From positions 434,001 to 498,000 of the forward strand of contig MEPU01000013.1 of the NCBI GenBank assembly GCA_001771815.1: a DNA stretch of 64,000 nt. The letters run 5' to 3'. This document shows, one piece after another, positions 1 through 64,000 of the stretch (position 1 is the stretch's first letter; every line of letters begins with the position of its first letter). A program made the position numbers and the translations under genes. The stretch comes from Bdellovibrionales bacterium RIFCSPHIGHO2_01_FULL_40_29 (GTDB taxonomy: Bacteria; Bdellovibrionota; Bdellovibrionia; Bdellovibrionales; Bdellovibrionaceae). The notes beneath the pieces are model-generated. The model was given only the letters and a program-made list of their open reading frames with translations. It ran no database searches and was not told the DNA's origin.

Positions 1-246
1 ATAAATTTCAATCTGTAATCCGGCGGAGTCCTGAATCTTAATGATGAGAAAATGGTTTTGATCTGATGAAAAGTACCCCGTGATTTTGGCCAATACCTGG
101 CGATTTGGATTGGTGAAGTAGCCCTGCAATTTTGCACGAACGCTGGGTATCAAAGTCAGCGCTGCAAAACAAACTGCTGCCGCTACAAATATCAAAATTA
201 ATTTTTTTTGATTTAACCAGTCAGAGGATCTGTTTGTTGTTTCCAT
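1..246 (-). CDS. Partial membrane-anchored protein (N-terminal part)
   Basis: An open frame on the minus strand begins with ATG at 246 and runs off the left edge of the window without a stop, so only the first 82 codons are visible. Residues about 14-34 form one hydrophobic membrane segment after a short polar N-terminus with Lys-Lys before the segment; the visible remainder is polar and would lie outside the cytoplasm if the segment is a signal anchor. No family is recognisable. It is divergent from the nitroreductase, whose start is only 28 bp away, so the two would share a very short promoter region. Confidence 0.6.
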   Translation of the reverse strand, partial: METTNRSSDWLNQKKLILIFVAAAVCFAALTLIPSVRAKLQGYFTNPNRQVLAKITGYFSSDQNHFLIIKIQDSAGLQIEIY

Positions 247-274
247 TGGTGTCCAGTTTGTTATAGTTATTGGC

Positions 275-883
275 ATGGGTCAAATAACTCCTGAACAATT
301 CTATGCTCTCGTTGAATCAAGAAAATCGATTCGCCAGTTTAAAAACAAAGAGGTCCCGCGCGATGTGCTCGAGCGTATTCTAATGGCAGGGATGCATGCG
401 CCCTCTGGTAAAAATCGACAGAATTGGCGGTTCTTTGTCGTTGAAGGAAAAAAGCGAGACGAGTATTTGCAATATTCACAAAAATCATGGCTGGGAATAA
501 AAGATATTTTACAAAAAAAATTAAAGCCATCTTTGTATGAATTTACGGAGCGGTTCTTTTTTACTTTGGGGAATGCGCCAGTACTTGTGTTTGCATATTC
601 TCACAACTCGAATGAAGAACGCTATCATACCAGCATTGGTAGTGTTTATATGGCTGTTGAGAATATGAATTTAGCTTGTGTTGCGGAAGGGCTCGGCTGT
701 TGCACAATGGGAGCTCCGCTTGAGATCAAAAAAGAAGTGGATGAGTTTTTGGGGGTTACCCAATTGGAAGAGTATAAAAAAGGCGAGCTTGAGCTTTTGT
801 GTGGTTTGGTGATTGGATATCCAGATCATCAACCGCCCAAAGCACCGCGCCAGTTGGATGGTCGAGTGACCTGGATGAGATGA
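275..883 (+). CDS. Nitroreductase family protein
   Basis: This 202-residue protein is an FMN-dependent NAD(P)H oxidoreductase of the nitroreductase fold, expected to reduce nitro compounds, quinones or flavins in the cytoplasm. The N-terminal Arg-Lys-Ser-Ile-Arg-Gln-Phe stretch (residues 16-22) is the phosphate/FMN-binding signature, followed by the APSGKNRQNW loop (about 42-51) and the GLGCCTMGAP segment (about 138-148) typical of the second FMN-contacting region. Length is normal. There is no clear Shine-Dalgarno sequence before the ATG. Its substrate cannot be told from sequence. A second, distinct nitroreductase lies at about 48 kb. Confidence 0.85.
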   Translation: MGQITPEQFYALVESRKSIRQFKNKEVPRDVLERILMAGMHAPSGKNRQNWRFFVVEGKKRDEYLQYSQKSWLGIKDILQKKLKPSLYEFTERFFFTLGNAPVLVFAYSHNSNEERYHTSIGSVYMAVENMNLACVAEGLGCCTMGAPLEIKKEVDEFLGVTQLEEYKKGELELLCGLVIGYPDHQPPKAPRQLDGRVTWMR

Positions 884-941
884 TTTACAGGCTTTCGATA
901 TGAATATTGACCTTTATCGCAGCCTTTGACATACCCTTAAC

Positions 942-1964
942 ATGCGTGTTCACCCTCTTGAGGCTCTTAAAAAAAATCCATTTGTTTTAGCACCTATGGC
1001 GGGAATCACCGACCATGCTTTTCGCAGTTTTATGAAAAAATTAGACGCCAGTGTTGTGGTGACTGAACTTGTCAGCGCAACTGGAATTGAATACAAATCC
1101 GAGAGAACTCTTTCGCTGATGAGTTTCGACGAGACCCAGCGGCCAATTGGGATTCAACTTTTTGGAGAAGATCCAGAAGTCATTGCTCGAGCAGCCCGTG
1201 TTGTTGAAGAGCAAGGCGCTGATTTTGTAGATCTTAATTTTGGTTGTCCTGTGCCAAAAGTGGTGAAAAAGGGCGCTGGTTCGGCCATGTTAAAAGATTT
1301 GCCAGCCATGAAAAAAGTGCTGCGGGCTTGTGTTCAGGCTGTAAAAATTCCGGTTACCATCAAAATTCGCTCGGGATGGGATGCACAGTCTAAAAATGCA
1401 ATTGATGTCTGTAACTTGGCTTACGATGAAGGGATTTCTTGGGTTGCGATACATGGCCGAACTCGAGCGGCGGGTTATTCTGGTTTAGCAGACTGGGATT
1501 TTATTGCGGACGTGAAGGCTCATGTTAAAATACCTGTTCTCGGAAATGGTGACCTTGTAACTCCACAAAAAGCTGTTCAACAGCTTAAAGATTCTGGGTG
1601 TGATGGTGTATTAATAGGTCGTGGAGCCTTGAAAAACCCATTGATTTTTGCTGATGCATTAAGCATTTGGAGAAATGAGCCTGTTCGAAATGACCTCAAG
1701 CGAAACTATAGTAGTATTTTCAGAGACTTAGATTTGGCGATCAGAGCTCATAGTTCAGAGCATATTACGAATATTCAGCTTAAAAAGTTCGCTTCTTGGT
1801 TTTCGACAGGATATCCGGGGGCTGCTGCCTTTAGAAAAGCTATTTTTCAGATCAAGGATAATGACGAAGTGCTCTCGTGTGCGTTAGACTTCTTCGGTTC
1901 AATAAAAAATATGGAGCAGGAAGATACCAGCCACGAGGACTTTTTAATGGGTGGACATGGATAG
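942..1964 (+). CDS. dus: tRNA-dihydrouridine synthase (Dus family)
   Basis: A 340-residue flavoenzyme that reduces specific uridines of tRNA to dihydrouridine using FMN and NADPH. The TIM-barrel start contains LAPMAGITDHAF (about 16-27), and the conserved catalytic cysteine is in NFGCPVPKV (C102) followed by the KKGAGSAML loop. The HGRTRAAGYSG motif and the late GNGDL and GVLIGRGA phosphate-binding segments are all present. Length fits the DusB-like group, but the exact subfamily (A, B or C) is not certain. It precedes typA by about 60 bp on the same strand; no terminator is evident between them. Confidence 0.9.
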   Translation: MRVHPLEALKKNPFVLAPMAGITDHAFRSFMKKLDASVVVTELVSATGIEYKSERTLSLMSFDETQRPIGIQLFGEDPEVIARAARVVEEQGADFVDLNFGCPVPKVVKKGAGSAMLKDLPAMKKVLRACVQAVKIPVTIKIRSGWDAQSKNAIDVCNLAYDEGISWVAIHGRTRAAGYSGLADWDFIADVKAHVKIPVLGNGDLVTPQKAVQQLKDSGCDGVLIGRGALKNPLIFADALSIWRNEPVRNDLKRNYSSIFRDLDLAIRAHSSEHITNIQLKKFASWFSTGYPGAAAFRKAIFQIKDNDEVLSCALDFFGSIKNMEQEDTSHEDFLMGGHG

Positions 1965-2024
1965 TTGTTTTCTAAATTGAACTATTAATTTTTATTAAAA
2001 TTGAATAAAGAAGAAGGAAAAAAA

Positions 2025-3839
2025 ATGCAAGATCCAAAGAAAATCAGAAATATCGCCATTATTGCTCACGTCGATCATGGTAAAACAACTCTCGTTGATC
2101 ACCTGATCAAGCAGGCCGGCACATTTCGCGAAAACCAAGCGGTTGAAGAACGATTAATGGATTCGATGGATCTTGAAAAAGAACGCGGAATCACAATTGC
2201 TGCGAAGAACGCTTCATTCACATACAAAGATATTAAAATTAATATTGTTGATACTCCGGGGCATAGTGATTTCGGTGGTGAAGTTGAGCGTGTATTGAAT
2301 ATGGTTGATGGCGCTATCTTGCTATGTGATGCGTCCGAAGGGCCGCTTCCACAAACTCGTTTCGTTTTGAAAAAAGCATTGGAACAAAACATCAAAGTGA
2401 TCGTTGTGATCAACAAGATTGATCGTGCAGATGCTCGTATTCAAGATGTTCACAATGAATTATTTGATTTATTCATCGATTTAGAAGCGCGTGAAGATCA
2501 ATGTGATTTTCATACAATCTATGCTATCGCACGTGAAGGTATGGCGACATTGGATCCAAAAGTGAACACGGGCAATTTAAAGGCTTTGTATGATGCTATT
2601 GTTGAATTGGTTCCACCACCAACAATTAAAGAGAATGAGCCGTTGCAAATGATGGTTTCCAATGTCGGTTACAATGACTATGTCGGTCGTTTAGCAATGG
2701 GCCGTATGCGTGCGGGTTCTGTTAAAGTGGGTGATGATATTCTTTGTATTCAAGAGCACACACAGAAAAAAGTAAAAGTCTCTGCCCTTTTTCAATATCA
2801 CGTGAATTCTCAAATTCCAGTGACTGAAATTGGAGCTGGAGATATGGCGATCATTGCGGGGATCGAAGATTTTACTATCGGAGACACGATCACATCGGCA
2901 ACGGATCCACGACCGCTTCCACGTATTAAGGTGGATGAGCCAACAGTTGGAATGATTTTCTCTGTTAATAATGGTCCATTTGCGGGTCAAGAGGGTAAAA
3001 ACGTTACTTCGCGGAAAATTTTTGAACGTCTTGAGCGAGAATTACTTTATAACGTTTCCATTCGCGTGGAAAAAACAGATGCAACAGATGCTTTTAAAGT
3101 CATTGGTCGTGGTGAATTGCAGCTTGGTGTTTTAATCGAACAAATGCGTCGTGAAGGTTTTGAATTGTTGGTTTCTAAACCTCAGGTTGTTATGAAAATG
3201 GTAGATGGTAAGAAATTAGAACCATTCGAACATGCTGTTATCGATATTGAAGATCCTTATGTTGGCGCTGTTACTGAAAAATTAGGTCTACGCAAAGGCG
3301 TGATGACGAATATGGTTCAAAAGGGAACAGGTCGGACCCGTTTAGAATTTAGAATTCCATCACGCGGTTTGATCGGTTACCGTTCTGAATTTTTAACAGA
3401 TACTCGCGGTACAGGTTTATTAAATACAAACTTTGATGGTTGGGATGACTACCGTGGAGATATCACGTCACGAATTAACGGTGCGATGATTGCGGATCGT
3501 CAGGGTGAAGCCAATGCGTATTCAATCTGGACGAAGCAAGAGCGTGGAATTATGTTCGTTAATCACGGAGATCAAGTTTACGAAGGTATGATCGTTGGCG
3601 AACATGCTAAAGATAATGATCTGGTTGTTAATATTATCGAAGCAAAAAGAATGTCGAACGTGCGTGCTTCTGGATCAGATGAAGCTATTCGTGTTATTCC
3701 TGTCAGACCAACTACGCTTGAAAAAGCGATGGAGTGGATTAAAGAGACAGAATTGATCGAAGTGACACCAAAGACTATTCGCCTTCGAGTCAAAGAATTA
3801 GATCCTCATAAGCGTCCTAAGCAAAATAAAAAGGACTAA
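2025..3839 (+). CDS. typA: Translational GTPase TypA/BipA
   Basis: A ribosome-associated GTPase of 604 residues (E. coli BipA is about 607), involved in 50S assembly and stress adaptation. G1 is AHVDHGKT (14-21), the switch region includes the RGITI motif, G3 is DTPGHSDFGGE and G4 is NKIDRAD; the elongation-factor domains and the C-terminal BipA domain (RGLIGYRSEFLTDTRGTG) follow. The ATG at 2025 is chosen because an AGAAGGA Shine-Dalgarno lies 7-8 nt upstream; a longer frame opening with TTG at 2001 overlaps that site and is unlikely. It is followed after 6 bp by an ABC transporter gene and is probably cotranscribed with it. Confidence 0.96.
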   Translation: MQDPKKIRNIAIIAHVDHGKTTLVDHLIKQAGTFRENQAVEERLMDSMDLEKERGITIAAKNASFTYKDIKINIVDTPGHSDFGGEVERVLNMVDGAILLCDASEGPLPQTRFVLKKALEQNIKVIVVINKIDRADARIQDVHNELFDLFIDLEAREDQCDFHTIYAIAREGMATLDPKVNTGNLKALYDAIVELVPPPTIKENEPLQMMVSNVGYNDYVGRLAMGRMRAGSVKVGDDILCIQEHTQKKVKVSALFQYHVNSQIPVTEIGAGDMAIIAGIEDFTIGDTITSATDPRPLPRIKVDEPTVGMIFSVNNGPFAGQEGKNVTSRKIFERLERELLYNVSIRVEKTDATDAFKVIGRGELQLGVLIEQMRREGFELLVSKPQVVMKMVDGKKLEPFEHAVIDIEDPYVGAVTEKLGLRKGVMTNMVQKGTGRTRLEFRIPSRGLIGYRSEFLTDTRGTGLLNTNFDGWDDYRGDITSRINGAMIADRQGEANAYSIWTKQERGIMFVNHGDQVYEGMIVGEHAKDNDLVVNIIEAKRMSNVRASGSDEAIRVIPVRPTTLEKAMEWIKETELIEVTPKTIRLRVKELDPHKRPKQNKKD

Positions 3840-3845
3840 GACTGC

Positions 3846-4766
3846 ATGAATACAGCTGTTATCGCCAAGAATCTTTTTAAAGAATTTCAGTCGGTACCAG
3901 CTGTAAATGGCATCTCCTTTGAGATTAAAAAAGGGGAGTGTTTCGGAATTTTAGGCCCCAACGGAGCCGGCAAATCCACATTAATGAAAATGATCTATGG
4001 TCATGTGATTCCTAATCAGGGCCAGTTGTTTGTTTTGGGTTTAAATGCGGCCACAGACATGAGTCAAATTCGTGGAAAAATTGGAGTTGTTCCTCAGGAT
4101 GACAGTCTTGATGTAGATTTTAATCCTATTGAAAATTTAAAAATTTTTGCAAGTTATCATGGTATTCCATCGGACATTGCTGAAGCTCGAGCCATGCATT
4201 TTATTTCTGAAATGAAATTAACAGAGCATCGCTATAAACATGTCGAAAGCTTAAGTGGAGGCATGAAGCGCCGCTTGACGCTGGCCCGTGGGCTTATTAA
4301 TCATCCGGAATTATTAATCTTGGATGAGCCAACTACAGGTTTAGATCCTCAGGCTCGATTATGGATCTGGAATTATTTTGAAGGCCTTAAGGCACAAAAA
4401 AAATCTATGATTTTAACCACTCATTATATGGAAGAGGCCGAGTTTCTTTGTGATAGAGTGGCCATCATTGATCACGGGAAAATTTTAGACTGTGATAGTC
4501 CAAAAAATCTTATTGAAAAGTATATCGGCGCCGAAGTCGTTGAAATTACAGTTGGTACGGAGTCGCAGTATTGGAAATCTCAGCTCAACTCTATGGGAAT
4601 CAATTTTCAAGATTTTGATAAGAAAATTTTTGCATTTTTCCCAAACCCTGTTGCACGACAACAGTTTATTTCGCAAATTCAAAATGTTTATTATCTCACT
4701 CGAGTTGCTAATTTGAATGATGTATTTTTAAAATTAGCAGGTTACCAGATTCGAGAAAATGCATGA
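3846..4766 (+). CDS. ABC transporter ATP-binding protein, NodI-like
   Basis: A 306-residue ATPase subunit of an ABC-2 type exporter. Walker A is GPNGAGKST (about 38-46), the ABC signature LSGGMKRR is near residue 138, Walker B is LLILDEPTTGLDP, and the switch histidine is in LTTHYMEEAE. The C-terminal region (about 220-306) matches the extension seen in NodI/DrrA-type ATPases. Its stop overlaps the start of the permease gene by 4 bp (ATGA), so the two are translationally coupled. The substrate is unknown; NodIJ homologues move lipo-oligosaccharides or lipids, but that is only a family association. Confidence 0.9.
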   Translation: MNTAVIAKNLFKEFQSVPAVNGISFEIKKGECFGILGPNGAGKSTLMKMIYGHVIPNQGQLFVLGLNAATDMSQIRGKIGVVPQDDSLDVDFNPIENLKIFASYHGIPSDIAEARAMHFISEMKLTEHRYKHVESLSGGMKRRLTLARGLINHPELLILDEPTTGLDPQARLWIWNYFEGLKAQKKSMILTTHYMEEAEFLCDRVAIIDHGKILDCDSPKNLIEKYIGAEVVEITVGTESQYWKSQLNSMGINFQDFDKKIFAFFPNPVARQQFISQIQNVYYLTRVANLNDVFLKLAGYQIRENA

Positions 4767-5503
4767 TTCAAGTCTGGCTAAGGAATTTTCTATTTTTTCG
4801 AAAAACTTTTTTTGTATCGTTGGTGTGGACTGTTTTGGAGCCACTGATGTATCTGGTGGCTATCGGTTTTGGCTTGGGACGTTTTGTTGAACAAATCGAA
4901 GGACTTACTTTTATTGATTTTTATTACTCCGGTTTATTGGCTGCGACGGCCATGATGGTGGCTTATTTTGAAGCTACTTATCCAAACTATACAAAACTAA
5001 CGTATCAGAAAACATATGCCATGATGCTATTGACGCCATTAACTGAAAAACAAGTTCTGCTTGGGGAAATTCTTTGGGCGGCGACAAAGGGAACAATCGC
5101 TATCTGTGGAGTGATTGCAGTTTCTTTGTTATTTGGACTTTTTAAATATCAAATTTTTATAACGTTACCTGTTTTATTTTTAGTTTGTTGGGTGTTTTCA
5201 GCATTTGGCATGGTCATGATTTCGGTGGCGCGAAACTATGATACTTTTGTTTATTCAACTTCGGGGATTATTATTCCCATGTCTTTGTTGAGCGGTACTT
5301 ATTTTTCTATCCAAGACTTGCCGGTATTTTTCAAAGGACTAGCCTATCTCTTGCCATTAACTCATGGTGTGGCCTTGTGTCGCGATATTATTTATAGAAC
5401 CCTGACTTGGAATAGTCTGATTAATTTTAGTGTTTTGATGATCTATGCAATTGGATTAACTTGGATGGCTTACAGACTTTTTAAGCGAAAATTAGTTTCT
5501 TAG
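4763..5503 (+). CDS. ABC-2 type transporter permease, NodJ-like
   Basis: A 246-residue inner-membrane protein with about six hydrophobic segments, forming the membrane channel for the preceding ATPase. The stretch FIDFYYSGLLAATAMM (about 51-66) and the FEATYPNYTKL segment are characteristic of the NodJ/ABC2_membrane family, as is the late LPLTHGVALCRDI segment. The start codon overlaps the ATPase stop by 4 bp. Its 3' end overlaps the stop of the convergent glycosyltransferase gene by 4 bp, with no terminator hairpin between them. Confidence 0.88.
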   Translation: MIQVWLRNFLFFRKTFFVSLVWTVLEPLMYLVAIGFGLGRFVEQIEGLTFIDFYYSGLLAATAMMVAYFEATYPNYTKLTYQKTYAMMLLTPLTEKQVLLGEILWAATKGTIAICGVIAVSLLFGLFKYQIFITLPVLFLVCWVFSAFGMVMISVARNYDTFVYSTSGIIIPMSLLSGTYFSIQDLPVFFKGLAYLLPLTHGVALCRDIIYRTLTWNSLINFSVLMIYAIGLTWMAYRLFKRKLVS

Positions 5504-6330
5504 TTGTTTTGCTCAAGTTCGGTTGTGAGCTCTTCTTCGAACTCCGCTTCGAGTGCTTCTAGGTCATTTTCTGTTAACTCTTCAATTTGATCTTGGGGTG
5601 GCTTACTTGCTTGTCCACCTTTTAAAAAAGTATCTAAATTATCAAGAGCTGTGACATAGTCGTCGGATCCAATGCGTTTAAAGCGATACATATTTTCAAT
5701 AATTTGAGTCAGGCGTTTGTGGGCAAATCGTGTTAAATCTTTTCGGTAGTAGGATTGGGAATATTTTTCGGGATTCGGTAAGACCATAGCTAAAAATGCA
5801 GATTCGTGGACATTGAGATTTCCGGGACTTTTCTTAAAATAGAACTGTGCAGCTTGTTTGACTCCATAAACATTTTTTCCAAATTGAACAACATTGAGGT
5901 ATCGCTCAAGAATTTCTTTTTTTGTTAAAGTCTTTTCAATTTTAAAAGTAATAAGTGCTTCTAAGCCTTTTCGAAGAAAGTTTTTTTCTTTCCATAGATA
6001 GACATTCTTGGCAAGTTGCTGAGTGATTGTGGAGCCACCACAGACCAAGCGTTTTTTCTCTCGAATTTTTTCGAAGCAACGTTGGATTCCATCTTGATCA
6101 AATCCATGGTGCTGATAAAATCCAGAATCTTCAGTTAAAATAATTGTACTTTGCATGTACTTAGAAATTTGTGATAGCGGCGTGTAGGCTTTTGAACCTG
6201 GACACAAATCTAAATTGTACATGCTGGTTTTTACACAACCTTTTATGTTTTCTGCGGATGGAATCCAGGCCCAAATGGAAAGCCCAAGACTTATTAGAAT
6301 GAATGCGAAAATAAGAATAACTTTTTTCAT
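5500..6330 (-). CDS. mtgA: Monofunctional biosynthetic peptidoglycan transglycosylase
   Basis: A GT51-family glycosyltransferase of 276 residues that polymerises lipid II into glycan strands at the periplasmic face of the inner membrane. Residues 3-22 form the single membrane anchor. The catalytic glutamate motif TEDSGFYQHHG (E67) and GGSTITQQLAKN (98-109) are intact, followed by the RKGLEAL and ILERYLN motifs. No transpeptidase domain is present, so it is the monofunctional type. An acidic tail (about 245-276, rich in Glu) is unusual. Its ATG follows the stop of the upstream epimerase gene directly, suggesting coupling. Confidence 0.92.
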   Translation of the reverse strand: MKKVILIFAFILISLGLSIWAWIPSAENIKGCVKTSMYNLDLCPGSKAYTPLSQISKYMQSTIILTEDSGFYQHHGFDQDGIQRCFEKIREKKRLVCGGSTITQQLAKNVYLWKEKNFLRKGLEALITFKIEKTLTKKEILERYLNVVQFGKNVYGVKQAAQFYFKKSPGNLNVHESAFLAMVLPNPEKYSQSYYRKDLTRFAHKRLTQIIENMYRFKRIGSDDYVTALDNLDTFLKGGQASKPPQDQIEELTENDLEALEAEFEEELTTELEQNN

Positions 6331-7311
6331 TTAAATATACTTATGATCCTTCATCCACTTCACACTATTTTCGATCGCTCGATCTGATGATGTTGGTGTG
6401 AATCCTAATTCTTCTTTTGCTTTTTTGCAATCGAACCAGTGAAACAAAGTTGCAGTATAGGCATTTTCACGGCTAAGTCCTAGTGAGATACCAGCTTTTT
6501 CAGATACATCACCCAACATTCCAAGTCCATGAAGGGCCCAATTTGGAATTTGAATTTTTGGTGCTGGCACACCCGCAAAACCTGCAATCTTTGTAAACAA
6601 ATCTTTGATAGACATGTTTTCAGAGGACAGGATATAGCGTTCACCATTTTTACCATTTTTGAGTGCTAGTAAAATTCCTTCGATGACGTCTTCGACTGCA
6701 ACAACATTAACACCACCCGAAGTGTAAAATGGAAAACGTCCTTGGGCGACTTTAACCTGAGTTTTGCGACTGCCTTTTTTAGCATCTCCAAATCCATAGA
6801 TTGTACTTGGATTCACACAGATCGCATGGATGCGATTTTCCTGAGCGGCTGTTCGAACCAAGAGTTCGGCTTGGTGTTTGGTTTCAAAGTATCCCAGATT
6901 TAAATGTCCTATGTTATAGGGCATTTGTTCTGTCATGACCTGAGGTTTAGTCATGGCTCCTATCGCTACAACTGATGACAAATGCAAAAGTTGGGGAACC
7001 TTTAAAGTTTCACAAGCAGCGATAACATTGGCGGTACCTTGAACATTGACCTTATCCATCGTTGGGCGTTCAGATTTTTTATAAGCAACAACACCTGCCA
7101 AATGAAAGACCGTGTCCATATTTTTACAGGCCTCTTGTAAAGAAAGTGCATCTGTCACATCTCCGTAGATATAGTTCGGTTTTGTATTTTCGAGTTCGCT
7201 TAGATCACTATTCTTTCGAATAAGAGCGTTCACCTGATGACCTTCAGCAAGAAGTCGTTTTGTGAGCCATGACCCTAAAAAACCATTTGCGCCTGTGACT
7301 AAGACTTTCAT
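6331..7311 (-). CDS. NAD-dependent epimerase/dehydratase (extended SDR)
   Basis: A 326-residue extended short-chain dehydrogenase. The Rossmann NAD(P)-binding motif VTGANGFLG is at residues 5-13, with LAGVVAY after strand 4, and the catalytic YFETK pair is Y141/K145. Such enzymes act on nucleotide sugars, dihydroflavonol-like or steroid-like substrates; the exact reaction cannot be assigned. The start is taken at the ATG at 7311, giving the usual 4 residues before the glycine-rich motif, rather than an ATG 63 bp upstream inside the previous gene. It sits between a PAP2 phosphatase and mtgA in a tightly spaced envelope-related operon. Confidence 0.88.
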   Translation of the reverse strand: MKVLVTGANGFLGSWLTKRLLAEGHQVNALIRKNSDLSELENTKPNYIYGDVTDALSLQEACKNMDTVFHLAGVVAYKKSERPTMDKVNVQGTANVIAACETLKVPQLLHLSSVVAIGAMTKPQVMTEQMPYNIGHLNLGYFETKHQAELLVRTAAQENRIHAICVNPSTIYGFGDAKKGSRKTQVKVAQGRFPFYTSGGVNVVAVEDVIEGILLALKNGKNGERYILSSENMSIKDLFTKIAGFAGVPAPKIQIPNWALHGLGMLGDVSEKAGISLGLSRENAYTATLFHWFDCKKAKEELGFTPTSSDRAIENSVKWMKDHKYI

Positions 7312-7312
7312 T

Positions 7313-7897
7313 TCAAGAATCTTTCTTGAGTCGCGGCCCAAGACGATTGGCAAGACGCTGGGCAAGTGATGCAAAAAAAGCTCCCCAGATCACACCCATC
7401 GCCGCTCCAGCCATGACATCCGAGGGATAGTGGACTCCATTGTAGACGCGACTGTAGGCCACTGTGCTGGCTAATACAAACAATGGAATTCGAGCTACGG
7501 GAAAAAATAGGGATGTGTATGTTGCAAAAGTAAACATATTTGATGAGTGGTTCGAGTAAAAACTTTTTGATCCGGCAGGACTTCTTTGAATGGCGTGTAT
7601 TTCTGAGTTTTCAAATGGTCGAAGTCTTAAGTAGTGGTTCTTAACACGAGCACCAGTGAAATCATTAAAGCCAAGAGCAAGCAGTAAAAATAAAAAAAGT
7701 GAAATACCTTGGCGTTTGTACTTTCGGTAAAAAATGGCAATCAATAGGGGTAGTATAATCCAATTGAAATAGGGCTGTTTGTGAATATCCGTAATCCATG
7801 GAAAAAACTGATCTTGCCATTCTGTTGCTGACAGTGTGTTAATCCACGTAAATATTTTATAATCCATCTCTAGAAGTGTATTTGCGAGTTTTTCCAT
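7313..7897 (-). CDS. PAP2-family membrane phosphatase
   Basis: A 194-residue integral membrane phosphatase of the PAP2/haloperoxidase superfamily, possibly acting on undecaprenyl pyrophosphate, phosphatidate or related lipids. The three motifs are visible: KNHYLRLRPF, a variant second motif YSNHSS (family PSGH) that keeps the histidine, and SRVYNGVHYPSD with the catalytic His and Asp. Several hydrophobic helices separate them. The ATG at 7897 is preferred because TTAGGTG lies just upstream; the longer frame to 7993 would overlap the divergent motA-like gene. Its stop is 1 nt from the epimerase start. Neighbouring mtgA fits a cell-wall role, by context only. Confidence 0.85.
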   Translation of the reverse strand: MEKLANTLLEMDYKIFTWINTLSATEWQDQFFPWITDIHKQPYFNWIILPLLIAIFYRKYKRQGISLFLFLLLALGFNDFTGARVKNHYLRLRPFENSEIHAIQRSPAGSKSFYSNHSSNMFTFATYTSLFFPVARIPLFVLASTVAYSRVYNGVHYPSDVMAGAAMGVIWGAFFASLAQRLANRLGPRLKKDS

Positions 7898-7964
7898 TGC
7901 ACCTAAGTCTAGCTGTAAATAGATCAACGTGAAAGCAATCTTTAAGTATGGCAGACTTTTATCC

Positions 7965-8723
7965 ATGGATAGATCTACAGTTCTAGGGCTCATGTTGGGA
8001 ATCGGCGGAATTTTACTTGGGAACTTTTTGGAGGGCGGACATCTCGCATCATTGGTTCAGAGCACCGCCTTTGTTATTGTGATGACGGGGACATTCGGTG
8101 CCGTTCTCGTTTCGAATAGAACCAGCGATTTAAAGTTAGGATTTCGATTATTTCGAGAAACATTTCAAGAATCAAAATTGAATTATGAGCAACCCATTTT
8201 TGAAATTCTAGATTGCGCAAGACTGGCTAAAAAAGAAACTACGTTAGCACTGGAGCCAAAGCTGGCCTCTATTCAAACGCCATTACTTCGAGAAATATTA
8301 AAGAATGTCATTGATGGAGTTGATGTGGATTTAACTCGTAAAATATTCGAGTATCGAATCGATAAAGAAGAAAAACGGCTTTTGTCAGCAGGTAAAATTT
8401 GGTTAGATGCAGGTGGTTTTTCGCCGACAATTGGTATTATTGGAGCCGTATTGGGATTGATTCATGTTATGGGGAATTTAACAGACACATCCAAACTGGG
8501 TGGAGGCATTGCCGTTGCATTTGTGGCTACAGTTTATGGTGTGGGTTTTGCCAACTTACTATTTATTCCGATAGGAAATAAAATTCGTAAAAATATTTTT
8601 GAGATTACAAAGTATAAAGAAATGATTTTAGAAGGCGCATTGCTTATTGGTACCGGTTTGAACGCTCAACTCATCGAGCAAAAATTAGTTTCATATGTGA
8701 GCGAAAATGTCAGAAGACAATAA
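7965..8723 (+). CDS. motA: MotA-type flagellar stator protein
   Basis: The 252-residue protein is a MotA-family proton channel subunit of the flagellar stator. Hydrophobic segments lie near the N-terminus (GLMLGIGGILLGNFLEGG, about 6-23; then about 28-48) and in the second half (FSPTIGIIGAVLGLIHVM and GGGIAVAFVATVYGVGFANLL), the latter two being the signature MotA pair with conserved proline and glycines. The cytoplasmic loop with the LRLLK-like charged helix is present. The ATG at 7965 is chosen over 7929 by homology of the N-terminus. The stop overlaps motB by 17 bp, the normal coupled arrangement. Confidence 0.9.
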   Translation: MDRSTVLGLMLGIGGILLGNFLEGGHLASLVQSTAFVIVMTGTFGAVLVSNRTSDLKLGFRLFRETFQESKLNYEQPIFEILDCARLAKKETTLALEPKLASIQTPLLREILKNVIDGVDVDLTRKIFEYRIDKEEKRLLSAGKIWLDAGGFSPTIGIIGAVLGLIHVMGNLTDTSKLGGGIAVAFVATVYGVGFANLLFIPIGNKIRKNIFEITKYKEMILEGALLIGTGLNAQLIEQKLVSYVSENVRRQ

Positions 8724-9474
8724 GAAAAAAGACAATAATGAGGAACCTGAAAATCATGAACGCTGGCTGGTGTCGTACGCGGATTTCATTACGCTGTTAT
8801 TCGCATTTTTTGTCGTCATGTATGCCACATCTAGTAATAATCAGGAAAAACAAAAATCATTTCAAGATTCAGTTCGCGTTAATTTAAAGTTGACGGGGGC
8901 CGGGGCAGATTCTTCAGAAAAAGGGGACAGCGGAAATATTGGAGGCGAAAGCTCCAGAGATGTTCTGATTCCTTTGGATGGTTTTCCGCCTAATCGAGGC
9001 CCAGGTGAGACTAAGGATTATTTAAATCGTTTTGTCGAAGAAAAAATGGATGCAGAAGATAAATCCAAAATTCAAGAGTTGCGGCATGATGCATTGGGTG
9101 TACGGATTGCGCTGACATCATCACAGTTTTTTAATCCCGGTGGGACAAAAATTAAGGTCGGAGCGCTTAAAGCTTTGGATAAAATTGCACAGCTTTTAAA
9201 AGAAACTGATCGTAAGGTTGTCATCGAGGGGCATACGGATAATACACCGGTATCTCCAGGAGCGCCCTTTGAAACAAATTGGGAATTGGCCTCGTTGCGA
9301 GCCACAAGCATTGTTCGGTATTTTCAAAAATATCATGGTATTGATCCGAAGAGGTTATCGGCTATTTCATATGCTGAAACAAGGCCCTTAAAAAGCAACG
9401 ATTCTGAAGAGGGGCGCTCTCAGAATCGTCGAATTGAAATCTATATTATTTTAGATGACAAGTATCAGCAATAA
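8707..9474 (+). CDS. motB: MotB-type flagellar stator protein with OmpA domain
   Basis: A 255-residue partner of MotA. One membrane segment (about 21-42) contains SYADFITLLFAFF with the essential proton-carrying aspartate (about D26). The C-terminal OmpA/MotB peptidoglycan-binding domain runs from about 130 to 250, with the IEGHTDNTPV motif, the LASLRATSIVRYF helix and the SQNRRIEIYI ending. It anchors the stator to peptidoglycan around the flagellar rotor. It overlaps motA by 17 bp. Bdellovibrio species carry several motAB sets (established knowledge), so this may be one of a number of paralogous pairs. Confidence 0.92.
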   Translation: MSEDNKKKDNNEEPENHERWLVSYADFITLLFAFFVVMYATSSNNQEKQKSFQDSVRVNLKLTGAGADSSEKGDSGNIGGESSRDVLIPLDGFPPNRGPGETKDYLNRFVEEKMDAEDKSKIQELRHDALGVRIALTSSQFFNPGGTKIKVGALKALDKIAQLLKETDRKVVIEGHTDNTPVSPGAPFETNWELASLRATSIVRYFQKYHGIDPKRLSAISYAETRPLKSNDSEEGRSQNRRIEIYIILDDKYQQ

Positions 9475-9478
9475 GATA

Positions 9479-10117
9479 TTAGCCTTTATTGCAATTACGA
9501 ACTTGTTCTTCTGTGATGTCTTTACCATCTTTACCTTTGCCTTTGCCAGCAATTGTGATGGCATCTTTAGCCGTTTTTCCTTTTTCAAGTTCCAATGCGA
9601 AATCAGCAATAAATTTTTCGGTTCCTTTGATATTTACAAATGAAGCCACTTTCTCTGCACTTGCTAAATTTTCAGATAATAGTTTTCTGTTTGCTTGAGC
9701 TTCTGCAGCATTCTTTGCTGTAGAGCGGACTGACTGCCCGGATAAGAACATCAACTCCAATGCTTTGGTGGCTTCAGCGCGTTCTGCAGTATTTGAATTC
9801 GTATCTTTGGCTATTGAAGACAATTCATAAATTTTAGCAAGAGTTAGCTTTGGATCAATATTGATTAAATTCATGAGTTTTTCATTATCAAATTTAATAA
9901 TATCTGCAATTCGAGTTTCAACAGATTTTGTAATGTGACCAGCAAGTTTGGGATCATCAGTTAAAAATTTACCTTCAGCATGCAATCGCTCAATTTGCTT
10001 GTACGAAGTTGAGCTTTCAACGGCCTCAACGGCTGCTCGGTGAGTCATTCGTTCAATGGGTTTTGCCAAAGCCAATTGGGAAAAAACGATTAGTGCTGCG
10101 ATCATCATTGTTTTCAT
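9479..10117 (-). CDS. Secreted helical protein of unknown function
   Basis: A 212-residue protein with a clear Sec signal peptide (residues 1-18, ending QLALA) and no further membrane segment. The mature part is charged, rich in Ala, Glu and Lys and predicted mostly helical, with a lone cysteine near the C-terminus. No family motif is recognised. It is a stand-alone gene, convergent with motB (5 bp between stops) and preceded by a 140-bp spacer holding no other gene. Codon use looks like that of its neighbours. Confidence 0.7.
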   Translation of the reverse strand: MKTMMIAALIVFSQLALAKPIERMTHRAAVEAVESSTSYKQIERLHAEGKFLTDDPKLAGHITKSVETRIADIIKFDNEKLMNLINIDPKLTLAKIYELSSIAKDTNSNTAERAEATKALELMFLSGQSVRSTAKNAAEAQANRKLLSENLASAEKVASFVNIKGTEKFIADFALELEKGKTAKDAITIAGKGKGKDGKDITEEQVRNCNKG

Positions 10118-10260
10118 ATAAACCTCGTGTGTGTGTATTCGTTAAATATTCTTTCAATCTTTATACCTATTTTTATTGTCTCAAAATCAACTTAAACGTT
10201 TTAATCACTTCAGTTTTGAGTAAAACCCAAAGTTTGTTGCCTCTGACCAAAAGGTAAACA

Positions 10261-13251
10261 CTATTGGCCCCGCTGATTTGCCGGTCGTTGCTGCGATGAG
10301 CGTTGTTGTCCTTTAACTTCATTCGAAAAATCGGCTCGAAACTGAGCGGTATCTATTTCAAGTCCCTTTGAAAGCATGATTCTCATTCTGATAAAACGGC
10401 GCACTTCGGATTCAACTTGTCGCAAACCCTGAACAGCAGAAACAATAACACGTTGGCGCAATGTAGGATTTTTGATCTCTAGATCTTTATAAACTTTATC
10501 AGTGGATTCAAATCCTGTTTCAGAAGGATCTCCTAGGATATCTTCACTTGCGGTAGTTATTGATTTGTCGACAGTTTTCAAACCTGCCGCAACTAATAAA
10601 TCCATTATTGCCGTGTCTATTTTTTTAGAGTGTGCGATGTAGGCGTCGAATTCAACTTTTTCTTGTAAAACAAAGGGATAGTAACTGTTCATTAAATCTG
10701 AAATAGTTTTGACTTCAATATAAGTCGTCCCATTGAGAGCTCGAAATGTATCTGTTTTTGATTGAGCAATAGTCTCTTCTAAATAGTTCCGACTTCCCTT
10801 TTTCAATTCTAATTTTGGTGTGAGTGCACGCTGTATAAGTTGTAAATAGAATTCAACTTCGGATTTGTATTGAGCCAATAGGCTGTCTTGCAAATATTTA
10901 CTTTGATTTAATAAATCGACACCTTTTTTATAAATTGAGCGTTGATTGAAAATATTGTTCTGAGTCTTGATAACAAGCCCCTGAAATTTTTTATCAAAAG
11001 ATTTAAATTCGCTTGTTACAGCAATTTTGCTGGCATTATCCCACCACGTATCTAATCCTGATTTACTTTCTTTATCTTGAATATTTCCGATAATATCATA
11101 TCGCAAATTATCGATGATATAGTTTTGCAACGATTTGCCCGCAATTTGAGAAGTGTAGAGGCTGTTTGTCGTCTGAGTTTGATTGCAAAACGCAGCACGA
11201 TCGGTGTTTTCTTTAAGCATTGTCGGTGGATCAAATTGCTGCGAAAGTATATCAACTCCAGCAAGTTTGGTTTTATCAAATGAGGCAACATTATTTCCAC
11301 AAATAAGTTTATACAGCATCAAATCAGATTCTTTGCTGAATTTGAATTGTTTCCAAACTGACCACTTGCTGTAATCGGCTCCATCGGAAATGCTTTTCAT
11401 GGGACCATTTTCCGTGAAGGCCTGTGTGAATCCAAGTAAGGGATAAACGATCGGGTATGGTTTGCCAAGTTGTTTACGAAGCAGCATCAAAATATCAAAC
11501 AGTTTTGTATTCAGATACATTCCGTAGCTATTTTCTTTTGATGTTGCGGGAACGACAGAAATGATTTGGTTCATATCGTTAATTCCTGCAGCGATCGTAT
11601 TTAGATTTCCAGAAGACATTTTCTTTATGATGTCTTTGAATTTATCCATTGCAATTCCAGTTAGAGGAACTTGCGATTTATCAAGTGCCTGCTTCACTGC
11701 TTGCATCGTTGCAGCGATATGTTCTAGTTGCCGTTCTTCAATTTCTGAAGGTTTATTTAAATAAAGATCTTCATTCGATCCACCCATTGCTTTGGCGTCA
11801 CCCATAGAAACTCCGAATAGCGGAAGTGTGCGGAATGGGTATCCCGATTTATTTTTCATTAAATCAGCATCTGAAGGGTTTTGTTGAATCCGATATTGAG
11901 TGTTTAAAGTTTCAAAGGCTGTGTTGGCGAATGAACGATAAAACTTATAGGCATAGTCCATTTGATTTAAAAGCTCTTTCGTCATTTCCATCCAACCGGC
12001 TAAATCGGCTTCAACATCTGAATTTAAATGATCTCGCCATTGCTGAGCCTGAATTCCGTAGTTTTCAATTTCTTTTTCAAGACTGGATTTTTCACATTTT
12101 GGTGGTAAAAAATAGGCATAAGCGACTCCTACGACGGGAACTGCTTTCCAAAAATTAAAACATTCTTTAACAGGCAGTTTTAATATTTTCTCATCCCAAT
12201 TGGCGTCATCATAGGCTTTCCAAAGTTTATTAATTTCATAGGCGTCAAAATCAAAAAACAGAGGTCGAATCAGATTATTCAATGGTCTATAAATATAGGG
12301 TGAAACAAGATGATCTACACCGACAAATAGAGTGAATTTAGTGACATTTCCAATCCAACGGATACCTTTCATCGTCCATGTTCCACCAGCAAAAGTCAGA
12401 GCCACATCGGCTCCGGTAACTTTATAGGCTTGTTTAACGAGCCATTCTTTATTTAAAATTTTCTTAGCGAAATCAGAATTAGTTTTTTTCCCAAGCCACT
12501 CGCGACTTTTATGATCAGCTAAATCTGTAACGGCTTGTGAAGCCCACATGGAAATAATCTGAGGAAAATACTGTGTGAACTTATTTCGAACAGTCCAGCT
12601 TTTCCATGCTTCATTGCAAGATTGGACAGACTGCTCATCAGTTTTTTGATTGATCCAGGAATCAACGCACATTTTTCCGCTATGACCCAAATCCGCAACA
12701 ATGCTGGATGCCAGAGACCCCAGTGCCATACCTTGATAGTTAAATCGACGCATCATCCGTTGTTGAATCATAGGGTGAGATGATTTGAATGCGGCCCCTT
12801 TTTGTTGAAAATCCATGTAAAACCCATTTGTCATCATAAACGCATAAAACGAAGCGTGTGCAATGGGATCCTTCAATGAAAGGATATGTCTTTCCATGGC
12901 CAAGGGGTCACCTTCAGATTTAATCCACATAGATGACGTTGTGACCAATCCAATTGCCACAAAAAATGTTAAACTTTCTGGGGTAAAGCGGTAGGTGGTA
13001 TTTAAGAAAACGCCATCTTTTTTTGATTTGGCTTGAGCCTCGTTATTCATTCTTAATAAATCAGCACGAATGATATCCAGAGCATTTGGATTTTGTGAAG
13101 TCGGTTCTGCAATCATAACGCCGGCATGAGATTCGCCAGCTTCATCGCCAGCAGTCACGACAGGTGCGACAACCACGGGTTGGTCTGACGCCTGGGCGGT
13201 TGTCAGGATGAAAATTAGCGATAGTGAAATAAGAGTCAATTGTTTCAACAT
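10261..13251 (-). CDS. Very large secreted protein of unknown function (996 aa)
   Basis: A 996-residue protein with a signal peptide (1-21, ending TTAQA). Two moderately hydrophobic stretches (about 93-110 and about 302-320) could be membrane-associated or buried. The rest is a long mixed helical sequence without repeats, catalytic motifs or known domains that I can recognise; the C-terminal about 20 residues are low-complexity, rich in Gln, Arg and Ser. It is transcribed alone. A cell-envelope or secreted structural role is possible, but function is unknown. Confidence 0.7.
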   Translation of the reverse strand: MLKQLTLISLSLIFILTTAQASDQPVVVAPVVTAGDEAGESHAGVMIAEPTSQNPNALDIIRADLLRMNNEAQAKSKKDGVFLNTTYRFTPESLTFFVAIGLVTTSSMWIKSEGDPLAMERHILSLKDPIAHASFYAFMMTNGFYMDFQQKGAAFKSSHPMIQQRMMRRFNYQGMALGSLASSIVADLGHSGKMCVDSWINQKTDEQSVQSCNEAWKSWTVRNKFTQYFPQIISMWASQAVTDLADHKSREWLGKKTNSDFAKKILNKEWLVKQAYKVTGADVALTFAGGTWTMKGIRWIGNVTKFTLFVGVDHLVSPYIYRPLNNLIRPLFFDFDAYEINKLWKAYDDANWDEKILKLPVKECFNFWKAVPVVGVAYAYFLPPKCEKSSLEKEIENYGIQAQQWRDHLNSDVEADLAGWMEMTKELLNQMDYAYKFYRSFANTAFETLNTQYRIQQNPSDADLMKNKSGYPFRTLPLFGVSMGDAKAMGGSNEDLYLNKPSEIEERQLEHIAATMQAVKQALDKSQVPLTGIAMDKFKDIIKKMSSGNLNTIAAGINDMNQIISVVPATSKENSYGMYLNTKLFDILMLLRKQLGKPYPIVYPLLGFTQAFTENGPMKSISDGADYSKWSVWKQFKFSKESDLMLYKLICGNNVASFDKTKLAGVDILSQQFDPPTMLKENTDRAAFCNQTQTTNSLYTSQIAGKSLQNYIIDNLRYDIIGNIQDKESKSGLDTWWDNASKIAVTSEFKSFDKKFQGLVIKTQNNIFNQRSIYKKGVDLLNQSKYLQDSLLAQYKSEVEFYLQLIQRALTPKLELKKGSRNYLEETIAQSKTDTFRALNGTTYIEVKTISDLMNSYYPFVLQEKVEFDAYIAHSKKIDTAIMDLLVAAGLKTVDKSITTASEDILGDPSETGFESTDKVYKDLEIKNPTLRQRVIVSAVQGLRQVESEVRRFIRMRIMLSKGLEIDTAQFRADFSNEVKGQQRSSQQRPANQRGQ

Positions 13252-13319
13252 GAGGCTTCTCCGTATAACAACAAAGAAGCAAAAGCAGTGCGAGCAGTAG
13301 CGAATTTATGAGGTAAGGA

Positions 13320-13365
13320 GTGTATCGATTTGAGAATTTACGAAAATTGTCATCATGGCTGTCAA
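13320..13365 (-). promoter_or_regulatory. Possible promoter for the 996-aa protein gene
   Basis: On the minus strand a perfect TTGACA box occupies 13365-13360, and a TAAATT box lies at 13340-13335. The spacing is 19 bp, longer than the 17 bp optimum, so this is a weak prediction. Transcription would start about 70 nt before the ATG at 13251. Confidence 0.3.
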
Positions 13366-13389
13366 CTGACGATCTTTTCAGATCGTCAG
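13366..13389 (-). terminator. Strong hairpin downstream of ppiB
   Basis: A perfect 9-bp inverted repeat, CTGACGATC and GATCGTCAG, with a 6-nt loop lies 13 bp beyond the ppiB stop. There is no U-tract after it on the minus strand, so it is a poor Rho-independent terminator; it may instead protect the 3' end of the mRNA or delimit the operon. Confidence 0.45.
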
Positions 13390-13401
13390 CGGAAGTGGTT
13401 A

Positions 13402-13908
13402 TTAGTCTCTGATAATTTGAACGTGTTTTAAAATGATAGCTTCTAGGGGCTTGTCACCAGGAGCTGTTTTTGCTTTAGAGATGGCTTCAACGATAGGATA
13501 GCCTTCAACAACTTCACCAAAAATGGTATGACGGTTATCAAGCCATGGCGTCGGCACAACTGTAATAAAAAACTGGCTACCATTCGAGTTCGGGCCCGAG
13601 TTTGCCATCGAAAGGATTCCCGGCTTGCTATGTTTTAATGAGGGTGCAAATTCATCCGCAAATTTATAACCTGGATCACCAGTGCCCGTTCCGCGCGGAC
13701 ATCCACCCTGAATCATGAAATCTTTAATCACGCGGTGGAAATTTAAACCATCATAAAATGGACGTTTTGTTTTTTCACCAGTTTTAGCATCAGTGAATTC
13801 CTTGGTGCCTTCAGCTAATCCAACAAAATTTTCGACTGTTTTGGGAGCGAGATCATTGAAAAGTTTGATTTTAAAGTTGCCGACGCTGGTTTCAAAATTT
13901 GCATGCAT
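13402..13908 (-). CDS. ppiB: Cytoplasmic cyclophilin-type peptidyl-prolyl isomerase
   Basis: A 168-residue cyclophilin without a signal peptide, catalysing cis-trans isomerisation of prolyl bonds. The active-site set is visible: [13 protein letters not shown] with the catalytic arginine, the [16 protein letters not shown] segment, and [16 protein letters not shown] short insert (about 36-48, Lys/Thr-rich) is typical of the PpiB/Ppi1 group. An AAGGAA Shine-Dalgarno precedes the ATG. It follows a secreted cyclophilin gene by 19 bp, forming a cyclophilin pair at the end of the tol cluster. Confidence 0.93.
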
Positions 13909-13927
13909 TGTGAATTCCTTTTTCTAA

Positions 13928-14536
13928 TTATTTAGTTGTAATGGATTTAATTAAGATGGGTTTCTTTGGAACATTTTCATGGTCGCCCTTACTTCCAACA
14001 CTGACGGCGCGAATTTTATCCACAACATCCATCCCAGAAATAACTTTACCGAATACAGCATAACCATATTGAAGCTCAGAAACATGATCTAAGCGGTCGT
14101 TATCAACAACGTTTATAAAAAATTGAGCTGTCGCAGAATCTTTTTCATTCATGCGAGCCATTGCAATGGTGCCGCGCATATTTGAAAGTCCATTTTTAGC
14201 TTCATTTTTGATTGGTGGGTACTTCGAATCTTTTTCGGTCATATCAGGCAAGTGGCCACCACCCTGAATCATGAAGTCTTTCATGACTCGGTGGAAAATA
14301 GTTCCGTTGTAGTGTTTGTCATTGACGTATTTTAGAAAATTCTCAACCGAGATTGGTGCATTTTCAGGATTTAATTTGACGGTGATTTTACCCATGGATG
14401 TATCAATTACAACCGTATCTGCAGATTCTTTTTTATCTGCAGCATAAGTTTGAAAGCTAAAAGCCATCAGAACAAAAGCCAGCAAATAGATCCAAAAAAT
14501 AAGCAGACGACTCTGTTTCAGTGTATTTGTTTTCAT
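13928..14536 (-). CDS. ppiA: Periplasmic cyclophilin-type peptidyl-prolyl isomerase
   Basis: A 202-residue cyclophilin with a hydrophobic N-terminal signal (about residues 10-30, ending YAADKK), so it folds proteins in the periplasm. Core motifs are [31 protein letters not shown] and YAVFGKVISGMDVVDKI; the usual glycine/serine-rich stretch is replaced by NEKDSATAQFF as in PpiA. The start at 14536 is chosen to give a compact signal peptide; a 12-codon-longer ATG start at 14572 is possible. It lies 50 bp after tolB on the same strand. Confidence 0.9.
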   Translation of the reverse strand: MKTNTLKQSRLLIFWIYLLAFVLMAFSFQTYAADKKESADTVVIDTSMGKITVKLNPENAPISVENFLKYVNDKHYNGTIFHRVMKDFMIQGGGHLPDMTEKDSKYPPIKNEAKNGLSNMRGTIAMARMNEKDSATAQFFINVVDNDRLDHVSELQYGYAVFGKVISGMDVVDKIRAVSVGSKGDHENVPKKPILIKSITTK

Positions 14537-14586
14537 AGGTACACAGTTAGACAACCTTGAGGTTACCGTCAAGATTTGAGGGTTTG

Positions 14587-15966
14587 TTATTCAAGGTTGC
14601 GTGACCATTTAGGCTTATAATAGTTATAAGAATCATTAGTGACACGGCGTTCTTCGGATCCATCAACAGTTGATATAAAAACCTGATTCTTTCCTGTGCG
14701 ATTGCTTGTGTATACAAGATAACGACTATCTGGCGAAAAACTAGGATCTTCATTGTGAGCCCATTTTCCATTGGATTTTTTAACTGAAGTCACACGTGTT
14801 AATCCCGAACCATCGGCATTCATGACAAAGATATCAAAGTGATTTTCAGCTTGGCCAGCAAAGGCAATTTTTTTTCCATCTGGCGACCACGTCGGAGATG
14901 AATTGTAAGCACCATCAAATGTTAAACGCTTCACCCCGGATCCATCAATATTCATCACATAAATCATGGGACGACCTCCGCGCTCAGAAGAAAAAGCGAC
15001 TTTTGTACCTTCGGGATTTAGAGATGGTTCCACATTGATGGCGCCAGCGGGGCCATTTGTTAAACGAGTTATGATTTTTCCATTAAGATCAATTTTATAA
15101 ATGTCTGCTGATCCCGAGCCCTGTGACATTCCTAAAAGAATAGATTTTCCATCTGGTGAAAAAACAGCTCCGGAATTAACGCCGGGTCGATAGGATGTCA
15201 GTGTTCGTTTTCCAGAGGCTAAATCCAAAATATAAAGGCTGACGTTTGTCATCGAACTGGCGCCTTTGCGGATAAAAGTTGTAAATACAGAATAGGCAAT
15301 TTTTTTTCCATCAGGTGACCAGTTCGGTGAAATTGTGCTGGATTTATGTGAACTTAATTTTTCAATTTGTGTTCCATCCCAGTTCATAGAATAGACTTCT
15401 TTGGCTTGGCCACCGGCACGATCACTGGTCATGACGATTTTAGACATGAACGAACCTCGTACACCGGTCAATGCTTCTAGGACGTCATTTGCCAAAGTGT
15501 GTGCTATTTCTCGACTTCGTGAAAGCGGGGATCTGTATCTTTTTCCGACAACGAGTTTGGATTGAGGCACATGATACAAAAACATATCGACGACAACATC
15601 GGAATTGATAACAGAATATCCAGTTCGAATTAAAAACTCTGCGCCCGCAGTTTTTAAGGGTTCAAACTTGAATCCATTCACTTCTTTAGGACTAGGTTTA
15701 ATGCTGGTTTTTGCGGGATCTTCTAAAAACGCAGAATTTGACATCATTGTAAAATAAGTTGAAAGCTCTAAGTCGCGTTTGGCAATAGTGTAAATGTCTG
15801 CGGCCTGAGCTGTAACTGCTCCGGTATTTGTTGATCCTAGATTATTAAAAAATGGAAAAGCCAGAACGCTTTTGCGAGACTTGGCTTCGCCCATGCTGAT
15901 ATAGGATTGCTGTGCTTGCGAAAGCAAAGAAAAAAAGAAAATCAGACCAAATAAAAATCTCGACAT
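14587..15966 (-). CDS. tolB: Tol-Pal system beta-propeller protein TolB
   Basis: A 459-residue periplasmic protein of the Tol-Pal envelope-constriction system. A signal peptide (1-18, ending SLLSQAQQ) precedes the N-terminal TolB domain (about 25-165). The C-terminal propeller has repeated blades marked by WSPDGKKIAYSV, FSPDGKSILLGM, LNPEGTKVAFSS, WSPDGKKIAFAG and FSPDSRYLVYTS. The ATG at 15966 has an AAGGAGA Shine-Dalgarno 7 nt upstream, so the longer frame into tolA is rejected. It is the fourth gene of tolQ-tolR-tolA-tolB. No Pal gene follows; cyclophilin genes take that place. Confidence 0.95.
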   Translation of the reverse strand: MSRFLFGLIFFFSLLSQAQQSYISMGEAKSRKSVLAFPFFNNLGSTNTGAVTAQAADIYTIAKRDLELSTYFTMMSNSAFLEDPAKTSIKPSPKEVNGFKFEPLKTAGAEFLIRTGYSVINSDVVVDMFLYHVPQSKLVVGKRYRSPLSRSREIAHTLANDVLEALTGVRGSFMSKIVMTSDRAGGQAKEVYSMNWDGTQIEKLSSHKSSTISPNWSPDGKKIAYSVFTTFIRKGASSMTNVSLYILDLASGKRTLTSYRPGVNSGAVFSPDGKSILLGMSQGSGSADIYKIDLNGKIITRLTNGPAGAINVEPSLNPEGTKVAFSSERGGRPMIYVMNIDGSGVKRLTFDGAYNSSPTWSPDGKKIAFAGQAENHFDIFVMNADGSGLTRVTSVKKSNGKWAHNEDPSFSPDSRYLVYTSNRTGKNQVFISTVDGSEERRVTNDSYNYYKPKWSRNLE

Positions 15967-15985
15967 AAGAAATCTCCTTTGTGAA

Positions 15986-16789
15986 TTATTCTGGAAAACC
16001 AACAACAACGCCATCTCGACTGTATTTTTCAGAAAATTTTTCGGTAAACTTTGGAAAAGGTGAAGCCTGATCAATGGCTAATAAGCAATAGTCATCATAG
16101 GCAGGTTGACCGCTTGGCTGCACAATTTCTTTTGAAATAATTTTTCCAGAACTATCAAATTTGACGAGGACTCTGGTTTTATAAGATTTGTTCATAAGCC
16201 ATTGTGGCAGCGCCCAGTACTGCTTGATGTGACTATCCAGGTTTTGCAAATAGTTATCAGCCTGAAGTTTATCAAGGCCTGTGAGAGTGGATCCTGCGGA
16301 AATAACCCTTCCTTTGATAACAACAGGTTTGCGGGCAGCTTCAGCTTTCATTTCTTGTTTCATTTTATCAATCGCCGACAAGGCTTTCAATTTATCAAGT
16401 GCAGATTTTTGTTTTGCTTTGGCTTTTTTTAAACTGATCAGGTCGGGCTCCGGTTTTACTTCTTTTTTAGGAAGAGCTACTTTCTCAATTTTCTGAGGTT
16501 CTTCTTTTGCGGGAAGGGGGTCTGGTTTTTCTTCGACAGGATTTTCTTTTAAAATATTTTGAATTTTTTGAGGCATTTCATTTGGCTTTAATTGATCAGG
16601 TAAAGAAACCATATCAACTCGCACAGCTTGAGAAATATCAATTAAAGGTTTGCTAAAAAAAGTCACCTGCACAACAGCCACTGCCAAAACGATAGCATGA
16701 GCCAAAAATGAAATTAAAACCCCTTGATTAAACCGTTTGGTTTTATCGGATTGAGTTTGTTGTGGTGGCGTGAGCTCTTTGACTGGCAA
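15986..16789 (-). CDS. tolA: TolA/TonB-family energy transducer
   Basis: A 267-residue protein linking the TolQR motor to the outer membrane. One membrane helix (about 24-44) is followed by a Lys/Glu/Pro-rich rod (about 75-170) and a small C-terminal TonB/TolA-like domain (about 180-267) containing KTRVLVKFDSSGKI and the QPSGQPAYDDYCLLAI segment. It begins with TTG four nt after the tolR stop, with AAGGAT upstream. The rod is shorter than in E. coli TolA. Its position between tolR and tolB supports TolA over TonB. Confidence 0.9.
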   Translation of the reverse strand: MPVKELTPPQQTQSDKTKRFNQGVLISFLAHAIVLAVAVVQVTFFSKPLIDISQAVRVDMVSLPDQLKPNEMPQKIQNILKENPVEEKPDPLPAKEEPQKIEKVALPKKEVKPEPDLISLKKAKAKQKSALDKLKALSAIDKMKQEMKAEAARKPVVIKGRVISAGSTLTGLDKLQADNYLQNLDSHIKQYWALPQWLMNKSYKTRVLVKFDSSGKIISKEIVQPSGQPAYDDYCLLAIDQASPFPKFTEKFSEKYSRDGVVVGFPE

Positions 16790-16792
16790 AAA

Positions 16793-17212
16793 TTAATCCT
16801 TTGGAATGGTAATCAAGTTAATATTAAAAATACCTGCGGCTCGAATTTCAGCCATAGCTTGAGCCACCACACCATAATCAACCTTGGTATCGGCTTGAAT
16901 ATAAATTTGTTTGTTTTTTCGAATATCAAAAATGGCTTTTAATTTTTCTTTCATTTGATCGATTTCAATTTCAATGTCGCCGACTTTGACTTGACCTTTG
17001 GCATTGATAAGCAAGACAAAGGGATCTTCTTGAAGATCCACTCCAGATGCGGCTGTCTTTGGTAAATTGACTTCTATTCCCTGTTGCATCAATGGAGTTG
17101 TGACCATGAAAATAATTAAAAGCACAAGCATAACATCAACAAAGGGAGTGACATTGATTTCGCTCATAACAGTTTTTGAATGACCACGAGATGACTGCGG
17201 TGACATAGCCAT
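16793..17212 (-). CDS. tolR: Biopolymer transport protein TolR/ExbD
   Basis: A 139-residue inner-membrane protein with a single N-terminal helix (about 21-41) containing the proton-relay aspartate in TPFVDVMLVLLIIFMV (about D26). The periplasmic domain carries the ExbD/TolR-type GIEVNLPKT and LLINAKGQV strands. It works with TolQ as a proton-driven motor. A GGG-containing Shine-Dalgarno precedes the ATG, and it is 3 nt downstream of tolQ, consistent with co-expression. Confidence 0.94.
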   Translation of the reverse strand: MAMSPQSSRGHSKTVMSEINVTPFVDVMLVLLIIFMVTTPLMQQGIEVNLPKTAASGVDLQEDPFVLLINAKGQVKVGDIEIEIDQMKEKLKAIFDIRKNKQIYIQADTKVDYGVVAQAMAEIRAAGIFNINLITIPKD

Positions 17213-17215
17213 AAA

Positions 17216-18028
17216 TTACCCTTTGAAAAAGTTACGTTTTACAACATTTAAAAAATCCGCAGTAAAATTATTCAGATCAATTTCTTCTTTTCGAATGACT
17301 GCAATAAAGTGATTGTAAATGATAACGGCAGGGATGGCCGCGGCTAAGCCAATAGCTGTGGCAATCAGGGCTTCAGAAATTCCGGGTGCGACGACAGCTA
17401 AGCTGGCCATTCCCGTTTGACCAATTTTATGAAAAGATCCCATAATTCCCCAAACCGTTCCAAAGAGTCCGATAAAGGGACCTGTCGAACCTGTTGAGGC
17501 CAAAATAGTTAAACGGGATTCCATGTCGGACATTTCGTTTTCAATTGTTTTTCGAGTCACACGTTCCAGATTATCTATTCCTGAAAGCTGGGGAGATTCT
17601 GTATCTGCGGGGTTGTTTTTGCTGAGTAGAGGAGACTCGGCAATTTTTTTCATTTCTAAGTATGCCGCTTTAAAAACTCGAGCATGGGAGCTAGCTGTAT
17701 GTGCATTCATTTTTTCATACATATCATCCAGAGAGTTTGTTTTATAAAATTGCTGATCAAAAAGCTCATTGGCTGTTTTTAAATTTTTAAATTGTTTGTA
17801 TTTGGACCAGCCAATAGCCCAGCATAGAATTGAAAGACTCAACAAAGCCAGTAAAACGAGTTGCACCACAAAGCTGGCTTGCAAAAGAGAATCAATAGAT
17901 CCCATTTGAACCGCGACGTTGGGCGAGGTTGGGGCTGGGGCGGCGAACACATTTTGTGATAGGATTAAAGAGGTTAAAAAAATTGCGGATTTTAATTTTT
18001 GTAAGAAGGAAATATTTTTGTTTTTCAT
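17216..18028 (-). CDS. tolQ: MotA/TolQ/ExbB proton channel protein
   Basis: A 270-residue TolQ-type channel subunit. Three membrane helices are visible: one near 45-70 and the conserved pair around 165-230 with STGPFIGLFGTVWGIMGSF and SEALIATAIGLAAAIPAVI. The start at 18028 leaves an N-terminal extension (about 1-35) that itself looks like a signal peptide ending NVFAAPAP, which E. coli TolQ lacks but some ExbB proteins have. AGGAT lies upstream of the ATG. It heads the tolQRAB operon and is divergent from the transglycosylase gene with 22 bp between starts. Confidence 0.92.
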   Translation of the reverse strand: MKNKNISFLQKLKSAIFLTSLILSQNVFAAPAPTSPNVAVQMGSIDSLLQASFVVQLVLLALLSLSILCWAIGWSKYKQFKNLKTANELFDQQFYKTNSLDDMYEKMNAHTASSHARVFKAAYLEMKKIAESPLLSKNNPADTESPQLSGIDNLERVTRKTIENEMSDMESRLTILASTGSTGPFIGLFGTVWGIMGSFHKIGQTGMASLAVVAPGISEALIATAIGLAAAIPAVIIYNHFIAVIRKEEIDLNNFTADFLNVVKRNFFKG

Positions 18029-18050
18029 ATTCAAAATCCTAAAACGAATC

Positions 18051-19172
18051 ATGGCTCTGGGCAAGGCGAAATCCAGACAAATAGCAATGAGCATGGTATC
18101 CATTTTTCTACTTCATTGTGTGCACCATCAGGTGCCAACAACTGTCACTCGTGATCCAGCAGCACTAGACGCTGACAACAAAGTGCAGCGCTATGCGTTT
18201 GAACAGTGTACGTCAGAGAGTCGATTGTATTTAGAGGATCAAATTTTGAGAATGCCCGAAGTTTACTATCGGTCACATCAGAATGAATGGACACAGCGAA
18301 TACCAATGAGTTGTTTTCAGTTTGCCCAAAAAAATTATGGAGGCGCTTTTGCTCAGTGTGCTGATGAGGATGCGAAACCAACAACGAACGCGCGCCGTCC
18401 CTGCATGACTGAAATTTATGTCACGCTAGCTTATAATGCATATCATGATGTGATGGATTGTTTTAGCCTAGATCCAAAAGATTATTTTTTGCAAATTATG
18501 ATCGAGAGTGGATTTCATATCAATGCTATCAATCGAACGGGCTTTGATGCGGGAATGGCGCAATTTACTGCGAATGGAATTAAGAAAGTGCTCGAAAATA
18601 ATCAAGTGCAACGCGTTCGGAATCACTTGTTTTCGAGTTCGAGACCTTCGTGCTCTAGAATTTCAAGCATTATGGGTGATTTTGATATTGAATCCCATGC
18701 CGTTAAGAATCGTTGTGCCATGATTGCGACTCCACAGAATCCTTATCGAAGTATGTTTTTTTATTTTTTACATCGAATGTCTGATCAAATTGTTTTATCC
18801 GATATGCTTTCTGAAATCTCAGATCTTAATGGCGTGATGTCAGAGCGCTTGAAGAAGCATTTAACATATTTAGCTTACAATCGCGGTTTGACTGGAACAA
18901 AGCGAATTTTAAAAGGCTACATTGAATCTCGTCGTGTTGTGGGTCATCAAATAGTTCCAGAGGATTTTGATTTAGAAAAAAACTTAAGTGCTATTAAAAA
19001 AATTCTTCGAATGGATTCTGACAAGCGAGACCAACTTCGCAGCGCCAAGAGAATAAAAAACTTATCGTTCGCTGAATATGCTGTTATTCATGGAGCCACT
19101 TATGTCTCGGATATGGCAGCAGCAAATCAGATGGTGCGACGCTATCTGGGTGATCAGTGTGGCGGGCTTTAG
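18051..19172 (+). CDS. Lipoprotein with SLT-like lytic transglycosylase domain
   Basis: A 373-residue protein with a lipobox-like end to its signal (FLLHC, C23) and a central segment resembling Slt-family muramidases: the motif around E152, MIESGFHINAINRTGFDAGMAQF in two parts (149-160 and 161-172), matches the usual ESxFxPxAxSxxGAxGLMQ pattern, and LAYNRGLTG later matches the AYNxG motif. It would cleave peptidoglycan glycan strands at the outer membrane. Substitutions (Gly-Phe-Asp, Met-Ala-Gln-Phe) make it a divergent member. The start could also be the ATG at 18087. It is divergent from tolQ, hinting at shared cell-wall control. Confidence 0.72.
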   Translation: MALGKAKSRQIAMSMVSIFLLHCVHHQVPTTVTRDPAALDADNKVQRYAFEQCTSESRLYLEDQILRMPEVYYRSHQNEWTQRIPMSCFQFAQKNYGGAFAQCADEDAKPTTNARRPCMTEIYVTLAYNAYHDVMDCFSLDPKDYFLQIMIESGFHINAINRTGFDAGMAQFTANGIKKVLENNQVQRVRNHLFSSSRPSCSRISSIMGDFDIESHAVKNRCAMIATPQNPYRSMFFYFLHRMSDQIVLSDMLSEISDLNGVMSERLKKHLTYLAYNRGLTGTKRILKGYIESRRVVGHQIVPEDFDLEKNLSAIKKILRMDSDKRDQLRSAKRIKNLSFAEYAVIHGATYVSDMAAANQMVRRYLGDQCGGL

Positions 19173-19237
19173 ACTAATTTGAGATGAGGTCTTGTCAAAT
19201 GTGAGCGACCCTGTTAATCGTTGGCAAAGAGGATCCT

Positions 19238-19996
19238 ATGCGAATCATACTTGTCACTTTTTGTAGCTTAATCGCGTGTCTTATTATTTTTTGGACGGTT
19301 AAATTTTGGGGGCGTTCTCAGCATTACGTTCCGTACTCTCATCCCATTTATGTGGCGGCAGCCCAAAGCTCGGCTCCACTTATTTTTATTAAACCGAAAT
19401 TCGAGAATTTCGAATCAGCCATTAACTCAAATCAAAATCTTTACTTAAATGTGGCAACGACCTCAGATCAGATTCTTGTAATTCCTAAGAGAGAATTCAA
19501 AGAAAAGGCCATTCGTAATTCAAAAATGAGTGAAATTGCTTCCGATGTTGTTCTCTTCAGCACAGTAAAGGAAAAATTAGAGAATCGTTTTTTAGTTTTA
19601 AACTTATTGGAAAATGCTCACGCGGGGCATGCGATTTTTTGGGATGAGTTGAAAAAAATGGGATGGGACAAGGGCGAGCGATTGATTATTACAAGTCCCT
19701 ACGAAGCGATTGCAAAATCTTTGAAAGAGCTGGCGCCGGCGTTGCTTTATGGCTCGACACAGCCTGAAATTTTGCGAATTGTCGCGATGGATTCTATGAA
19801 TTTAATTGAGGCGGTTAGTCTGCGCGCGGATGTCATTATACATCCTCTTAAAATTCGAAATCAGGATTTTTATCAGGAAACCATTTTAAAAGAACTCAAG
19901 CGTCGCCATAAGCAAATTCTTGTTGGTCCTGTGACTGAAGAGCAGCTCTCTGTTGCATTAGATTTGCAGCCATTGGGTATCATTGTCGAAAAATAG
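19238..19996 (+). CDS. Membrane-anchored GDPD-like protein lacking catalytic residues
   Basis: A 252-residue protein with an N-terminal membrane segment (about 4-23). The rest follows the order of a glycerophosphodiester phosphodiesterase TIM barrel: a P-FENFESAI helix, the strand NLYLNVATTSDQILVI, RFLVLNLLEN, LIITSPYEAIAKSLKELAP, and the closing VSLRADVIIHPLKI and LDLQPLGIIVEK. The usual HRG, E-x-D and HD active-site residues are replaced (IKPK, YLNVAT, PKRE), so hydrolase activity is unlikely. The assignment comes from pattern matching by eye. A GAGGA Shine-Dalgarno precedes the ATG. Confidence 0.6.
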   Translation: MRIILVTFCSLIACLIIFWTVKFWGRSQHYVPYSHPIYVAAAQSSAPLIFIKPKFENFESAINSNQNLYLNVATTSDQILVIPKREFKEKAIRNSKMSEIASDVVLFSTVKEKLENRFLVLNLLENAHAGHAIFWDELKKMGWDKGERLIITSPYEAIAKSLKELAPALLYGSTQPEILRIVAMDSMNLIEAVSLRADVIIHPLKIRNQDFYQETILKELKRRHKQILVGPVTEEQLSVALDLQPLGIIVEK

Positions 19997-20073
19997 GTCT
20001 TTTGAGTTTTCAATTGCCTTTCATTGAGCAATCCGCTAATTTGCAGGTCTAAATACGATATTTTTTAACGTAT

Positions 20074-20089
20074 ATAACAATTTTGTTAT
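20074..20089. promoter_or_regulatory. 16-bp palindrome, probable suf operator
   Basis: A perfect palindrome, ATAACAATTTTGTTAT, lies 38 bp before the Rrf2 regulator start. It is placed inside a possible promoter: TTTAAC at 20064-20069 and TATTAG at 20087-20092 are 17 bp apart. Related half-sites (TATATAAC and GTTATATG) flank it. Such a position suits autoregulation by the Rrf2 protein; the binding protein is inferred. Confidence 0.5.
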
Positions 20090-20126
20090 TAGTTATATGT
20101 AACCATTTGAATTTATTGGATAATAT

Positions 20127-20531
20127 ATGATCAAAATGAATCGAAAAATGGAATATGCCCTAATGGCTTTGCGCCATATGAGCCAGAAATCAACGACTCA
20201 GCTGACTTCAGCAAAAGAGATCGCCGATCACATGCATATTCCATTTGATGTCATAGCCCGAGTGCTTCAGGTTCTGTCGTCAAAGGGTTTACTAAAGGCA
20301 GAATATGGAGCGTCAGGCGGATACTCGTTAGCTCGTCCATTAAGCGAAGTTTCAGTTCATGATCTTTCGGAAATGTTAGAGGGGCACGTGTCTTTAACAA
20401 AATGTCTTTCTAGTGATGAGCCTTGTGATATTTCATCGGCGTGCAATATCACGAATCCCATTTTAACATTAAATAAAAAGGTTCAAGAATTTTACCGTTC
20501 AGTTCCTCTAAGCGAGGTTCTGCATGTCTGA
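20127..20531 (+). CDS. Rrf2-family Fe-S-sensing regulator of the suf operon
   Basis: A 134-residue winged-helix repressor of the Rrf2 family (IscR/SufR type). The helix-turn-helix covers about 26-55 ([20 protein letters not shown]), followed by the wing [11 protein letters not shown]. Three cysteines (C93, C100, C106) stand in the place of the [2Fe-2S] ligands of IscR, although the first spacing is six residues rather than five. As first gene of the suf cluster it probably senses Fe-S status and represses its own operon through the upstream palindrome. Its end overlaps sufB by 8 bp. Confidence 0.88.
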
Positions 20532-21945
20532 AAATTATGAATACAAATATGGATTTTCGACAGATATTGAATCGGAAAATGTAGGTAAAGGTCTTAACGA
20601 GGACATTGTCCGTATTATTTCAGCTAAAAAAAATGAACCTGAATGGATGTTAGAATATCGTCTCAAAGCGTATCGGCATTGGATCACACTGAAAGAGCCG
20701 ACTTGGGCTTTAGTGAATTATCCAAAAATTGATTTTCAAGATTTAACTTATTACTCAGCCCCGAAGCCAAAGAAAGCGACTCCACAATCCATGGATGAAA
20801 TTGATCCGGAGTTGATTAAAACATTCGAGCGATTGGGCATTCCACTTCAAGAGCAAAAACGAATTTCTGGTGTTGCTGTGGATGTGGTTTTTGACTCTGT
20901 AAGTATTGCGACAACTCACCACGAAGAGTTGGAAAAAGTCGGAGTTATCTTTTGCTCTATTTCAGAAGCCTTGAAAAAACATCCTGAATTGGTGCGAAAA
21001 CATTTGGGCACCGTTGTTCCTATTACAGATAATTACTATGCGGCTTTGAATGCGGCTGTTTTTTCAGATGGTTCATTTTGCTATATTCCCAAAGGTGTGC
21101 GTTGTCCGATGGACTTATCGACTTACTTCCGAATCAATGCCAAAGAGACTGGACAGTTCGAGCGAACATTGATTATTGCTGAAGAGGGAAGTTACGTGAA
21201 TTATCTCGAGGGATGTACGGCTCCTCAGCGCGATGAAAATCAGTTGCATGCGGCTGTGGTTGAATTGATCGCGTTTGATCATGCTGAAATTAAATATTCA
21301 ACAGTACAAAATTGGTATGCTGGTGATAAAAACGGTAACGGTGGAATTTATAATTTCGTCACTAAACGCGGGATTTGCAAAGGCATCAGTTCTAAAATTT
21401 CTTGGACACAGGTTGAATCGGGTTCGGCAATCACGTGGAAATATCCATCTGTTATTTTACAGGGCGATAATTCAGAGGGAGCTTTTTACTCCGTTGCATT
21501 AACGCATGATTATATGCAGGCCGATACCGGAACAAAAATGATTCACATCGGAAAAAATACAAAAAGCACAATTATTTCTAAGGGCATTTCTGCAGATCAG
21601 TCGTCAAACGCTTATCGCGGTCAGGTGAAGATCATGCCATCAGCAGAGAATGCTCGAAATTATTCACAGTGTGATTCGATGCTGGTGGGTGACAAATGCA
21701 GTGCACACACTTTTCCATATATTGAAGTCAAAAATAAATCAGCCACATTAGAGCATGAAGCCACAACTTCTAGGATTTCTGAAGATCAAATTTTTTATTT
21801 GAACTCACGAGGTCTTAGTGGAGAAAAAGCCATTTCAATGTTGGTGAATGGTTTTTGCAAGGATGTTTTTAAACAACTGCCATTAGAATTTTCAGTTGAA
21901 GCCGTTAAGCTCATTGAAATGAAGTTAGAAAACTCGGTCGGATAA
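20524..21945 (+). CDS. sufB: Fe-S cluster assembly protein SufB
   Basis: A 473-residue scaffold component of the SufBCD complex that assembles Fe-S clusters. It has the SufB N-terminal segment with [14 protein letters not shown] (about 37-50), the beta-helix core with [19 protein letters not shown], and the late [17 protein letters not shown] region with the conserved cysteine in the scaffold site, ending with the helical SufBD tail ([12 protein letters not shown]). Length matches SufB. The start overlaps the regulator stop, so expression is coupled. Confidence 0.97.
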
Positions 21946-21960
21946 AGAGGAAGCGAAAAT

Positions 21961-22710
21961 ATGTTACAGATTACAAATCTTCACGCCAAAATTGACAGCA
22001 AAGAAATTCTTAAAGGACTTTCCTTGAAGGTCAACGCCGGAGAAGTTCATGCGATTATGGGACCCAATGGTTCTGGTAAAAGCACTCTTTCAAAAATTTT
22101 AGCAGGGCACCCATCGTACGAAGTGACGAGTGGCGAAATAAAGTTTGAAATTAATTTTCAAATGCAAAATTTATTAGAGCTGTCTCCAGACGCTCGAGCT
22201 AAGGAAGGTATTTTTTTAGCATTTCAATACCCTATTGAAGTTCCTGGAGTTTCAAATTTTAATTTTTTACATGAATCTTTTAATGCGGTTCTGACTCATC
22301 AGGGCTCTGAACCTATGCCCGAGGGTGAATTCCGAGAATTTTTGTTTCAAAAAATGAAACTTGTAAATATGAAACCGGAATACTTGGATCGCGCTGTTAA
22401 TGTTGGTTTTTCGGGCGGAGAAAAAAAACGCAATGAAATATTACAAATGGCAGTTCTCTCGCCACGATTGGCTTTGTTAGATGAAACGGACTCTGGATTA
22501 GATATTGATGCACTTAAAACAGTTGCTGAAGGCGTTAATAAATTGCGTTCAAAGCAGAATGCAATTGTCTTGGTCACCCATTATCAAAGGCTTCTGGATT
22601 ATATTAAGCCGGACTTTGTGCACGTGTTGGCCAATGGAAAAATTATTCAAACTGGTGATGCTAGCTTAGCTTTAGAGCTTGAAAAAAAAGGATACGACTG
22701 GTTGTTGTAA
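21961..22710 (+). CDS. sufC: Fe-S assembly ATPase SufC
   Basis: A 249-residue cytoplasmic ABC-type ATPase that drives the SufBCD complex. Walker A is GPNGSGKST (34-42), the signature is FSGGEKKRNEI, and Walker B is LALLDETDSGLDIDAL with the SufC-specific ETDSGLD motif. The start has an AGAGGAAG Shine-Dalgarno. It lies 15 bp after sufB. Its stop codon falls within a stable hairpin that separates it from sufD. Confidence 0.97.
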   Translation: MLQITNLHAKIDSKEILKGLSLKVNAGEVHAIMGPNGSGKSTLSKILAGHPSYEVTSGEIKFEINFQMQNLLELSPDARAKEGIFLAFQYPIEVPGVSNFNFLHESFNAVLTHQGSEPMPEGEFREFLFQKMKLVNMKPEYLDRAVNVGFSGGEKKRNEILQMAVLSPRLALLDETDSGLDIDALKTVAEGVNKLRSKQNAIVLVTHYQRLLDYIKPDFVHVLANGKIIQTGDASLALELEKKGYDWLL

Positions 22711-22717
22711 CCAGTCG
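22695..22717 (+). other. Hairpin over the sufC stop codon
   Basis: CGACTGGTT and AACCAGTCG form a perfect 9-bp stem with a 5-nt loop; the sufC TAA starts in the loop and ends in the 3' arm. No U-tract follows, so it is not a standard terminator. It ends 9 nt before the sufD ATG, which has no Shine-Dalgarno, so it could affect translation of sufD or mRNA stability. Confidence 0.6.
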
Positions 22718-22726
22718 ATTTATATC

Positions 22727-23941
22727 ATGATAAGTACAGACCTATCTCAATTAGAAACTTTAAAACAAATTCTTCCGACTCGAAAAGAAGAGGCTTGGAA
22801 ATACACGTCTCTTGCGGATTTTAAGGCGTTTTCGTGGAATTCAGTTGCCGAAGAGGGCTCTGAGTTCATGACTCACGATCAAATGCAGAAGCTCTCTTTA
22901 AATTTACCAGCTGATTTTTATAATCTTGTTTTTGTAAATGGCATTTTGAATGTCACTCTATCAGATGAACTGTCAGATTCAATTCAAGTTCAAACCATTG
23001 AAGACACGGATTTAATTATTTCAGATGATCATCCTGAAAAAAATCTTTTGAAATTTTCGAACTCTTGTCTACGTAAAAAAACAGTTGTTTCGGTGACGGC
23101 TCATCAGGTTTTACAAAAACCAATTCATTTTTTATATGTGCAGAACTCTAAAAAATCTCTGTTTAGCAGCGAAAAAGTTGCAATTCACATTGGTAAAAAT
23201 GCGGAAGTGACCTTGATAAGTCAGACCATTAGCTTGGATGATTCTATTCAGGGATCCATTAATTTGAATATGAATCTTTCGGTTGATGAGGATGCCCGGG
23301 TTAAATTCATTCAAATTCAGAATGAAAATCAAATCTCGTATCACTTTGCTCAAACCGAAGTGCAACTTTCATCGAATGCGCAGTGGAAGTCCTTGATTAT
23401 GACTTTAGGTGGCAAGTTGATTCGTCACTATTTTCATATTGCGATGTCGGGGCATGGTGCGGATGCGCAAATTCTGGGACTAAATGCTTTAGGAGACACC
23501 CAGCATTCGGATCATTATACATTTATTCAACATGTAAAGGGTGGGAACCAATCTCGGCAGCTATTTAAATCTGTTTTATCGGATTCATCACATGGTGTGT
23601 TTCGAGGGCGAGTGCGCATCGAACGTGACGCGCAAAAAGCAAGTTCTGAGCAATTGAATAATAATTTATTGCTGACTCGTGAAGCTCAAGCAGATTCGAT
23701 TCCTCAGTTGGAAATTTATGCGGATGATGTGAAGGCCGGACATGGCTCAACCGTGGGTCAGTTGAATAAAGATGAAATATTTTATTTTTTGAGCCGTGGA
23801 ATTAATCAGTATCAAGCTGTCAAAATGCTTTCGATCGGATTTGCTCAGGATCTTGTTTTTCAATTTGAAGATAAAATCGTGCAGGATTGGCTATTAAAAA
23901 AATTGAATACTAAGCTAGATGGGATGATTAAAAATGTTTAA
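22727..23941 (+). CDS. sufD: Fe-S cluster assembly protein SufD
   Basis: A 404-residue SufD subunit, partner of SufB and SufC. The N-terminal LPTRKEEAWKYTSLADF motif (about 14-30) is diagnostic, and the C-terminal SufBD core includes HGSTVGQLNKDEIFYFLSRG (split across about 344-363) shared with SufB. The ATG at 22727 is used; the open frame extends back into sufC but has no better start. No Shine-Dalgarno is visible, suggesting re-initiation after sufC. It overlaps sufS by 8 bp. Confidence 0.94.
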   Translation: MISTDLSQLETLKQILPTRKEEAWKYTSLADFKAFSWNSVAEEGSEFMTHDQMQKLSLNLPADFYNLVFVNGILNVTLSDELSDSIQVQTIEDTDLIISDDHPEKNLLKFSNSCLRKKTVVSVTAHQVLQKPIHFLYVQNSKKSLFSSEKVAIHIGKNAEVTLISQTISLDDSIQGSINLNMNLSVDEDARVKFIQIQNENQISYHFAQTEVQLSSNAQWKSLIMTLGGKLIRHYFHIAMSGHGADAQILGLNALGDTQHSDHYTFIQHVKGGNQSRQLFKSVLSDSSHGVFRGRVRIERDAQKASSEQLNNNLLLTREAQADSIPQLEIYADDVKAGHGSTVGQLNKDEIFYFLSRGINQYQAVKMLSIGFAQDLVFQFEDKIVQDWLLKKLNTKLDGMIKNV

Positions 23942-25151
23942 TCTTCAAGAGGTTCGAGCCCAGTTTCCAGCACTAAAACAAAAAGTTCATGGTCAGGATT
24001 TAGTCTATTTGGACAGTGCCGCGACGACGTTAAAACCACAAAGTGTGATTGACCGAATCAATCAGTATTATTCATTTGAAACCGCAAATGTTCATCGTGG
24101 CGCACATTATCTGAGCGATATGGCAACAGCTGAATTTGAGAAAGCTCGAGAAACTATTCGTCAGTTTATAAATGCTAGCACAACAGAAGAAATTATTTTC
24201 ACCAAAGGCACGACAGAAGGTTTAAATCTGATTGCGTGCAGTTATGGAGAGAATTTTTTAAACGAAGGTGACGAGATCGTAATCACTGAATTGGAGCATC
24301 ATGCCAATATTGTGCCGTGGCAGGTTCTGGCTCAGAAAAAAAATTGTCAGTTAAAATTTATTTCAGTCGATGCTCAGGGTGAATTGGACTATGGCAGTTT
24401 AGATAAAATGATAACCTCAAAAACTAAAATTGTGAGTTTTTCGGGGTGTTCTAATATTTTAGGGACAATGATTTCTGTGGAAAAAGTTGTTCAAAAGGCA
24501 AAATCAGTTGGTGCTGTGACAATTTTAGATGCCGCGCAGTTGGTTTCTCAAGAAATAATTGATGTTCAAAAGTGGGGTGTCGATTTCTTGGTGTTTTCGG
24601 CGCATAAGTTATTTGGTCCCTATGGTTTTGGTGTTCTGTTTGGTCGAAAAGCATTGCTTGTAAAAATGCCTCCATACCAAACGGGTGGCAGTATGATTTC
24701 CTGTGTTGATTTTAAATCGACGACCTATAATGATCTGCCGTTTAAATTTGAAGCCGGTACTCCTCATATTGAGGGCGCCATTGGAACAGCTGCAGCAATT
24801 GATTTTTTTCGAAGTTTTAATATCCGAGATATTTTTAATCACGAGCAAAAGTTGATGACCCAATTAAAAATTGGTTTTTCTGAAATACCCGAGATTCGCT
24901 TGTTTGGAGTAGCTGCTCAGAAGGCGGCAATTGTCAGTTTCACCATGAATGGTGCCCACCATTCGGATATTGGACAAATTTTAGATCAACAAGGTGTTGC
25001 TGTTCGCGTGGGTCATCACTGCACGCAGCCCCTTCTGAAAAAATTTAATCTGACGGGTACTGTTCGCGCTTCTATTTCCATTTATAATTCCGAAAATGAT
25101 ATTCAAAGATTGATCGAATCAGTGAAAAAAGCCAAAAGGATGCTACTATGA
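23934..25151 (+). CDS. sufS: Cysteine desulfurase SufS
   Basis: A 405-residue PLP enzyme of the group II cysteine desulfurases, releasing sulfur from cysteine for Fe-S assembly. The PLP-binding lysine is K225 in SAHKLFGPYG, the substrate histidine is in EHHANIVPW, and the persulfide-forming cysteine is C363 in RVGHHCTQPL. All key residues are intact. It overlaps sufD by 8 bp and nfu by 4 bp. No SufE or SufU activator gene is present in the operon. Confidence 0.96.
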   Translation: MFNLQEVRAQFPALKQKVHGQDLVYLDSAATTLKPQSVIDRINQYYSFETANVHRGAHYLSDMATAEFEKARETIRQFINASTTEEIIFTKGTTEGLNLIACSYGENFLNEGDEIVITELEHHANIVPWQVLAQKKNCQLKFISVDAQGELDYGSLDKMITSKTKIVSFSGCSNILGTMISVEKVVQKAKSVGAVTILDAAQLVSQEIIDVQKWGVDFLVFSAHKLFGPYGFGVLFGRKALLVKMPPYQTGGSMISCVDFKSTTYNDLPFKFEAGTPHIEGAIGTAAAIDFFRSFNIRDIFNHEQKLMTQLKIGFSEIPEIRLFGVAAQKAAIVSFTMNGAHHSDIGQILDQQGVAVRVGHHCTQPLLKKFNLTGTVRASISIYNSENDIQRLIESVKKAKRMLL

Positions 25152-25708
25152 CAGCAACTGAAGTTTTGATACGAGTTCAGGCGACCCCAAACCCTAATGC
25201 CTGGAAATTTGTTTTAGATCGCCCCGTTTTAAATGATGGAAAAGCCACTTATTCAACGATAGAAGAGGCTGAACACAATATTTTATCAAAATCATTATTT
25301 CAGATTGAGGGTGTTCGACAAGTTCACTTTTTTCAGAATGTCATCACGGTAACTCATCAATTTGATATTGAGAGTGATAAGTTGCAAGAGCAAGTTTGTA
25401 GCGTTATTCAAACACGCATGCCTGTTCATAATCCCAATCAGACCATTTTGGACGAAAAAAAAATGGCTCGACAGAATCTTTCACCAGAGTTGCAGAAAAT
25501 TGAAGAGATTCTAGATCGAACGATTCGCCCTGGCTTACAAGGCGATGGGGGAGATATTGAAATTATTAAATTTGAGGACAATAAAGTGTATGTGTCTTAC
25601 CAGGGAGCATGTGGCACATGTCCAAGTTCTACGACAGGCACCTTGATGGCCATCGAAGGAATTTTAAAGGACGAGTACAATCCCGCGATCGAAGTGATCC
25701 CGCTTTAG
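25148..25708 (+). CDS. nfu: Nfu-type Fe-S carrier protein
   Basis: A 186-residue two-domain protein. Residues about 5-95 match the Nfu N-terminal domain (VQATPNPNAWKFVLDRP), and about 112-186 are the NifU C-terminal domain with the cluster-binding CxxC (C155 and C158) in GACGTCPSS. It would carry newly made clusters from SufBCD to target proteins. It ends the suf operon and overlaps sufS by 4 bp; its stop overlaps the convergent gene by 4 bp. Confidence 0.93.
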   Translation: MTATEVLIRVQATPNPNAWKFVLDRPVLNDGKATYSTIEEAEHNILSKSLFQIEGVRQVHFFQNVITVTHQFDIESDKLQEQVCSVIQTRMPVHNPNQTILDEKKMARQNLSPELQKIEEILDRTIRPGLQGDGGDIEIIKFEDNKVYVSYQGACGTCPSSTTGTLMAIEGILKDEYNPAIEVIPL

Positions 25709-26301
25709 TGCACAACTTTCTTTGGATCCAAGAAGCCTTTGTAAGCACTGGTTTTATTCACTTTACCTTTGGCCTCTTCACGTTTGCGTTGATCATGCTG
25801 TTGGACCACGTATTCAAAACTATCTTCGGGGCGAGAAGACATTAAAATTTCGCGATTGATTTTAATATTTTCGACCTCGCCTTTGATTGAAAAACTAATA
25901 TAAGATTTTTTTTGTTTGTTAAAACCTTTTACTTTCAATACAAAATTTTCTATTTGATTGGCGCCCATTTCAGGAATGACTCCCGAAATATTTCCTTCTA
26001 CAATTTGAACATCTTCCGGTAAATTCCAATTAAATGGTAAACCGGGTGGAAGTGGTTTGAAGGTTTCTAAGCTGACGATTAACTCGGAAACATCGCTGTC
26101 ATCCAGGCCAATAGTGCTTTCTTTAACTTTGATATCAAAAATAGTTTTTGTAAATTGCTCGGAGGCCATTTTACTCATGGTCATCGAAGCTAAATAACGA
26201 TTTGGTGCGGATGCTTTTTGAAAATAGTGAACGGTGCTGTATCCCATAAATGCTCCGATGAGAATCACTGAAAATGATTTTAGAATGTTGGCGCTGGGCA
26301 T
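25705..26301 (-). CDS. Small membrane-anchored protein, protease-module copy B
   Basis: A 198-residue protein with a single N-terminal membrane segment (about 8-26) and a beta-rich extracytoplasmic domain. It is a paralogue of the 170-residue protein at 28310-28822: both contain an aromatic-x-W strand (FNWNLPEDVQIVEGNISG here, YKWILSENIELISGETSG there), a K-GF-K turn, and a (S)SxPxxxFExxV helix. The C-terminus is Lys-rich. It follows the metalloprotease gene with a 22-bp overlap and is the last of four coupled genes. No known family; it may bind or localise the protease, which is inference. Confidence 0.7.
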   Translation of the reverse strand: MPSANILKSFSVILIGAFMGYSTVHYFQKASAPNRYLASMTMSKMASEQFTKTIFDIKVKESTIGLDDSDVSELIVSLETFKPLPPGLPFNWNLPEDVQIVEGNISGVIPEMGANQIENFVLKVKGFNKQKKSYISFSIKGEVENIKINREILMSSRPEDSFEYVVQQHDQRKREEAKGKVNKTSAYKGFLDPKKVVH

Positions 26302-28313
26302 AAAAAAATTCCTCCGGATTGATCTGTTAGGGTATAGCTGTACTCAGTTGTATCTAAAATAGTTTGATTGGTCGTATAGGCGCGGACATTCAGCAGGTAC
26401 TTGTTTGAATTATCCAGTCCGTTTAAATTTTGTAATAGCTTAACGCCATTTCCTGTAGAGCGATCAGCACGAACCATCGAGCTTGAAATTGTTTTTTGCG
26501 GGCTGGTGCAGACGCCACTGGTATTGTAGGTCGCGCAATCTTCATCAAAGTCGTAGTCTTGTATATAAAGAATAGCATCAATGTCCACACCGTTAGTTCC
26601 GGCAACGTAAGTTGGCGTCAATCGAATTTCAGTGACTGATGGCATAGACGCTAAATCAACGTAGTAAAAATGATTCGAGTAGCGCTGATCAGAAAGCAAG
26701 TTGGAATTCACAATGCTGTTTTGGCGGGGTTGAATTTTGAGAGTGCATGAGCTGCCCGTGACAAGTTTAATTCCATAGGGAACATGCACACGTGAACCAC
26801 TGACGGTAAAGGCTGCATTTGTTTCGCGCTGTTGGGCTTCATCCGTATTTAAGATCGAATCAATATCGCCTGGCATAGCACCAAATACCTGATTGAGCCG
26901 ATTGTAAAATCGTGCCGAAGATCTGAATGGGTAGATGACATTTCCCATGCCTGTTGTTGTGTCATTTTCAAAAGCACTCCACATCGATGCAAAATAAGCC
27001 GTGTTGTTTGTGCAACCTGACGCGCATGAATTGGTGGTTTTAAAAAGACTACGTGCGATCGAGGTTTCTCGAAAGTGTCCTTCTCCGGGATGGGTGACGG
27101 CATCGACTTTGTCGTAATATCTTCCGCTACCAGCAGATTCTGGATTGTTTCCGGCTTTACTCAGATTAAGTCGGATATACTCTTCGCCATCGGTTTCACC
27201 AGTTACAGAATCAGAATATCCAAATGTATCCAGATAATAAAGCCAATCGCCTGTGGCTGAGAGCGGAGTCACTAACTCGGGATTAATGGATAAAAGATTA
27301 TTTTTGATGACGTGGGCCCCAAAAAAGTTTCCCCAACCTTCGGACCATGCCAGACGGGCATCCGTACGGTAAAGACCATAATGGATACCGCCTGGAGATT
27401 CCATTGTTCCACAGACATTTTCGATATGGTGACCCAGTTCGTGAATAATAACGGCATCATCAAAATGATCCGTGTCTTCGCTAACGATATTGTCTAATTT
27501 TCCACCGTTAATATACAAATCATTTCCACTGCGATCATAAAAAGAAAGCGTGCCCAGTGTTGATGGATCAGCTTGGGGATAAATGTACTGACTGGGGTTG
27601 AAGCCAATCTTCCAAAAAACATCCAATTTTGAACTCAGGCAGCTCAGATCAGAAGTTCCTGTATTCTGTGCCAGATAATCATAAGTGCTGACCAAATCAT
27701 TATAAATATTAAAAGCTCCACCATTAACTGCTGCTGATTCAGATTCACGAGCATACGCAATTAAGCTGACATTCACACTGCCAGAACCGCTAGAGGCTAT
27801 AGTTTGTGAAAGCGTGTAAACTGAATTCGTTATTACATCTGATTTGACTGAAGTATAAAGCTGAAGAGCTGGTTTTCCACCAGGAACACTGACGGCATGA
27901 TTTGATCGAGATAAAACCTGAACGGTGTAATTCCCCGCTGAATTAGATATTGTCAGAGTGCTTGTTCCATCTAGGGCTTTGATCGCGCCGACTGAATTTG
28001 TTTTTCCACATTGAACAAGTGTTCCATTGGCATCGACCACGCGAACTTCGGCATACCGAATAGGTAGCGCTGATGCGATTGGATTTGAAAGATTCAGCTT
28101 GGTCACGTTGGGACCAACCGTGGTGACTTCTAAATTGCGTTTATAAAAAGTAGCTGTCCCTGTCACACTGACCGGCGAAGCATAAGATACGGAGGTCAGG
28201 CAATCAGAAATTTCTGGTGTTTCTGAGGTTCCCGGAGTCGCAGGTGCTTCCGAAACCTTTGTTCCGCAACTTTGGATTAATGCAAGTAGAGCGACAATAA
28301 AAATTATTTTCAT
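26280..28313 (-). CDS. Lipoprotein zinc metalloprotease, module copy B
   Basis: A 677-residue putative secreted protease. The signal ends in a lipobox-like IQSC (C16), so it is probably lipidated. Residues about 40-190 form a beta-rich region; the zinc site is HELGHHIE (291-298) with the likely third ligand E325 in AWSEGW, a gluzincin-like arrangement. The C-terminal about 150 residues are a beta-sandwich-like region (RYSNHFYYVDLASMP, KYLLNVRAYTT). It is paralogous along its length to the gene at 28813-30918. Its start overlaps the upstream small gene by 4 bp. Substrate unknown. Confidence 0.8.
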   Translation of the reverse strand: MKIIFIVALLALIQSCGTKVSEAPATPGTSETPEISDCLTSVSYASPVSVTGTATFYKRNLEVTTVGPNVTKLNLSNPIASALPIRYAEVRVVDANGTLVQCGKTNSVGAIKALDGTSTLTISNSAGNYTVQVLSRSNHAVSVPGGKPALQLYTSVKSDVITNSVYTLSQTIASSGSGSVNVSLIAYARESESAAVNGGAFNIYNDLVSTYDYLAQNTGTSDLSCLSSKLDVFWKIGFNPSQYIYPQADPSTLGTLSFYDRSGNDLYINGGKLDNIVSEDTDHFDDAVIIHELGHHIENVCGTMESPGGIHYGLYRTDARLAWSEGWGNFFGAHVIKNNLLSINPELVTPLSATGDWLYYLDTFGYSDSVTGETDGEEYIRLNLSKAGNNPESAGSGRYYDKVDAVTHPGEGHFRETSIARSLFKTTNSCASGCTNNTAYFASMWSAFENDTTTGMGNVIYPFRSSARFYNRLNQVFGAMPGDIDSILNTDEAQQRETNAAFTVSGSRVHVPYGIKLVTGSSCTLKIQPRQNSIVNSNLLSDQRYSNHFYYVDLASMPSVTEIRLTPTYVAGTNGVDIDAILYIQDYDFDEDCATYNTSGVCTSPQKTISSSMVRADRSTGNGVKLLQNLNGLDNSNKYLLNVRAYTTNQTILDTTEYSYTLTDQSGGIFLCPAPTF

Positions 28314-28822
28314 TTTGAGTCTTCCGCTTTTATTTTTTCAACATTTTTGACAATATCTTCAAAAGTTTCTTGGGGATTTGAGGATATAATGGCTTCGGAT
28401 AAAATTTTTCGTCCCTCTTTGAATCCCCAAACGCGCATAACGACTTGACGATTTTCCTCTTTACTAAAGCCTTTGAGTGAAACAGTTGAAATGGCGACAT
28501 CATCTGTTTTTAATGAGATCCACTGACCAGAGGTTTCGCCAGAAATCAGTTCAATATTTTCTGACAGAATCCATTTGTATTTAATGATTCCATCAAATGC
28601 GATCGGAACTGTGACTTTTGCAGCAATTGAAACGGGTTGCGAATTTTTTTCGACGATAGCTGTTGGTTCTAGCTTTATTTGAAAATACGATGTGTTGTTT
28701 TGCAGAAAACCAGATTGCAATGGCATTGATTTTCGTGATGCTTTATTCATGCCAATTGAAAAAGAAATTCCAGCAATAAAGATAATACCTAAGAATATAA
28801 GAATATTTCTTTTTAAAGACAT
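28310..28822 (-). CDS. Small membrane-anchored protein, protease-module copy A
   Basis: A 170-residue protein with an N-terminal membrane anchor (about 5-24) and one extracytoplasmic domain of Ig/PKD-like appearance (IKYKWILSENIELISG, about 80-95; QVVMRVWGFKEG). It is the counterpart of the 198-residue protein in copy B, sharing the W-strand and the final NPQETFEDIVKN helix. It overlaps both neighbouring protease genes (10 bp upstream, 4 bp downstream), so translation of all four genes appears linked. Function is unknown. Confidence 0.7.
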   Translation of the reverse strand: MSLKRNILIFLGIIFIAGISFSIGMNKASRKSMPLQSGFLQNNTSYFQIKLEPTAIVEKNSQPVSIAAKVTVPIAFDGIIKYKWILSENIELISGETSGQWISLKTDDVAISTVSLKGFSKEENRQVVMRVWGFKEGRKILSEAIISSNPQETFEDIVKNVEKIKAEDSK

Positions 28823-30918
28823 AAGTAACTTCCCAATCCCGTATCGGTCAAACTGTGTTGAATCTCATAGCTGTAGTAAGTGGTGGATGAAATAGATTTA
28901 CCAGGTGTATAGGCACGGATATTGAGTAAATACTTTTTAGTCGTATCTAAAGATTGTAAATTGGTGATTCGTTTTGATGTCGTGTTGGCTGTGCGATCTG
29001 AGCGAACAACATCGGACGTTGTGGTTCTACTAGGAACCCAAGATGTGGTGCAGTTGTCATTTACATCAAATGACGAGCACGTGTAATCCATATTAAACAG
29101 ATAGCCTTCTTCAAAAAGCAAAAGGTCAAACTCGGTATCGGTACCAGTTTGTTTTTGAAAACTCACACTGATTGTATTCATAGATGGAAGAGCTGCTAGA
29201 TCAATAAGAATAAAATGATTTGAGTAGCGTTGATCTGAGTTGGATCCAGCCAGAACAGGATCATCAATGCGAGGCTCAATATGAAAGGGAATGGTGCAGG
29301 TTCCAGCTTGCGAAACAACTTGGGCGCCATAGGGAACCCATTTGTAAGCTCCTCCACTTATAAAGGCATTGTCTGAATGAAGGTGAAGGGTCTCACTATT
29401 GGCAATGTTTTGAAAATCTGAGATCCATACAGGTGAAGTGACAGCCGTTTTAATATTTTCAATAACATTGTGTGAGCTTTTGAATTTGACAGTGCTTTGA
29501 CCGACGCCAGTCAGTTTATCAACAGCTTGCCAGACTGTTTCAAAACTCACAGGAGTATCAAGAGCACTCACACACGTGTCATCACAGTGATTCGACAACT
29601 TGAATAATCCCCGCGAAATAGCACCTTCGCGAAAATGGCCTTCGCCAGGGTAGCGTGTGGGGTCAACTTTATCGATAGCAAATCCTTCGTAGAGACCGTC
29701 TTGCCATGTGTCTGGATTATTGCCAGGCTTTCGAAGATCAAACATGATTCCGGTTCCATTTCCAACATTCAGTTGTGAATCAGAAAATCCCCACGTCGTT
29801 GAAAGAAAAGACCATTTTAAATCTGAAGCACCAAATCCGGCTTGAGACATTCTGGCTTCAAACTCCGGATTAATTTCAGCTAAATTGGAGTACATCACTT
29901 GGCCTGCAATATAGTTGGCCCAGCCTTCTGACCAAGCTAACTGTGGTTCAATTCTGGATGTCATAAAATGTTTTCCGCCCGGAGTAATCAATTGTCCGCA
30001 GTGGTCTTCGATAAAATGTCCAAGCTCATGAATAATGACATAGTCATCAAAATGATCTGTATTGACGATGCTGGTATTACCCAGGCTGCCTCCGGTAATA
30101 TATAAACCTTTATCACCATCATGGTGATAATACGAATTGCTGCCCAAGGTGCTTGGGTCAGCATCTGGATAGTAGTATTGAAAAGGATTAAATCCCGCTT
30201 TCCAATAAACATTGATTCGCGTGTTCAAGCACTGTGTATCAATTGTACCTGTCGAGGAATTGATATAGGAATAGGTTGTATAAAGATCATTTAAAATATT
30301 AAAAGCTCCGCCATCGACTTCGCTGGACTCTGTTTGGCGTGCATAAGCAGTGAGACTGACGGTGACTTCATCAACTCCATTTGAAAATGAATTTTGTTTG
30401 AGAGTGTACAGTTGATGGGTGTACTTGTCTTTTTTGACAGCTGCATTAAAGAGAAATTCTGGTTTGGAGGGGACAGAGTTAAAGGTGAGATAACTTCGAG
30501 AAAGCACTTGAATGGAATAGGTATCGGGAGTTGCCGGAATTAATAGATCGGAAGTGGTGTCAGTGGCTTTCAAGAAACCAAGATTATCAGTGCGGCCACA
30601 CTGGACAACTTTATTCTGGGAATTGTAGACGACAACCTCGGCAAAACGAATGGGCAGAGCTTCCTGCAAAGGATCACCAAGTGTTAAGTTTTCCAATTCG
30701 ATCTCGTCAGTTGTCGAATTTATTTGGGTCAATGGAACGATACCCCGTTTGTAAAATTCAGCTGTTCCTGTGACACGGACCGTAGCGGCATAGGAGTAAT
30801 TATCCAAACAAAGGGGAGCCTCTTCGGTTGTCGATAGATATTCAAAGTACTGTGAATTCTGAATCCCACCGCATGCGACAAGCAGAAAAATAGAATGACT
30901 CAGAATGAGGATTTTCAT
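28813..30918 (-). CDS. Lipoprotein zinc metalloprotease, module copy A
   Basis: A protein of 701 residues from the ATG at 30918 (705 if a GTG at 30930 is used). The hydrophobic signal ends in LLVAC, giving a lipidated cysteine at position 16 (20 in the longer form). The zinc-binding HELGHFIE and the downstream AWSEGWANY glutamate are intact (H297, H301, E331 from the ATG). Flanking N-terminal and C-terminal beta domains match copy B, including the HFDDYVIIHELGH lead-in. It is first in the four-gene operon; the gene start has no clear Shine-Dalgarno. A 6S RNA gene lies about 100 bp upstream on the same strand. Confidence 0.8.
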   Translation of the reverse strand: MKILILSHSIFLLVACGGIQNSQYFEYLSTTEEAPLCLDNYSYAATVRVTGTAEFYKRGIVPLTQINSTTDEIELENLTLGDPLQEALPIRFAEVVVYNSQNKVVQCGRTDNLGFLKATDTTSDLLIPATPDTYSIQVLSRSYLTFNSVPSKPEFLFNAAVKKDKYTHQLYTLKQNSFSNGVDEVTVSLTAYARQTESSEVDGGAFNILNDLYTTYSYINSSTGTIDTQCLNTRINVYWKAGFNPFQYYYPDADPSTLGSNSYYHHDGDKGLYITGGSLGNTSIVNTDHFDDYVIIHELGHFIEDHCGQLITPGGKHFMTSRIEPQLAWSEGWANYIAGQVMYSNLAEINPEFEARMSQAGFGASDLKWSFLSTTWGFSDSQLNVGNGTGIMFDLRKPGNNPDTWQDGLYEGFAIDKVDPTRYPGEGHFREGAISRGLFKLSNHCDDTCVSALDTPVSFETVWQAVDKLTGVGQSTVKFKSSHNVIENIKTAVTSPVWISDFQNIANSETLHLHSDNAFISGGAYKWVPYGAQVVSQAGTCTIPFHIEPRIDDPVLAGSNSDQRYSNHFILIDLAALPSMNTISVSFQKQTGTDTEFDLLLFEEGYLFNMDYTCSSFDVNDNCTTSWVPSRTTTSDVVRSDRTANTTSKRITNLQSLDTTKKYLLNIRAYTPGKSISSTTYYSYEIQHSLTDTGLGSYLCL

Positions 30919-31021
30919 CAATGAATTCACATTGTTTTATCGGATTTTTTTTAATAGTGCTGCAGTATCAGAATGAGAAACTGGGTCGAAATTCGGTCCA
31001 GTAGAGGTCTAGGGAGAAAAT

Positions 31022-31188
31022 AAAAAAGGTCCGTAGACAACTCTGAAAGATAAACCTCTTTTTTGCAAGGTGGGTGACCATGATAACAACTTTAGGCTTC
31101 TTACTACGAGGTAAGCTTGCTCACCATTGTCAGGGACAGTCCCCAATATTATGCTTGTAAGGTTTATTTTCGATGAGTTTTACGCCTA
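31022..31188 (-). ncRNA. ssrS: 6S RNA
   Basis: Read on the minus strand, this region contains the 6S-specific block GGTGAGCA..., ...AGAAGCCTAAAG and ...TCACC in the order seen in E. coli 6S RNA. The two ends can form the long irregular closing stem: AGGCGTA near 31187-31181 with TACG-GA-CCT near 31036-31028, ACTC with GAGT, and ATAAACCT (31167-31160) with AGGTTTAT. A short GGGA/TCCC hairpin lies in the 5' strand of the central region, and a run of six T closes the 3' end at 31027-31022. 6S RNA binds sigma70 RNA polymerase and down-regulates transcription in stationary phase. The exact ends are estimated. Confidence 0.85.
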
Positions 31189-31196
31189 TCGAACCC

Positions 31197-31220
31197 CCAA
31201 GATAAGAATATCTGGGGTCC
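31197..31220. other. Inverted repeat upstream of 6S RNA
   Basis: CCCCAAGATA and TATCTGGGG flank a 4-nt centre on the plus strand, giving a 9-bp stem with one bulge. It sits just upstream of the 6S RNA 5' end, where its promoter must lie, and could be an operator or a short hairpin. A second repeat (AGTCC/GGACT) follows at about 31229-31245. Nothing else is seen between 6S RNA and the gene at 31278. Confidence 0.4.
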
Positions 31221-31277
31221 TTCGAAAAGTCCACTGAACAGGACTCTAGATTCAGCGAATTTAACCGAAAAGTTGGC

Positions 31278-31487
31278 ATGCTAACTAAACTCGATTTTTA
31301 TTTTCCATTTATTATATTTTTTTATGGTCTAGTTGTGAGTTTCGTTCTTGAGATTCCTAGATTAGTTGCAATCGCGCGTAAAGAGATGCCGTCTCAGTAT
31401 GCGAATCTGATGTCCCACCAAAAAATAGCTTGGATTTCTCTGTTTCTTGGTGGCTTTTGGTCACTGCAGAATCTTTGGTTTTCTTGA
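31278..31487 (+). CDS. Small membrane protein of unknown function
   Basis: A 69-residue protein with two probable membrane helices (about 8-25 and 48-66) separated by a charged loop with ARKEMPSQYANLMSHQK. It lies 34 bp before xseA on the same strand. No family is recognised, and the Shine-Dalgarno is weak, so its reality rests on its composition and its membrane-protein pattern. Confidence 0.5.
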   Translation: MLTKLDFYFPFIIFFYGLVVSFVLEIPRLVAIARKEMPSQYANLMSHQKIAWISLFLGGFWSLQNLWFS

Positions 31488-31521
31488 TTGACTAGACAGT
31501 AGGGGCTGCTAAGGTCCTTGA

Positions 31522-32901
31522 ATGTCGCAAGACACTTCCACAAACCCTATTGAAAATAGTCAGCTTTCATCGAATAAAAATCGCGATTCCGTGGTTTATT
31601 CTGTAGAGCAATTAAATATTCACATCCGTCAAACTCTAGAAAATCAATTAGGTGTTATTTGGTTACAGGCCGAGATTTCAAACTTTAAACCCCACTCATC
31701 AGGTCATTTTTATTTTTCATTAAAAGATTCGAAGGCTCAAATTTCAGCAATCATGTTTCGGGGCTCGAATTCAAAATTAAAGTTTAAGCCTCATGATGGG
31801 CTTGAAGTTATCGTTCGTGGAAAAATCACAGTCTATGAGCCGCGTGGAACATATCAGATTGTTTGCGACACCATGGAGCCCGTTGGCGCCGGGGCTTTGC
31901 AAAAACAGTTTGAACAACTTAAAGAAAAACTTAAAAATGAAGGGCTTTTTGATGCCCTTCGAAAAAAAGTTTTACCAGCATTTCCTAAAAGTATTGCTGT
32001 AGTCACATCACCAACCGGTGCGGCCATTCAAGATATTTTAAATATCATGAAGCGACGAGCTCCACATGTGAGCGTGACCATTGTTCCAACCATTGTTCAA
32101 GGGGCTGCTGCAGCACCAGCCATTTGCGAGGCTTTTCGCAAAGCCACTTTGCTGAAGCCAGATGTGATTATTATTGGACGGGGCGGCGGATCTATTGAAG
32201 ATATGTGGTGTTTTAATGATGAGACTTTGGCTCGAAAAATTTCAGAATGTTCCATTCCGGTAATTTCCGCTGTTGGTCACGAGATTGATTTTACTATTTG
32301 TGATTTTGTTGCGGATTTGCGGGCGCCAACACCATCAGCAGCGGCAGAACTTGTGGCAAAAAGTTCAAATGAGCTTTTGCAAAAATTGAATCAATGGGAG
32401 CGTTTGATTCGAAGTTCATTTGAAAGAATTTTTCGTCTTAAGTTTCAAGCCGCAGCAAATGCTTCACGGCGTTTAGTTGATCCCAAAAAACAGTTGATGG
32501 ATTACAGTGTTCGCAATGATGAAATGTACAGTCGATTAGAGCAAGCGCTTAAAGTTTATTTGTCACATCAGCGAAAAGATTTAAATCTGTTGCACCAGCG
32601 CATGGTTTCACCCGTGCAGTTGATGCAACAACTCAAACTGAGTATTGATCATTTGAAATCACGAATGATATTTGAAACCCGAAAAAACTTGAGCAATTCA
32701 CAGAATCACATTCGTTCGCTGATGAGTTTATTGGACTCCTTGAGTCCATTAAAGGTTGTTGATCGTGGATTTTCAATCACCCAAAAAGAAAATCGTATTG
32801 TAAAGTCAGTTAAGGATGTCAAAGCTGGGGATGAAATTAAAATTCGTGTTACCGATGGTTTTATTGATGCAACTGTTAAAGGAGTTCAAAGTGGATTTTG
32901 A
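31522..32901 (+). CDS. xseA: Exodeoxyribonuclease VII large subunit
   Basis: A 459-residue catalytic subunit of exonuclease VII, which degrades single-stranded DNA to oligonucleotides. It has the N-terminal OB-fold (about 24-120, with LGVIWLQAEISNFKPHSSGH), the catalytic domain with ITSPTGAAIQDI (VVTSPTGAAIQD), RGGGSIEDMWCFNDE and the SAVGHEIDFTICDFVADLRAPTPSAAAE region, and a long coiled coil after about 270 that contacts XseB. Its end overlaps xseB by 11 bp. Confidence 0.96.
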   Translation: MSQDTSTNPIENSQLSSNKNRDSVVYSVEQLNIHIRQTLENQLGVIWLQAEISNFKPHSSGHFYFSLKDSKAQISAIMFRGSNSKLKFKPHDGLEVIVRGKITVYEPRGTYQIVCDTMEPVGAGALQKQFEQLKEKLKNEGLFDALRKKVLPAFPKSIAVVTSPTGAAIQDILNIMKRRAPHVSVTIVPTIVQGAAAAPAICEAFRKATLLKPDVIIIGRGGGSIEDMWCFNDETLARKISECSIPVISAVGHEIDFTICDFVADLRAPTPSAAAELVAKSSNELLQKLNQWERLIRSSFERIFRLKFQAAANASRRLVDPKKQLMDYSVRNDEMYSRLEQALKVYLSHQRKDLNLLHQRMVSPVQLMQQLKLSIDHLKSRMIFETRKNLSNSQNHIRSLMSLLDSLSPLKVVDRGFSITQKENRIVKSVKDVKAGDEIKIRVTDGFIDATVKGVQSGF

Positions 32902-33121
32902 GAAAAAGCTTTCACGCTTAGAAGAGATTGTTCAAAGAATGGAAAAAGGCGATTCATCGTTAGAAGATTCACTGAAGCTTTTTGAAGAGGGAATCAAATT
33001 ATCTCGAGAATGTCAGTCACAGTTGACAAAGGCTGAGGCCCAAGTAAAAAAACTGATCGCTATCGATGATTCTGGCAAGGCGACAACGGAACCATTTCAC
33101 GGAGAAGATTCTGAATCATGA
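32891..33121 (+). CDS. xseB: Exodeoxyribonuclease VII small subunit
   Basis: A 76-residue helical partner of XseA. The motif FEKKLSRLEEIVQRMEKGD followed by LEDSLKLFEEGIKL is the family signature. The start is the GTG at 32891, preceded by AAAGGAG about 6 nt upstream, so the longer frame from 32816 within xseA is rejected. It overlaps xseA by 11 bp and ispA by 4 bp, tying the three genes together. Confidence 0.93.
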   Translation: MDFEKKLSRLEEIVQRMEKGDSSLEDSLKLFEEGIKLSRECQSQLTKAEAQVKKLIAIDDSGKATTEPFHGEDSES

Positions 33122-33957
33122 GTGATCATTTGAAAAATGAATCTCGTCATTTTTTAAGTCATTTTGAAGAAAGTCTTGATGGTTATTTGTCCAGCATGGG
33201 TCAGTCAAAACTGACAGAGAGCCTGAGCTATTCATTAAAATCTTCAGGTAAAAGATTTCGTCCATTTTTGGCTTATCTGATAGGGAAAACAAAAGGTAAA
33301 AGTTTTGAGGCCATCAAGAGTTGGTGTTTAGCTATTGAATTTATTCATACCTATTCACTGATTCATGATGATCTGCCATGCATGGATAATGATGATTACC
33401 GCCGTGGAGTTTTGACAAATCATAAAGTATTCGGAGAAGCCATTGCTCTGTTGGCTGGAGACTCCTTGATCAGCGAAGCCTTCCGGGTCATTGCAGAGGA
33501 TCGTTCGCTTTCATCTGCAGTTAAGGTCAAGTTGATTGAACTGTTGGCTCAAAAAATTGGTCCCCACGGTATGGTGGGTGGCCAAGTGCTTGATATGCAA
33601 ACCCTATCGCAACTTCCGCTTGAAGAACTAAAGAACCTGCATATTTTGAAAACTGGAAATTTAATACAAGCCGCTGCAGTGGGGGCCGCAGAAATACTCG
33701 AATTTACAACTGATGAAGTTTTAGCTGTTCAGAATTTTTCCCTGCATTTGGGATTGGCATTTCAAATTCAGGATGATCTATTAGATTTCGATTCAGAAAA
33801 GCAAGACTTTAAAAACTATGCCCATCTATTGGGGATTGAAATTGCTCGAGCAGAGCTTGAGACGCAATCGAATATTGCATTGAGTTTTTTACCATCATTA
33901 TCAGATTCAGTATTATTAAAGGAATTGGTCGAGTTTAATTTATCAAGAAAGAAATAA
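33118..33957 (+). CDS. ispA: Polyprenyl (farnesyl/geranyl) diphosphate synthase
   Basis: A 279-residue trans-prenyltransferase condensing isopentenyl diphosphate with allylic diphosphates. The first aspartate-rich motif DDLPCMD is at 84-90 and the second, DDLLD, at 219-223; the GKRFRP motif near residue 44 and GGQVLDM at about 154-160 are also typical. It fits the short-chain IspA group supplying farnesyl or geranylgeranyl units. Its stop abuts the GTG of tlyA with no spacing. The dxs gene often found at this point in other bacteria is absent. Confidence 0.93.
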   Translation: MSDHLKNESRHFLSHFEESLDGYLSSMGQSKLTESLSYSLKSSGKRFRPFLAYLIGKTKGKSFEAIKSWCLAIEFIHTYSLIHDDLPCMDNDDYRRGVLTNHKVFGEAIALLAGDSLISEAFRVIAEDRSLSSAVKVKLIELLAQKIGPHGMVGGQVLDMQTLSQLPLEELKNLHILKTGNLIQAAAVGAAEILEFTTDEVLAVQNFSLHLGLAFQIQDDLLDFDSEKQDFKNYAHLLGIEIARAELETQSNIALSFLPSLSDSVLLKELVEFNLSRKK

Positions 33958-34725
33958 GTGCGTTTAGATATATTTTTAGTTTCCAAAGGTTTGGCGCAAT
34001 CCAGAACACAAGCACAAGATCTTATTGCTGGTGGTTTTGTATTTCTGAAGACTCCGATCAAAAAAACACCGCTATTAAAAGCCAGTTACTTGGTGAATGA
34101 CTCCGAAGAACAGCTTGTAGTTGTAGAGGCTAACGAAATTCAAAAGTATGTTTCGCGAGGTGGATTAAAATTAGAATCAGCTCTCAAAAAACTTGGCTTA
34201 GATGTCTCGAATCAAACGATTCTGGATATTGGCCAATCGACAGGTGGTTTCACAGATTGTTTACTGCATTATCACGCAAAGCATATCGTTGGCATTGATG
34301 TCGGACATGGTCAACTGCATGAAAAAATTCGTGATGATGCTCGTGTGATAGCCTTTGAAAACTTACACACGAAAAACCTTTCCGAGAATGAAAATTTTAT
34401 GAAATCGGTGCCAAAGGGTGGCTTTGATTTGGTGGTGATGGATGTTTCATTTATATCGTTGATAAAACTTTTTCCATTTATCGCGCCCCACTTGAAGAAA
34501 GACGGTCAGTTTTTATTTTTGGTCAAACCTCAGTTTGAATTAAGCGCTGCGGATTTGGATAAAAATGGAATTGTTAAGGATCCCCAGAGCTTCTCTGTGG
34601 TTCAAGCTTGCGTTGAAAAAGAAGCACGTCTGTACTTTGGCTCTGTTTTAGATTACTTTCGATCTGAAGTGCTCGGCAAAGATGGCAACCAGGAGTTTTT
34701 TATTTATGGAAAGAAAACAAGCTAA
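33958..34725 (+). CDS. tlyA: TlyA-family rRNA 2'-O-methyltransferase
   Basis: A 255-residue protein with an N-terminal S4 RNA-binding domain (MRLDIFLVSKGLAQSRTQAQDLIAGGFV) and a C-terminal FtsJ-type SAM methyltransferase (SRGGLKLESALKKLG, ILDIGQSTGGFTDCLL, DLVVMDVSFISL, LVKPQFE). TlyA enzymes methylate ribose 2'-hydroxyls in 16S/23S rRNA; older annotations call them hemolysins. GTG is the start, directly after the ispA stop. It overlaps the downstream lipoprotein gene by 20 bp. Confidence 0.93.
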   Translation: MRLDIFLVSKGLAQSRTQAQDLIAGGFVFLKTPIKKTPLLKASYLVNDSEEQLVVVEANEIQKYVSRGGLKLESALKKLGLDVSNQTILDIGQSTGGFTDCLLHYHAKHIVGIDVGHGQLHEKIRDDARVIAFENLHTKNLSENENFMKSVPKGGFDLVVMDVSFISLIKLFPFIAPHLKKDGQFLFLVKPQFELSAADLDKNGIVKDPQSFSVVQACVEKEARLYFGSVLDYFRSEVLGKDGNQEFFIYGKKTS

Positions 34726-35653
34726 GTTATTTCTCAGATGTTCACTTGTATTATTTATTTTTGGTTGTGCAGGAAAAAGCATAAAGCCTGTAACTCCAGG
34801 TTCTGCAAAAACACCAATTGTTATTAAAGAATTAGAAATTCAAAAACCCCAAAACACTTCTAGCGAAGAATCCACCATCCCTGGTAAATCGTCGGATGCT
34901 GTTGATCCAAAATCAGGAATTGTGTCTCCACCTCAGACTGTGGTGTTGCCAAAGTTTGGGTTTATTTTTGTGGGCGGCGGAGCCAAGTCATGGGCTCACA
35001 TCGGGGTTCTTAAAGAAATGCAAAAACTGAAATGGCCCGTTCGAGCTGTTGGTGGGTTTGAATGGGGAGCCGTTGTGGCCGCAGCATATGCTCAAAATCT
35101 TTCAGCAAATGAAGTTGAGTGGGAACTTTCAAAATTAAAAGATTTTGAGCGTTGGGATATTTTTATTAAAGCGGCTTTTGCAAAGAAAATGACGGCTGAT
35201 TTAAAAGTTCCATTTGTTTGTTCTTCATTGAACATAGCAAAACAAACGATTTATTTTTTGAACCGCGGACAGCTGGATCAATTATTGCCATTTTGCCTGT
35301 CCTCACCGGGATTGATAAAACCAATCAACCAATCAGTGGCCTTTATGATGGATGTCCCAGGACTGGCCCAGCACATGCGGGCTACCGGGGTGACAAAAGT
35401 TATCCTGATTAATGTTTTGACCCAAAAGACCAAGCGATCATTCATAAAAGAATATGATGAAAGCGATAACATTCACTGGGTGCAAGCGGCAGCATCTTTG
35501 GTTAAAAAGCCAATAGGGGTTGATGACGTTATCGAAATAAACTTGGATGACTTTGGAATAAAAGATTTAGATAAGCGACGGGACATTGTAGCCAAAGGCA
35601 GTGAACTCAGCTATAATCAGCTTAAGAAGCTGGCAGAAAAATATGGCTTATAA
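34706..35653 (+). CDS. Patatin-like lipoprotein without catalytic serine
   Basis: A 315-residue protein. A lipobox-like FIFGC (C21) ends the signal and a Pro/Ser-rich linker runs to about residue 80. The rest follows the patatin fold: FVGGGAKSWAHIGVL (89-102) corresponds to the oxyanion loop, but the nucleophile elbow GxSxG is GFEWG (117-121), with Glu119 in place of serine. The Asp of the DG motif may be D216 in MMDVPG, where Val replaces Gly. It is therefore likely a pseudo-phospholipase. The ATG at 34706 has AGGAG upstream. It overlaps tlyA by 20 bp. Confidence 0.75.
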   Translation: MERKQAKLFLRCSLVLFIFGCAGKSIKPVTPGSAKTPIVIKELEIQKPQNTSSEESTIPGKSSDAVDPKSGIVSPPQTVVLPKFGFIFVGGGAKSWAHIGVLKEMQKLKWPVRAVGGFEWGAVVAAAYAQNLSANEVEWELSKLKDFERWDIFIKAAFAKKMTADLKVPFVCSSLNIAKQTIYFLNRGQLDQLLPFCLSSPGLIKPINQSVAFMMDVPGLAQHMRATGVTKVILINVLTQKTKRSFIKEYDESDNIHWVQAAASLVKKPIGVDDVIEINLDDFGIKDLDKRRDIVAKGSELSYNQLKKLAEKYGL

Positions 35654-35668
35654 ACGCACGAAAGCGAA

Positions 35669-37000
35669 ATGACGATGAGAAAATCAACTGAGAATCCTGA
35701 AATTTTTAAACGACGCCGAAAAAAAATAGTGGCTGGCTTGAATGGTGCGGCCCTGATTGTAGCTTCGCATCCCGAGCAAATTCGCAATGATGATGTTCAT
35801 CATTTTTATCGCCAAGATTCAAACATGTACTATTTAACTGGTTTTGAAGAGCCCGAGAGTTTTTTGGTCATTCGCCCTGGAAAAACGCCTGAATCGGTAT
35901 TGTTCGTGCGCGAGAAAAATATAGAACGCGAAACCTGGGATGGATTTCGCTTTGGTCCAGAAGGAGCTCAAAAAGAATTTCTGATGGATGCGGTCTATCC
36001 CATTGAAGAATTTCAAAAGCAATGTATTGAACTTTTAAAAGGTTACGAAGAAGTTTACTATCGTCAGTATAAGAATAAAGATGCTGATCAACTTGTAGAA
36101 AAAGTGCTTCTTGCTTTAAAGCAAGCGTACGGGCGTTCGGGTTATGGTCTTATGACTTTGAAAGATGCTGATTCATTTTTAGGTGAATTTCGTCTTAGAA
36201 AAGATGAAGACGATATTTCAAACTTACGAAAAGCTTGTCAGATTTCTGCAGATGCTCATGTGGCGGCAATGAAGTTTACCAAACCAGGTGTGACTGAACG
36301 TCAGGTTCAAGCCGTACTGGCTTATAACTTTTATATGAATGGTGCGGCGAGGGTTGGTTATCCTTATATTATTGCATCTGGAAACAATGCGACGACGCTT
36401 CACTATAATTTTAATGATCAAGTTTGTAAAAAAGACGACTTACTTTTGATTGATGCCGGAGCTGAGTACAATTACTACTCTGGGGATATCACTCGCACTT
36501 ATCCTATCAGTGGTCAATTTACTGCGGCTCAGAAAAAAGTTTATCAAGGTGTATTGACGATACAGCAAGATTTAATTGCTTATTTAAAACCTGGAATCTT
36601 TTTTAAAGATTTACATGAAATGGCTGCCGATCGATTGACCGATTTGATGTTGGAGCTTGGATTGGTTTCTGGTCGAAAAGAAGACGTGATCAAGTCGAAT
36701 CAGCATCGCAAGTACTACCCCCATGGTGTCGGTCATTGGTTGGGGATGGATGTTCATGACTCGGGAGTGTACTTTATAAATGGTGAACCACGCCCAGTTG
36801 AAGCAGGAATGACTTTTACAATCGAACCTGGTCTTTATATTCCTCAGAATGATATGTCTGCGCCGGCAGAATTGCGTGGCATTGGAGTGCGCATTGAAGA
36901 TGATATTATTATGACAGCAAATGGCTGCGATGTTATGACTTCGGGTGTTCCAAAGACAATCGAAGAGATCGAAAAAATTGTAGGAACGGCGGCTCATTAG
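35669..37000 (+). CDS. pepP: Xaa-Pro aminopeptidase (M24B)
   Basis: A 443-residue metallopeptidase removing N-terminal residues before proline. The N-terminal aminopeptidase P domain (about 8-140) precedes the pita-bread domain. Metal ligands are recognisable: the two aspartates in LIDAGAEYNYYSGDITRTY, the histidine in YPHGVGHWLGMDVHD, and the glutamates in FTIEPGLYIP and GVRIEDDIIMT. Two closely spaced ATG codons (35669 and 35675) are equally possible starts. Its stop codon is within a hairpin shared with the convergent gene. Confidence 0.93.
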   Translation: MTMRKSTENPEIFKRRRKKIVAGLNGAALIVASHPEQIRNDDVHHFYRQDSNMYYLTGFEEPESFLVIRPGKTPESVLFVREKNIERETWDGFRFGPEGAQKEFLMDAVYPIEEFQKQCIELLKGYEEVYYRQYKNKDADQLVEKVLLALKQAYGRSGYGLMTLKDADSFLGEFRLRKDEDDISNLRKACQISADAHVAAMKFTKPGVTERQVQAVLAYNFYMNGAARVGYPYIIASGNNATTLHYNFNDQVCKKDDLLLIDAGAEYNYYSGDITRTYPISGQFTAAQKKVYQGVLTIQQDLIAYLKPGIFFKDLHEMAADRLTDLMLELGLVSGRKEDVIKSNQHRKYYPHGVGHWLGMDVHDSGVYFINGEPRPVEAGMTFTIEPGLYIPQNDMSAPAELRGIGVRIEDDIIMTANGCDVMTSGVPKTIEEIEKIVGTAAH

Positions 37001-37010
37001 AGCCCCGTTC
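36984..37010. terminator. Hairpin spanning the pepP stop
   Basis: GAACGG and CCGTTC, plus GGCTC and GAGCC, form an 11-bp stem with one bulged C and an ATTA loop. On the minus strand a run of six T follows about six nt later, so it may terminate the convergent operon; on the plus strand there is no T-run. It covers the last codons of pepP. Confidence 0.45.
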
Positions 37011-37013
37011 AAA

Positions 37014-37400
37014 TCAATCGAGATTGATGCTTTCTTCTTTTCTCAGATTTCCAGTTTTCAAATCAATAAATTGAATTTGAGCCACTAGCGGAGCGGAATC
37101 ATCCGTTTCATCGCTAAATAATTTTATAGTGATATAAAAATCTGATGACTTGTCTTGTGAAATTTTAAGTTTTTTTATCTCTTGAATATCTTTTTCAAAT
37201 TTATTCGAAAGACCAATGATTTCAATTCGTTCGGGCTTTTGAAAATTTAATAGATACGCCTTGAGCATGAGGGGTTTTGCAGCCAATTGTTCTGAGGAAA
37301 CTTCTGGCGTGTCAAACTTGTTTTTTAAGACAAGCGAAAATCCAAAAACAAAAAGAGCTATAATAATTATTTTTGCCAGGGTATTAATGAGTATCGTCAT
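37014..37400 (-). CDS. Small membrane-anchored protein of unknown function
   Basis: A 128-residue protein with an N-terminal membrane helix (about 5-24) and a polar extracytoplasmic domain with alternating beta-like strands (RIEIIGLSNKF, DFYITIKLF, LVAQIQFIDLKTG). No domain is recognised. It overlaps the HAD hydrolase gene by 4 bp and is probably cotranscribed with it. Confidence 0.65.
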   Translation of the reverse strand: MTILINTLAKIIIIALFVFGFSLVLKNKFDTPEVSSEQLAAKPLMLKAYLLNFQKPERIEIIGLSNKFEKDIQEIKKLKISQDKSSDFYITIKLFSDETDDSAPLVAQIQFIDLKTGNLRKEESINLD

Positions 37401-38215
37401 ACAAAACGATGCCTTAACCAGTTATTGAGTTCTGCAATTTTTAAAAGCTCATTTTCGCTTTGAAAAATCCGATCATCCCGTGACGCTGCACTGACGGCTA
37501 ATTGCAAGTGAGTTGCGGCATTGAGTAAATCAATATCACCGATGGTATTTCCGCTAGCAAAAAAGGGCATCGTATTATTTGTTCTTTTTAGCAGGGCTTC
37601 AAGTTTTCCTGATTTGTAAGTGATCGGTAAAATCGCTTTATCTGTGATGAGTCCCCCATCAACTTCAGTTTCAACACCAATCACATGATCAGAATCAATT
37701 CCTAGGGCCATAGCTCCGGGTTCAACGGCCCACTTGATTGAAGCCGTCACAATAAAAACTTCTATTTCATTTTTGTGAAAAAGGTCGATGATTTTTTTTT
37801 GCTCTGTAAAAATTGGAACGGGCTGAATGGCAGCAAAAGCTTGTTTAGCCCAATTCCGAACTTGATCCAGTGATTTTCCAGCATTGATCTGGGCCAACCA
37901 CAAATAGGCTGATCGAGGATCATTATTCACTTTTTTCATTTCAAGGTAATGATTCCAAGGATGGCTGGGTAAATCGACACAACGTTGATCAATTTGAAAA
38001 TTGAAAAAATTCTCGCCTAAATCCATATCCCACAGCGTGCCATCCGCATCAAAGACGGCATAGGCTTTTGAGTTCTGCTGTTTTGCAGCTAAATTTACAT
38101 CTAAAATAGTTTGCTGTATCTTTGCCCAGTAGTCTTCGGGATATGGTTTGTAATTCATAGGGTGATAATAATCGAAATGGAATGCAGTTGTCATCATCAG
38201 ATATTTATAAGCCAT
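37397..38215 (-). CDS. HAD-superfamily phosphatase (phosphoserine phosphatase-like)
   Basis: A 272-residue haloacid dehalogenase-type phosphatase. The catalytic motif I is FDADGTLWD (55-63, nucleophile D56), followed by a helical cap (about 68-135), motif II in IFTEQKK...VFIVTAS, and motif IV GNTIGDIDLLNAA. The late LAVSAASRD segment is typical of the SerB-like HAD IB group. The substrate is unknown. The start is uncertain: ATG at 38215 is listed, with 38197 or 38158 as alternatives, none having a clear Shine-Dalgarno. Confidence 0.85.
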   Translation of the reverse strand: MAYKYLMMTTAFHFDYYHPMNYKPYPEDYWAKIQQTILDVNLAAKQQNSKAYAVFDADGTLWDMDLGENFFNFQIDQRCVDLPSHPWNHYLEMKKVNNDPRSAYLWLAQINAGKSLDQVRNWAKQAFAAIQPVPIFTEQKKIIDLFHKNEIEVFIVTASIKWAVEPGAMALGIDSDHVIGVETEVDGGLITDKAILPITYKSGKLEALLKRTNNTMPFFASGNTIGDIDLLNAATHLQLAVSAASRDDRIFQSENELLKIAELNNWLRHRFV

Positions 38216-38263
38216 GTTGAAATCGTGCTTGTTATCAACGCCAGACTGCGATGAAATAATCCT

Positions 38264-38728
38264 ATGAAATCAAATGCCCAAGACATTTTGTACCGGATTG
38301 CCCAGCCAAGTGATGTTGAATCTATTTATGAATTTGAAGTGAAGCAAAAAGTTTCGGAAATTTCAGATGAGTACGAACGAATGATGTCCGTATGGACAAC
38401 GTCTTATCGTAAAGAGTCTTTGGAGCATTATTTAAAATTGGGATGGAGTTTTCTAGCAACAGATACAAGCGGGAATATACAAGGCTTTTTCTTGGGTCAG
38501 CCTCTTCTTTTTTTTGATCACTACACTCAGACGTTATGGGTTGAGTATATGAGTGCCATCAACGAAGCGATTGCTACCGAATTGATGGATGTGGCTTATC
38601 GTCTGAGCCGCGAGAAATATTTTCAGCGCGTTTTGGTTTCTGAGGAAATCATGCAGCGCCCTTATACAAAAAGTTTTCCATTTCAAACTTGGGAACGAAA
38701 AACTCATTTTTTAAAAACAACTAAATAG
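38264..38728 (+). CDS. GNAT-like protein of unknown function
   Basis: A 154-residue protein with an acetyltransferase-like outline: YRIAQPSDVESIYEFE (about 10-25) resembles the GNAT opening strand and helix, and WSFLATDTSGNIQGFFLGQPLLFF (about 61-84) resembles the central beta hairpin. The canonical acetyl-CoA loop (Q/RxxGxG/A) is not evident, so activity is doubtful. It is 8 bp before glpD and may be cotranscribed. Confidence 0.6.
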   Translation: MKSNAQDILYRIAQPSDVESIYEFEVKQKVSEISDEYERMMSVWTTSYRKESLEHYLKLGWSFLATDTSGNIQGFFLGQPLLFFDHYTQTLWVEYMSAINEAIATELMDVAYRLSREKYFQRVLVSEEIMQRPYTKSFPFQTWERKTHFLKTTK

Positions 38729-38736
38729 GTGCACTT

Positions 38737-40350
38737 GTGAAAGATTTCTCCGTCCATACTCGAAAAGAAAATATAAAGAAATTAAAAACTGAAAATTTTG
38801 ATTTGCTTATTATCGGTGGAGGAATAACAGGTGCCGGGGTTGCGCGAGATGCTTCCGGACGGGGTTTGAAAGTCGCTTTGGTTGAGGCCAATGACTTTGC
38901 TTTTGGGACATCGTCTCGTTCGAGTAAACTGATTCACGGAGGAATTCGTTATCTTGAAAATTTAGAGTTCAAACTGGTTTTTGAAGCCTTGAACGAACGT
39001 GCAAAACTGTTTGAAATCGCTCCTCAATTGGTTCATCCACTTCGATTTATGATACCCATTTTTACAGATAGCCGTGTGGGTATGTTTAAAATGGGATTGG
39101 GAATGGCACTATATGATGCGCTTTCGTTGTTTCAAACTCCAGAGGTTCATGAGCGCCTAGGCTCGAAGCAAACGCAATCAGTTATGCCAGTTTTGCGAAG
39201 CTCTAATTTGGTTGGGTCTTATATTTATTCAGATGCTTACATGGATGATGACCGTTTTGTGCACGAGACATTGCGCTCAGCGAACGAGAACGGCGCCATT
39301 TGTGCGAACTACGTTAAAGTAAATCGTTCGCGGTATAACAGTCAGAACAAGGTTTCTGGATTAGAAGTCCAAGATCAATTAACAAATGAATCTTTTTTTA
39401 TTCAAGCCACCCATGTTGTCAGTACAGTGGGGCCGTGGACAGATCTGGTCGGAGAAACCTTGGTCAATGATTGGCGACAAATTTTAAGACCCACTAAAGG
39501 TATTCATCTGACATTGCATCGGGATCGATTGCCATTATCCAGCGCGGTTGTTATGGGAGCCCAAGAAAGTTCTCGAATTGTTTTTGCGATTCCACGACAT
39601 GAAATGGTGATCATTGGGACAACAGACACTGATTTTTCTGGAGATCCTGCTTTGGCGACAGTGACTTCAGAAGACGTAAAATACTTATTGAAAATAACAA
39701 ACGAGTATTTTCCAAATGCTCAACTGACAGCTGAGGATATTATTTGTACCTATGTTGGAGTTCGTCCATTGGTTCATGATGGATCTGCAAATGAAAGTAA
39801 AACAAGTCGAGAGCACACTATTCTATCTGACGACCGAGGCTTTACATTTGTCGCTGGCGGGAAATACACGACATACAGATTGATGTCCGAACAAATTGTC
39901 GATGTTATTTTAAAAAGTTTTCCAATTGAGAAAAAATCTCATTTGAGGCGATGTCAGACTGAAGCGCCTTTGAATGCCTATATCAGTCGAGATGCCTATC
40001 ACCAGGCTAAAGTGAATGTTAACCAGAATGATCCTCGACAAAAATGGTTTGTTGATCGGTACGGAGCGGAAGCTTTTGAGATTATAGAATCTTTTGGAGA
40101 GCAGCATTCAATTTGGCAGCTCGAGGCCTTTCAAGCCATTTACAAGACCATGTGTTTGACGCTTGTTGATTTTTACACGCGCCGAGTTCCACTCATGCTA
40201 GCCTATCCAGATCATGGGTTAAGCGTGCTTTCAGAAATCATTACAATTTTCAAAGCTGAATTGCATTGGTCTGATGACGAGGCCGAAAAACAAGTGCAAG
40301 ATTTAAAAAATTATATTCAACGCGAACTAGCTTGGCAGAAAAACTTTTAA
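38737..40350 (+). CDS. glpD: Aerobic glycerol-3-phosphate dehydrogenase
   Basis: A 537-residue FAD-dependent membrane-associated enzyme oxidising sn-glycerol-3-phosphate to dihydroxyacetone phosphate and passing electrons to quinone. The FAD-binding motif is LLIIGGGITGAGVARDA (about 23-39), followed by FGTSSRSSKLIHGGIRYLE, typical of GlpD. The C-terminal GlpD domain (about 400-537) is present. GTG is the start. It could use glycerol-3-phosphate freed from lipids. The 3' end overlaps the RAYT gene by 24 bp on the opposite strand. Confidence 0.95.
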   Translation: MKDFSVHTRKENIKKLKTENFDLLIIGGGITGAGVARDASGRGLKVALVEANDFAFGTSSRSSKLIHGGIRYLENLEFKLVFEALNERAKLFEIAPQLVHPLRFMIPIFTDSRVGMFKMGLGMALYDALSLFQTPEVHERLGSKQTQSVMPVLRSSNLVGSYIYSDAYMDDDRFVHETLRSANENGAICANYVKVNRSRYNSQNKVSGLEVQDQLTNESFFIQATHVVSTVGPWTDLVGETLVNDWRQILRPTKGIHLTLHRDRLPLSSAVVMGAQESSRIVFAIPRHEMVIIGTTDTDFSGDPALATVTSEDVKYLLKITNEYFPNAQLTAEDIICTYVGVRPLVHDGSANESKTSREHTILSDDRGFTFVAGGKYTTYRLMSEQIVDVILKSFPIEKKSHLRRCQTEAPLNAYISRDAYHQAKVNVNQNDPRQKWFVDRYGAEAFEIIESFGEQHSIWQLEAFQAIYKTMCLTLVDFYTRRVPLMLAYPDHGLSVLSEIITIFKAELHWSDDEAEKQVQDLKNYIQRELAWQKNF

Positions 40351-40851
40351 TTCTGAGTCTTTGAATTTCAAATCAGAATTCAGCCAATTTATAATTTTAC
40401 GGGGATTCTGGATGAATCCTAACTTGTCGGCTATCAAACAATGGCATGAAGATCGTCCCAATAGTATTTGCAACGAACTGTAGGGATAGGTCTCGACAGT
40501 GGCGGTCATTCCGGCCTTAATTGGGTTATTATAAATATATTTATATGCATTCAGATACTGAGCTAAATTCGAAACAGGTTCGCAAAAGACGGCCTGATCA
40601 TCAGCAGGTGCAAGTTTTTTAGCAACTTCATCACAAAAAAAGTTCTCGTTTTCATCTCGGACTTCGATCAAGACATGAAAATGGGTATCCATCATCACCA
40701 GGGCTTGCAGTTCAATGGAAAACTGATTAGCAATGCGAAAGAGATTTCTTTGAAGATACATCCAATCTAATTCCTTGAAGTAGCCAGTGGTCTTAAAAGG
40801 AACATTCAGATGGAAAAATGTCGAATCTTTTTTAAATTGGCTTGGTCTCAT
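40327..40851 (-). CDS. REP-associated tyrosine transposase-like protein (IS200/Y1 family)
   Basis: A 174-residue HUH single-strand DNA nuclease of the RAYT/Y1 type. The metal-binding HUH motif is MMDTHFHVLIEV (H57, H59), and YKYIYNNPIKAGM (103-115) contains the likely catalytic tyrosine in the usual YxxxNPxxAG context. The longest frame reaches 40914 but would cross the sodB terminator, so the ATG at 40851 is used. It is single-copy here, without the flanking inverted repeats of an insertion sequence; RAYTs are typically domesticated genes linked to REP palindromes. Confidence 0.85.
   Translation of the reverse strand: MRPSQFKKDSTFFHLNVPFKTTGYFKELDWMYLQRNLFRIANQFSIELQALVMMDTHFHVLIEVRDENENFFCDEVAKKLAPADDQAVFCEPVSNLAQYLNAYKYIYNNPIKAGMTATVETYPYSSLQILLGRSSCHCLIADKLGFIQNPRKIINWLNSDLKFKDSELKVFLPS
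40349..40380. repeat. Imperfect palindrome at the glpD stop and RAYT 3' end
   Basis: AATTCTGA (40349-40356) and TCAGAATT (40373-40380) are perfect complements, and TTTGAA and TTCAAA inside them are as well; only a GTC insert breaks the symmetry. It begins within the glpD stop codon and lies in the last codons of the RAYT. No U-tract follows. It may be a REP-like target or a 3' mRNA structure for glpD. Confidence 0.4.
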
Positions 40852-40868
40852 GGAAGTGAGTTTTAGCA

Positions 40869-40906
40869 ATAAAAAAACCCCTATGGCTTTCACGAAATAG
40901 GGGTTT
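40869..40906 (-). terminator. Rho-independent terminator of sodB
   Basis: On the minus strand AAACCCCTAT (40906-40897) and ATAGGGGTTT (40884-40875) form a 10-bp stem with a 12-nt loop, followed by TTTTATTG. It begins 30 bp after the sodB stop, a clear intrinsic terminator closing the speDE-sodB unit. Confidence 0.85.
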
Positions 40907-40936
40907 GCATTCAACTTTGAATCGAAAATCGGACGA

Positions 40937-41557
40937 TTAAATCATTGATTTCGTTAGATCGCGAACTTTTTTAGCCGCAAAATTTTCAGAAACAAAAGTC
41001 CAATTGATTTGGCCCCAGAACGTTTCTAAATATTTCTGACGGGCATTGCGATAATCAACGTAGTAAGCATGCTCCCAAACGTCAGCGACCATTAATGGTA
41101 TTGGACCGTTTCCTGTAAAGGGCACAGCTGCATTTGAAGTTGAAACCAATGATAATTTTCCAGCTGCATCTGTGCAGAGCCAGATCCAACCTGAACCAAA
41201 TGTTTTCATTCCACCATCAACAAACTTTGCTTTTAACTCATCCATGCTGCCGAAATCGCGCTTGATGGCATCTTGCAGTTCTGGTGCAGGTGTGCCGCCT
41301 TTTGCTAGGGGTTGCATATTGAACCAATAGAACGTGTGGTTCCATGCTTGTGCAGCATTATTAAAAATGCCACCAGTTGAAGATAAAACGATTTCTTCTA
41401 AGGTTTTACCTTTCAATGAAGCATCTGTTTCTAAAAATTTATTTAAATTATCAATATAAGCTTTATGATGCTTATCATAGTGATAGTTCATCTGCTCTTC
41501 GTTAAAAAGTGGGGCCAGGTCTGTTTTGGCAAATGGTAGCTGAGGAAGTTTGAACAT
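40937..41557 (-). CDS. sodB: Iron/manganese superoxide dismutase
   Basis: A 206-residue Fe/Mn superoxide dismutase, converting superoxide to peroxide and oxygen in the cytoplasm. Metal ligands are seen: the histidine of YHYDKHHKAYIDNLN (H26), the histidine of QAWNHTFYW, and the aspartate/histidine of DVWEHAYYVDY. The FGSGWIWL segment with its following residues places it closer to the iron type, but metal choice is not certain. An AAGGAGA Shine-Dalgarno precedes the ATG. It follows speDE by 9 bp and is ended by a strong terminator. Confidence 0.95.
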   Translation of the reverse strand: MFKLPQLPFAKTDLAPLFNEEQMNYHYDKHHKAYIDNLNKFLETDASLKGKTLEEIVLSSTGGIFNNAAQAWNHTFYWFNMQPLAKGGTPAPELQDAIKRDFGSMDELKAKFVDGGMKTFGSGWIWLCTDAAGKLSLVSTSNAAVPFTGNGPIPLMVADVWEHAYYVDYRNARQKYLETFWGQINWTFVSENFAAKKVRDLTKSMI

Positions 41558-41566
41558 AAATTCTCC

Positions 41567-42862
41567 TTAGTTATTTAACATTTTCTTCACGAACGTCGGC
41601 AATGAAAAAGCCGCCGTATGAAGATCTTCGTTATAGTATTTTAAATCTTTTGAATTCACAAAATTTTTGGCCATTTCTTTTTTGTAATCTTTTACAGGAT
41701 GGTATTGGCCCTTAACTGCCATCTGTAAACTCCACATTCCGGATGGATAGGTTGGAGCATGGAATAGCATCGTATGAACTTGCGATTGAGAGAACACTTT
41801 TTTCAAGCATGAATTAAGCTCAACAAAAGTTTCTGAATGAAACATCGGTGACTCACCTTGAGTGACTAAAACACCATTTTCTTTTAAAGCTTTTTTACAA
41901 TTGTCATAAAAGCTTGCGGTAAATAAACCTTCCGCTGGACCTGCGGGGTCTGATCCATCAACAATAATAACATCATAGGACTCAGGCTTTGCTTCGCTGA
42001 TAAACTTGATGCCATCGCCAATAATGAGATTAACTTTCGGATTTGAAAAATCGCGAGCGATCTGTGGCAAATGCATTTTGCAAGCGCGAACAACGGCTTC
42101 GTCAATTTCAACCATGGTGACTTTTTCAAGGCCTGGGTATTTGCAAACTTCACGAATGGTTCCGCCATCACCACCGCCAATAACCAAAACATTTTTAGCT
42201 GGGCCTGATACAGATTCAAATGCTAACATAGCTGGGTGAGTGATCATTTCATGATAGTGATATTCATCGCGCTCTGTGCACATCACCATATCATCAATTG
42301 CCAACATTTTTCCGTAAGAAACAGAATCTAAAATACGAACGCGTTGAAACTCAGAGCGCTCATCAAATAAAACTTCACCAGTATAGCGAAGTGACAAAGC
42401 CTGGTTGTCATCTTTATCGGTGAACCAAACATTGCGATTGATTTTATATCCATTTTTATAATCGATCTCTTCAGCATCATTTGGCTTCACTTTTAAAGCG
42501 TCGCCTTTTTTGATGACATGAGTTGATCCTCGGTTCATTTCCAGAGCCGAGTAAGAGGCTTCAAATGCTTTTTTCAAATGCTCAAAGGAAACCCAAGGGT
42601 CAACGGAATCACCGCAAGTGAAAAGATCAACAGCGGCATAGCGGTATTCAGGCCATGTGTGTATCGCAAGATGGCTTTCTTGGATAACAACAACACCGGA
42701 TACTCCGTATGGTGAAAAATGGTGAAACGTCGAATTGATCACGGTTGCACCAGCAATCTGGGCAGCTTCAACCATGGCATTTTCAATGGCAGCCACGTCG
42801 TTAAGGACGTCAGCTTTACAATTCATGAACTCTACTAATATGTGTCTTCCAAGGGCTTTCAT
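41567..42862 (-). CDS. speDE: Fused S-adenosylmethionine decarboxylase-spermidine synthase
   Basis: A 431-residue bifunctional polyamine enzyme. Residues 1 to about 115 are a class 1b AdoMet decarboxylase: [12 protein letters not shown] contains S63, the self-cleavage site that becomes the pyruvoyl cofactor, with H68 and C83 in the active site. Residues about 140-431 are spermidine synthase: [14 protein letters not shown], the acidic [14 protein letters not shown] region, and the late [11 protein letters not shown] segment. The decarboxylated SAM made by the first half is the aminopropyl donor for the second. No Shine-Dalgarno precedes the ATG. It is cotranscribed with sodB. Confidence 0.95.
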
Positions 42863-42902
42863 AGGGGGTCAAAATAGGGCCAATACCCCCATCGATCAAC
42901 AT
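42816..42902 (-). CDS. Candidate leader ORF overlapping the speDE start
   Basis: A 28-codon frame (plus stop) starts with ATG at 42902, with a CAGGA Shine-Dalgarno about 8 nt before it, and ends at TAA inside speDE, out of frame with it. speDE itself has no Shine-Dalgarno. Ribosomes translating this leader would cross the speDE start, so it could control speDE translation. It is a prediction without comparative support. Confidence 0.3.
42864..42890 (-). promoter_or_regulatory. Hairpin adjoining the speDE start codon
   Basis: GGGGGT (42890-42885) and ACCCCC (42869-42864) are perfect complements with a 15-nt loop and end 1 nt from the speDE ATG. A TGA in frame with speDE lies within the structure, so no upstream start is possible. 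The hairpin would hinder ribosome access unless opened. Confidence 0.45.
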
Positions 42903-42948
42903 TTTTTTGTCCTGGGGTAAAAATAACTTTGCTTGCTAATTAGACATA

Positions 42949-43947
42949 CTAACGAAGGTTGCGGATTTCGAAACAATGGTGAATTTTTTGATCGTGAAAA
43001 TCGATAGGAATCGTCTGAGGGGTGATATTTTTGATCTGATATTTTTTTACCAGTTCCGTTGAGATTTTAAAATCTCGTTTATTATTAGAAAAATACAAAA
43101 TGCCATTAGGTTTAAGCAATTTCATGACATTTTCGACCAACAAATCCTGGTCGCGCTCGACTTCAAAGGTGGTATCCATTTTCTTCGAATTCGAGAAAGT
43201 CGGTGGATCCAGAAATATCGTGTCAAAACCACCTCGAAAATCAGGGTGTTCGCTGTAGTCCTTGATGAACTCCAGGGCGTCTTCTTCAAAGAAAAAGTGA
43301 TTTTTAAGATCCAACTTATTCAATTTAAAGTTTTCTTGCGCCCATTCCAAATAGGTTTTCGACATATCGACACTATAGGTGGTGGCTCCACCCATGGCCG
43401 CCATAACAGAAACTGAACCCGTGTAGCAAAACAGGTTTAAAAATTTTTTACCAGATTGTTTTTTTGAAAATTGATAGCGCATGGGGCGGTGATCTAAAAA
43501 TAAACCCGTATCCAAATAATCCCAAAGATTAATGTACAATGGAATTCCATTTTCTTTAACGATAATTTTTCTATTTTCTGTTCCTAGCTTTTGATACTGA
43601 TCGACACCTTTTTGTTGTCGTCGTTGTTTGTAGATAATTTTTGAATCATCCACACCAAAAATATTTTTAAGCGCGTCCATTAGTAGTGGCAGGTGATTTT
43701 TCTCGGCATCAATCAACTGAGATTTGTCATAAACCACTAAAAATTCGTTGTATCGATCCACGATAAATGGAAACTCGGGGATATCGCGATCATAGATGCG
43801 ATAAGCCTGTATTTGGTATTTTTCGGCCCAGGGTTTTAACTTTGAAATATTTTTTTGAATCCTATTTTCAATCATATCGACTATATTATCGTAGACTTCG
43901 CCGTTTTTGTCACTCTCGGTAATAATTACCTGTCCAAAAAATGACAC
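42949..43947 (-). CDS. RlmK-like 23S rRNA guanine methyltransferase
   Basis: A 332-residue class I SAM methyltransferase corresponding to the C-terminal RlmK half of E. coli RlmL (m7G2069 of 23S rRNA). It has the RlmI/K-type N-terminal region (YRIYDRDIPEFPFIVDRYN), the QQKGVDQYQKLG segment, NLFCYTGSVSVMAAMGGA with the SAM motif, VDMSKTYLEWAQ, and the catalytic DPPTFSNSKKM. The THUMP/RlmL half is absent. GTG at 43947 is the longest start; an ATG at 43875 would cut 24 residues. Confidence 0.9.
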   Translation of the reverse strand: MSFFGQVIITESDKNGEVYDNIVDMIENRIQKNISKLKPWAEKYQIQAYRIYDRDIPEFPFIVDRYNEFLVVYDKSQLIDAEKNHLPLLMDALKNIFGVDDSKIIYKQRRQQKGVDQYQKLGTENRKIIVKENGIPLYINLWDYLDTGLFLDHRPMRYQFSKKQSGKKFLNLFCYTGSVSVMAAMGGATTYSVDMSKTYLEWAQENFKLNKLDLKNHFFFEEDALEFIKDYSEHPDFRGGFDTIFLDPPTFSNSKKMDTTFEVERDQDLLVENVMKLLKPNGILYFSNNKRDFKISTELVKKYQIKNITPQTIPIDFHDQKIHHCFEIRNLR

Positions 43948-43999
43948 CTTCTCAGGATTTTTCTATGTGTTAGATATCTCGACAGTCATGGGGGATTTC

Positions 44000-45343
44000 A
44001 TGAACCAATTCAAGCAGCCGTTAGTAACTATATTTGTGATTTTTGCGACAGCGTATGTGTTATCTGTTCTGGGGTGTGCTCCTGCGGGTGGGACGAATTC
44101 AGTTCCGGTTACGCCAACTCAGGCAACGCCGGTAGAGACAATAGAAACCGCTGAATTGCAGCCAATTCCGGTCAGTGATCTGCGAGAATGCACGACAGGT
44201 GAATTCAGAAACCTTGTTAAGTGGAGCCAAGTTTTGGAAACGGCGAATAAAGCCATCGATACATTGGGCGGACAAAGTCAGTGGACGAAAGCTGATAGCA
44301 AAATTTCAGCTGTGGCATTGGTTGCCATACAAAAATGTGACGAAGATCAGTATTATCATCAGTTAAAACCATGTAAGAAAACGACGGTAACAATCATTTC
44401 TCCGGATAAACCAACGGTTCGGGGTTATGATGCCTACACCATCAACCGACGGTGTGAAAAAGTGAATGCGTACTTAATGCATTTTAAAATGCGTCCAGAT
44501 CCGAATGCTGTTCAGCCCGAGCCACCAACAGTGACTCCGGTTCAGCCCATTGAGCCGCCAGTTAGACCGCCAGTTCGGCCACCAGTTGCACCTGTTCAAC
44601 CCATTGACCATGGCAATCCACCGCCTGTGATTTCTGATCCAGGACTAGATTCAGGTAATCAAAACTCAGGACTGCGAGAATGTGGAAATGATGAATTCAC
44701 ACGTTTGAAGTCGTGGAGAGCGTCTTTGGATCAAGCCAATAGAAATATTGCGAAGCAAGGGGCTCCGGCAAATTGGAGATATGAATCTGTTGCCGTTGAT
44801 GCTGCGGCCACCGCAACAAAATCGTGTGAATCGTTAATGACTTATCACCAAACAAATTCGTGTCAGCGCAGAATTGTTGATGAAAAAACAAAGACATCAC
44901 AAATCAAGATCTATAACCGCGAGACTCTTCGTGAACAATGTCAGACAGCGCGTTTGTATCACTATGAATTTACTCAACACTCTGAAAGTTTAATAGTTCC
45001 TAATGCACGCTTAATTTTTGATACGTCTGCGCTTGCGGGTCATACACTAGCGGTAGGAATGATCGATGGTCGCATTGGTGAACAATGCTTCGTCAGTAAT
45101 ATGAGCGATCGTGATGTGACGTATGGCCATGGTCAACAGGCCTTGGTAACAGCGGCACGGGTTTATCCGCCACAAAATTCTGATAATGGTGGTTTGCAGA
45201 TGTTTGTATTTGAAACTGAGCATGGAATTAAAGTGGAATGTTACGGCGTCGAGTATCCAGGTGTAAAAACCAGCAAGTCGGAAGTTGTTCGATTATTGAT
45301 GCAAAAGGGAACTCAAATTCAAATGCGATATGAATTGAACTAA
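44000..45343 (+). CDS. Lipoprotein with an internal four-cysteine duplication
   Basis: A 447-residue protein with a lipobox-like end (SVLGC, C26). Two homologous modules of about 100 residues (61-162 and 225-324) both start LREC and share a W, NxxI, and four cysteines in the same order (C64/C228, C113/C276, C125/C288, C152/C314). Between them is a Pro/Val-rich linker (about 170-212) with repeated PVRPP-type units. A C-terminal domain of about 120 residues follows. Start at 44000 has GGGGGA upstream; the longer frames overlap the divergent rlmK gene. No known family. Confidence 0.75.
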   Translation: MNQFKQPLVTIFVIFATAYVLSVLGCAPAGGTNSVPVTPTQATPVETIETAELQPIPVSDLRECTTGEFRNLVKWSQVLETANKAIDTLGGQSQWTKADSKISAVALVAIQKCDEDQYYHQLKPCKKTTVTIISPDKPTVRGYDAYTINRRCEKVNAYLMHFKMRPDPNAVQPEPPTVTPVQPIEPPVRPPVRPPVAPVQPIDHGNPPPVISDPGLDSGNQNSGLRECGNDEFTRLKSWRASLDQANRNIAKQGAPANWRYESVAVDAAATATKSCESLMTYHQTNSCQRRIVDEKTKTSQIKIYNRETLREQCQTARLYHYEFTQHSESLIVPNARLIFDTSALAGHTLAVGMIDGRIGEQCFVSNMSDRDVTYGHGQQALVTAARVYPPQNSDNGGLQMFVFETEHGIKVECYGVEYPGVKTSKSEVVRLLMQKGTQIQMRYELN

Positions 45344-45346
45344 CTT

Positions 45347-46210
45347 TTAGTGCAGAGCCTTCACGATGGCCCGGAAATATTCGGGCATTTCGTGGCGGGG
45401 ATACCAGGCCAAGGCCACTTTAAAATCATAAAAATAATCTGAAGCCAGCTTGATCAGCTGGTTTTTTTTTACCAAAGGTTCAGCAAACTGTTCCGATAAA
45501 ACGGAATAACCAACTCCGGCTATCACCATAGAAGCCAACGCGTCGGTATTGTTGGCGTAGTGGCGTTCGGTTCGGGCCTTTGCTTTGAGTTTATACTTTT
45601 CGAGTAAATTGAATGTCATGGGATCTTTTGAATCAAAATCGACGATTGTTTCATTCTGAAGAATGTCAGAAAGTAATCGCCTCTTCCATGAGGCAGGACC
45701 ATAAAGACAGTATCTTTCGGCCCGTAAAATTTTAGAATCCATTTCGCGGGTCACGTGATGGAGCTCGAGAAGCGCCAAATCACAGTCACCAGTTTTCAAT
45801 TTATCAGTGTTGCTGTCAACATCAGATAAGTCATATCTGAAACGAAGAAGGGGATAATCTTTAAGAATCGGATTTAAGATGGGAATGACCCGAGATCGCA
45901 AAACACTTGATGGTCCACAGATGCTAACTTCGATGATGCTGTCTTTTGCTGCCCTTTGAATCTTTGAAAGGGCCATTCCCTCAATATCTAAACTGCTTTT
46001 TACAAATTGCAGAAGGGCTTCACCCTCTGTCGTGAGTTTCATGCCTTTACGAGATCGTATAAAAAGAGTTGTTTTCAACTGTTTTTCTAGCGACCTAATA
46101 CGTTGAGTGACCCCGGTCTGAGTCAATCCCAAAATTTTTGAAGCGTCTTGGACTGTTCCCTTGCGAACAACAGCCCAAAACGCTTCTAGGGTGGGGCTTA
46201 GTAAACTCAT
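45347..46210 (-). CDS. LysR-family transcriptional regulator
   Basis: A 287-residue LysR regulator. The N-terminal helix-turn-helix (about 3-62, with AFWAVVRKGTVQDASKILGLTQTGVTQRIRSLEKQLKTTLFIR) is standard, and the rest is the periplasmic-binding-like effector domain with the VSICGPSSVLRSRVIPIL opening strand. The effector and targets cannot be told. It is divergent from the secreted protein at 46350, and the palindromes between the two are plausible operators. Its stop is 3 bp from the upstream lipoprotein gene. Confidence 0.9.
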   Translation of the reverse strand: MSLLSPTLEAFWAVVRKGTVQDASKILGLTQTGVTQRIRSLEKQLKTTLFIRSRKGMKLTTEGEALLQFVKSSLDIEGMALSKIQRAAKDSIIEVSICGPSSVLRSRVIPILNPILKDYPLLRFRYDLSDVDSNTDKLKTGDCDLALLELHHVTREMDSKILRAERYCLYGPASWKRRLLSDILQNETIVDFDSKDPMTFNLLEKYKLKAKARTERHYANNTDALASMVIAGVGYSVLSEQFAEPLVKKNQLIKLASDYFYDFKVALAWYPRHEMPEYFRAIVKALH

Positions 46211-46287
46211 TTGTAGTCATAGATTAATGCTAATTATGAATTATACAACTATTACTTTTTTTTCTAGATTCCGTGCAACAGAGTTAC

Positions 46288-46304
46288 CCACACATGTCGT
46301 GTGG
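46288..46304. promoter_or_regulatory. CCACAC/GTGTGG palindrome
   Basis: CCACAC (46288-46293) and GTGTGG (46299-46304) flank a 5-nt centre. It lies about 45 bp before the ATG at 46350 and shares its CACAC/GTGTG core with a second palindrome at 46325-46336. An AT-rich stretch (possible -10 region) lies between the two, suggesting a paired operator. Confidence 0.45.
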
Positions 46305-46324
46305 AAAACTTTTTAAAATAAAAT

Positions 46325-46336
46325 GCACACGTGTGC
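46325..46336. promoter_or_regulatory. Perfect GCACACGTGTGC palindrome
   Basis: A perfect 12-bp palindrome directly before the GAGGAG Shine-Dalgarno (46337-46342) of the gene at 46350. Together with the repeat at 46288-46304 it could bind a dimeric regulator, perhaps the neighbouring LysR protein, or form a small RNA hairpin near the ribosome site. Confidence 0.5.
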
Positions 46337-46349
46337 GAGGAGAAGAAAA

Positions 46350-46760
46350 ATGAAAAAAATGTTCGTCATAAAAACGGTGATCGTGTTGCTGATAGCACAA
46401 AATGCGTTATCTGCACTTGGCCCTGTGGATAAAAATCCGGAAAACCCCACATTCACGTGCCAAGCACAGAATGGGGATCAGCTTTCCATTTCAAATAGCT
46501 ACGGAAATGCTGCTGAAGTAAAGCTGACAAAATCTGGCGAATTGAAAATCTACAAAACGGGTTACACTTCCACGGCATCTCTGAATTATGCAAAATACGC
46601 CTATGCATTTTTTCAACCCAATTTTGTAGAAGTTGCTAGTCACAGTTCTGTTGGGCGAGGCTGTGGTAGAGGTTCATGCGACGGTGGATTTTTAAATCAG
46701 AAAATGATCTTTGCTGATGTGAAAATTGGCGACTATGAAAATACTTTTAATTGCAATTAG
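46350..46760 (+). CDS. Small secreted protein of unknown function
   Basis: A 136-residue protein with a signal peptide (1-21, ending NALSALG). The mature domain has four cysteines, two of them in a GCGRGSCDGG cluster near residues 103-112. The ATG at 46350 has a GAGGAGA Shine-Dalgarno 6 nt upstream. It overlaps the diheme cytochrome gene by 26 bp, so the two are probably made together. No family was recognised. Confidence 0.7.
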   Translation: MKKMFVIKTVIVLLIAQNALSALGPVDKNPENPTFTCQAQNGDQLSISNSYGNAAEVKLTKSGELKIYKTGYTSTASLNYAKYAYAFFQPNFVEVASHSSVGRGCGRGSCDGGFLNQKMIFADVKIGDYENTFNCN

Positions 46761-47454
46761 TGCGGTGACCGCTTTCTTTCTTGGGAAAGAGGCGGTTAAC
46801 GTTTTTAAATCGCCAGTGTTGTTTCAATCGCTTGAATCAAAGACTGTAACTGGCGAAGCGGTATATAATAAAATTAAATGGTTTTCCGATTCAGATAAAG
46901 ATATTTGGATGATGAGTCAAAGCCATAACGGCCCACAATTTCCAGAGGAGAAATGGGACAGATTGGCGATAATCGTTGATAAGAAATATAAGACCGCTCA
47001 GTTTCTACAACTGAAGCCAGGTCCATTGCAGTGGACCGAGGACTTAGTTTCGCAACAAGTGCCTTATCGAGTATCATGTTTTATGTGTCATGCAAATGGA
47101 CCCAGAGCCATACGCCCAACGGGTAGTAGCCTATTTGCGGAAGCCAAAATTCTGCTATGGAATTTTAAAATAAAATCCTATGGCAGATTAAAAGAACACC
47201 CAAGCCATTTAAAATTGGATGCTGATTTGAATATGCCATTCCGACATCGAACAGAAATAGACAACGATACTCTTCAAGTAAAAGTTTGTGTCTATTGTCA
47301 CAAGGAATCAGGTTTTGCGGCTCGTGGTACGTTGACCAGACAGAATGCGGTCACAATTCAATTCTTAGTGGAAAGTGGAATTATGCCGCCATTTGGAATT
47401 CCAATTTCTGTGGGTGAGAAAAAAGAAATACAAAGGTTTATCAGAGGTTTTTAA
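46735..47454 (+). CDS. Putative diheme c-type cytochrome
   Basis: A 239-residue protein with an N-terminal hydrophobic signal or anchor (2-17) and two CxxCH heme-binding motifs, CFMCH (115-119) and CVYCH (185-189). A MPPFG segment near residue 219 offers a possible axial methionine. It would act in periplasmic electron transfer. The ATG at 46735 lies inside the upstream gene; a TTG three codons earlier is less likely. No standard cytochrome family is clear beyond the two motifs. Confidence 0.8.
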   Translation: MKILLIAISAVTAFFLGKEAVNVFKSPVLFQSLESKTVTGEAVYNKIKWFSDSDKDIWMMSQSHNGPQFPEEKWDRLAIIVDKKYKTAQFLQLKPGPLQWTEDLVSQQVPYRVSCFMCHANGPRAIRPTGSSLFAEAKILLWNFKIKSYGRLKEHPSHLKLDADLNMPFRHRTEIDNDTLQVKVCVYCHKESGFAARGTLTRQNAVTIQFLVESGIMPPFGIPISVGEKKEIQRFIRGF

Positions 47455-47602
47455 GCCGTTCGCGTTCATGGCTATAAGCCTTCATTCTGTTCACTGCTGC
47501 ATTTTTTACCTGTCAAAAATCCTGACATCTATGAGTTTTTGATTAATTAAACTAAACTCAGTCCGGTATCAAATATTTAACAAAATCAAACAAGGAGTTT
47601 TT

Positions 47603-47953
47603 ATGAAAGTGATTTTAGCGGTTTTAGTTTTGATAGCATCGGTGTCTTCTTTTGCGCAAATGACAGTTTTTTCTAATCAAGATGCATTGAAGTTAGTGAT
47701 GACTGATGATTCAATTTTAGAAGCCGTTTATGCCCAATCAGGAACTAACAATTTGATGGGATTAAGTGTTCTTAATTCTGATTTTAATGCTTTTGAGGTT
47801 GAGATCAATACTAACATTGAAGACAAAGATTGCCGCACCAGTGTGTTGGTTGAAGCAGAATTAGTACATGCTCGGATACCAGGTGGCGGCCAAATCACTG
47901 CAAACAAATTAGTTGCAAAGAAAATTTTTAAATCAATTTGTGAAGGTACTTAG
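47603..47953 (+). CDS. Small secreted protein of unknown function
   Basis: A 116-residue protein with a signal peptide (1-19, ending SSFAQ) and a beta-rich mature domain containing two cysteines (in KDCRTS and SICEGT) that could form a disulfide. A CAAGGAG Shine-Dalgarno is present. It is preceded by a 148-bp spacer without other features and converges on the nitroreductase gene with 4 bp between stops. Function unknown. Confidence 0.7.
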   Translation: MKVILAVLVLIASVSSFAQMTVFSNQDALKLVMTDDSILEAVYAQSGTNNLMGLSVLNSDFNAFEVEINTNIEDKDCRTSVLVEAELVHARIPGGGQITANKLVAKKIFKSICEGT

Positions 47954-47957
47954 TACC

Positions 47958-48608
47958 TCATCGATACTGGATAACATCGCTCGAATCAAAGCGCACTTTT
48001 TTTAGAGTTTGGTATTTATCATCCGCGGCGCGATAGCCAGCAGCTATCGCCGCAACAGTTTTGTAACCAGTTCCAGTTAATCCCAGCACTTTATCGTAAG
48101 CAATGGGATCAAGTCCTTCCATCGGAAGAGTATCAATCTCCATTAGTGCGGCTGTTGTGAGAAAGCTACCCATTGCAATATAGGTTTGTCTTTGAGCCCA
48201 AGTAGAAACAGATTCTGAGCGAGGCCCCGTCACTAAATCACCCATCATCATTTTTTTAAATCCAGCTAAAGTCGCCGGATCCAATCCGCGAGTTGTTGCC
48301 ATGGTGTGGATAAATTTATCAATATGGTTTTCATCCATTTTCTCTTTGTATGTGAGAACCACAAAATGAGACGCATCAGTAACTGGAGTTTGACCCCAAG
48401 ACAAAGGGAGGAGCTGTTTGCGAATCTCGGGATCTTGAATGACTAAAAATTTCCACGGTTGTAATCCATAAGACGAAGCCGCCAAGCGAAGCGATTCGGA
48501 TAGGACATTCCAATCTTGTTCACGAATTTTTTTAGAGGGATCGAATGTTTTGCAGGCATAGCGCCAGTTGAGATGTTCGTGAATAACTTGATTATCGACT
48601 CGATTCAT
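47958..48608 (-). CDS. NAD(P)H nitroreductase (NfsB-like)
   Basis: A 216-residue nitroreductase-family flavoenzyme. The opening WRYACKTFDPSKKI (about 15-28) and the RLAASSYGLQPWKFLVI segment (about 41-57) with the FMN-contacting serines and Gln are typical of the NfsB group, as is the central MAMGS-like (YIAMGSFLTTAALMEID) helix and late GYRAADD. It probably reduces quinones, nitro compounds or flavins in the cytoplasm. A GAGGAG Shine-Dalgarno precedes the ATG. It is unrelated in detail to the nitroreductase at 275. Confidence 0.9.
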   Translation of the reverse strand: MNRVDNQVIHEHLNWRYACKTFDPSKKIREQDWNVLSESLRLAASSYGLQPWKFLVIQDPEIRKQLLPLSWGQTPVTDASHFVVLTYKEKMDENHIDKFIHTMATTRGLDPATLAGFKKMMMGDLVTGPRSESVSTWAQRQTYIAMGSFLTTAALMEIDTLPMEGLDPIAYDKVLGLTGTGYKTVAAIAAGYRAADDKYQTLKKVRFDSSDVIQYR

Positions 48609-48653
48609 TTTGTGTTCTCCTCATAATTAATGACTACAGAGCCACCTTAAATG

Positions 48654-48681
48654 AAAAAGAGGTGGGAAACCACCTCTTTTT
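48654..48681 (-). terminator. Terminator of the FN3-like protein gene
   Basis: AAAAAGAGGTGG and CCACCTCTTTTT form a perfect 12-bp stem with a GAAA tetraloop. On the minus strand it lies just after the gene ending at 48714 and is followed by A/T-rich sequence from its own arm. Its symmetry allows action on both strands. Confidence 0.85.
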
Positions 48682-48713
48682 GTAACTGCTATTGTGACAA
48701 TAAAGAAAATCTA

Positions 48714-49238
48714 TTACTTGGCATCAAATGCGGAGCTAACGAAGTTTGATTTATTATGCATCGAAAGATTATTATCCTTCACAGAAGCAACACGCCAGTA
48801 ATAACGAGTATTGGCTTCGGCTGTTGCAAAATCTGCTGAGTTTCCTTTTGTGAAGTGATTATTCAAGACCAACCATTTGAAATTAGGATCTGTTGCCACT
48901 TGCAAGTGATAGTGAGTTGCGCCTGGAATTTCGCTCCACTCTAATTTCACAGAACCCGAAGTCACTTTCGCTAAAAACTTGGGTGACAATAGCTTTGTCG
49001 TTTTTGGAGCAAGACCAACTTCAGCTTGGCGGGATTTATGCTCTGGAAATAAAGAATTCATCTTTGCAGTTAAATCTCCGTGACCACCACCATGTGATTC
49101 TGCAGCAGCATGTCCGCAATTTTCGGTTTGTCCTGCAGTGCAGGCAGCAGGTTCTGTTTTATGTTGTTCCTCAGCAATTGTTTTAAATGTCAGGCTTAAT
49201 GCTAAAATAAATACAACCAATGCGAAAACTAGCTTCAT
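48714..49238 (-). CDS. Secreted protein with FN3-like domain
   Basis: A 174-residue protein with a signal peptide (1-22, ending KTIAEE) and a short His/Gly-rich stretch (about 43-55, with SHGGGHGD) that may bind metal. Residues about 85-170 look like one fibronectin type III-type domain: VKLEWSEIPGATHYHLQVA, then RYYWRVASV. Two early cysteines may form a disulfide. An AGGAGC Shine-Dalgarno precedes the ATG, and the gene is ended by the terminator at 48654-48681. Role unknown, perhaps adhesion or envelope structure. Confidence 0.75.
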   Translation of the reverse strand: MKLVFALVVFILALSLTFKTIAEEQHKTEPAACTAGQTENCGHAAAESHGGGHGDLTAKMNSLFPEHKSRQAEVGLAPKTTKLLSPKFLAKVTSGSVKLEWSEIPGATHYHLQVATDPNFKWLVLNNHFTKGNSADFATAEANTRYYWRVASVKDNNLSMHNKSNFVSSAFDAK

Positions 49239-49308
49239 AAAAGCTCCTTTAAATTCAGTGAGTTATAACCTAATTCGCAGAATAAAAATTATCAAGAAAA
49301 GATCTTCA

Positions 49309-49337
49309 TTCTTGGGTTGTGAATCATGAACTATTTT
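49309..49337 (+). promoter_or_regulatory. Possible rnpB promoter
   Basis: TTCTTG (49309-49314) and TATTTT (49332-49337) are 17 bp apart; the predicted transcription start near 49344 is about 10 nt before the RNase P RNA. The boxes are imperfect. Confidence 0.4.
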
Positions 49338-49353
49338 GCTACAAGTTTTAGCA

Positions 49354-49776
49354 GGGTTTTACGGGTAATCGCTGCTAGACGTAGAAATACGTTTAGGAGA
49401 GGAAAGTCCGAGCTTCAAAGAGCAGCACATGGGGTAACTCCCCTCGGCCGTAAGGTTAGGAACAGTGGAACAGAAAGAATATCCAAGGCTATGAGCCTGA
49501 TTTCGGGAACGGGAGAAATCAGGGGAGTCGGTGGAGTGAAAACAGCCAAACTCTGTGCGAAGCAAGATCAAATAGGGAAGCGCAATCGCTGAAAGTTTTC
49601 GAAAGATGATTTCCAGAGATTTAACGGCGGCTCGCCGAAGACTTCCGGGTCAGATCGCTTGAGCGTTTAAGTAATTAAACGCCTAGAGGAATGATTACCA
49701 ACTTACCAAAGGAATGTGGGAACAATGGTAAGTAACAGAACTCGGCTTACAGTAAAACCCTCCCATCTTTTTTTTT
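49354..49776 (+). ncRNA. rnpB: RNase P RNA, with terminator
   Basis: The catalytic RNA of RNase P, which trims the 5' ends of tRNA precursors. The universal GAGGAAAGTCCG core is at about 49398-49409, AACAGAAAG and CAAATAGGG follow, and the AACAGAACTCGGCTTA element lies near the 3' end (about 49734-49750). The two ends pair: GGGTTTTAC (49354-49362) with GTAAAACCC (49752-49760), forming helix P1. A run of T (49768-49776) closes the transcript. Overall order fits a bacterial type A RNA. An 88-codon frame over this region is not a gene. Confidence 0.95.
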
Positions 49777-49781
49777 GAAAT

Positions 49782-49812
49782 GTTAAGGGCAGAATTTTAA
49801 TCTGTCCTTAAC
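49782..49812 (+). other. Hairpin downstream of rnpB
   Basis: GTTAAGGGCAGA and TCTGTCCTTAAC form a 12-bp stem with one G-U pair and a 7-nt loop. It lies just after the rnpB terminator and before the lipoprotein gene at 49922; AAATTTT follows, so it may be a backup terminator. The remaining 110 bp before that gene shows nothing recognisable. Confidence 0.5.
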
Positions 49813-49921
49813 AAATTTTAAGACCTTGATCCTGTGTCATGGTTCGCGACTTGTACGCCACTGAATCGCTATTAGACTGATAACTGCAAAAAAAATTAAT
49901 AGAACCATTGGAGGGTCTTTA

Positions 49922-51316
49922 ATGAAGAAGTTATTTATATTAACTGGCGTCATTCTTATGTCTGCAACGTTGATTCGTTGTACAAAAAGCGATGATGCAT
50001 CTGGAAGCGAGCGTTTAACAACAGCTGGAAAAATGAATGCCGGTCTTGAGGGCGCTGTTGAAACAATTCAAAGCTTAGGTGCAGAGATGGGCACAGGTAC
50101 ATTCTTTGTTCCCATGTCAAAAAGTTCGGGACCAAGCACTTTGTCAGCCGCAACTAAATGTACAGAACATGCTGAACCAGGTGAAGACGGCAGCAACGGA
50201 CAACCACTGGATGGCACTGTGACCGATGCTGAACGAATCAGTCAGTCAGATGCAGCCTATGCGATTCAAAAACTGTATTGCACACTAGCTGCGGATACCA
50301 GCAGCCCGGAATCTGTTTCAGGTGCAGTGAAGCAATTTAAAACAGTTATTTGCGCTGTCGAACGCACAATAGGAACATTGGCATTTGATGGCGTACCCGT
50401 TGCCATGACTGGAATCACTTTGGATACAAATTGCGCTACCGCAGAACAAATTTTTGATATGAGCGGTGGAGCTTCATCAACATCGGCTACGATTACAGTG
50501 ACAGGTGGATTTACAGTCACTTCATCTTTAAATCCAACTTTTTCTGAAATTCCTGGGAATACTCATTACACACATGGTGTAAAAATCGAGAGTACATCAG
50601 ATCCAGCAGAATTGAAATACATCGTGGTTGCGAAATTTGATTCTTCTGTTGAAGGTGATCCAACAGACAGTGGTGATTTTGAATTTGCAACTTTGGGCAC
50701 AGGCACGATGATGCAAGGAACAGCGATTGATTATACCGCTGGAAAAATTTATGGAACGGGTGCGACGAAGCACTTGTGGTATGAGTCGCGCACCAACCGT
50801 GTTAAGGCGAGCCTTGGTGATACAACTTGCAAACCTGGCGAAGCGTCAAGCTCGTGTGGTTTTGCTCGTCATATTCGTTTAAGCACTGATATTGCTTTTT
50901 CAAGTGGTGACATCAGTGATGTGAGCAACATGTACGCTATTATTTCTGATGGCGGCGATGCAACGGGTTCGGGTCAAACAGATCAAGCCAATGTGATCTC
51001 TGTAACTGGAGCACTTTCAACTGGTTTAACAGGTCAGTTGTGGCAATCAGGCGCGGGAATTTCACCAACAGAGTTGGGTGGAGCAGATGCTTTATCTGAT
51101 TTAACGGCTGCAACGACTACATGTTTACCAACATCTGGAGCGGCAGTAACAACAACGTGTCCTGGAATGCCTGCGGTATTACAGCCTACAGGTCCGATCA
51201 AAACATTTATGCTTCCAGCGAACTCATCAACATGGTTGGCCAACGCTTCAACAAAAGGTGGACTTGGTTTTACTGGTGCTGTGACGATAGGTGACGAACA
51301 ATTCGTATCGCCGTAG
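49922..51316 (+). CDS. Secreted protein of unknown function, possible lipoprotein
   Basis: A 464-residue protein with a hydrophobic signal (1-19). The cysteine at C20 follows LIR, so the lipobox is atypical (Arg before the cysteine). The mature part is rich in Ser, Thr, Gly and Ala, with eight or so further cysteines, and is probably beta-rich (TATITVTGGFTVTSSL and later). No repeats or known domain were recognised. GGAGG lies before the ATG. It is monocistronic, closed by a terminator. Confidence 0.7.
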   Translation: MKKLFILTGVILMSATLIRCTKSDDASGSERLTTAGKMNAGLEGAVETIQSLGAEMGTGTFFVPMSKSSGPSTLSAATKCTEHAEPGEDGSNGQPLDGTVTDAERISQSDAAYAIQKLYCTLAADTSSPESVSGAVKQFKTVICAVERTIGTLAFDGVPVAMTGITLDTNCATAEQIFDMSGGASSTSATITVTGGFTVTSSLNPTFSEIPGNTHYTHGVKIESTSDPAELKYIVVAKFDSSVEGDPTDSGDFEFATLGTGTMMQGTAIDYTAGKIYGTGATKHLWYESRTNRVKASLGDTTCKPGEASSSCGFARHIRLSTDIAFSSGDISDVSNMYAIISDGGDATGSGQTDQANVISVTGALSTGLTGQLWQSGAGISPTELGGADALSDLTAATTTCLPTSGAAVTTTCPGMPAVLQPTGPIKTFMLPANSSTWLANASTKGGLGFTGAVTIGDEQFVSP

Positions 51317-51343
51317 TTTTTGTTAACGAGTCATGTTATTTTG

Positions 51344-51382
51344 AAAAAGAGAATTCTAGAAATAGAGTTCTCTTTTTTTTTT
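51344..51382 (+). terminator. Rho-independent terminator
   Basis: AAAGAGAA and TTCTCTTT, extended by TCT/AGA across one G-T pair, form a stem with a 6-nt loop, followed by a run of ten T. It ends the transcript of the gene at 49922-51316. Confidence 0.85.
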
Positions 51383-51405
51383 AACTTATTAGAAGAGGAG
51401 TTAAG

Positions 51406-52128
51406 ATGTTTTCAAGCGTCACACAATTAATCGTGATTTTTATATTTGCATTTGGTCTTGGTGCCCAAGCTGAGCAAGCGCCGGCATTGATCCAAGTGAC
51501 AAGTTTCGCAGAAGTTTCGATGGAGCCCAATATTGCTGTTTTGCAATTGGAGATCTGGGCCAAGGCCGGATCTGCGAAACCTGCGCAGGAAGTGGCTGCG
51601 CGGTATTTTCAGAAAGTAAAGGCAACTATTGAGTCGTTCAAGATTAAGAAAGATGATTTTGTGACGACGAATTATAGCGTCACTCCGGATTATGTTTATG
51701 ATCAGAAAACTCAACAAAATCGGATTGTTGGTTTTCGGGTGACTCAGAATCTGCAAATTTCACTTCGTCAGGCTGAAAAGGCTGGATCGCTTGTGGATGA
51801 ATTAATTGGTGCTGAGAAAACCGATAAATCAGGCGTTAGCATTCAGTCAATTGGTTGGGATTCAGATAAAAAAGCGGCGGCGGAAACTCAGGCCATGAGT
51901 CAGGCCATTAAGAACGCAAAAAAACGCGCTGAAGACATGGCGACGGCGGCTGGAGTGAAAATCAAGGGATTGTATCGTCTAGCCAATTCACAAAGCCATG
52001 TTGAGCCTCAGCAATTAAGAGCGGCGATGAAATTTTCAATGACAGAGGCTGCATCGGATCAGACGCAATTACCTGCAGGAACAATTAAAGTTCGTGCGGA
52101 TGTGAGTGCCGATTATTTAATTCAGTAA
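51406..52128 (+). CDS. SIMPL-domain (DUF541) periplasmic protein
   Basis: A 240-residue secreted protein with a signal peptide (1-21) and one SIMPL/DUF541 domain: the opening IQVTSFAEVSMEPNIAVLQLEIWA strand pattern, KDDFVTTNYSVTPDYVYD, and the late VRADVSADYLI strand are typical of the YggE/BP26 group. These proteins form ring assemblies in the periplasm or outer membrane; their function is poorly defined. An AGAGGAG Shine-Dalgarno precedes the ATG. Confidence 0.88.
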   Translation: MFSSVTQLIVIFIFAFGLGAQAEQAPALIQVTSFAEVSMEPNIAVLQLEIWAKAGSAKPAQEVAARYFQKVKATIESFKIKKDDFVTTNYSVTPDYVYDQKTQQNRIVGFRVTQNLQISLRQAEKAGSLVDELIGAEKTDKSGVSIQSIGWDSDKKAAAETQAMSQAIKNAKKRAEDMATAAGVKIKGLYRLANSQSHVEPQQLRAAMKFSMTEAASDQTQLPAGTIKVRADVSADYLIQ

Positions 52129-52141
52129 TATTTTTTTTGTT

Positions 52142-53179
52142 TTATTTCTTTTTAGCTAATACAAAAAGTTCGCGGCCCTGACGGGTGGCAATGGATTGGC
52201 GCCAGCGGCTCCAGAAAAGAAAATGGAAAAATTTTTCGAGATGTTTGCGGATTTCCCATTCGGTGGCGCCGAATGGAGGGCCAGCGCGTTTCTCCATCAC
52301 ATAAAAAACGGCCATCAATTGGCCCTGTTCATGAAGCATACGGCGCCAAAGTCGGACCATTTCGCTGCGTTGATCGGGAGGAATGGCGCAAAAGCAGGTG
52401 TGTTCAAAAATAAGATCAAAGCTGTTGTTCCATTCTTGGGGTAAATCAAAAATATTGGATTCGTGAAAAATCAAATTGGGCAAATGGGCGTATTTTTCTT
52501 TACCGCGTTTGATGGCTTCTTTTGAAAAGTCGACGGCCGTGACGACATGACCGACCTCTGCAAATAAAGCAGCATCGTGACCTTCGCCGCAGCCTAAAAC
52601 CAGAATTCGAGATTTGGGTAATTTTAAACGTGGCAACATATCGACCAAAACGGGTGATGGGGCGGCTAAGTCCCATCCGGGAGTGCCTTCTTTGGCGTAA
52701 ACATCGACCCAAAAATTTGGTTTTTCAATTGTCGGCGTATCGATGTAATACGGCGGCGTGGAAATATAATTGCCTTGAGCGACAAAGCCTTCGTCATCAA
52801 AAGAATCCGATAAATTAAAAAGTTGCGCTTGAGCTTTTTCGGTCAGAACAAACGGAGCACCACCAATGGTTAATCCATTGAAGCGATCCCACGGATCGAG
52901 CGACCATTTTTTGGGATCAGCCAGGAATAAATTGTTGGCTGTCGATTGGATAAAAATTTTATTTTCTTTAAATTCAATAGCTATGATCTGCAGAGGATGA
53001 TCAAAGGATTCAACGATGTAATTTTCGTCTTGGAATTCGGTAACAAGTTGATATTTTTCAGTCAGTCGCAAATTTTGCTGAATCTCGTGAATGTCGTTGG
53101 GATTTCGTAAGGGAATATCGGATTCTGGGTCTAGAAAAATTTCTCCATTTTCATTGATAGAAAGAAATTTTTCAGACAT
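52142..53179 (-). CDS. TPMT-like thiol methyltransferase with N-terminal extension
   Basis: A 345-residue SAM-dependent methyltransferase. The C-terminal about 200 residues match the thiopurine/thiol methyltransferase group: FWVDVYAKEGTPGWDLAAPSPVL, the SAM motif ILVLGCGEGHDAALFA, and FDLIFEHTCFCAIPPDQR. The first about 150 residues are a separate domain without recognised homology, unusual for this family. It starts next to the stop of the membrane-protein gene at 53180, so the two are probably cotranscribed. Confidence 0.85.
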   Translation of the reverse strand: MSEKFLSINENGEIFLDPESDIPLRNPNDIHEIQQNLRLTEKYQLVTEFQDENYIVESFDHPLQIIAIEFKENKIFIQSTANNLFLADPKKWSLDPWDRFNGLTIGGAPFVLTEKAQAQLFNLSDSFDDEGFVAQGNYISTPPYYIDTPTIEKPNFWVDVYAKEGTPGWDLAAPSPVLVDMLPRLKLPKSRILVLGCGEGHDAALFAEVGHVVTAVDFSKEAIKRGKEKYAHLPNLIFHESNIFDLPQEWNNSFDLIFEHTCFCAIPPDQRSEMVRLWRRMLHEQGQLMAVFYVMEKRAGPPFGATEWEIRKHLEKFFHFLFWSRWRQSIATRQGRELFVLAKKK

Positions 53180-53647
53180 TTACTTGGTCGTTTTTTCTTC
53201 AGGAATGGGTTCTGATGTTATGGCCGGTGTTTCGGTGCCGTCCGTGCTAATAACGATTCCTTCTTTAAATTCGATGGCATTGGTATCTGTTTTTACAGAT
53301 TGAATAACCCACTTTTGAATATTTGGATCTTCAGAAATACTGCGATTTAAAATCGCTTGGCCAGAGATTTGTTGCTCTGAAGATTCTTGATCTTCTAAGG
53401 TGTCATTAAACTTATACGAAAAATAAGCCTTGATTTTGTTGTCATCGAGTTTTTCGGTATAGATTTTACTGAGTTCAAAATTCGATGAATTTGGTCGATT
53501 GGCTTTGATGGTATCCTGAATCATAATTGCCAATTTGCTTTGAATTCCAGCATGTACGTCAATTCCAATCGTGCTTTTTGTCGTTAGCAGGCTCCATGTC
53601 CAAACAAAGGCTGCTACAAAGATAAAAAAACTGACTAACTTTATCAT
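53180..53647 (-). CDS. Small membrane-anchored protein of unknown function
   Basis: A 155-residue protein with one N-terminal membrane helix (about 4-20) and a polar extracytoplasmic domain with strands such as KIKAYFSYKF and QKWVIQSVKTD, ending in a Thr/Glu/Pro-rich tail. The ATG at 53647 has AGGAGA upstream, better than a longer start at 53668. It is the first gene before the methyltransferase. Confidence 0.65.
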   Translation of the reverse strand: MIKLVSFFIFVAAFVWTWSLLTTKSTIGIDVHAGIQSKLAIMIQDTIKANRPNSSNFELSKIYTEKLDDNKIKAYFSYKFNDTLEDQESSEQQISGQAILNRSISEDPNIQKWVIQSVKTDTNAIEFKEGIVISTDGTETPAITSEPIPEEKTTK

Positions 53648-53768
53648 AAAGTCTCCTGTTGGGGGCATTACTCTTAGCCCCGCCGCGTCCGTGTGACAAG
53701 ATTAGTTCAACATGCTAGCGTCGAATTAACAAGAAATTTACCCACCTAGATCAAGGGATGAATAACGC

Positions 53769-54320
53769 ATGTTTAAGCTGAAATTAAGTAATGCAAAGAC
53801 AACGCAAATCTATATGCAAAAATTGAAAGATTTCAAAACTTGGGCTCAAGTAAAAAGTCCAAAGTCGATTCGACCAGCGCTTAGCTATACGTTGGGCTGG
53901 CTGTCTCCGGAATTGCTGGGGACGGGATTTCGTATGATTGAAGTCTCAGATTTTGAAATGAAGGCATTAATTCCCGCGGATGCGGCGAATAAAGATGGTT
54001 CAGGACAAATTCATCAAGGTTTGGTTTTGAATGCTGTTTTGGAATTGGCGACCACATTTACTCATCGTCATATGGAAACCAGTTTTTATCATGTTGAATC
54101 CAGTGAAGTTAAGATTTCTAAGAAATTAAAATGGAATGAAGGGTTGGCATTGCATGTGACCAAAACAGATTCTGAATTTGATGATTTTTTTTCAGAACTT
54201 CAAAAAAATAAGAAAGCGCAACTGAGCTTTCGAGTCAGTATTGAAGTCGGCGAGCGAAAGAAAACAGATACTGTTGATGTGAAATTGATTTGTGTACCAA
54301 CCCCTTTGTTAACTTCGTAG
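53769..54320 (+). CDS. Hotdog-fold (DUF4442/thioesterase-like) protein
   Basis: A 183-residue protein whose central region follows the hotdog thioesterase pattern: [19 protein letters not shown], then [23 protein letters not shown] where the long helix lies. The usual catalytic residues are not clear, so whether it is an acyl-CoA thioesterase is uncertain. It lies 13 bp before the MCC beta gene and is probably part of that operon, which favours a CoA-ester role. Confidence 0.6.
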
Positions 54321-54333
54321 AAGGCACCTTATT

Positions 54334-55938
54334 ATGATTTTAGAAACCCAATTGGATGTTCAATCAGAAGAGTATCGAAAAAATAAAGCCGCATTGCTCG
54401 AGCAAGTCAGCGATTGGCGCCGTAAGGTTGAATTTGCAAAACTAGGTGGCGGAACTGAAGCATTGAAAAAGCATAAAGCCCGTGGAAAATTAACGGCACG
54501 CGAGCGCATTGAAGGATTATTAGATCCAGGGACAGCTTTTCTAGAGTTTTCAACATTAGCGGCTTTGGATATGTATGATGGTCAAGCTCCGGGTAGCGGA
54601 GTTATTACCGGTATTGGTGTCATCGAAGGGACTGAATGTATTTTGGTGGCCAATGATGCCACGGTTAAGGGTGGAACCTATTTTCCAATGACCGTAAAAA
54701 AACATTTACGGGCTCAGGAAATTGCCATGGAAAATGGCCTGCCATGTATTTATTTAGTGGATAGTGGTGGCGCGTATTTGCCATTGCAATCGGAAGTATT
54801 TCCTGACCGAGATCATTTTGGTCGTATTTTTTATAATCAAGCCCGCATGAGTGCACTGGGAATTTCACAAATATCAGTCGTGATGGGTTCCTGCACAGCC
54901 GGCGGAGCCTATGTTCCATCGATGAGTGATGAAAATGTGATTGTTAAAGATAATGGGACCATATTTTTGGGTGGTCCTCCGTTGGTTCGCGCGGCCACGG
55001 GTGAAATTGTGGATGCTCAGGATTTGGGTGGAGCACATACCCATTGCGAGATCTCTGGCGTCACCGATCATTTCGCCGAAGATGATCATCATGCGATCGA
55101 GATCACGCGATCGATTGTGAAACATTTGAATAAACGTAAAGTTGTAAATATTAAAACTCAACCGATTGAAGAACCGCTTTACTCAGCCGAAGAACTTTAT
55201 GGAGTATTGCCTGCAGATTCACGGATTCCATTTGATATTCGTGAAGTGATTGCGCGAATCGTGGATGGGTCTCAGTTTCACGAGTTTAAGCCACTTTTTG
55301 GAAAAACCTTAGTGACTGGATTTGCTCATATCTGGGGAATGCCCGTTGGGATTATTGCTAATAATGGAGTTCTATTCAGCGAGAGCGCTCAGAAGGCCGC
55401 CCATTTTATTCAATTGTGTGAGCAGCGCGAAGTTCCATTGATCTTTTTGCAAAATATCACGGGCTTTATGGTCGGAAAAAAATATGAGCATGAGGGCATT
55501 GCGAAACACGGAGCCAAAATGGTGATGGCAGTTTCGAACGCTCGGGTTCCAAAATTTACAGTGGTCATTGGTGGATCCTATGGAGCTGGAAATTATGGAA
55601 TGTGTGGACGGGCATATCAACCGCGACAATTGTGGATGTGGCCTAACGCACGAATCAGCGTGATGGGTGGCGAGCAAGCTGCCAATGTTTTATTAACTGT
55701 AAAAATGGATCAAATGGCAGCGAAGGGTCAATCGATGACAGTCGCAGAACAGGCTGAATTCAAAAGACCAACGCTAGAAAAATTCGAAAGCGAGAGTTCG
55801 GCCTATTTTTCAACAGCACGTATTTGGGATGATGGAATTATTGATCCTAAAGACACCCGAACTGTTTTAGCTTTGGGAATTTCGGCCAGTTTAAATTGTG
55901 CTTGGGGACCAAAACAGCAGGGCGTTTTTAGAATGTAA
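54334..55938 (+). CDS. mccB: Methylcrotonoyl-CoA carboxylase, carboxyltransferase (beta) subunit
   Basis: A 534-residue biotin-dependent carboxyltransferase subunit of the leucine pathway, converting 3-methylcrotonyl-CoA to 3-methylglutaconyl-CoA. The [17 protein letters not shown] opening, [60 protein letters not shown], and the C-terminal [23 protein letters not shown] segments match MCC beta closely. Length is normal. It heads the catabolic cluster with the downstream hydratase gene 12 bp away. Confidence 0.93.
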
Positions 55939-55950
55939 TCAGGAGTGAGC

Positions 55951-56700
55951 ATGAAGTTTTTAAAAATTGAAGATCTCGGTGAGTTTAAAGTTATTTCGTT
56001 GAATCGACCTGAGGTTAAGAACGCATTTCATCCTGAAATGATCTCAGAAATAACGGAAGTATTTACTGATTTCGCGAATGATAAAAAAACCAAAAGCATT
56101 GTGTTGCAAGGCCAGGGTACGGCTTTTTGCGCGGGTGCCGATTTAAATTGGATGAAAGAAATGGTCAACTACACGTTTGATCAGAATCTGAAAGATTCCG
56201 AAAAGTTATGGATGATGTTTGAAGCCATTGCCTTTTGCCCTGTTCCAGTAATTGGAGTGGCTCATGGAGCTGCGTTTGGTGGGGCTTTGGGGTTAATCGC
56301 TTGCTGTGATTATGTTTTTGCCGAGGAAAAAACACAGTTTTGCTTCAGCGAAGTGAAGTTAGGCTTAGCTCCGGCGGTGATTTCTAGTTTTATAAAACGT
56401 AAAATTTCTGAAGGCTCTGCGCGGTCTTTAATGCTATCTGCAGAAGTTTTTTCAACAGAAAAAGCAGTGGCAATTGGATTGGTTCATTCTACATTTAGTG
56501 GCGTATTCGATCTTGAAAAATCGTTGAAAAATTTTTCAAGTAATGGAACAGAAGCCATGCGGGAAACAAAAAAATTACTTAATCAACTTTCTGGTTCGGA
56601 TTGGGATAAGCAAAAAAAACTGACGACAACTGTTATTTCTGAGCGACGGATGAGCGCCGAAGGCCAAGAGCGACTTAAAAAGTTTGTCGATAAAAAATAG
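55951..56700 (+). CDS. liuC: Enoyl-CoA hydratase/isomerase family protein (methylglutaconyl-CoA hydratase-like)
   Basis: A 249-residue crotonase-family enzyme. The oxyanion loop is in QGTAFCAGADLNWM (about 54-67) and the second one in GVAHGAAFGGALGLIACCDYVFA. The position between MCC subunits and HMG-CoA lyase supports the hydratase forming HMG-CoA from 3-methylglutaconyl-CoA. The start at 55951 has AGGAG five nt upstream; a GTG two codons earlier is less likely. The C-terminal helix ends in RLKKFVDKK. Confidence 0.85.
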   Translation: MKFLKIEDLGEFKVISLNRPEVKNAFHPEMISEITEVFTDFANDKKTKSIVLQGQGTAFCAGADLNWMKEMVNYTFDQNLKDSEKLWMMFEAIAFCPVPVIGVAHGAAFGGALGLIACCDYVFAEEKTQFCFSEVKLGLAPAVISSFIKRKISEGSARSLMLSAEVFSTEKAVAIGLVHSTFSGVFDLEKSLKNFSSNGTEAMRETKKLLNQLSGSDWDKQKKLTTTVISERRMSAEGQERLKKFVDKK

Positions 56701-56701
56701 G

Positions 56702-57079
56702 TTAGCTGTCCTTGACGGGTGTATAAACGGTCACAAACAGTTCCGTTTCCTCGATCAAATCTTCATCAGGAAATTGTTGTTTATAAAAAGCTGAGTACTC
56801 GTTATGAAATTTTTCAACATTATCACCGAATCCAATGAGCTGTAAAAGCCGTGGATTGGGTTCGCCAAAAGTGGTTGTGAAGGCCTCGACCAATTTGGCT
56901 TTCCCAAGCTCTTCTTTTTGCATATTGCAGACAAGATACGTATGACCCACTTCGGCAACACGCTCGTCTGTTAGTCCTGGCGAAATTTTTTCAATACGAT
57001 CTTTTGGCTCACAGCTAACAAAAATGCCACTTTTTAAGATCTGCATTGAAATAGGATCTAAATATAACCCAATTTTCAT
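56702..57079 (-). CDS. Unknown protein encoded antisense within the liu cluster
   Basis: A 125-residue soluble acidic protein on the opposite strand, filling the 430-bp space between the hydratase and biotin carboxylase genes. It shows no signal, membrane helix or recognised domain; sequence has several aromatic residues and two cysteines. Its stop lies 1 bp from the hydratase stop and its start is 53 bp from the start of the divergent carboxylase gene. Codon use resembles a real gene, so it is likely coding, but its role is unknown. Confidence 0.6.
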   Translation of the reverse strand: MKIGLYLDPISMQILKSGIFVSCEPKDRIEKISPGLTDERVAEVGHTYLVCNMQKEELGKAKLVEAFTTTFGEPNPRLLQLIGFGDNVEKFHNEYSAFYKQQFPDEDLIEETELFVTVYTPVKDS

Positions 57080-57132
57080 AAGTTTATTTTACAGAAAGTG
57101 ACATCCAATTAAAACAAGATTATAAAAAAAAG

Positions 57133-58611
57133 ATGAAATCTATTCACCGAGTTGCAATCGCTAATCGTGGAGAAGTGGCAGTTCGCATCATTCGTGCATG
57201 CGAAGAGCTAGGCTTAGAGACTGTTTTGCTTCATTCAGACGCAGACATTGATTCTCGAGCGTATCGTTTGGCGACGAAAACAATTTGTATTGGTCCAGCT
57301 CCGACGGCACAAAGTTATTTGAATATTTCCGCAAATATTGATGCGGCATTAGCCTCCGGCGCGGATGCGATTCATCCTGGGTTTGGTTTTTTATCTGAAA
57401 ATGCTGATTTTGCCCAAGCGTGTGAAGACGCTGGCTTAATTTTTATTGGACCAAGTGTTGAGGCCATTCGAACTTTGGGCGATAAAATGACTTTTAAAGC
57501 GTTGGCTAAAAAAGCCAATTTGCCATTGATTCCTGGATATGAGGGTTCTGATCAATCTGTAGAAACATTGGTGGCGGAGGCCGAGAAAATTGGTTTTCCA
57601 GTTATTGTCAAAGCGGCTGCTGGCGGTGGTGGTCGTGGAATGAAGTTGCTGACATCTTCAAGCGAAGCCAAAGATCTTATTGAATCTGCGCAGCGGGAAT
57701 CTTTGTCGGCATTTGGTTCCGAGAAAGTTTTTCTTGAAAAGTACCTGGGGCATGCCAAGCATATTGAATTTCAAATATTTGGAGACAGCACAGGACATGT
57801 GGTGCATTTATTTGATCGTGAATGCTCTGTTCAGCGTCGCCATCAAAAAATTATTGAAGAGGCCACATCGCCATCACTGACCGATGAATTGCGCCGTCAA
57901 ATGGCCGAGGTGGCCTGCACCATTGCAACATTAGGAAAATACAAGAACGCGGGAACCGTTGAGTTCTTGCTTCAAGATAATAAGTTCTATTTGCTCGAGG
58001 TGAATACGCGGTTGCAAGTTGAACATCCGGTTACCGAAGAAGTTGTTGGCGTGGATTTAGTAAAAATGCAAATTTTAACGGCCGCAAATAACTTTGTCTT
58101 TGGAAACAAGGATATTCGAATACCCAAAGGCCACGCAATTGAGTGTCGAGTGTATGCGGAAGATCCTTTCATGAATGGGATGCCATCGACCGGAAAAATT
58201 GGGACACAAATTTGGCCCGAAGGTCCTCGTCGTCGCTATGAGTATGGGTTTGACGAGGGCGATACAATCACGGCGCATTACGATCCCATGATTGCTAAAG
58301 TTATTGTGTGGGATGAGAATCGTCCACGCGCGATTCAAAAAATGATTCGCACGTTGAAGGACTGTGTTATTTTTGGAGTGCACACGAATATTCCTTATCT
58401 TATTGAAATTTTAGATCATCCTGATTTTCGAGATGGGTCTATGACCACCAGATTCATCGAAAAGCATTTTTCAGAAGGTCTGCAAAAATCAGAAGAGAAT
58501 TTAAAATGGGCCCCGCAAGTTTATAAAAAATATTTAGAAGTTTCTTCATCGGGTGGTCATCACCAGAGCTCCATTTCTTCTCCGTGGCAGTTTTCTTGGA
58601 GAGGTATTTGA
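57133..58611 (+). CDS. mccA: Methylcrotonoyl-CoA carboxylase biotin carboxylase subunit (split alpha)
   Basis: A 492-residue biotin carboxylase that uses ATP and bicarbonate to carboxylate biotin. The MKSIHRVAIANRGEVAVRIIRA opening, the AAAGGGGRGMK ATP-grasp glycine loop, HIEFQIFGDS, ERECSVQRRHQK-type segment (DRECSVQRRHQKIIEEA), EVNTRLQVEHPVTEE and PEGPRRRYEYGFDEGDTI are intact. Normal MCC alpha is about 660 residues with C-terminal BT and biotin domains; here the frame stops at SPWQFSWRGI, just where the BT domain begins, and continues as a separate gene in another frame. Confidence 0.92.
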   Translation: MKSIHRVAIANRGEVAVRIIRACEELGLETVLLHSDADIDSRAYRLATKTICIGPAPTAQSYLNISANIDAALASGADAIHPGFGFLSENADFAQACEDAGLIFIGPSVEAIRTLGDKMTFKALAKKANLPLIPGYEGSDQSVETLVAEAEKIGFPVIVKAAAGGGGRGMKLLTSSSEAKDLIESAQRESLSAFGSEKVFLEKYLGHAKHIEFQIFGDSTGHVVHLFDRECSVQRRHQKIIEEATSPSLTDELRRQMAEVACTIATLGKYKNAGTVEFLLQDNKFYLLEVNTRLQVEHPVTEEVVGVDLVKMQILTAANNFVFGNKDIRIPKGHAIECRVYAEDPFMNGMPSTGKIGTQIWPEGPRRRYEYGFDEGDTITAHYDPMIAKVIVWDENRPRAIQKMIRTLKDCVIFGVHTNIPYLIEILDHPDFRDGSMTTRFIEKHFSEGLQKSEENLKWAPQVYKKYLEVSSSGGHHQSSISSPWQFSWRGI

Positions 58612-59012
58612 TGAGCCAACTCAAAGAAGTTAAAGTTTTAATCGATGGGATCGAGACTACTGTCCTTGCACAAACCATTGGTCAAAAGTTTTGGTGCAAC
58701 GTCAATTCCAAGACTTATTGTTTTGATATTTCTGAAGTTTCAGGTGGAACCCAAGGTCGAAAAAATAAAGCTCAGGTGAAGACGCCTCATTTAATTTTAG
58801 CCCCAATGCCGGGTAAAATTACTAAAATATTTATTGATTCCGGCTCACAGGTTCAAAAATCTCAGGCCCTTTTGGTGATGGAAGCCATGAAAATGGAGTA
58901 CACATTAAAATCTGATCTGAACACAGTGGTTGAAAAAGTTAATGTTCAAGTTGGAGATCAGGTGACTTTAGGGTCACTATTGATCGAACTTAAGCCCGAG
59001 GTTGTCGTATGA
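58611..59012 (+). CDS. Biotin carboxyl carrier protein (C-terminal part of MCC alpha)
   Basis: A 133-residue protein ending in a biotinyl domain with the EAMKMEYTLK motif; K94 is the biotin attachment site. The first about 55 residues look like the remainder of the BT domain of MCC alpha (VKVLIDGIETTVLAQTIGQKFW). Its ATG overlaps the mccA stop (TGATG), so translation is probably coupled. The split is either natural gene fission or a frameshift in this sequence; both parts together make about 625 residues, close to normal. Confidence 0.9.
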   Translation: MSQLKEVKVLIDGIETTVLAQTIGQKFWCNVNSKTYCFDISEVSGGTQGRKNKAQVKTPHLILAPMPGKITKIFIDSGSQVQKSQALLVMEAMKMEYTLKSDLNTVVEKVNVQVGDQVTLGSLLIELKPEVVV

Positions 59013-59923
59013 AATCAGTCAAGATTGTAGAAGTTGGACTTCGAGATGGTTTGCAAAATGAAACCACGATGCTTTCGGTAGATCAGCGATTAGTTTTGCT
59101 TAAAAAATTAATTGAAGCGGGTGTGACTCATTTTGAAATTGGTGCTTTTGTTTCTCCAGAGTGGGTCCCGCAAATGTCAGTGACTGCAGATTTGATTGGG
59201 AAGTATTACTCCAGCTCTGTATACAATAAAAAATTTTCCGCAAGCGTTTTAGTACCTAATGAAAAAGGGATGCGTTTGGCCATCGAGGCTGGCGTCAAAG
59301 AAGTTGCTATTTTTGCTTCGTGCTCAGAGACTTTTTCGAAAAAAAATATCAACTGCACAATAGATGAAAGCTTTGAACGATTTAAGCCAGTTATTGCCTT
59401 GGCTAAAAAACATAAGATCAAAGTTCGAGGTTATCTATCCACGTGTTTTAGCTGTCCTTTTGAGGGCGCGATTTCTCAAAAAAAAGTGATCGCGATAGCG
59501 CGCCGAATGTTCAAACTTGGTGTTTACGAAGTTTCTATTGGTGATACGATTGGGGCGGCTCATGTTGGAGAAGTCCGCACACTTTTTTCAAAATTAAAAA
59601 AGGCTATTCCTATTAAAAATTTAGCGGGTCATTTTCACGATACTCGTGGTCAGGCATTGGCAAATATTTTAGCGGCCTATGACCTGGGTGTGCGAACGTT
59701 TGACACCAGTTTGGGTGGATTGGGTGGATGTCCTTATGCTCCGGGTGCTTCAGGTAATGTGGCCACCGAAGACGTTGTTTATATGTTTGAAGGCATGAAA
59801 GTAAAAACAGGTTTAAAGTTGGATAAATTAGTTGAATTAAATCAGTGGCTACAGCCACTAATGAATCATTCCTTGCCATCCAAAGTGGGTCGAGTCGGTC
59901 GATTGAAACCCCTGAAAAAATAG
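59009..59923 (+). CDS. mvaB: Hydroxymethylglutaryl-CoA lyase
   Basis: A 304-residue TIM-barrel lyase splitting HMG-CoA into acetoacetate and acetyl-CoA, the last step of leucine breakdown. The opening VEVGLRDGLQNE (about 7-18) with the catalytic Arg-Asp is diagnostic, the metal ligands are in GHFHDTRGQALAN, and the catalytic cysteine loop is GGCPYAPGASGNVATED. It overlaps the preceding carrier gene by 4 bp, completing the operon. Confidence 0.94.
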   Translation: MKSVKIVEVGLRDGLQNETTMLSVDQRLVLLKKLIEAGVTHFEIGAFVSPEWVPQMSVTADLIGKYYSSSVYNKKFSASVLVPNEKGMRLAIEAGVKEVAIFASCSETFSKKNINCTIDESFERFKPVIALAKKHKIKVRGYLSTCFSCPFEGAISQKKVIAIARRMFKLGVYEVSIGDTIGAAHVGEVRTLFSKLKKAIPIKNLAGHFHDTRGQALANILAAYDLGVRTFDTSLGGLGGCPYAPGASGNVATEDVVYMFEGMKVKTGLKLDKLVELNQWLQPLMNHSLPSKVGRVGRLKPLKK

Positions 59924-59959
59924 ATTTTTTACGGCCCTACTCTTGCTTTCACAAGAGAT

Positions 59960-61507
59960 ATGAGATTTGAAAGACTGCAATGGGCGCTTATAGGTCTATT
60001 GTATTGCATAACGATGGGATTTTTTCTGTATTCGGCCAAACCGATTTGTACGGATTCCATTGGCGTCGAAAAGATCGACAGGGTGACCTTTGCTGAGACT
60101 GAAACTTTGTTTCGATGTTCAGCTCGGGTGACGGTCAAGTATTCAAGCTATTTTGCATCTGTTGAGCCCGCGCTTCAGCAGCGTATCGATGGGATGATGC
60201 TTTTTTTGAATAAATACCATCCTATGAAAACTCGCGTGCAAATCAGTATCGATGAAACAAAGCCCATTTTTTTTAAAATCACTGATAATCGGATACAGAT
60301 TGGATCGCAGTTACTTCATGCCAAGGGGCATCTCGAGCGAGGTCTTATCAAGATTTGGTTGGCAGAGCGAACGAGTTTGAAAATTGATATCGCTTTATTT
60401 TCTGAAGTGGCTGCGGATTTTTTATGGTATGTATACCAAGGGGAATTTGAAGTCGAAGATCCTCTGCGACAAGTGAAAACCGAGTTGGGTCGTGATCGAT
60501 GGCCTCAGGTATTAAAATCAACAGAAGGGTACTGCGAATCTCCATGGAAGCTCTCTGAGCATTTTTTTAACTGTGAATCCATTCGAGCCGATCGTGTTTT
60601 AACGGATCAAAATACGTTTAATCTCAGCATCCGACCACTCATGACTTCTGTGTGGATAAAAGCGTACAACGAGTTGGCATTTCAGGACCGGTTGAGTTTT
60701 ATGAGCTACTTTGCCGAGTATTTAAGAACGCAGTCGTTGAATTCGGAGAAAGCGATTCGCTCAATTTTGGAAGACTCCCATCCGCTTAAGCAGGGTATGC
60801 TGAGTATAAAGCGTATGACTGATTTGTTGAACTCCTCTCCGTTAGTAAAAGAGCGCAAGGAATTCCGAGAATTTTATTCTCGCATTACTATCAATTTACA
60901 ACAGTCCGGAGTCAGTGATTCTTTTGCAGAAGCTTATTTTGATTATTTATTTGAATATCCTGATGAGCTTTCGCCGGACTCAGTGTTCTTTAAAAATTTA
61001 GTTTTGATTTCTCAAAAGAATCCTCAATTGCAAATTGCAGTTAAAGATCTGCATCAGATTTGGATTTTGCCAACGCGGGCCAGTCTGCCGCTCACAATTT
61101 TTGATCAAATCAAGAATCAACAGCATGTCTATTTTGCATGTCCGACACTTAAAGAAATTTCGATGACTCAATTTTTTGAACATTCAGAAAAACTTCTTTT
61201 GGTAAAGGGTTGTGATCAGAACAGTGTGATGGATTTTGAATCCTTGATTACTAAAGGAGTTATGGATTTTTCTCGCAGGAATAAAAATCTTGCCTTTATT
61301 CAGTTCCATCTGCCATCATTTGAAATGAAGGCAAAAGAACTGGCGCATGTTAAAAACTTTTTTGACTTGGTTAAGAACCGCGATGTTAATCAGTCCGAAT
61401 TTCAAACGCTAGGTTGGAGTCAAATACAGTGGTTCGAAGAATCTCAAGCTTACAAGCCAAATGCAGTCGTCGACGCTATCGAATTATTTCGCATCGATAT
61501 CAATTAG
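59960..61507 (+). CDS. Membrane-anchored protein of unknown function
   Basis: A 515-residue protein with one N-terminal membrane segment (about 8-25) and a large extracytoplasmic domain without recognised motifs. It is mixed alpha/beta with several cysteines (for example C30, C53, and a pair near 195-205). The stop codon overlaps the start of the next gene (TAGTG), suggesting coupling with the outer-membrane protein. Function unknown. Confidence 0.7.
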   Translation: MRFERLQWALIGLLYCITMGFFLYSAKPICTDSIGVEKIDRVTFAETETLFRCSARVTVKYSSYFASVEPALQQRIDGMMLFLNKYHPMKTRVQISIDETKPIFFKITDNRIQIGSQLLHAKGHLERGLIKIWLAERTSLKIDIALFSEVAADFLWYVYQGEFEVEDPLRQVKTELGRDRWPQVLKSTEGYCESPWKLSEHFFNCESIRADRVLTDQNTFNLSIRPLMTSVWIKAYNELAFQDRLSFMSYFAEYLRTQSLNSEKAIRSILEDSHPLKQGMLSIKRMTDLLNSSPLVKERKEFREFYSRITINLQQSGVSDSFAEAYFDYLFEYPDELSPDSVFFKNLVLISQKNPQLQIAVKDLHQIWILPTRASLPLTIFDQIKNQQHVYFACPTLKEISMTQFFEHSEKLLLVKGCDQNSVMDFESLITKGVMDFSRRNKNLAFIQFHLPSFEMKAKELAHVKNFFDLVKNRDVNQSEFQTLGWSQIQWFEESQAYKPNAVVDAIELFRIDIN

Positions 61508-62589
61508 TGTTCTTTTTTATAGTGATGCTGGTGTCTACGGAAGCCTGGTCTCAGACTTCGATTGGAATTTATGAGAGTCTATTGGGAGGCTCCGGAGTCG
61601 CCATTTCGGAATCGACGGCAGCATCTTATTATAATCCCAGTTTGCTTAAAAATAAGAAAGATCAATCCTATAGCCTCAGTGCCAGCGCATTTGGAATTTA
61701 TAGTTCAAAGACAGATACCTCTGAAACTAAATCGGCAACTCTTTACCCAACGTATTTGAGTTCAATCATTGTTGGCAATGCATTGGTTCACGAAATTTTT
61801 TTCTATAGTGCTGTGCCAGCACGTTACAGCACCAATTCCGAAATAACTGATAGCAGTTCCATCAATCGCTCGGAGAGCGAAGTTGATTTGAGCTATATTA
61901 ACTTTGGCTATTCGATGGCGTTTCGATCTTTCCCATTAGCTCTGAGTTATTTCGGAGAATTTCTTCAGATGAAAGCTAGTTCCGTTCATCAGTTTACCAG
62001 TTTGGTCAGTGCTGCGCGGACGACGACCGTGGCGCGAATGGATTCCACAGCGCTGGGTGTGGGGATTTCTGCTTCGGGTCACTTTACCAATTCAGGTTAT
62101 ACGATGGGATATAATTTCAAATCACGACGACATAATGTGTATAAGTCAGGCCGTGGTACGGGCACGTCCTCTGTTTATGATCCCATTTTAGCTCCAGAAT
62201 TTCAGGTGATTGAAACCACTCCCGAGGCACGAGTTGAGCCCACGGGGTATTCTGTGTCGATTGGCCATGGTTTCAAATCAGGAGATCACGAATTTTTGAC
62301 AGATTCTCATTTGCAGGAGAAAACTGATCTGAGCAGTGTCTACGATCTGACCCAGACCTTTGGATATCGATTAACATCGGATGCGGGTCACCAGTATCTA
62401 TGTGGAATCAGTCATTTAATTAATTCTGACGTGAAGTATTTTGGTCAAAGTGCGTATTATTCGACGGGATATTCCTGGCAAACCCGAGCTTTGCGTTCAT
62501 CCATAGGTATTTATTATTACAGTTCAAAGCTGAATCAAGATGATATTTTCGCAATGGGTCTGAGTTTTGGAAGTGAATTTAGTTACTAA
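61507..62589 (+). CDS. FadL-like outer-membrane protein
   Basis: A 360-residue protein read from GTG at 61507, which overlaps the previous stop. The signal peptide ends near STEAWSQ (about 16). The mature N-terminus GIYESLLGGSGVAISESTAASYYNPSLL matches the start of FadL/OmpP1 transporters in pattern, and the rest alternates strand-like stretches ending in an aromatic residue (final FGSEFSY), typical of a beta-barrel. It could import fatty acids or hydrophobic compounds; the desaturase downstream fits that idea by context only. Confidence 0.7.
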   Translation: MFFFIVMLVSTEAWSQTSIGIYESLLGGSGVAISESTAASYYNPSLLKNKKDQSYSLSASAFGIYSSKTDTSETKSATLYPTYLSSIIVGNALVHEIFFYSAVPARYSTNSEITDSSSINRSESEVDLSYINFGYSMAFRSFPLALSYFGEFLQMKASSVHQFTSLVSAARTTTVARMDSTALGVGISASGHFTNSGYTMGYNFKSRRHNVYKSGRGTGTSSVYDPILAPEFQVIETTPEARVEPTGYSVSIGHGFKSGDHEFLTDSHLQEKTDLSSVYDLTQTFGYRLTSDAGHQYLCGISHLINSDVKYFGQSAYYSTGYSWQTRALRSSIGIYYYSSKLNQDDIFAMGLSFGSEFSY

Positions 62590-62606
62590 CCTTGTTAGGA
62601 TTAATC

Positions 62607-63707
62607 ATGTCTAAAAAAATTAAAACAATTTGTTGGCACGTGACTTTATTTCTTATTTTAAATCCCGTTATATCGATTGCAATGTTAGTTCTGTTTCTTG
62701 TTTTTTCAAACAGTTACACGACAATTGAATTGGTCTGGAATATTTTATTTGCAACTATTTTTGCAGTCTTGACGAATTTAAGTATTACAATGGGCTATCA
62801 TCGTTTATTCGCTCATAAATCATTCGAAGCGCACCCCGTGCTTGAGGCTGTTTTACTTTTCATTAGTGCTGGAGCCTTTCAGGGGTCTTGTTTAAAATGG
62901 GCCAGTGATCATCGCATTCATCATCGATTCGAAGATACAGATAAAGATCCGTATTCAATTAAAAAAGGTTTCTGGCATGCTCACATGGGTTGGATGATGA
63001 AGCAGGAGTCTGTGAATATTCCAATTCATGCACCAGATTTAGAAAAAAATAAATTGGTTCACTTTCAACACAAATATTATTTAATCAGTGCGATTGTCGT
63101 TGGATATCTTTTACCGATGTTGGTCGGCGCCCTGTTTGGCAGTGCCTTCTTGGGGTTGGTGATCGGTGGGGGACTGCGAATATTTTTGACTCAACAATCC
63201 ACATTTTTTGTAAATTCATTGAGTCATACATTAGGAAAAACTCCGTACTCGACCGAGAAAACGGCAAAGGACAGTTTAGTCGTAGCATTCTTGACTCACG
63301 GAGAAGGTTTTCACAATTTTCATCATAAGTTTCAGTTCGATTATCGAAATGGTATTCGGTGGTATCATTGGGATCCAACAAAATGGTCTATTCAATTGGC
63401 CTATTTAGTTGGCTTAGCCAAAAAACTGAAGACCGTTAATTTTTCAGAAATTTTAAAGGCTCGATTGCAAGTACAGTCCGAGAAATTTGTAAATTCAAAA
63501 TTTTACGCTGAAAAACTTGAACCCGCATATGAAAAAGTGATTCAGTCACAAATACGATTCGAGCAACTTAAGATTGAATACAAGAATAGTCACAAGGTTA
63601 AAGTAGCAGCACTTCGGGCCGAAATGAAATTAGCTCAAATTGAATTCAAGTTTCAAATGAAGCGATGGAAAATTCTAATTGAATCTGCAAATGATTTTGC
63701 GGTTTAA
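62607..63707 (+). CDS. Membrane fatty acid desaturase (delta-9 type)
   Basis: A 366-residue acyl desaturase with four or so hydrophobic helices in pairs. The three histidine boxes of the di-iron centre are present: HRLFAH (65-70), HRIHH (102-106) and GFHNFHHKF in the second half. The arrangement matches the acyl-CoA/acyl-lipid delta-9 group. Such enzymes insert a double bond into saturated acyl chains, adjusting membrane fluidity. The ATG at 62607 has AGGA upstream, rather than a TTG five codons earlier. A long charged helical tail follows (about 290-366). Confidence 0.9.
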   Translation: MSKKIKTICWHVTLFLILNPVISIAMLVLFLVFSNSYTTIELVWNILFATIFAVLTNLSITMGYHRLFAHKSFEAHPVLEAVLLFISAGAFQGSCLKWASDHRIHHRFEDTDKDPYSIKKGFWHAHMGWMMKQESVNIPIHAPDLEKNKLVHFQHKYYLISAIVVGYLLPMLVGALFGSAFLGLVIGGGLRIFLTQQSTFFVNSLSHTLGKTPYSTEKTAKDSLVVAFLTHGEGFHNFHHKFQFDYRNGIRWYHWDPTKWSIQLAYLVGLAKKLKTVNFSEILKARLQVQSEKFVNSKFYAEKLEPAYEKVIQSQIRFEQLKIEYKNSHKVKVAALRAEMKLAQIEFKFQMKRWKILIESANDFAV

Positions 63708-63720
63708 TTTGTCTTCTTAG

Positions 63721-64000
63721 CTATCGAGCGCTTAAATTACAAAACACGAGATTGATGTTATTTGAACCCGCGTCTTGGCCAATGATCGCAAGTCCGCCTT
63801 GGGGAGTCCCGCGAAACCAGTATCGAATTTCTGATTCAGGATAAATATATTCGAGTTCCAGATGGCCATCGGTTATTGCCGTTTTCTTAAATTTTGAGCT
63901 GCTCGATTTCAACCAATGTGTAAGCTCTTCTGCAGTCAGATCCTTGAAAGGATCTGTTTCCGCAAAAAATGAAAAAATCCCACCAGCGTATAAACCGGAA
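63721..64000 (-). CDS. Partial protein of unknown function
   Basis: A minus-strand frame ending with TAG at 63721 runs past the right edge of the window without interruption, so at least 92 C-terminal residues are visible. They include a glycine-rich stretch near the edge, a helix (DLTAEELTHWLKSSSSKFKK), and beta-like strands to the end. An internal start at 63912 would be arbitrary because the frame stays open upstream. No family recognised. Confidence 0.6.
   Translation of the reverse strand, partial: SGLYAGGIFSFFAETDPFKDLTAEELTHWLKSSSSKFKKTAITDGHLELEYIYPESEIRYWFRGTPQGGLAIIGQDAGSNNINLVFCNLSAR

Follow-up and report, generated by a model that had tools for sequence, protein, structure and literature searches.

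A GDPD-superfamily protein with a replaced active site is encoded by a widespread companion of tolQ

The protein encoded at 19238-19996 on the + strand of the window (the whole stretch of 64,000 nucleotides analyzed here, from a host genome of 2.9 Mb) is a member of the GDPD superfamily by fold and descent. Its gene is found together with tolQ across most of the class, a relationship that an earlier note on this DNA had overlooked. We regard the identification of the protein as a pseudo-GDPD as close to certain. Our best explanation of its function, which we hold to be about evenly balanced between right and wrong, is that it serves as a non-catalytic inner-membrane partner of the TolQRA(B) motor, with which we infer that it makes contact.

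Fold and active site

The open reading frame, its translation and its relatives define a protein of 252 amino acids followed by a stop codon. The frame is clean and starts with an ATG, which is preceded at a distance of five bases by a GAGG (19229-19232). The window protein alone had no match to Pfam at E ≤ 1 or to NCBIfam at E ≤ 5, and a search against PDB sequences gave two chance-level matches and no others (E = 0.32 and 1.8). These single-sequence searches were uninformative, and the relationship to GDPDs is visible only through relatives of the protein.

Relatives were found in 79 of 99 related genomes by a single-sequence search with the window protein, and a profile of 68 members matched 112 of the 119 genomes of the class. 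Because some of these 112 have paralogous GDPDs alone (G128, for example), we worked instead with the 103 genomes that have a family member. These 103 rows, one per genome, were aligned with three reference GDPDs using MAFFT for analysis of the active site. The count of 103 excludes the references and L068 (82 amino acids, at a contig end), and it includes some partial rows (such as L051) and a doubtful one (L185, which is not beside tolQ). The larger profile alignment holds 68 of 70 loci (L051 and L068 were omitted), and the alignment of the window's own family holds 48; the 50 window-family rows cited below are these 48 together with L178 and L183.

The 68-member profile matched the solved GDPD 2pz0 in the PDB at E = 5.6e-23. 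A profile made from the 48 degraded members of the window's family, which has zero intact active sites and so gets no help from intact members, also matched 2pz0 (E = 4.7e-7) and 8ghh (E = 1.6e-4), as well as a designed TIM barrel (E = 1.3e-5). When aligned to an intact orthologue (L065) with hhalign, this profile gave a full-length match at a probability of 99.6. The Pfam family PF03009 is matched at E ≤ 0.01 by 12 of the 68 orthologues and not by the window protein. The earlier note had named a profile search placing the protein outside the GDPD superfamily as the result that would speak against its reading; the outcome was the opposite, with the profiles matching GDPDs.

An AlphaFold2 model based on the 48 window-family sequences (mean pLDDT 96.8, pTM 0.90) consists of an N-terminal helix and a GDPD-type TIM barrel at approximately residues 45-252 (19370-19993, +). 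In a Foldseek search of the model, which the earlier note had also proposed, GDPDs were the top matches, with 8ghh at E = 3.3e-12. Comparison by VIA, with rows covering residues 34-252, aligned 214 residues of 8ghh with a Z score of 18.6 and an rmsd of 3.6, and every GDPD row listed had a Z score of at least 12.2 (the lowest two were 12.4 and 12.2). Entries with non-GDPD titles were also found, including two titled multidomain beta-1,3(4)-glucanase (17.1 and 16.5), phospholipase D (11.8 and below) and tryptophan synthase alpha, an unrelated barrel (11.0). The profile, hhalign, AlphaFold2, Foldseek and VIA results all agree with the GDPD-like TIM barrel that had been proposed from the letters of the DNA.

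The positions used for catalysis in GDPDs are occupied by other residues in the window protein (all on the + strand). I51-K52 (19388-19393) lies where the first catalytic His (HRG motif) would be expected, the hhalign and MAFFT alignments differing by one residue and therefore giving either I51 or K52 in that column, and both alignments indicate that the ENT motif is absent. Both also place Y69-x-N71 (19442-19450) at the metal-binding E-x-D; residue 69 is Y or W in 44 of the 50 window-family rows, and residue 71 is D or N in 41. K84 (19487-19489) is in the place of the second catalytic His, that of the HD motif. Further along, N122 and N126 (19601-19615) are present in 41 and 48 of the 50 rows, respectively, and N122 occupies the place of the metal-binding Glu of E-x-K, although the exact pairing is not beyond doubt, as the alignment to 2pz0 shifts this strand by two residues. 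N126 was considered as a substitute for the Lys of E-x-K, and this was dropped: hhalign and MAFFT align N122 with the Glu and L124 with the Lys. Finally, the W-T of the GDPD WTVN strand, found in five members of the family with an intact site, is replaced by G230-P231 (19925-19930), each of which is present in 46 of the 50 rows.

The earlier claim that all catalytic motifs had been lost is borne out, since HRG, ENT, E-x-D, HD, E-x-K and WTVN are all replaced. With its catalytic site absent, the window protein is almost certainly a pseudoenzyme and not a GDPD enzyme. A re-tooled active site, with another metal or none, might still act on a phosphodiester or some other bond, and the strong conservation of the polar residues N122, N126 and S153 in the window's family, together with the D or N at the second metal position in most rows, would fit such an enzyme. 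The protein has neither of the catalytic His residues and none of the three acidic metal ligands, however, and the replacements of the two His vary among relatives; we consider continued catalysis very improbable. A single further GDPD is encoded in the window's genome (C8:45179-45829, E = 9.6e-25), and HRG, E-x-D and HD are visible in its translation.

Descent, anchoring and selection

The earlier note had also overlooked that some orthologues are intact. There were five rows among the 103 with an intact active site: L061 (genome G077), L065 (G064), L157 (G067), L168 (G130) and L172 (G129), the last of which has Asp for the Glu of E-x-K. One member, L054 (G072), is a half-way case: it has YRG for HRG and FD for HD, its ENT is kept, its E-x-D is replaced, and in E-x-K the Glu is kept and the Lys lost. 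Pseudoenzymes on enzyme folds have typically lost their catalytic residues while the fold was kept under purifying selection. The present case differs from others in that intact, half-degraded and dead orthologues share one syntenic position.

We analyzed the descent of the family with a maximum likelihood gene tree built from 10 paralogous GDPDs and 36 of the 103 rows. A branch separated the family from the paralogues (100/94), and the intact members were inside the family. The degraded G072 sequence was nested with the intact sequences of G077 and G067 (99/90), so the tree points to one GDPD lineage that lost catalysis on two or more occasions and retained the gene. A tree of concatenated tol and suf sequences (86 loci) gave the same placement of G072 (1.00) and a sister pair in which the site is lost in G068 and intact in G064 (0.98). 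Strict loss-only counting on the tol/suf tree gives eight losses, and the gene tree forces two; given the great length of the G068 branch and the weak backbone, we limit the claim to the lower figure as a minimum. The sequences of the outgroup family f11, which are intact and have no helix, were located among intact members of the order and not outside them (96/87), a position that was unexpected.

A membrane helix was detected by a hydropathy scan in 97 of the 103 family rows. In the model of the window protein it comprises residues 2-26 (19241-19315, +), in agreement with the membrane anchor described previously, and it ends at W24-G25, which are present in 46 and 49 of the 50 window-family rows, respectively. 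Two features of the barrel are conserved well beyond the window's family. D198 (19829-19831, +) is found in all 50 window-family rows and in 45 of the 53 other rows, and the signature E219-x-x-R222-R223 (19892-19906, +) is found in 46 of the 50 and 45 of the 53, and in none of the 10 paralogues; R223 is invariant in the window's family, and E219 is present in 46 rows. Among the intact members, the signature is present in the three with a helix and absent from the two without one, and the D198 column has D, E and D in the former and D and K in the latter. As judged from these alignments, the E-x-x-R-R signature goes with the anchored form. Its presence in both intact and dead anchored members indicates that it is older than the loss of catalysis.

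The degraded members are under purifying selection. The ratio dN/dS was between 0.04 and 0.14 in all 22 unsaturated pairs, although these are rough values as most of the pairs have dS above 1; the two pairs with dS below 1 gave 0.054 (L029-L037) and 0.093 (L059-L060). The sample consisted of 15 of the 103 sequences, none of them from the window's genus, and provided 30 pairs more than 60% identical, eight of which were saturated. The low ratios indicate that the relatives are kept by selection. Along with the clean frame, they support the earlier view that the gene is maintained and not decaying, with the window's genus lying outside the dN/dS test.

The suggestion of a conserved ligand pocket was not supported. 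The old active-site face was not enriched in conservation (permutation p = 0.19; 57 of 207 circular shifts were as high), the means being 0.446 for that face, 0.422 for the rest of the barrel and 0.457 for the opposite face. The pattern fits a scaffold or an interface no less well than a pocket. These findings bear on the possibility that the protein is a ligand-binding pseudoenzyme apart from Tol, with a remodeled barrel mouth (Y69, N71, N122, N126, S153 and G230-P231) to which glycerophosphodiesters or lipid head groups would bind, for signaling or storage. There are indeed new conserved residues at or near old active-site positions (N122, N126, G230 and P231), and the linkage to tolQ described below is broken in one genus and altered in the window's own. 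In contrast, conservation is no higher on the active-site face, the most widely conserved positions (D198, E219 and R223) are outside the catalytic motif columns, and N126 is kept in only six of the 53 rows outside the window's family. We think that this reading is unlikely.

The composition of the soluble part favors a barrel on the periplasmic side of the membrane. There were four Cys in 11389 residues of the soluble part in 48 window-family members, and 45 of the 48 rows had none. The number of Cys per 1000 residues was 0.00 for TolR and 0.49 for TolB, and also low for TolA, compared to 16 for SufB and 9 for SufS. The value for cytoplasmic SufC was low too (2.99 per 1000), which weakens the argument. 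The depletion is also less pronounced across all rows, with 75 of 103 having no Cys, and the charges flanking the helix are even (+1.07 before and +1.09 after).

A single N-terminal helix with a soluble domain, encoded beside tolQ, resembles the TolA/TonB-type and vWA transducers covered in parts of a survey (PMC12204202). The TolA/TonB proteins have a linker and a C-terminal domain, whereas in the window protein the GDPD barrel is close behind the helix. Excerpts of the same survey describe a conserved His in the membrane helix of TolA and TonB; the window-family helix has no conserved His or SHLS-type motif, and residues 1-26 contribute M1, R2, W24 and G25 to the 35 most conserved positions. 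We ruled out a TolA-like transducer because the helix motif is absent.

The resemblance to the GDPD/GlpQ/UgpQ family (PF03009; 2pz0, 8ghh, 5t9c) is in the TIM barrel, the order of segments and descent via intact orthologues. The window protein differs from that family in its replaced motifs, N-terminal helix, E219-x-x-R-R223 signature and linkage to tolQ.

The tol and suf neighborhood

The gene lies between a tol cluster and a suf cluster. The tol genes are on the - strand of the window: tolQ at 17216-18103 (MotA_ExbB, 2.3e-34; the true start is probably further in), tolR at 16793-17212 (ExbD, 5.6e-28), a tolA-like gene with a TonB_2 C-terminal domain at 15986-16789 (4e-13), and tolB at 14587-16074 (PD40, 1.5e-35; TolB_N, 1.1e-4). 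Parts of PMC3169522 describe several TolQR-like motor sets in Bdellovibrio; the set in the window is called tol because tolR, tolA and tolB follow. On the + strand, an SLT-like (lytic transglycosylase-like) gene at 18051-19172 (Pfam SLT, E = 0.0035, below the cut-off, scanned from 18054) precedes the pseudo-GDPD gene. The suf side begins with a gene for an Rrf2-type regulator at 20127-20531 (+; Rrf2, 1.4e-26) and continues with sufB, sufC, sufD, sufS and an Nfu-type gene at 20524-25708 (+; SUFBD_core, 3e-78; NifU, 1.9e-23), of which sufC, sufD and sufS were named from their sequence.

Several other features of the window were observed. Two cyclophilin-type peptidyl-prolyl isomerases are encoded at 13402-14572 (-), immediately after tolB, in the position expected for pal. 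Pal and, with question marks, CpoB and SufE had been candidate identities for neighbors in the window, and these were ruled out; the proteins are the two cyclophilins and the Nfu-type protein. An open reading frame of 996 amino acids near the tol cluster (10261-13251, -) has no Pfam match at E ≤ 0.001 and is matched in some neighborhoods, and in many others an unmatched open reading frame of about 800 amino acids follows tolB. The SLT-like protein belongs to a Cys-rich family (110 Cys in 11 proteins) and has a possible lipobox; its gene was not labeled in pieces outside the window's genus. A lytic transglycosylase beside tol-pal is mentioned for Chlamydia in sections of PMC7391070. There is also a MotA/MotB-type stator pair at 7929-9474 (+), a 6S RNA at 31023-31190 (-) and a class A RNase P RNA at 49353-49765 (+).

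We compared 87 neighborhoods, the window and 86 pieces, all chosen for a family hit, such that the counts measure linkage given presence of the gene. In 67 of the 87, tolQ followed on the same strand at a distance of at most 350 bp, with a median gap of 65 bp. In the remaining neighborhoods, tolQ was further downstream on the same strand (8), in the opposite orientation (7) or not in the piece (5, two of which are at contig ends). Linkage extends to the intact members: tolQ is directly downstream of L065 (as L107), L157, L168 and L172, and the piece with L061 (as L108) stops at a contig end, beside Rrf2-suf. The earlier statement that the gene is near envelope genes thus agrees with what was found, with tolQRAB adjoining it in the window and tolQ linked to it in most neighborhoods.

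Other observations count against a special link to Tol. On the other side there is usually a divergent Rrf2-suf cluster, and SufB is in 79 of the 87 pieces, making the suf flank as regular as the tol flank. In one genus (g5), whose tolQRAB genes are elsewhere, two members (L102 and L121) keep the gene beside suf with no tolQ nearby, and no family member precedes tolQRAB in G017, G042 or G035 (loci L221-L223). Each of the 11 pieces from the window's genus has the SLT-like gene between the pseudo-GDPD gene and tolQ, and in seven, including the window, the pseudo-GDPD gene is inverted relative to tolQ; these seven account for all of the opposite-orientation cases.

The gene could be part of an old synteny block beside tolQ and suf, doing some general inner-membrane job unrelated to both. 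Consistent with this, the block of suf, gene and tol is kept whole in most neighborhoods, so that the link to tolQ alone is not special, and the gene order differs in the window's genus and in g5. However, the gene is on the same strand as tolQ with a short gap and is mostly divergent from Rrf2-suf. In addition, the tolQ link occurs with no SufB in the piece in L120, L123, L168, L172 and L178 (and in the short pieces L083 and L183), with the reverse in one genus. We judge an unrelated job to be improbable.

The association has limits within and beyond the class. The class members G080, G125 and G128 have tol and no family gene at tolQ, and G124 has no family gene near tolB, tolQ being unrecognized in that piece. 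The f11 type of GDPD, intact and without a helix, is directly upstream of tolQ in G129 (L172) and G130 (L168) and not in G128. Outside the class, there was no GDPD-like open reading frame in 19 tol pieces, in 16 of which the upstream neighbor of tolQ was visible. In 13 of these 16 (L201-L206, L208-L210 and L213-L216), all from other classes of the phylum, tolQ is preceded on its own strand by a gene for a protein of 275-365 amino acids that looks multi-spanning by eye, apparently a different companion of tolQ.

A possible role with the Tol motor

We propose that a GDPD anchored in the inner membrane and encoded first in the tolQRAB cluster lost the residues for catalysis and metal binding, and that its fold, anchor, E219-x-x-R222-R223 and D198 would have been retained after catalysis was lost. 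With its barrel facing the periplasm from the inner membrane, the protein would act with TolQRA as a non-catalytic adaptor. It could be a docking adaptor or one that senses lipid head groups for maintenance of the outer membrane, which the Tol machine holds together, and perhaps it still recognizes such head groups. A more far-reaching version, which we offer tentatively and incline to doubt, is that the protein is an unrecognized Tol subunit in the class of Bdellovibrio, a membrane-anchored phospholipid-metabolism enzyme converted more than once to a non-catalytic Tol partner, which would connect Tol physically and directly to the handling of glycerophospholipids.

There is a parallel in E. 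coli for an additional gene accompanying tolQRAB, since ybgC stands first in the tol-pal operon there. The products of ybgC (cytoplasmic) and of cpoB (periplasmic), the other such gene, are unrelated to the anchored GDPD barrel, and the class examined here is the only one in which the barrel was seen beside tolQ. Parts of PMC12204202 and PMC7391070 describe ybgC as a lipid-related gene belonging to this operon that encodes a cytoplasmic thioesterase. Tol-Pal has been tied to glycerophospholipid movement (in sections of PMC6013679), and tol-pal mutants are described as retaining phospholipids in the outer membrane (in excerpts of PMC7391070, PMC12204202 and PMC6013679). Against a direct lipid role for Tol, a passage of the review PMC7391070 regards any part of Tol-Pal in phospholipid traffic as indirect.

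No description of the gene was found in the portions covered of the open-access literature on GDPD in Bdellovibrio, pseudoenzymes and Tol-Pal. In the available text of a 2025 survey of tol-pal (PMC12204202) there is no mention of such a gene and there are no occurrences of 'glycerophosph', and there is nothing on this gene in the main text of an mBio paper from 2019 (PMC6561027) or in parts of PMC11656739.

Direct action of Tol-Pal on phospholipids is unsettled, and it is posed as a question in a discussion heading in the accessible part of PMC6013679. A gene derived from a GDPD and kept with tolQ in most of a class provides a concrete handle on this question, among the kin of predators whose way of life centers on envelope work. 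With intact, half-degraded and dead forms at one position, the locus also serves as a natural series for the change from enzyme to pseudoenzyme.

Follow-up and report, generated by a model that had tools for sequence, protein, structure and literature searches.

A predicted 3-methylcrotonyl-CoA carboxylase of the Bdellovibrio group with its alpha subunit divided over two genes at the hook of the BT domain

In the 3-methylcrotonyl-CoA carboxylases (MCC) with solved structures the alpha subunit is usually a single chain, yet MCC activity does not require one. The proposed MCC of Bacillus subtilis, YngH/YngHB (BLAP), has biotin carboxylase (BC) and biotinyl carrier as separate genes in an MCC-like cluster, as in the locus described here; the YngHB carrier, ~73 aa, is without BT strands and YngH is without the BC tail. 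The enzymes of Pseudomonas aeruginosa (PaMCC) and human (alpha6-beta6; 3U9S and 8J4Z) hold BC, a complete BT barrel with its helix and the biotinyl domain (BCCP) on one alpha chain. In the two-subunit pyruvate carboxylase (PC) of Methylobacillus (5KS8) a BT-like domain is formed in trans, with the BC chain ending in the BT helix and four strands placed on the other chain, CT-BCCP. In this enzyme a wholly hydrophobic helix is enclosed between two sheets, while the PT domain of single-chain PC has an amphipathic helix lying against a sheet of four strands (PMC5059739). In the acetyl-CoA carboxylase BC1 of Chloroflexus aurantiacus (8HZ4), where BC and BCCP are fused, BC is held by an inter-chain barrel built from four beta-hairpins next to BCCP. 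BC and carrier on separate chains (BLAP; three-chain carboxylases) and an inter-chain BT-like domain (two-subunit PC) are consequently already known. No prior description was found of an MCC alpha divided at its hook that also lacks half of the barrel and has a Shine-Dalgarno sequence in the hook codons, and no paper was found on this enzyme in Bdellovibrio. A GeneTack table holds, under 'Biotin carboxylase', a cluster of gene pairs coupled in translation, which may be accB-accC or pairs like the one reported here (PMC3711429).

The window (the whole stretch of DNA that was analysed, 64,000 nucleotides) contains a locus with the same parts as PaMCC and human MCC, that is BC, BT helix, barrel strands, BCCP, beta subunit and pathway, as well as a hook with the conserved Trp as in PaMCC, but with two chains instead of a single-chain alpha and half a barrel instead of a complete one. 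Compared with Methylobacillus PC, where two chains share the helix and there is no hook, the locus has its sheet on BCCP alone, an amphipathic helix, and a hook on the BC chain. The features are, all on the forward strand:

54334-55938, +, predicted MCC beta (carboxyltransferase), 534 aa; best PDB matches are MCC beta
55945-56700, +, enoyl-CoA hydratase family, probable methylglutaconyl-CoA hydratase, GTG start; Pfam ECH_1 2.5e-38 and operon position
57133-58611, +, predicted MCC alpha chain 1 (BC, BT helix and hook), 492 aa; three Pfam BC domains
58492-58542, +, predicted BT-domain helix, amphipathic, about residues 454-470; mapped by alignment from the AF2 helix 457-474 of locus L104
58579-58608, +, hook tail SPWQFSWRGI with Trp485 and Trp489; entropy over 65 non-redundant sequences
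58598-58604, +, embedded Shine-Dalgarno GGAGAGG, 6 nt 5' of the ATG; codons TGG AGA GGT (Trp-Arg-Gly)
58609-58613, +, TGATG stop-start overlap of 1 nt, read from the sequence
58611-59012, +, predicted MCC alpha chain 2 (BT half-barrel and biotinyl domain), 133 aa; Biotin_lipoyl and hhalign
58623-58727, +, predicted four-stranded BT remnant, chain 2 residues 5-39; AF2 strands and hhalign to the last BT strands
58890-58892, +, predicted biotinyl Lys94 in an AMKM motif, invariant in 33 sequences
59009-59923, +, hydroxymethylglutaryl-CoA (HMG-CoA) lyase; NCBIfam PRK05692 1.8e-112, over its cut-off

Judged by homology and gene context the enzyme is the MCC of leucine catabolism. In the PDB the 54334-55938 product matched the beta subunits of PaMCC (2e-232) and human MCC (7e-231), with PCC beta at 1e-84 or weaker, and since it aligns to PaMCC beta from residue 2 the N-terminal extension is kept; the hook of MCC and GCC is in part situated close to the N-terminal helix of beta (PMC4673880). 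The ORF at 57133-58611 contains the Pfam domains Biotin_carb_N, CPSase_L_D2 and Biotin_carb_C and its product aligns to PaMCC alpha (1e-132) across window residues 2-486. Sequence models name this BC chain a subunit of 'acetyl-CoA carboxylase', so that its MCC identity is easily missed. The first-pass annotation had called it MCC alpha, which agrees with a beta subunit clearly of the MCC type and an operon for leucine catabolism. The gene order CT-hydratase-BC-BCCP-HMG-CoA lyase is kept across the clade, and in the window the ORF of the lyase overlaps the end of the BCCP ORF by 4 nt (ATGA).

Between the hydratase and BC genes of the operon lies a 125-aa gene on the reverse strand (56702-57079) without Pfam match. 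It is located just 5' of BC in the near relatives L008, L010, L014 and L016 and was undetected at the MCC loci of more distant relatives.

The BC chain ends with ...SISSPWQFSWRGI followed by the stop TGA (58609-58611), and the ATG at 58611-58613, which shares the A of this stop, opens the ORF of chain 2, where Biotin_lipoyl (Pfam) covers residues 62-127 (1.2e-14). The annotated layout, a BC gene ending in SPWQFSWRGI at a TGATG with a separate biotinyl frame behind it, is thereby seen directly in the DNA, and the single BC-BT-BCCP alpha chain usual in solved MCCs is absent. When searching related species for the same split, an initial genome scan gave 80 loci, and after removal of identical proteins 95 of the 97 distinct loci in Bdellovibrionota were found to have a BC gene followed by a separate biotinyl gene, cut at the same motif; among them is a finished chromosome, CP025734 (L014). 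The split is real and runs through the lineage of the Bdellovibrio group. A one-base change could produce such a junction, but an indel from sequencing or assembly, or a decaying gene, is refuted by this comparison: the split recurs at 95 distinct loci drawn from many assemblies, the complete chromosome among them, and both halves are conserved in the same operon. Close relatives showed no intact single ORF, and the order's two fused loci are nested within the split clade.

At the level of the phylum, a BC gene was found at E < 1e-150 in 88 of 291 genomes. Three members of the order with small genomes (G177, G225 and G212; 1.2-1.5 Mb) gave no BC match at this threshold, which suggests that the MCC operon was lost with genome reduction.

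The two genes overlap by 1 nt in 41 of the 95 split loci and by 4 nt in 38, and the rest range from 0 to a gap of 46 nt (L128). Genes that overlap by 1 or 4 nt are known to be tightly coupled in translation and are enriched among subunits of heteromeric complexes (PMC10666635, PMC6728339). The downstream gene lies in frame -1 in 81 loci, +1 in nine and 0 in five, the last with both genes in one frame and a single stop between them. Shine-Dalgarno-like elements ahead of a -1 junction can stimulate frameshifting. With such an element preceding the -1 junction, and the five in-frame loci offering a stop to read through, a programmed frameshift or stop read-through could additionally yield a fused alpha, but we regard this as highly improbable: programmed frameshifting would be expected to hold one constant frame, yet the frame differs between species, the 46-nt gap at L128 is at odds with it and no slippery heptamer of the type XXXYYYZ is present near the junction of the window. 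Slippage, raised as a possibility in the first-pass annotation, is by this comparison rejected as the principal reading.

The first-pass annotation had the cut coincide with the beginning of the BT domain. This position needs correction because the BT helix (about residues 454-470) remains on the BC chain; the cut falls after helix and hook and ahead of the barrel strands, at the hook-barrel joint. A motif P(W/F) is found within the last 20 residues of 89 of 95 BC tails. When aligning the tails at the Pro (65 non-redundant sequences) the entropy was 0.62 bits at the Trp/Phe at +1 and 0.75 bits at the Trp at +5, against ~3.6 bits in the 29 residues preceding the motif; the low values at Pro and +1 are partly built in by the anchor, while Trp +5 and Ser/Asn -1 are free of its choice. 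Trp +5 is found in 51 of 58 aligned tails, and the second Trp is absent in 12 of the 65 non-redundant sequences. The sequence (S/N)PWxxxW is thus an island of peptide conservation within a hypervariable tail, and as SPW is situated upstream of the Shine-Dalgarno sequence, translation does not account for its conservation.

The hook of PaMCC, SPWSRNDGW497RSALA, matches human SPFSSSSGR543R (chain numbering) without gaps, so that the residue referred to as Trp543 in PaMCC by human numbering (PMC4673880) corresponds to PaMCC Trp497, the Trp of the GW pair, which is invariant in 14 fused relatives. This hook Trp is buried in the beta subunit of PaMCC (PMC4673880). Trp489 of the window aligns with PaMCC Trp497, in a loop two residues shorter, and is by this alignment the equivalent of the hook Trp of the MCC BT domain. 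The BC chain thereby ends right after a Trp that would be expected to grip the beta subunit.

The hook Trp-Arg codons double as the Shine-Dalgarno sequence of BCCP. Directly behind the last Trp, Arg is encoded by AGA or AGG in 68 of 70 cases, whereas AGR makes up 14.7% of the Arg codons of the BC body. At loci with another residue in this place, codons for Ser (AGC/AGT in 6 of 7), Gly (GGN) or Glu (GAG) mostly keep the position rich in purines; these counts, like those of the tails, come from related sequences and are not independent events. The mean energy of the duplex with the anti-Shine-Dalgarno sequence was -8.07 kcal/mol, while 200 synonymous recodings drawn with the gene's own codon use averaged -5.11 (sd 0.17, minimum -5.73). 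Among the ten starts compared in the window BCCP reached -7.8 and HMG-CoA lyase -7.1 kcal/mol while BC (start region 57113-57135) reached -0.7; with almost no Shine-Dalgarno at BC and strong ones at BCCP and the lyase, the downstream chains might be in excess. The features of a termination-reinitiation pair, a stop-start overlap of 1 or 4 nt and an internal Shine-Dalgarno, are present. The motif is a clean example of peptide codons taken over as a Shine-Dalgarno sequence: throughout a bacterial order the choice among synonymous codons is almost fixed.

That the Trp-Arg codons so clearly serve translation raises the possibility of a BT domain fully dissolved, with BCCP as a freely diffusing carrier and the hook motif merely a ribosome-binding site. 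In B. subtilis a small biotinyl protein (BLAP/YngHB) is encoded on its own beside the proposed MCC genes (PMC4016012) and the BC of Alicyclobacillus, 444 aa, is without a tail. We nevertheless consider this unlikely, as SPW is outside the Shine-Dalgarno sequence and yet the most conserved part of the tail, and as the strands persist in chain 2 and also in L166, where the two genes are re-fused.

When aligning chain 2 with the fused BT-BCCP family (hhalign, 2.8e-31) the match covered the last BT strands and BCCP, placing a BT remnant on the biotinyl chain as had been annotated. No counterpart aligned to the roughly 45 residues that make up the first half of the BT barrel. Of the seven or eight strands of the MCC/GCC barrel four remain in the sequence, and some relatives in the genus of the window (e.g. 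L013) are without the first of these, leaving three. By these alignments the first barrel half is absent, the helix and hook are on the BC chain and the last four strands on the BCCP chain.

Structure predictions are consistent with this division. At locus L104 the BC and BCCP genes are in one frame across a TAA, and a read-through product with this codon as Gln, an artificial tether, was modelled with AF2 (mean pLDDT 91, pTM 0.88). The model matches the alpha structures of human MCC, PCC and PaMCC, and shows the helix (457-474), strands at 495-500, 503-512, 515-520 and 523-528, and then the biotinyl domain behind a flexible linker. Residues 475-491, including the hook, have low pLDDT, which would be expected of a hook that folds only on beta but is no proof of it. 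Modelled alone, chain 2 of the window has strands at 5-11, 14-23, 26-31 and 34-39 (block pLDDT 75-82) followed by linker and biotinyl domain, and in Foldseek it matched best to single-chain pyruvate carboxylases (E ~1e-9, aligned along the whole chain), in which an amphipathic helix and four-stranded sheet likewise lie ahead of BCCP, though in one polypeptide and with CT inserted between helix and sheet. VIA-align of chain 2 covered mostly the biotinyl domain (residues 50-130) and tells little of the strands, of which Foldseek covers more.

With roughly half a barrel remaining, two BCCP chains might instead each contribute a four-stranded sheet around one BC helix (BC1:BCCP2), as two beta chains do in two-subunit PC; the BT-like domain of the Methylobacillus enzyme (MfPC) is alpha1-beta2 (PMC5059739), and its BC chain (5ks8_A) aligns to the L104 model up to the end of the helix (model residues 3-474). 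Such a barrel is associated with a wholly hydrophobic helix, whereas the helix segment of the window is amphipathic with 28% charged residues (moment 0.46 vs 0.33 in fused MCC), and some relatives have only three strands, which makes the arrangement decidedly unlikely. The amphipathic helix favours, without being proof of it, a PT-like half-barrel with one BCCP per BC over the 2:1 barrel.

Two loci of the same order, L166 (646 aa) and L167 (612 aa), have single fused ORFs with HMG-CoA lyase as the next gene. In a BC tree of 85 rows they form a pair (98) inside the split clade, and because of this nesting the fusion is taken as derived within the clade; both look like secondary re-fusions. The L166 junction, NSPWTNQWKESALYQG, joins the hook straight to what is the start of the BCCP chain at other loci (SPWTNQW-KESALYQG), and the codons TGG AAA GAG still resemble a worn Shine-Dalgarno sequence. 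The operon of L166 is the same and the BT strands are kept.

At its base the tree leaves the polarity, fission or a three-chain ancestor, undecided, with both states in the outgroup. That the lineage inherited a three-chain acyl-CoA carboxylase, so that the split is ancestral, concerns the origin only and is compatible with the two-chain reading given below; we find it possible but doubtful. A three-subunit ancestor has been proposed by Lombard and Moreira (PMC3199775), the PCC-like carboxylase of the same genome also has CT, BC and BCCP as separate genes, and relatives in Chloroflexota and Acidobacteriota are likewise split. Against this, the fused Pseudomonas MCC has the SPW...WR hook as well, and the lack of half of the barrel has the appearance of a loss.

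Carboxylases of Chloroflexota (L081, L084 and L087) and Acidobacteriota (L086) are cut near a Trp-containing tail (TSNWKWVSRWERMNR, SSNWLTIGRAEALR) and their biotinyl chains retain a longer stretch ahead of BCCP; the hook joint may then be a recurrent break point. The other acyl-CoA carboxylase of the genome consists of three separate genes (L176:557-4178; G000:C13:183556-187177), with a CT of the PCC-beta type, a BC of 502 aa ending in a possible hydrophobic BT helix and then ...ASTWKRIGRKLQLRT, and a biotinyl chain of 177 aa. When this last chain was aligned as a single sequence with the fused family (hhalign) the biotinyl domain alone aligned. A search of the genome gave no AccA above the cut-off, and the second carboxylase may for this reason have to supply malonyl-CoA.

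The first-pass annotation was right to place the cut inside the BT region, and the question it posed, how the complex is held together, is the real one. We consider it probable that the MCC alpha is made as two chains by termination-reinitiation and that helix, hook and sheet come together in trans as a reduced BT domain of the PT-like kind. Synthesis of chain 1, consisting of BC, BT helix and hook (SPWxxxWRxx), would stop at the TGA and ribosomes would restart on the overlapping ATG, aided by the Shine-Dalgarno sequence within the hook Trp-Arg codons, so that chain 2 (four BT strands and biotinyl domain) is produced beside chain 1 from one mRNA. The helix and hook of BC and the four-stranded sheet of BCCP would then reform the reduced BT domain, while Trp489, near the C-terminus of chain 1, would insert into beta and anchor the BC chain; we infer reinitiation, assembly in trans and docking on beta from the computational evidence above. 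The more specific proposal of a half-barrel BT built from two chains, with a hook of nine to ten residues acting as both beta-docking peptide and ribosome-binding site of the partner, is advanced tentatively, with slightly less than even confidence. If it is true, the same few codons encode docking and the synthesis of the partner chain. The enzyme of the window, with helix, hook Trp and four strands but neither the covalent alpha link nor half of the barrel, offers a natural test of which BT parts are required to keep a 750-kDa carboxylase together.
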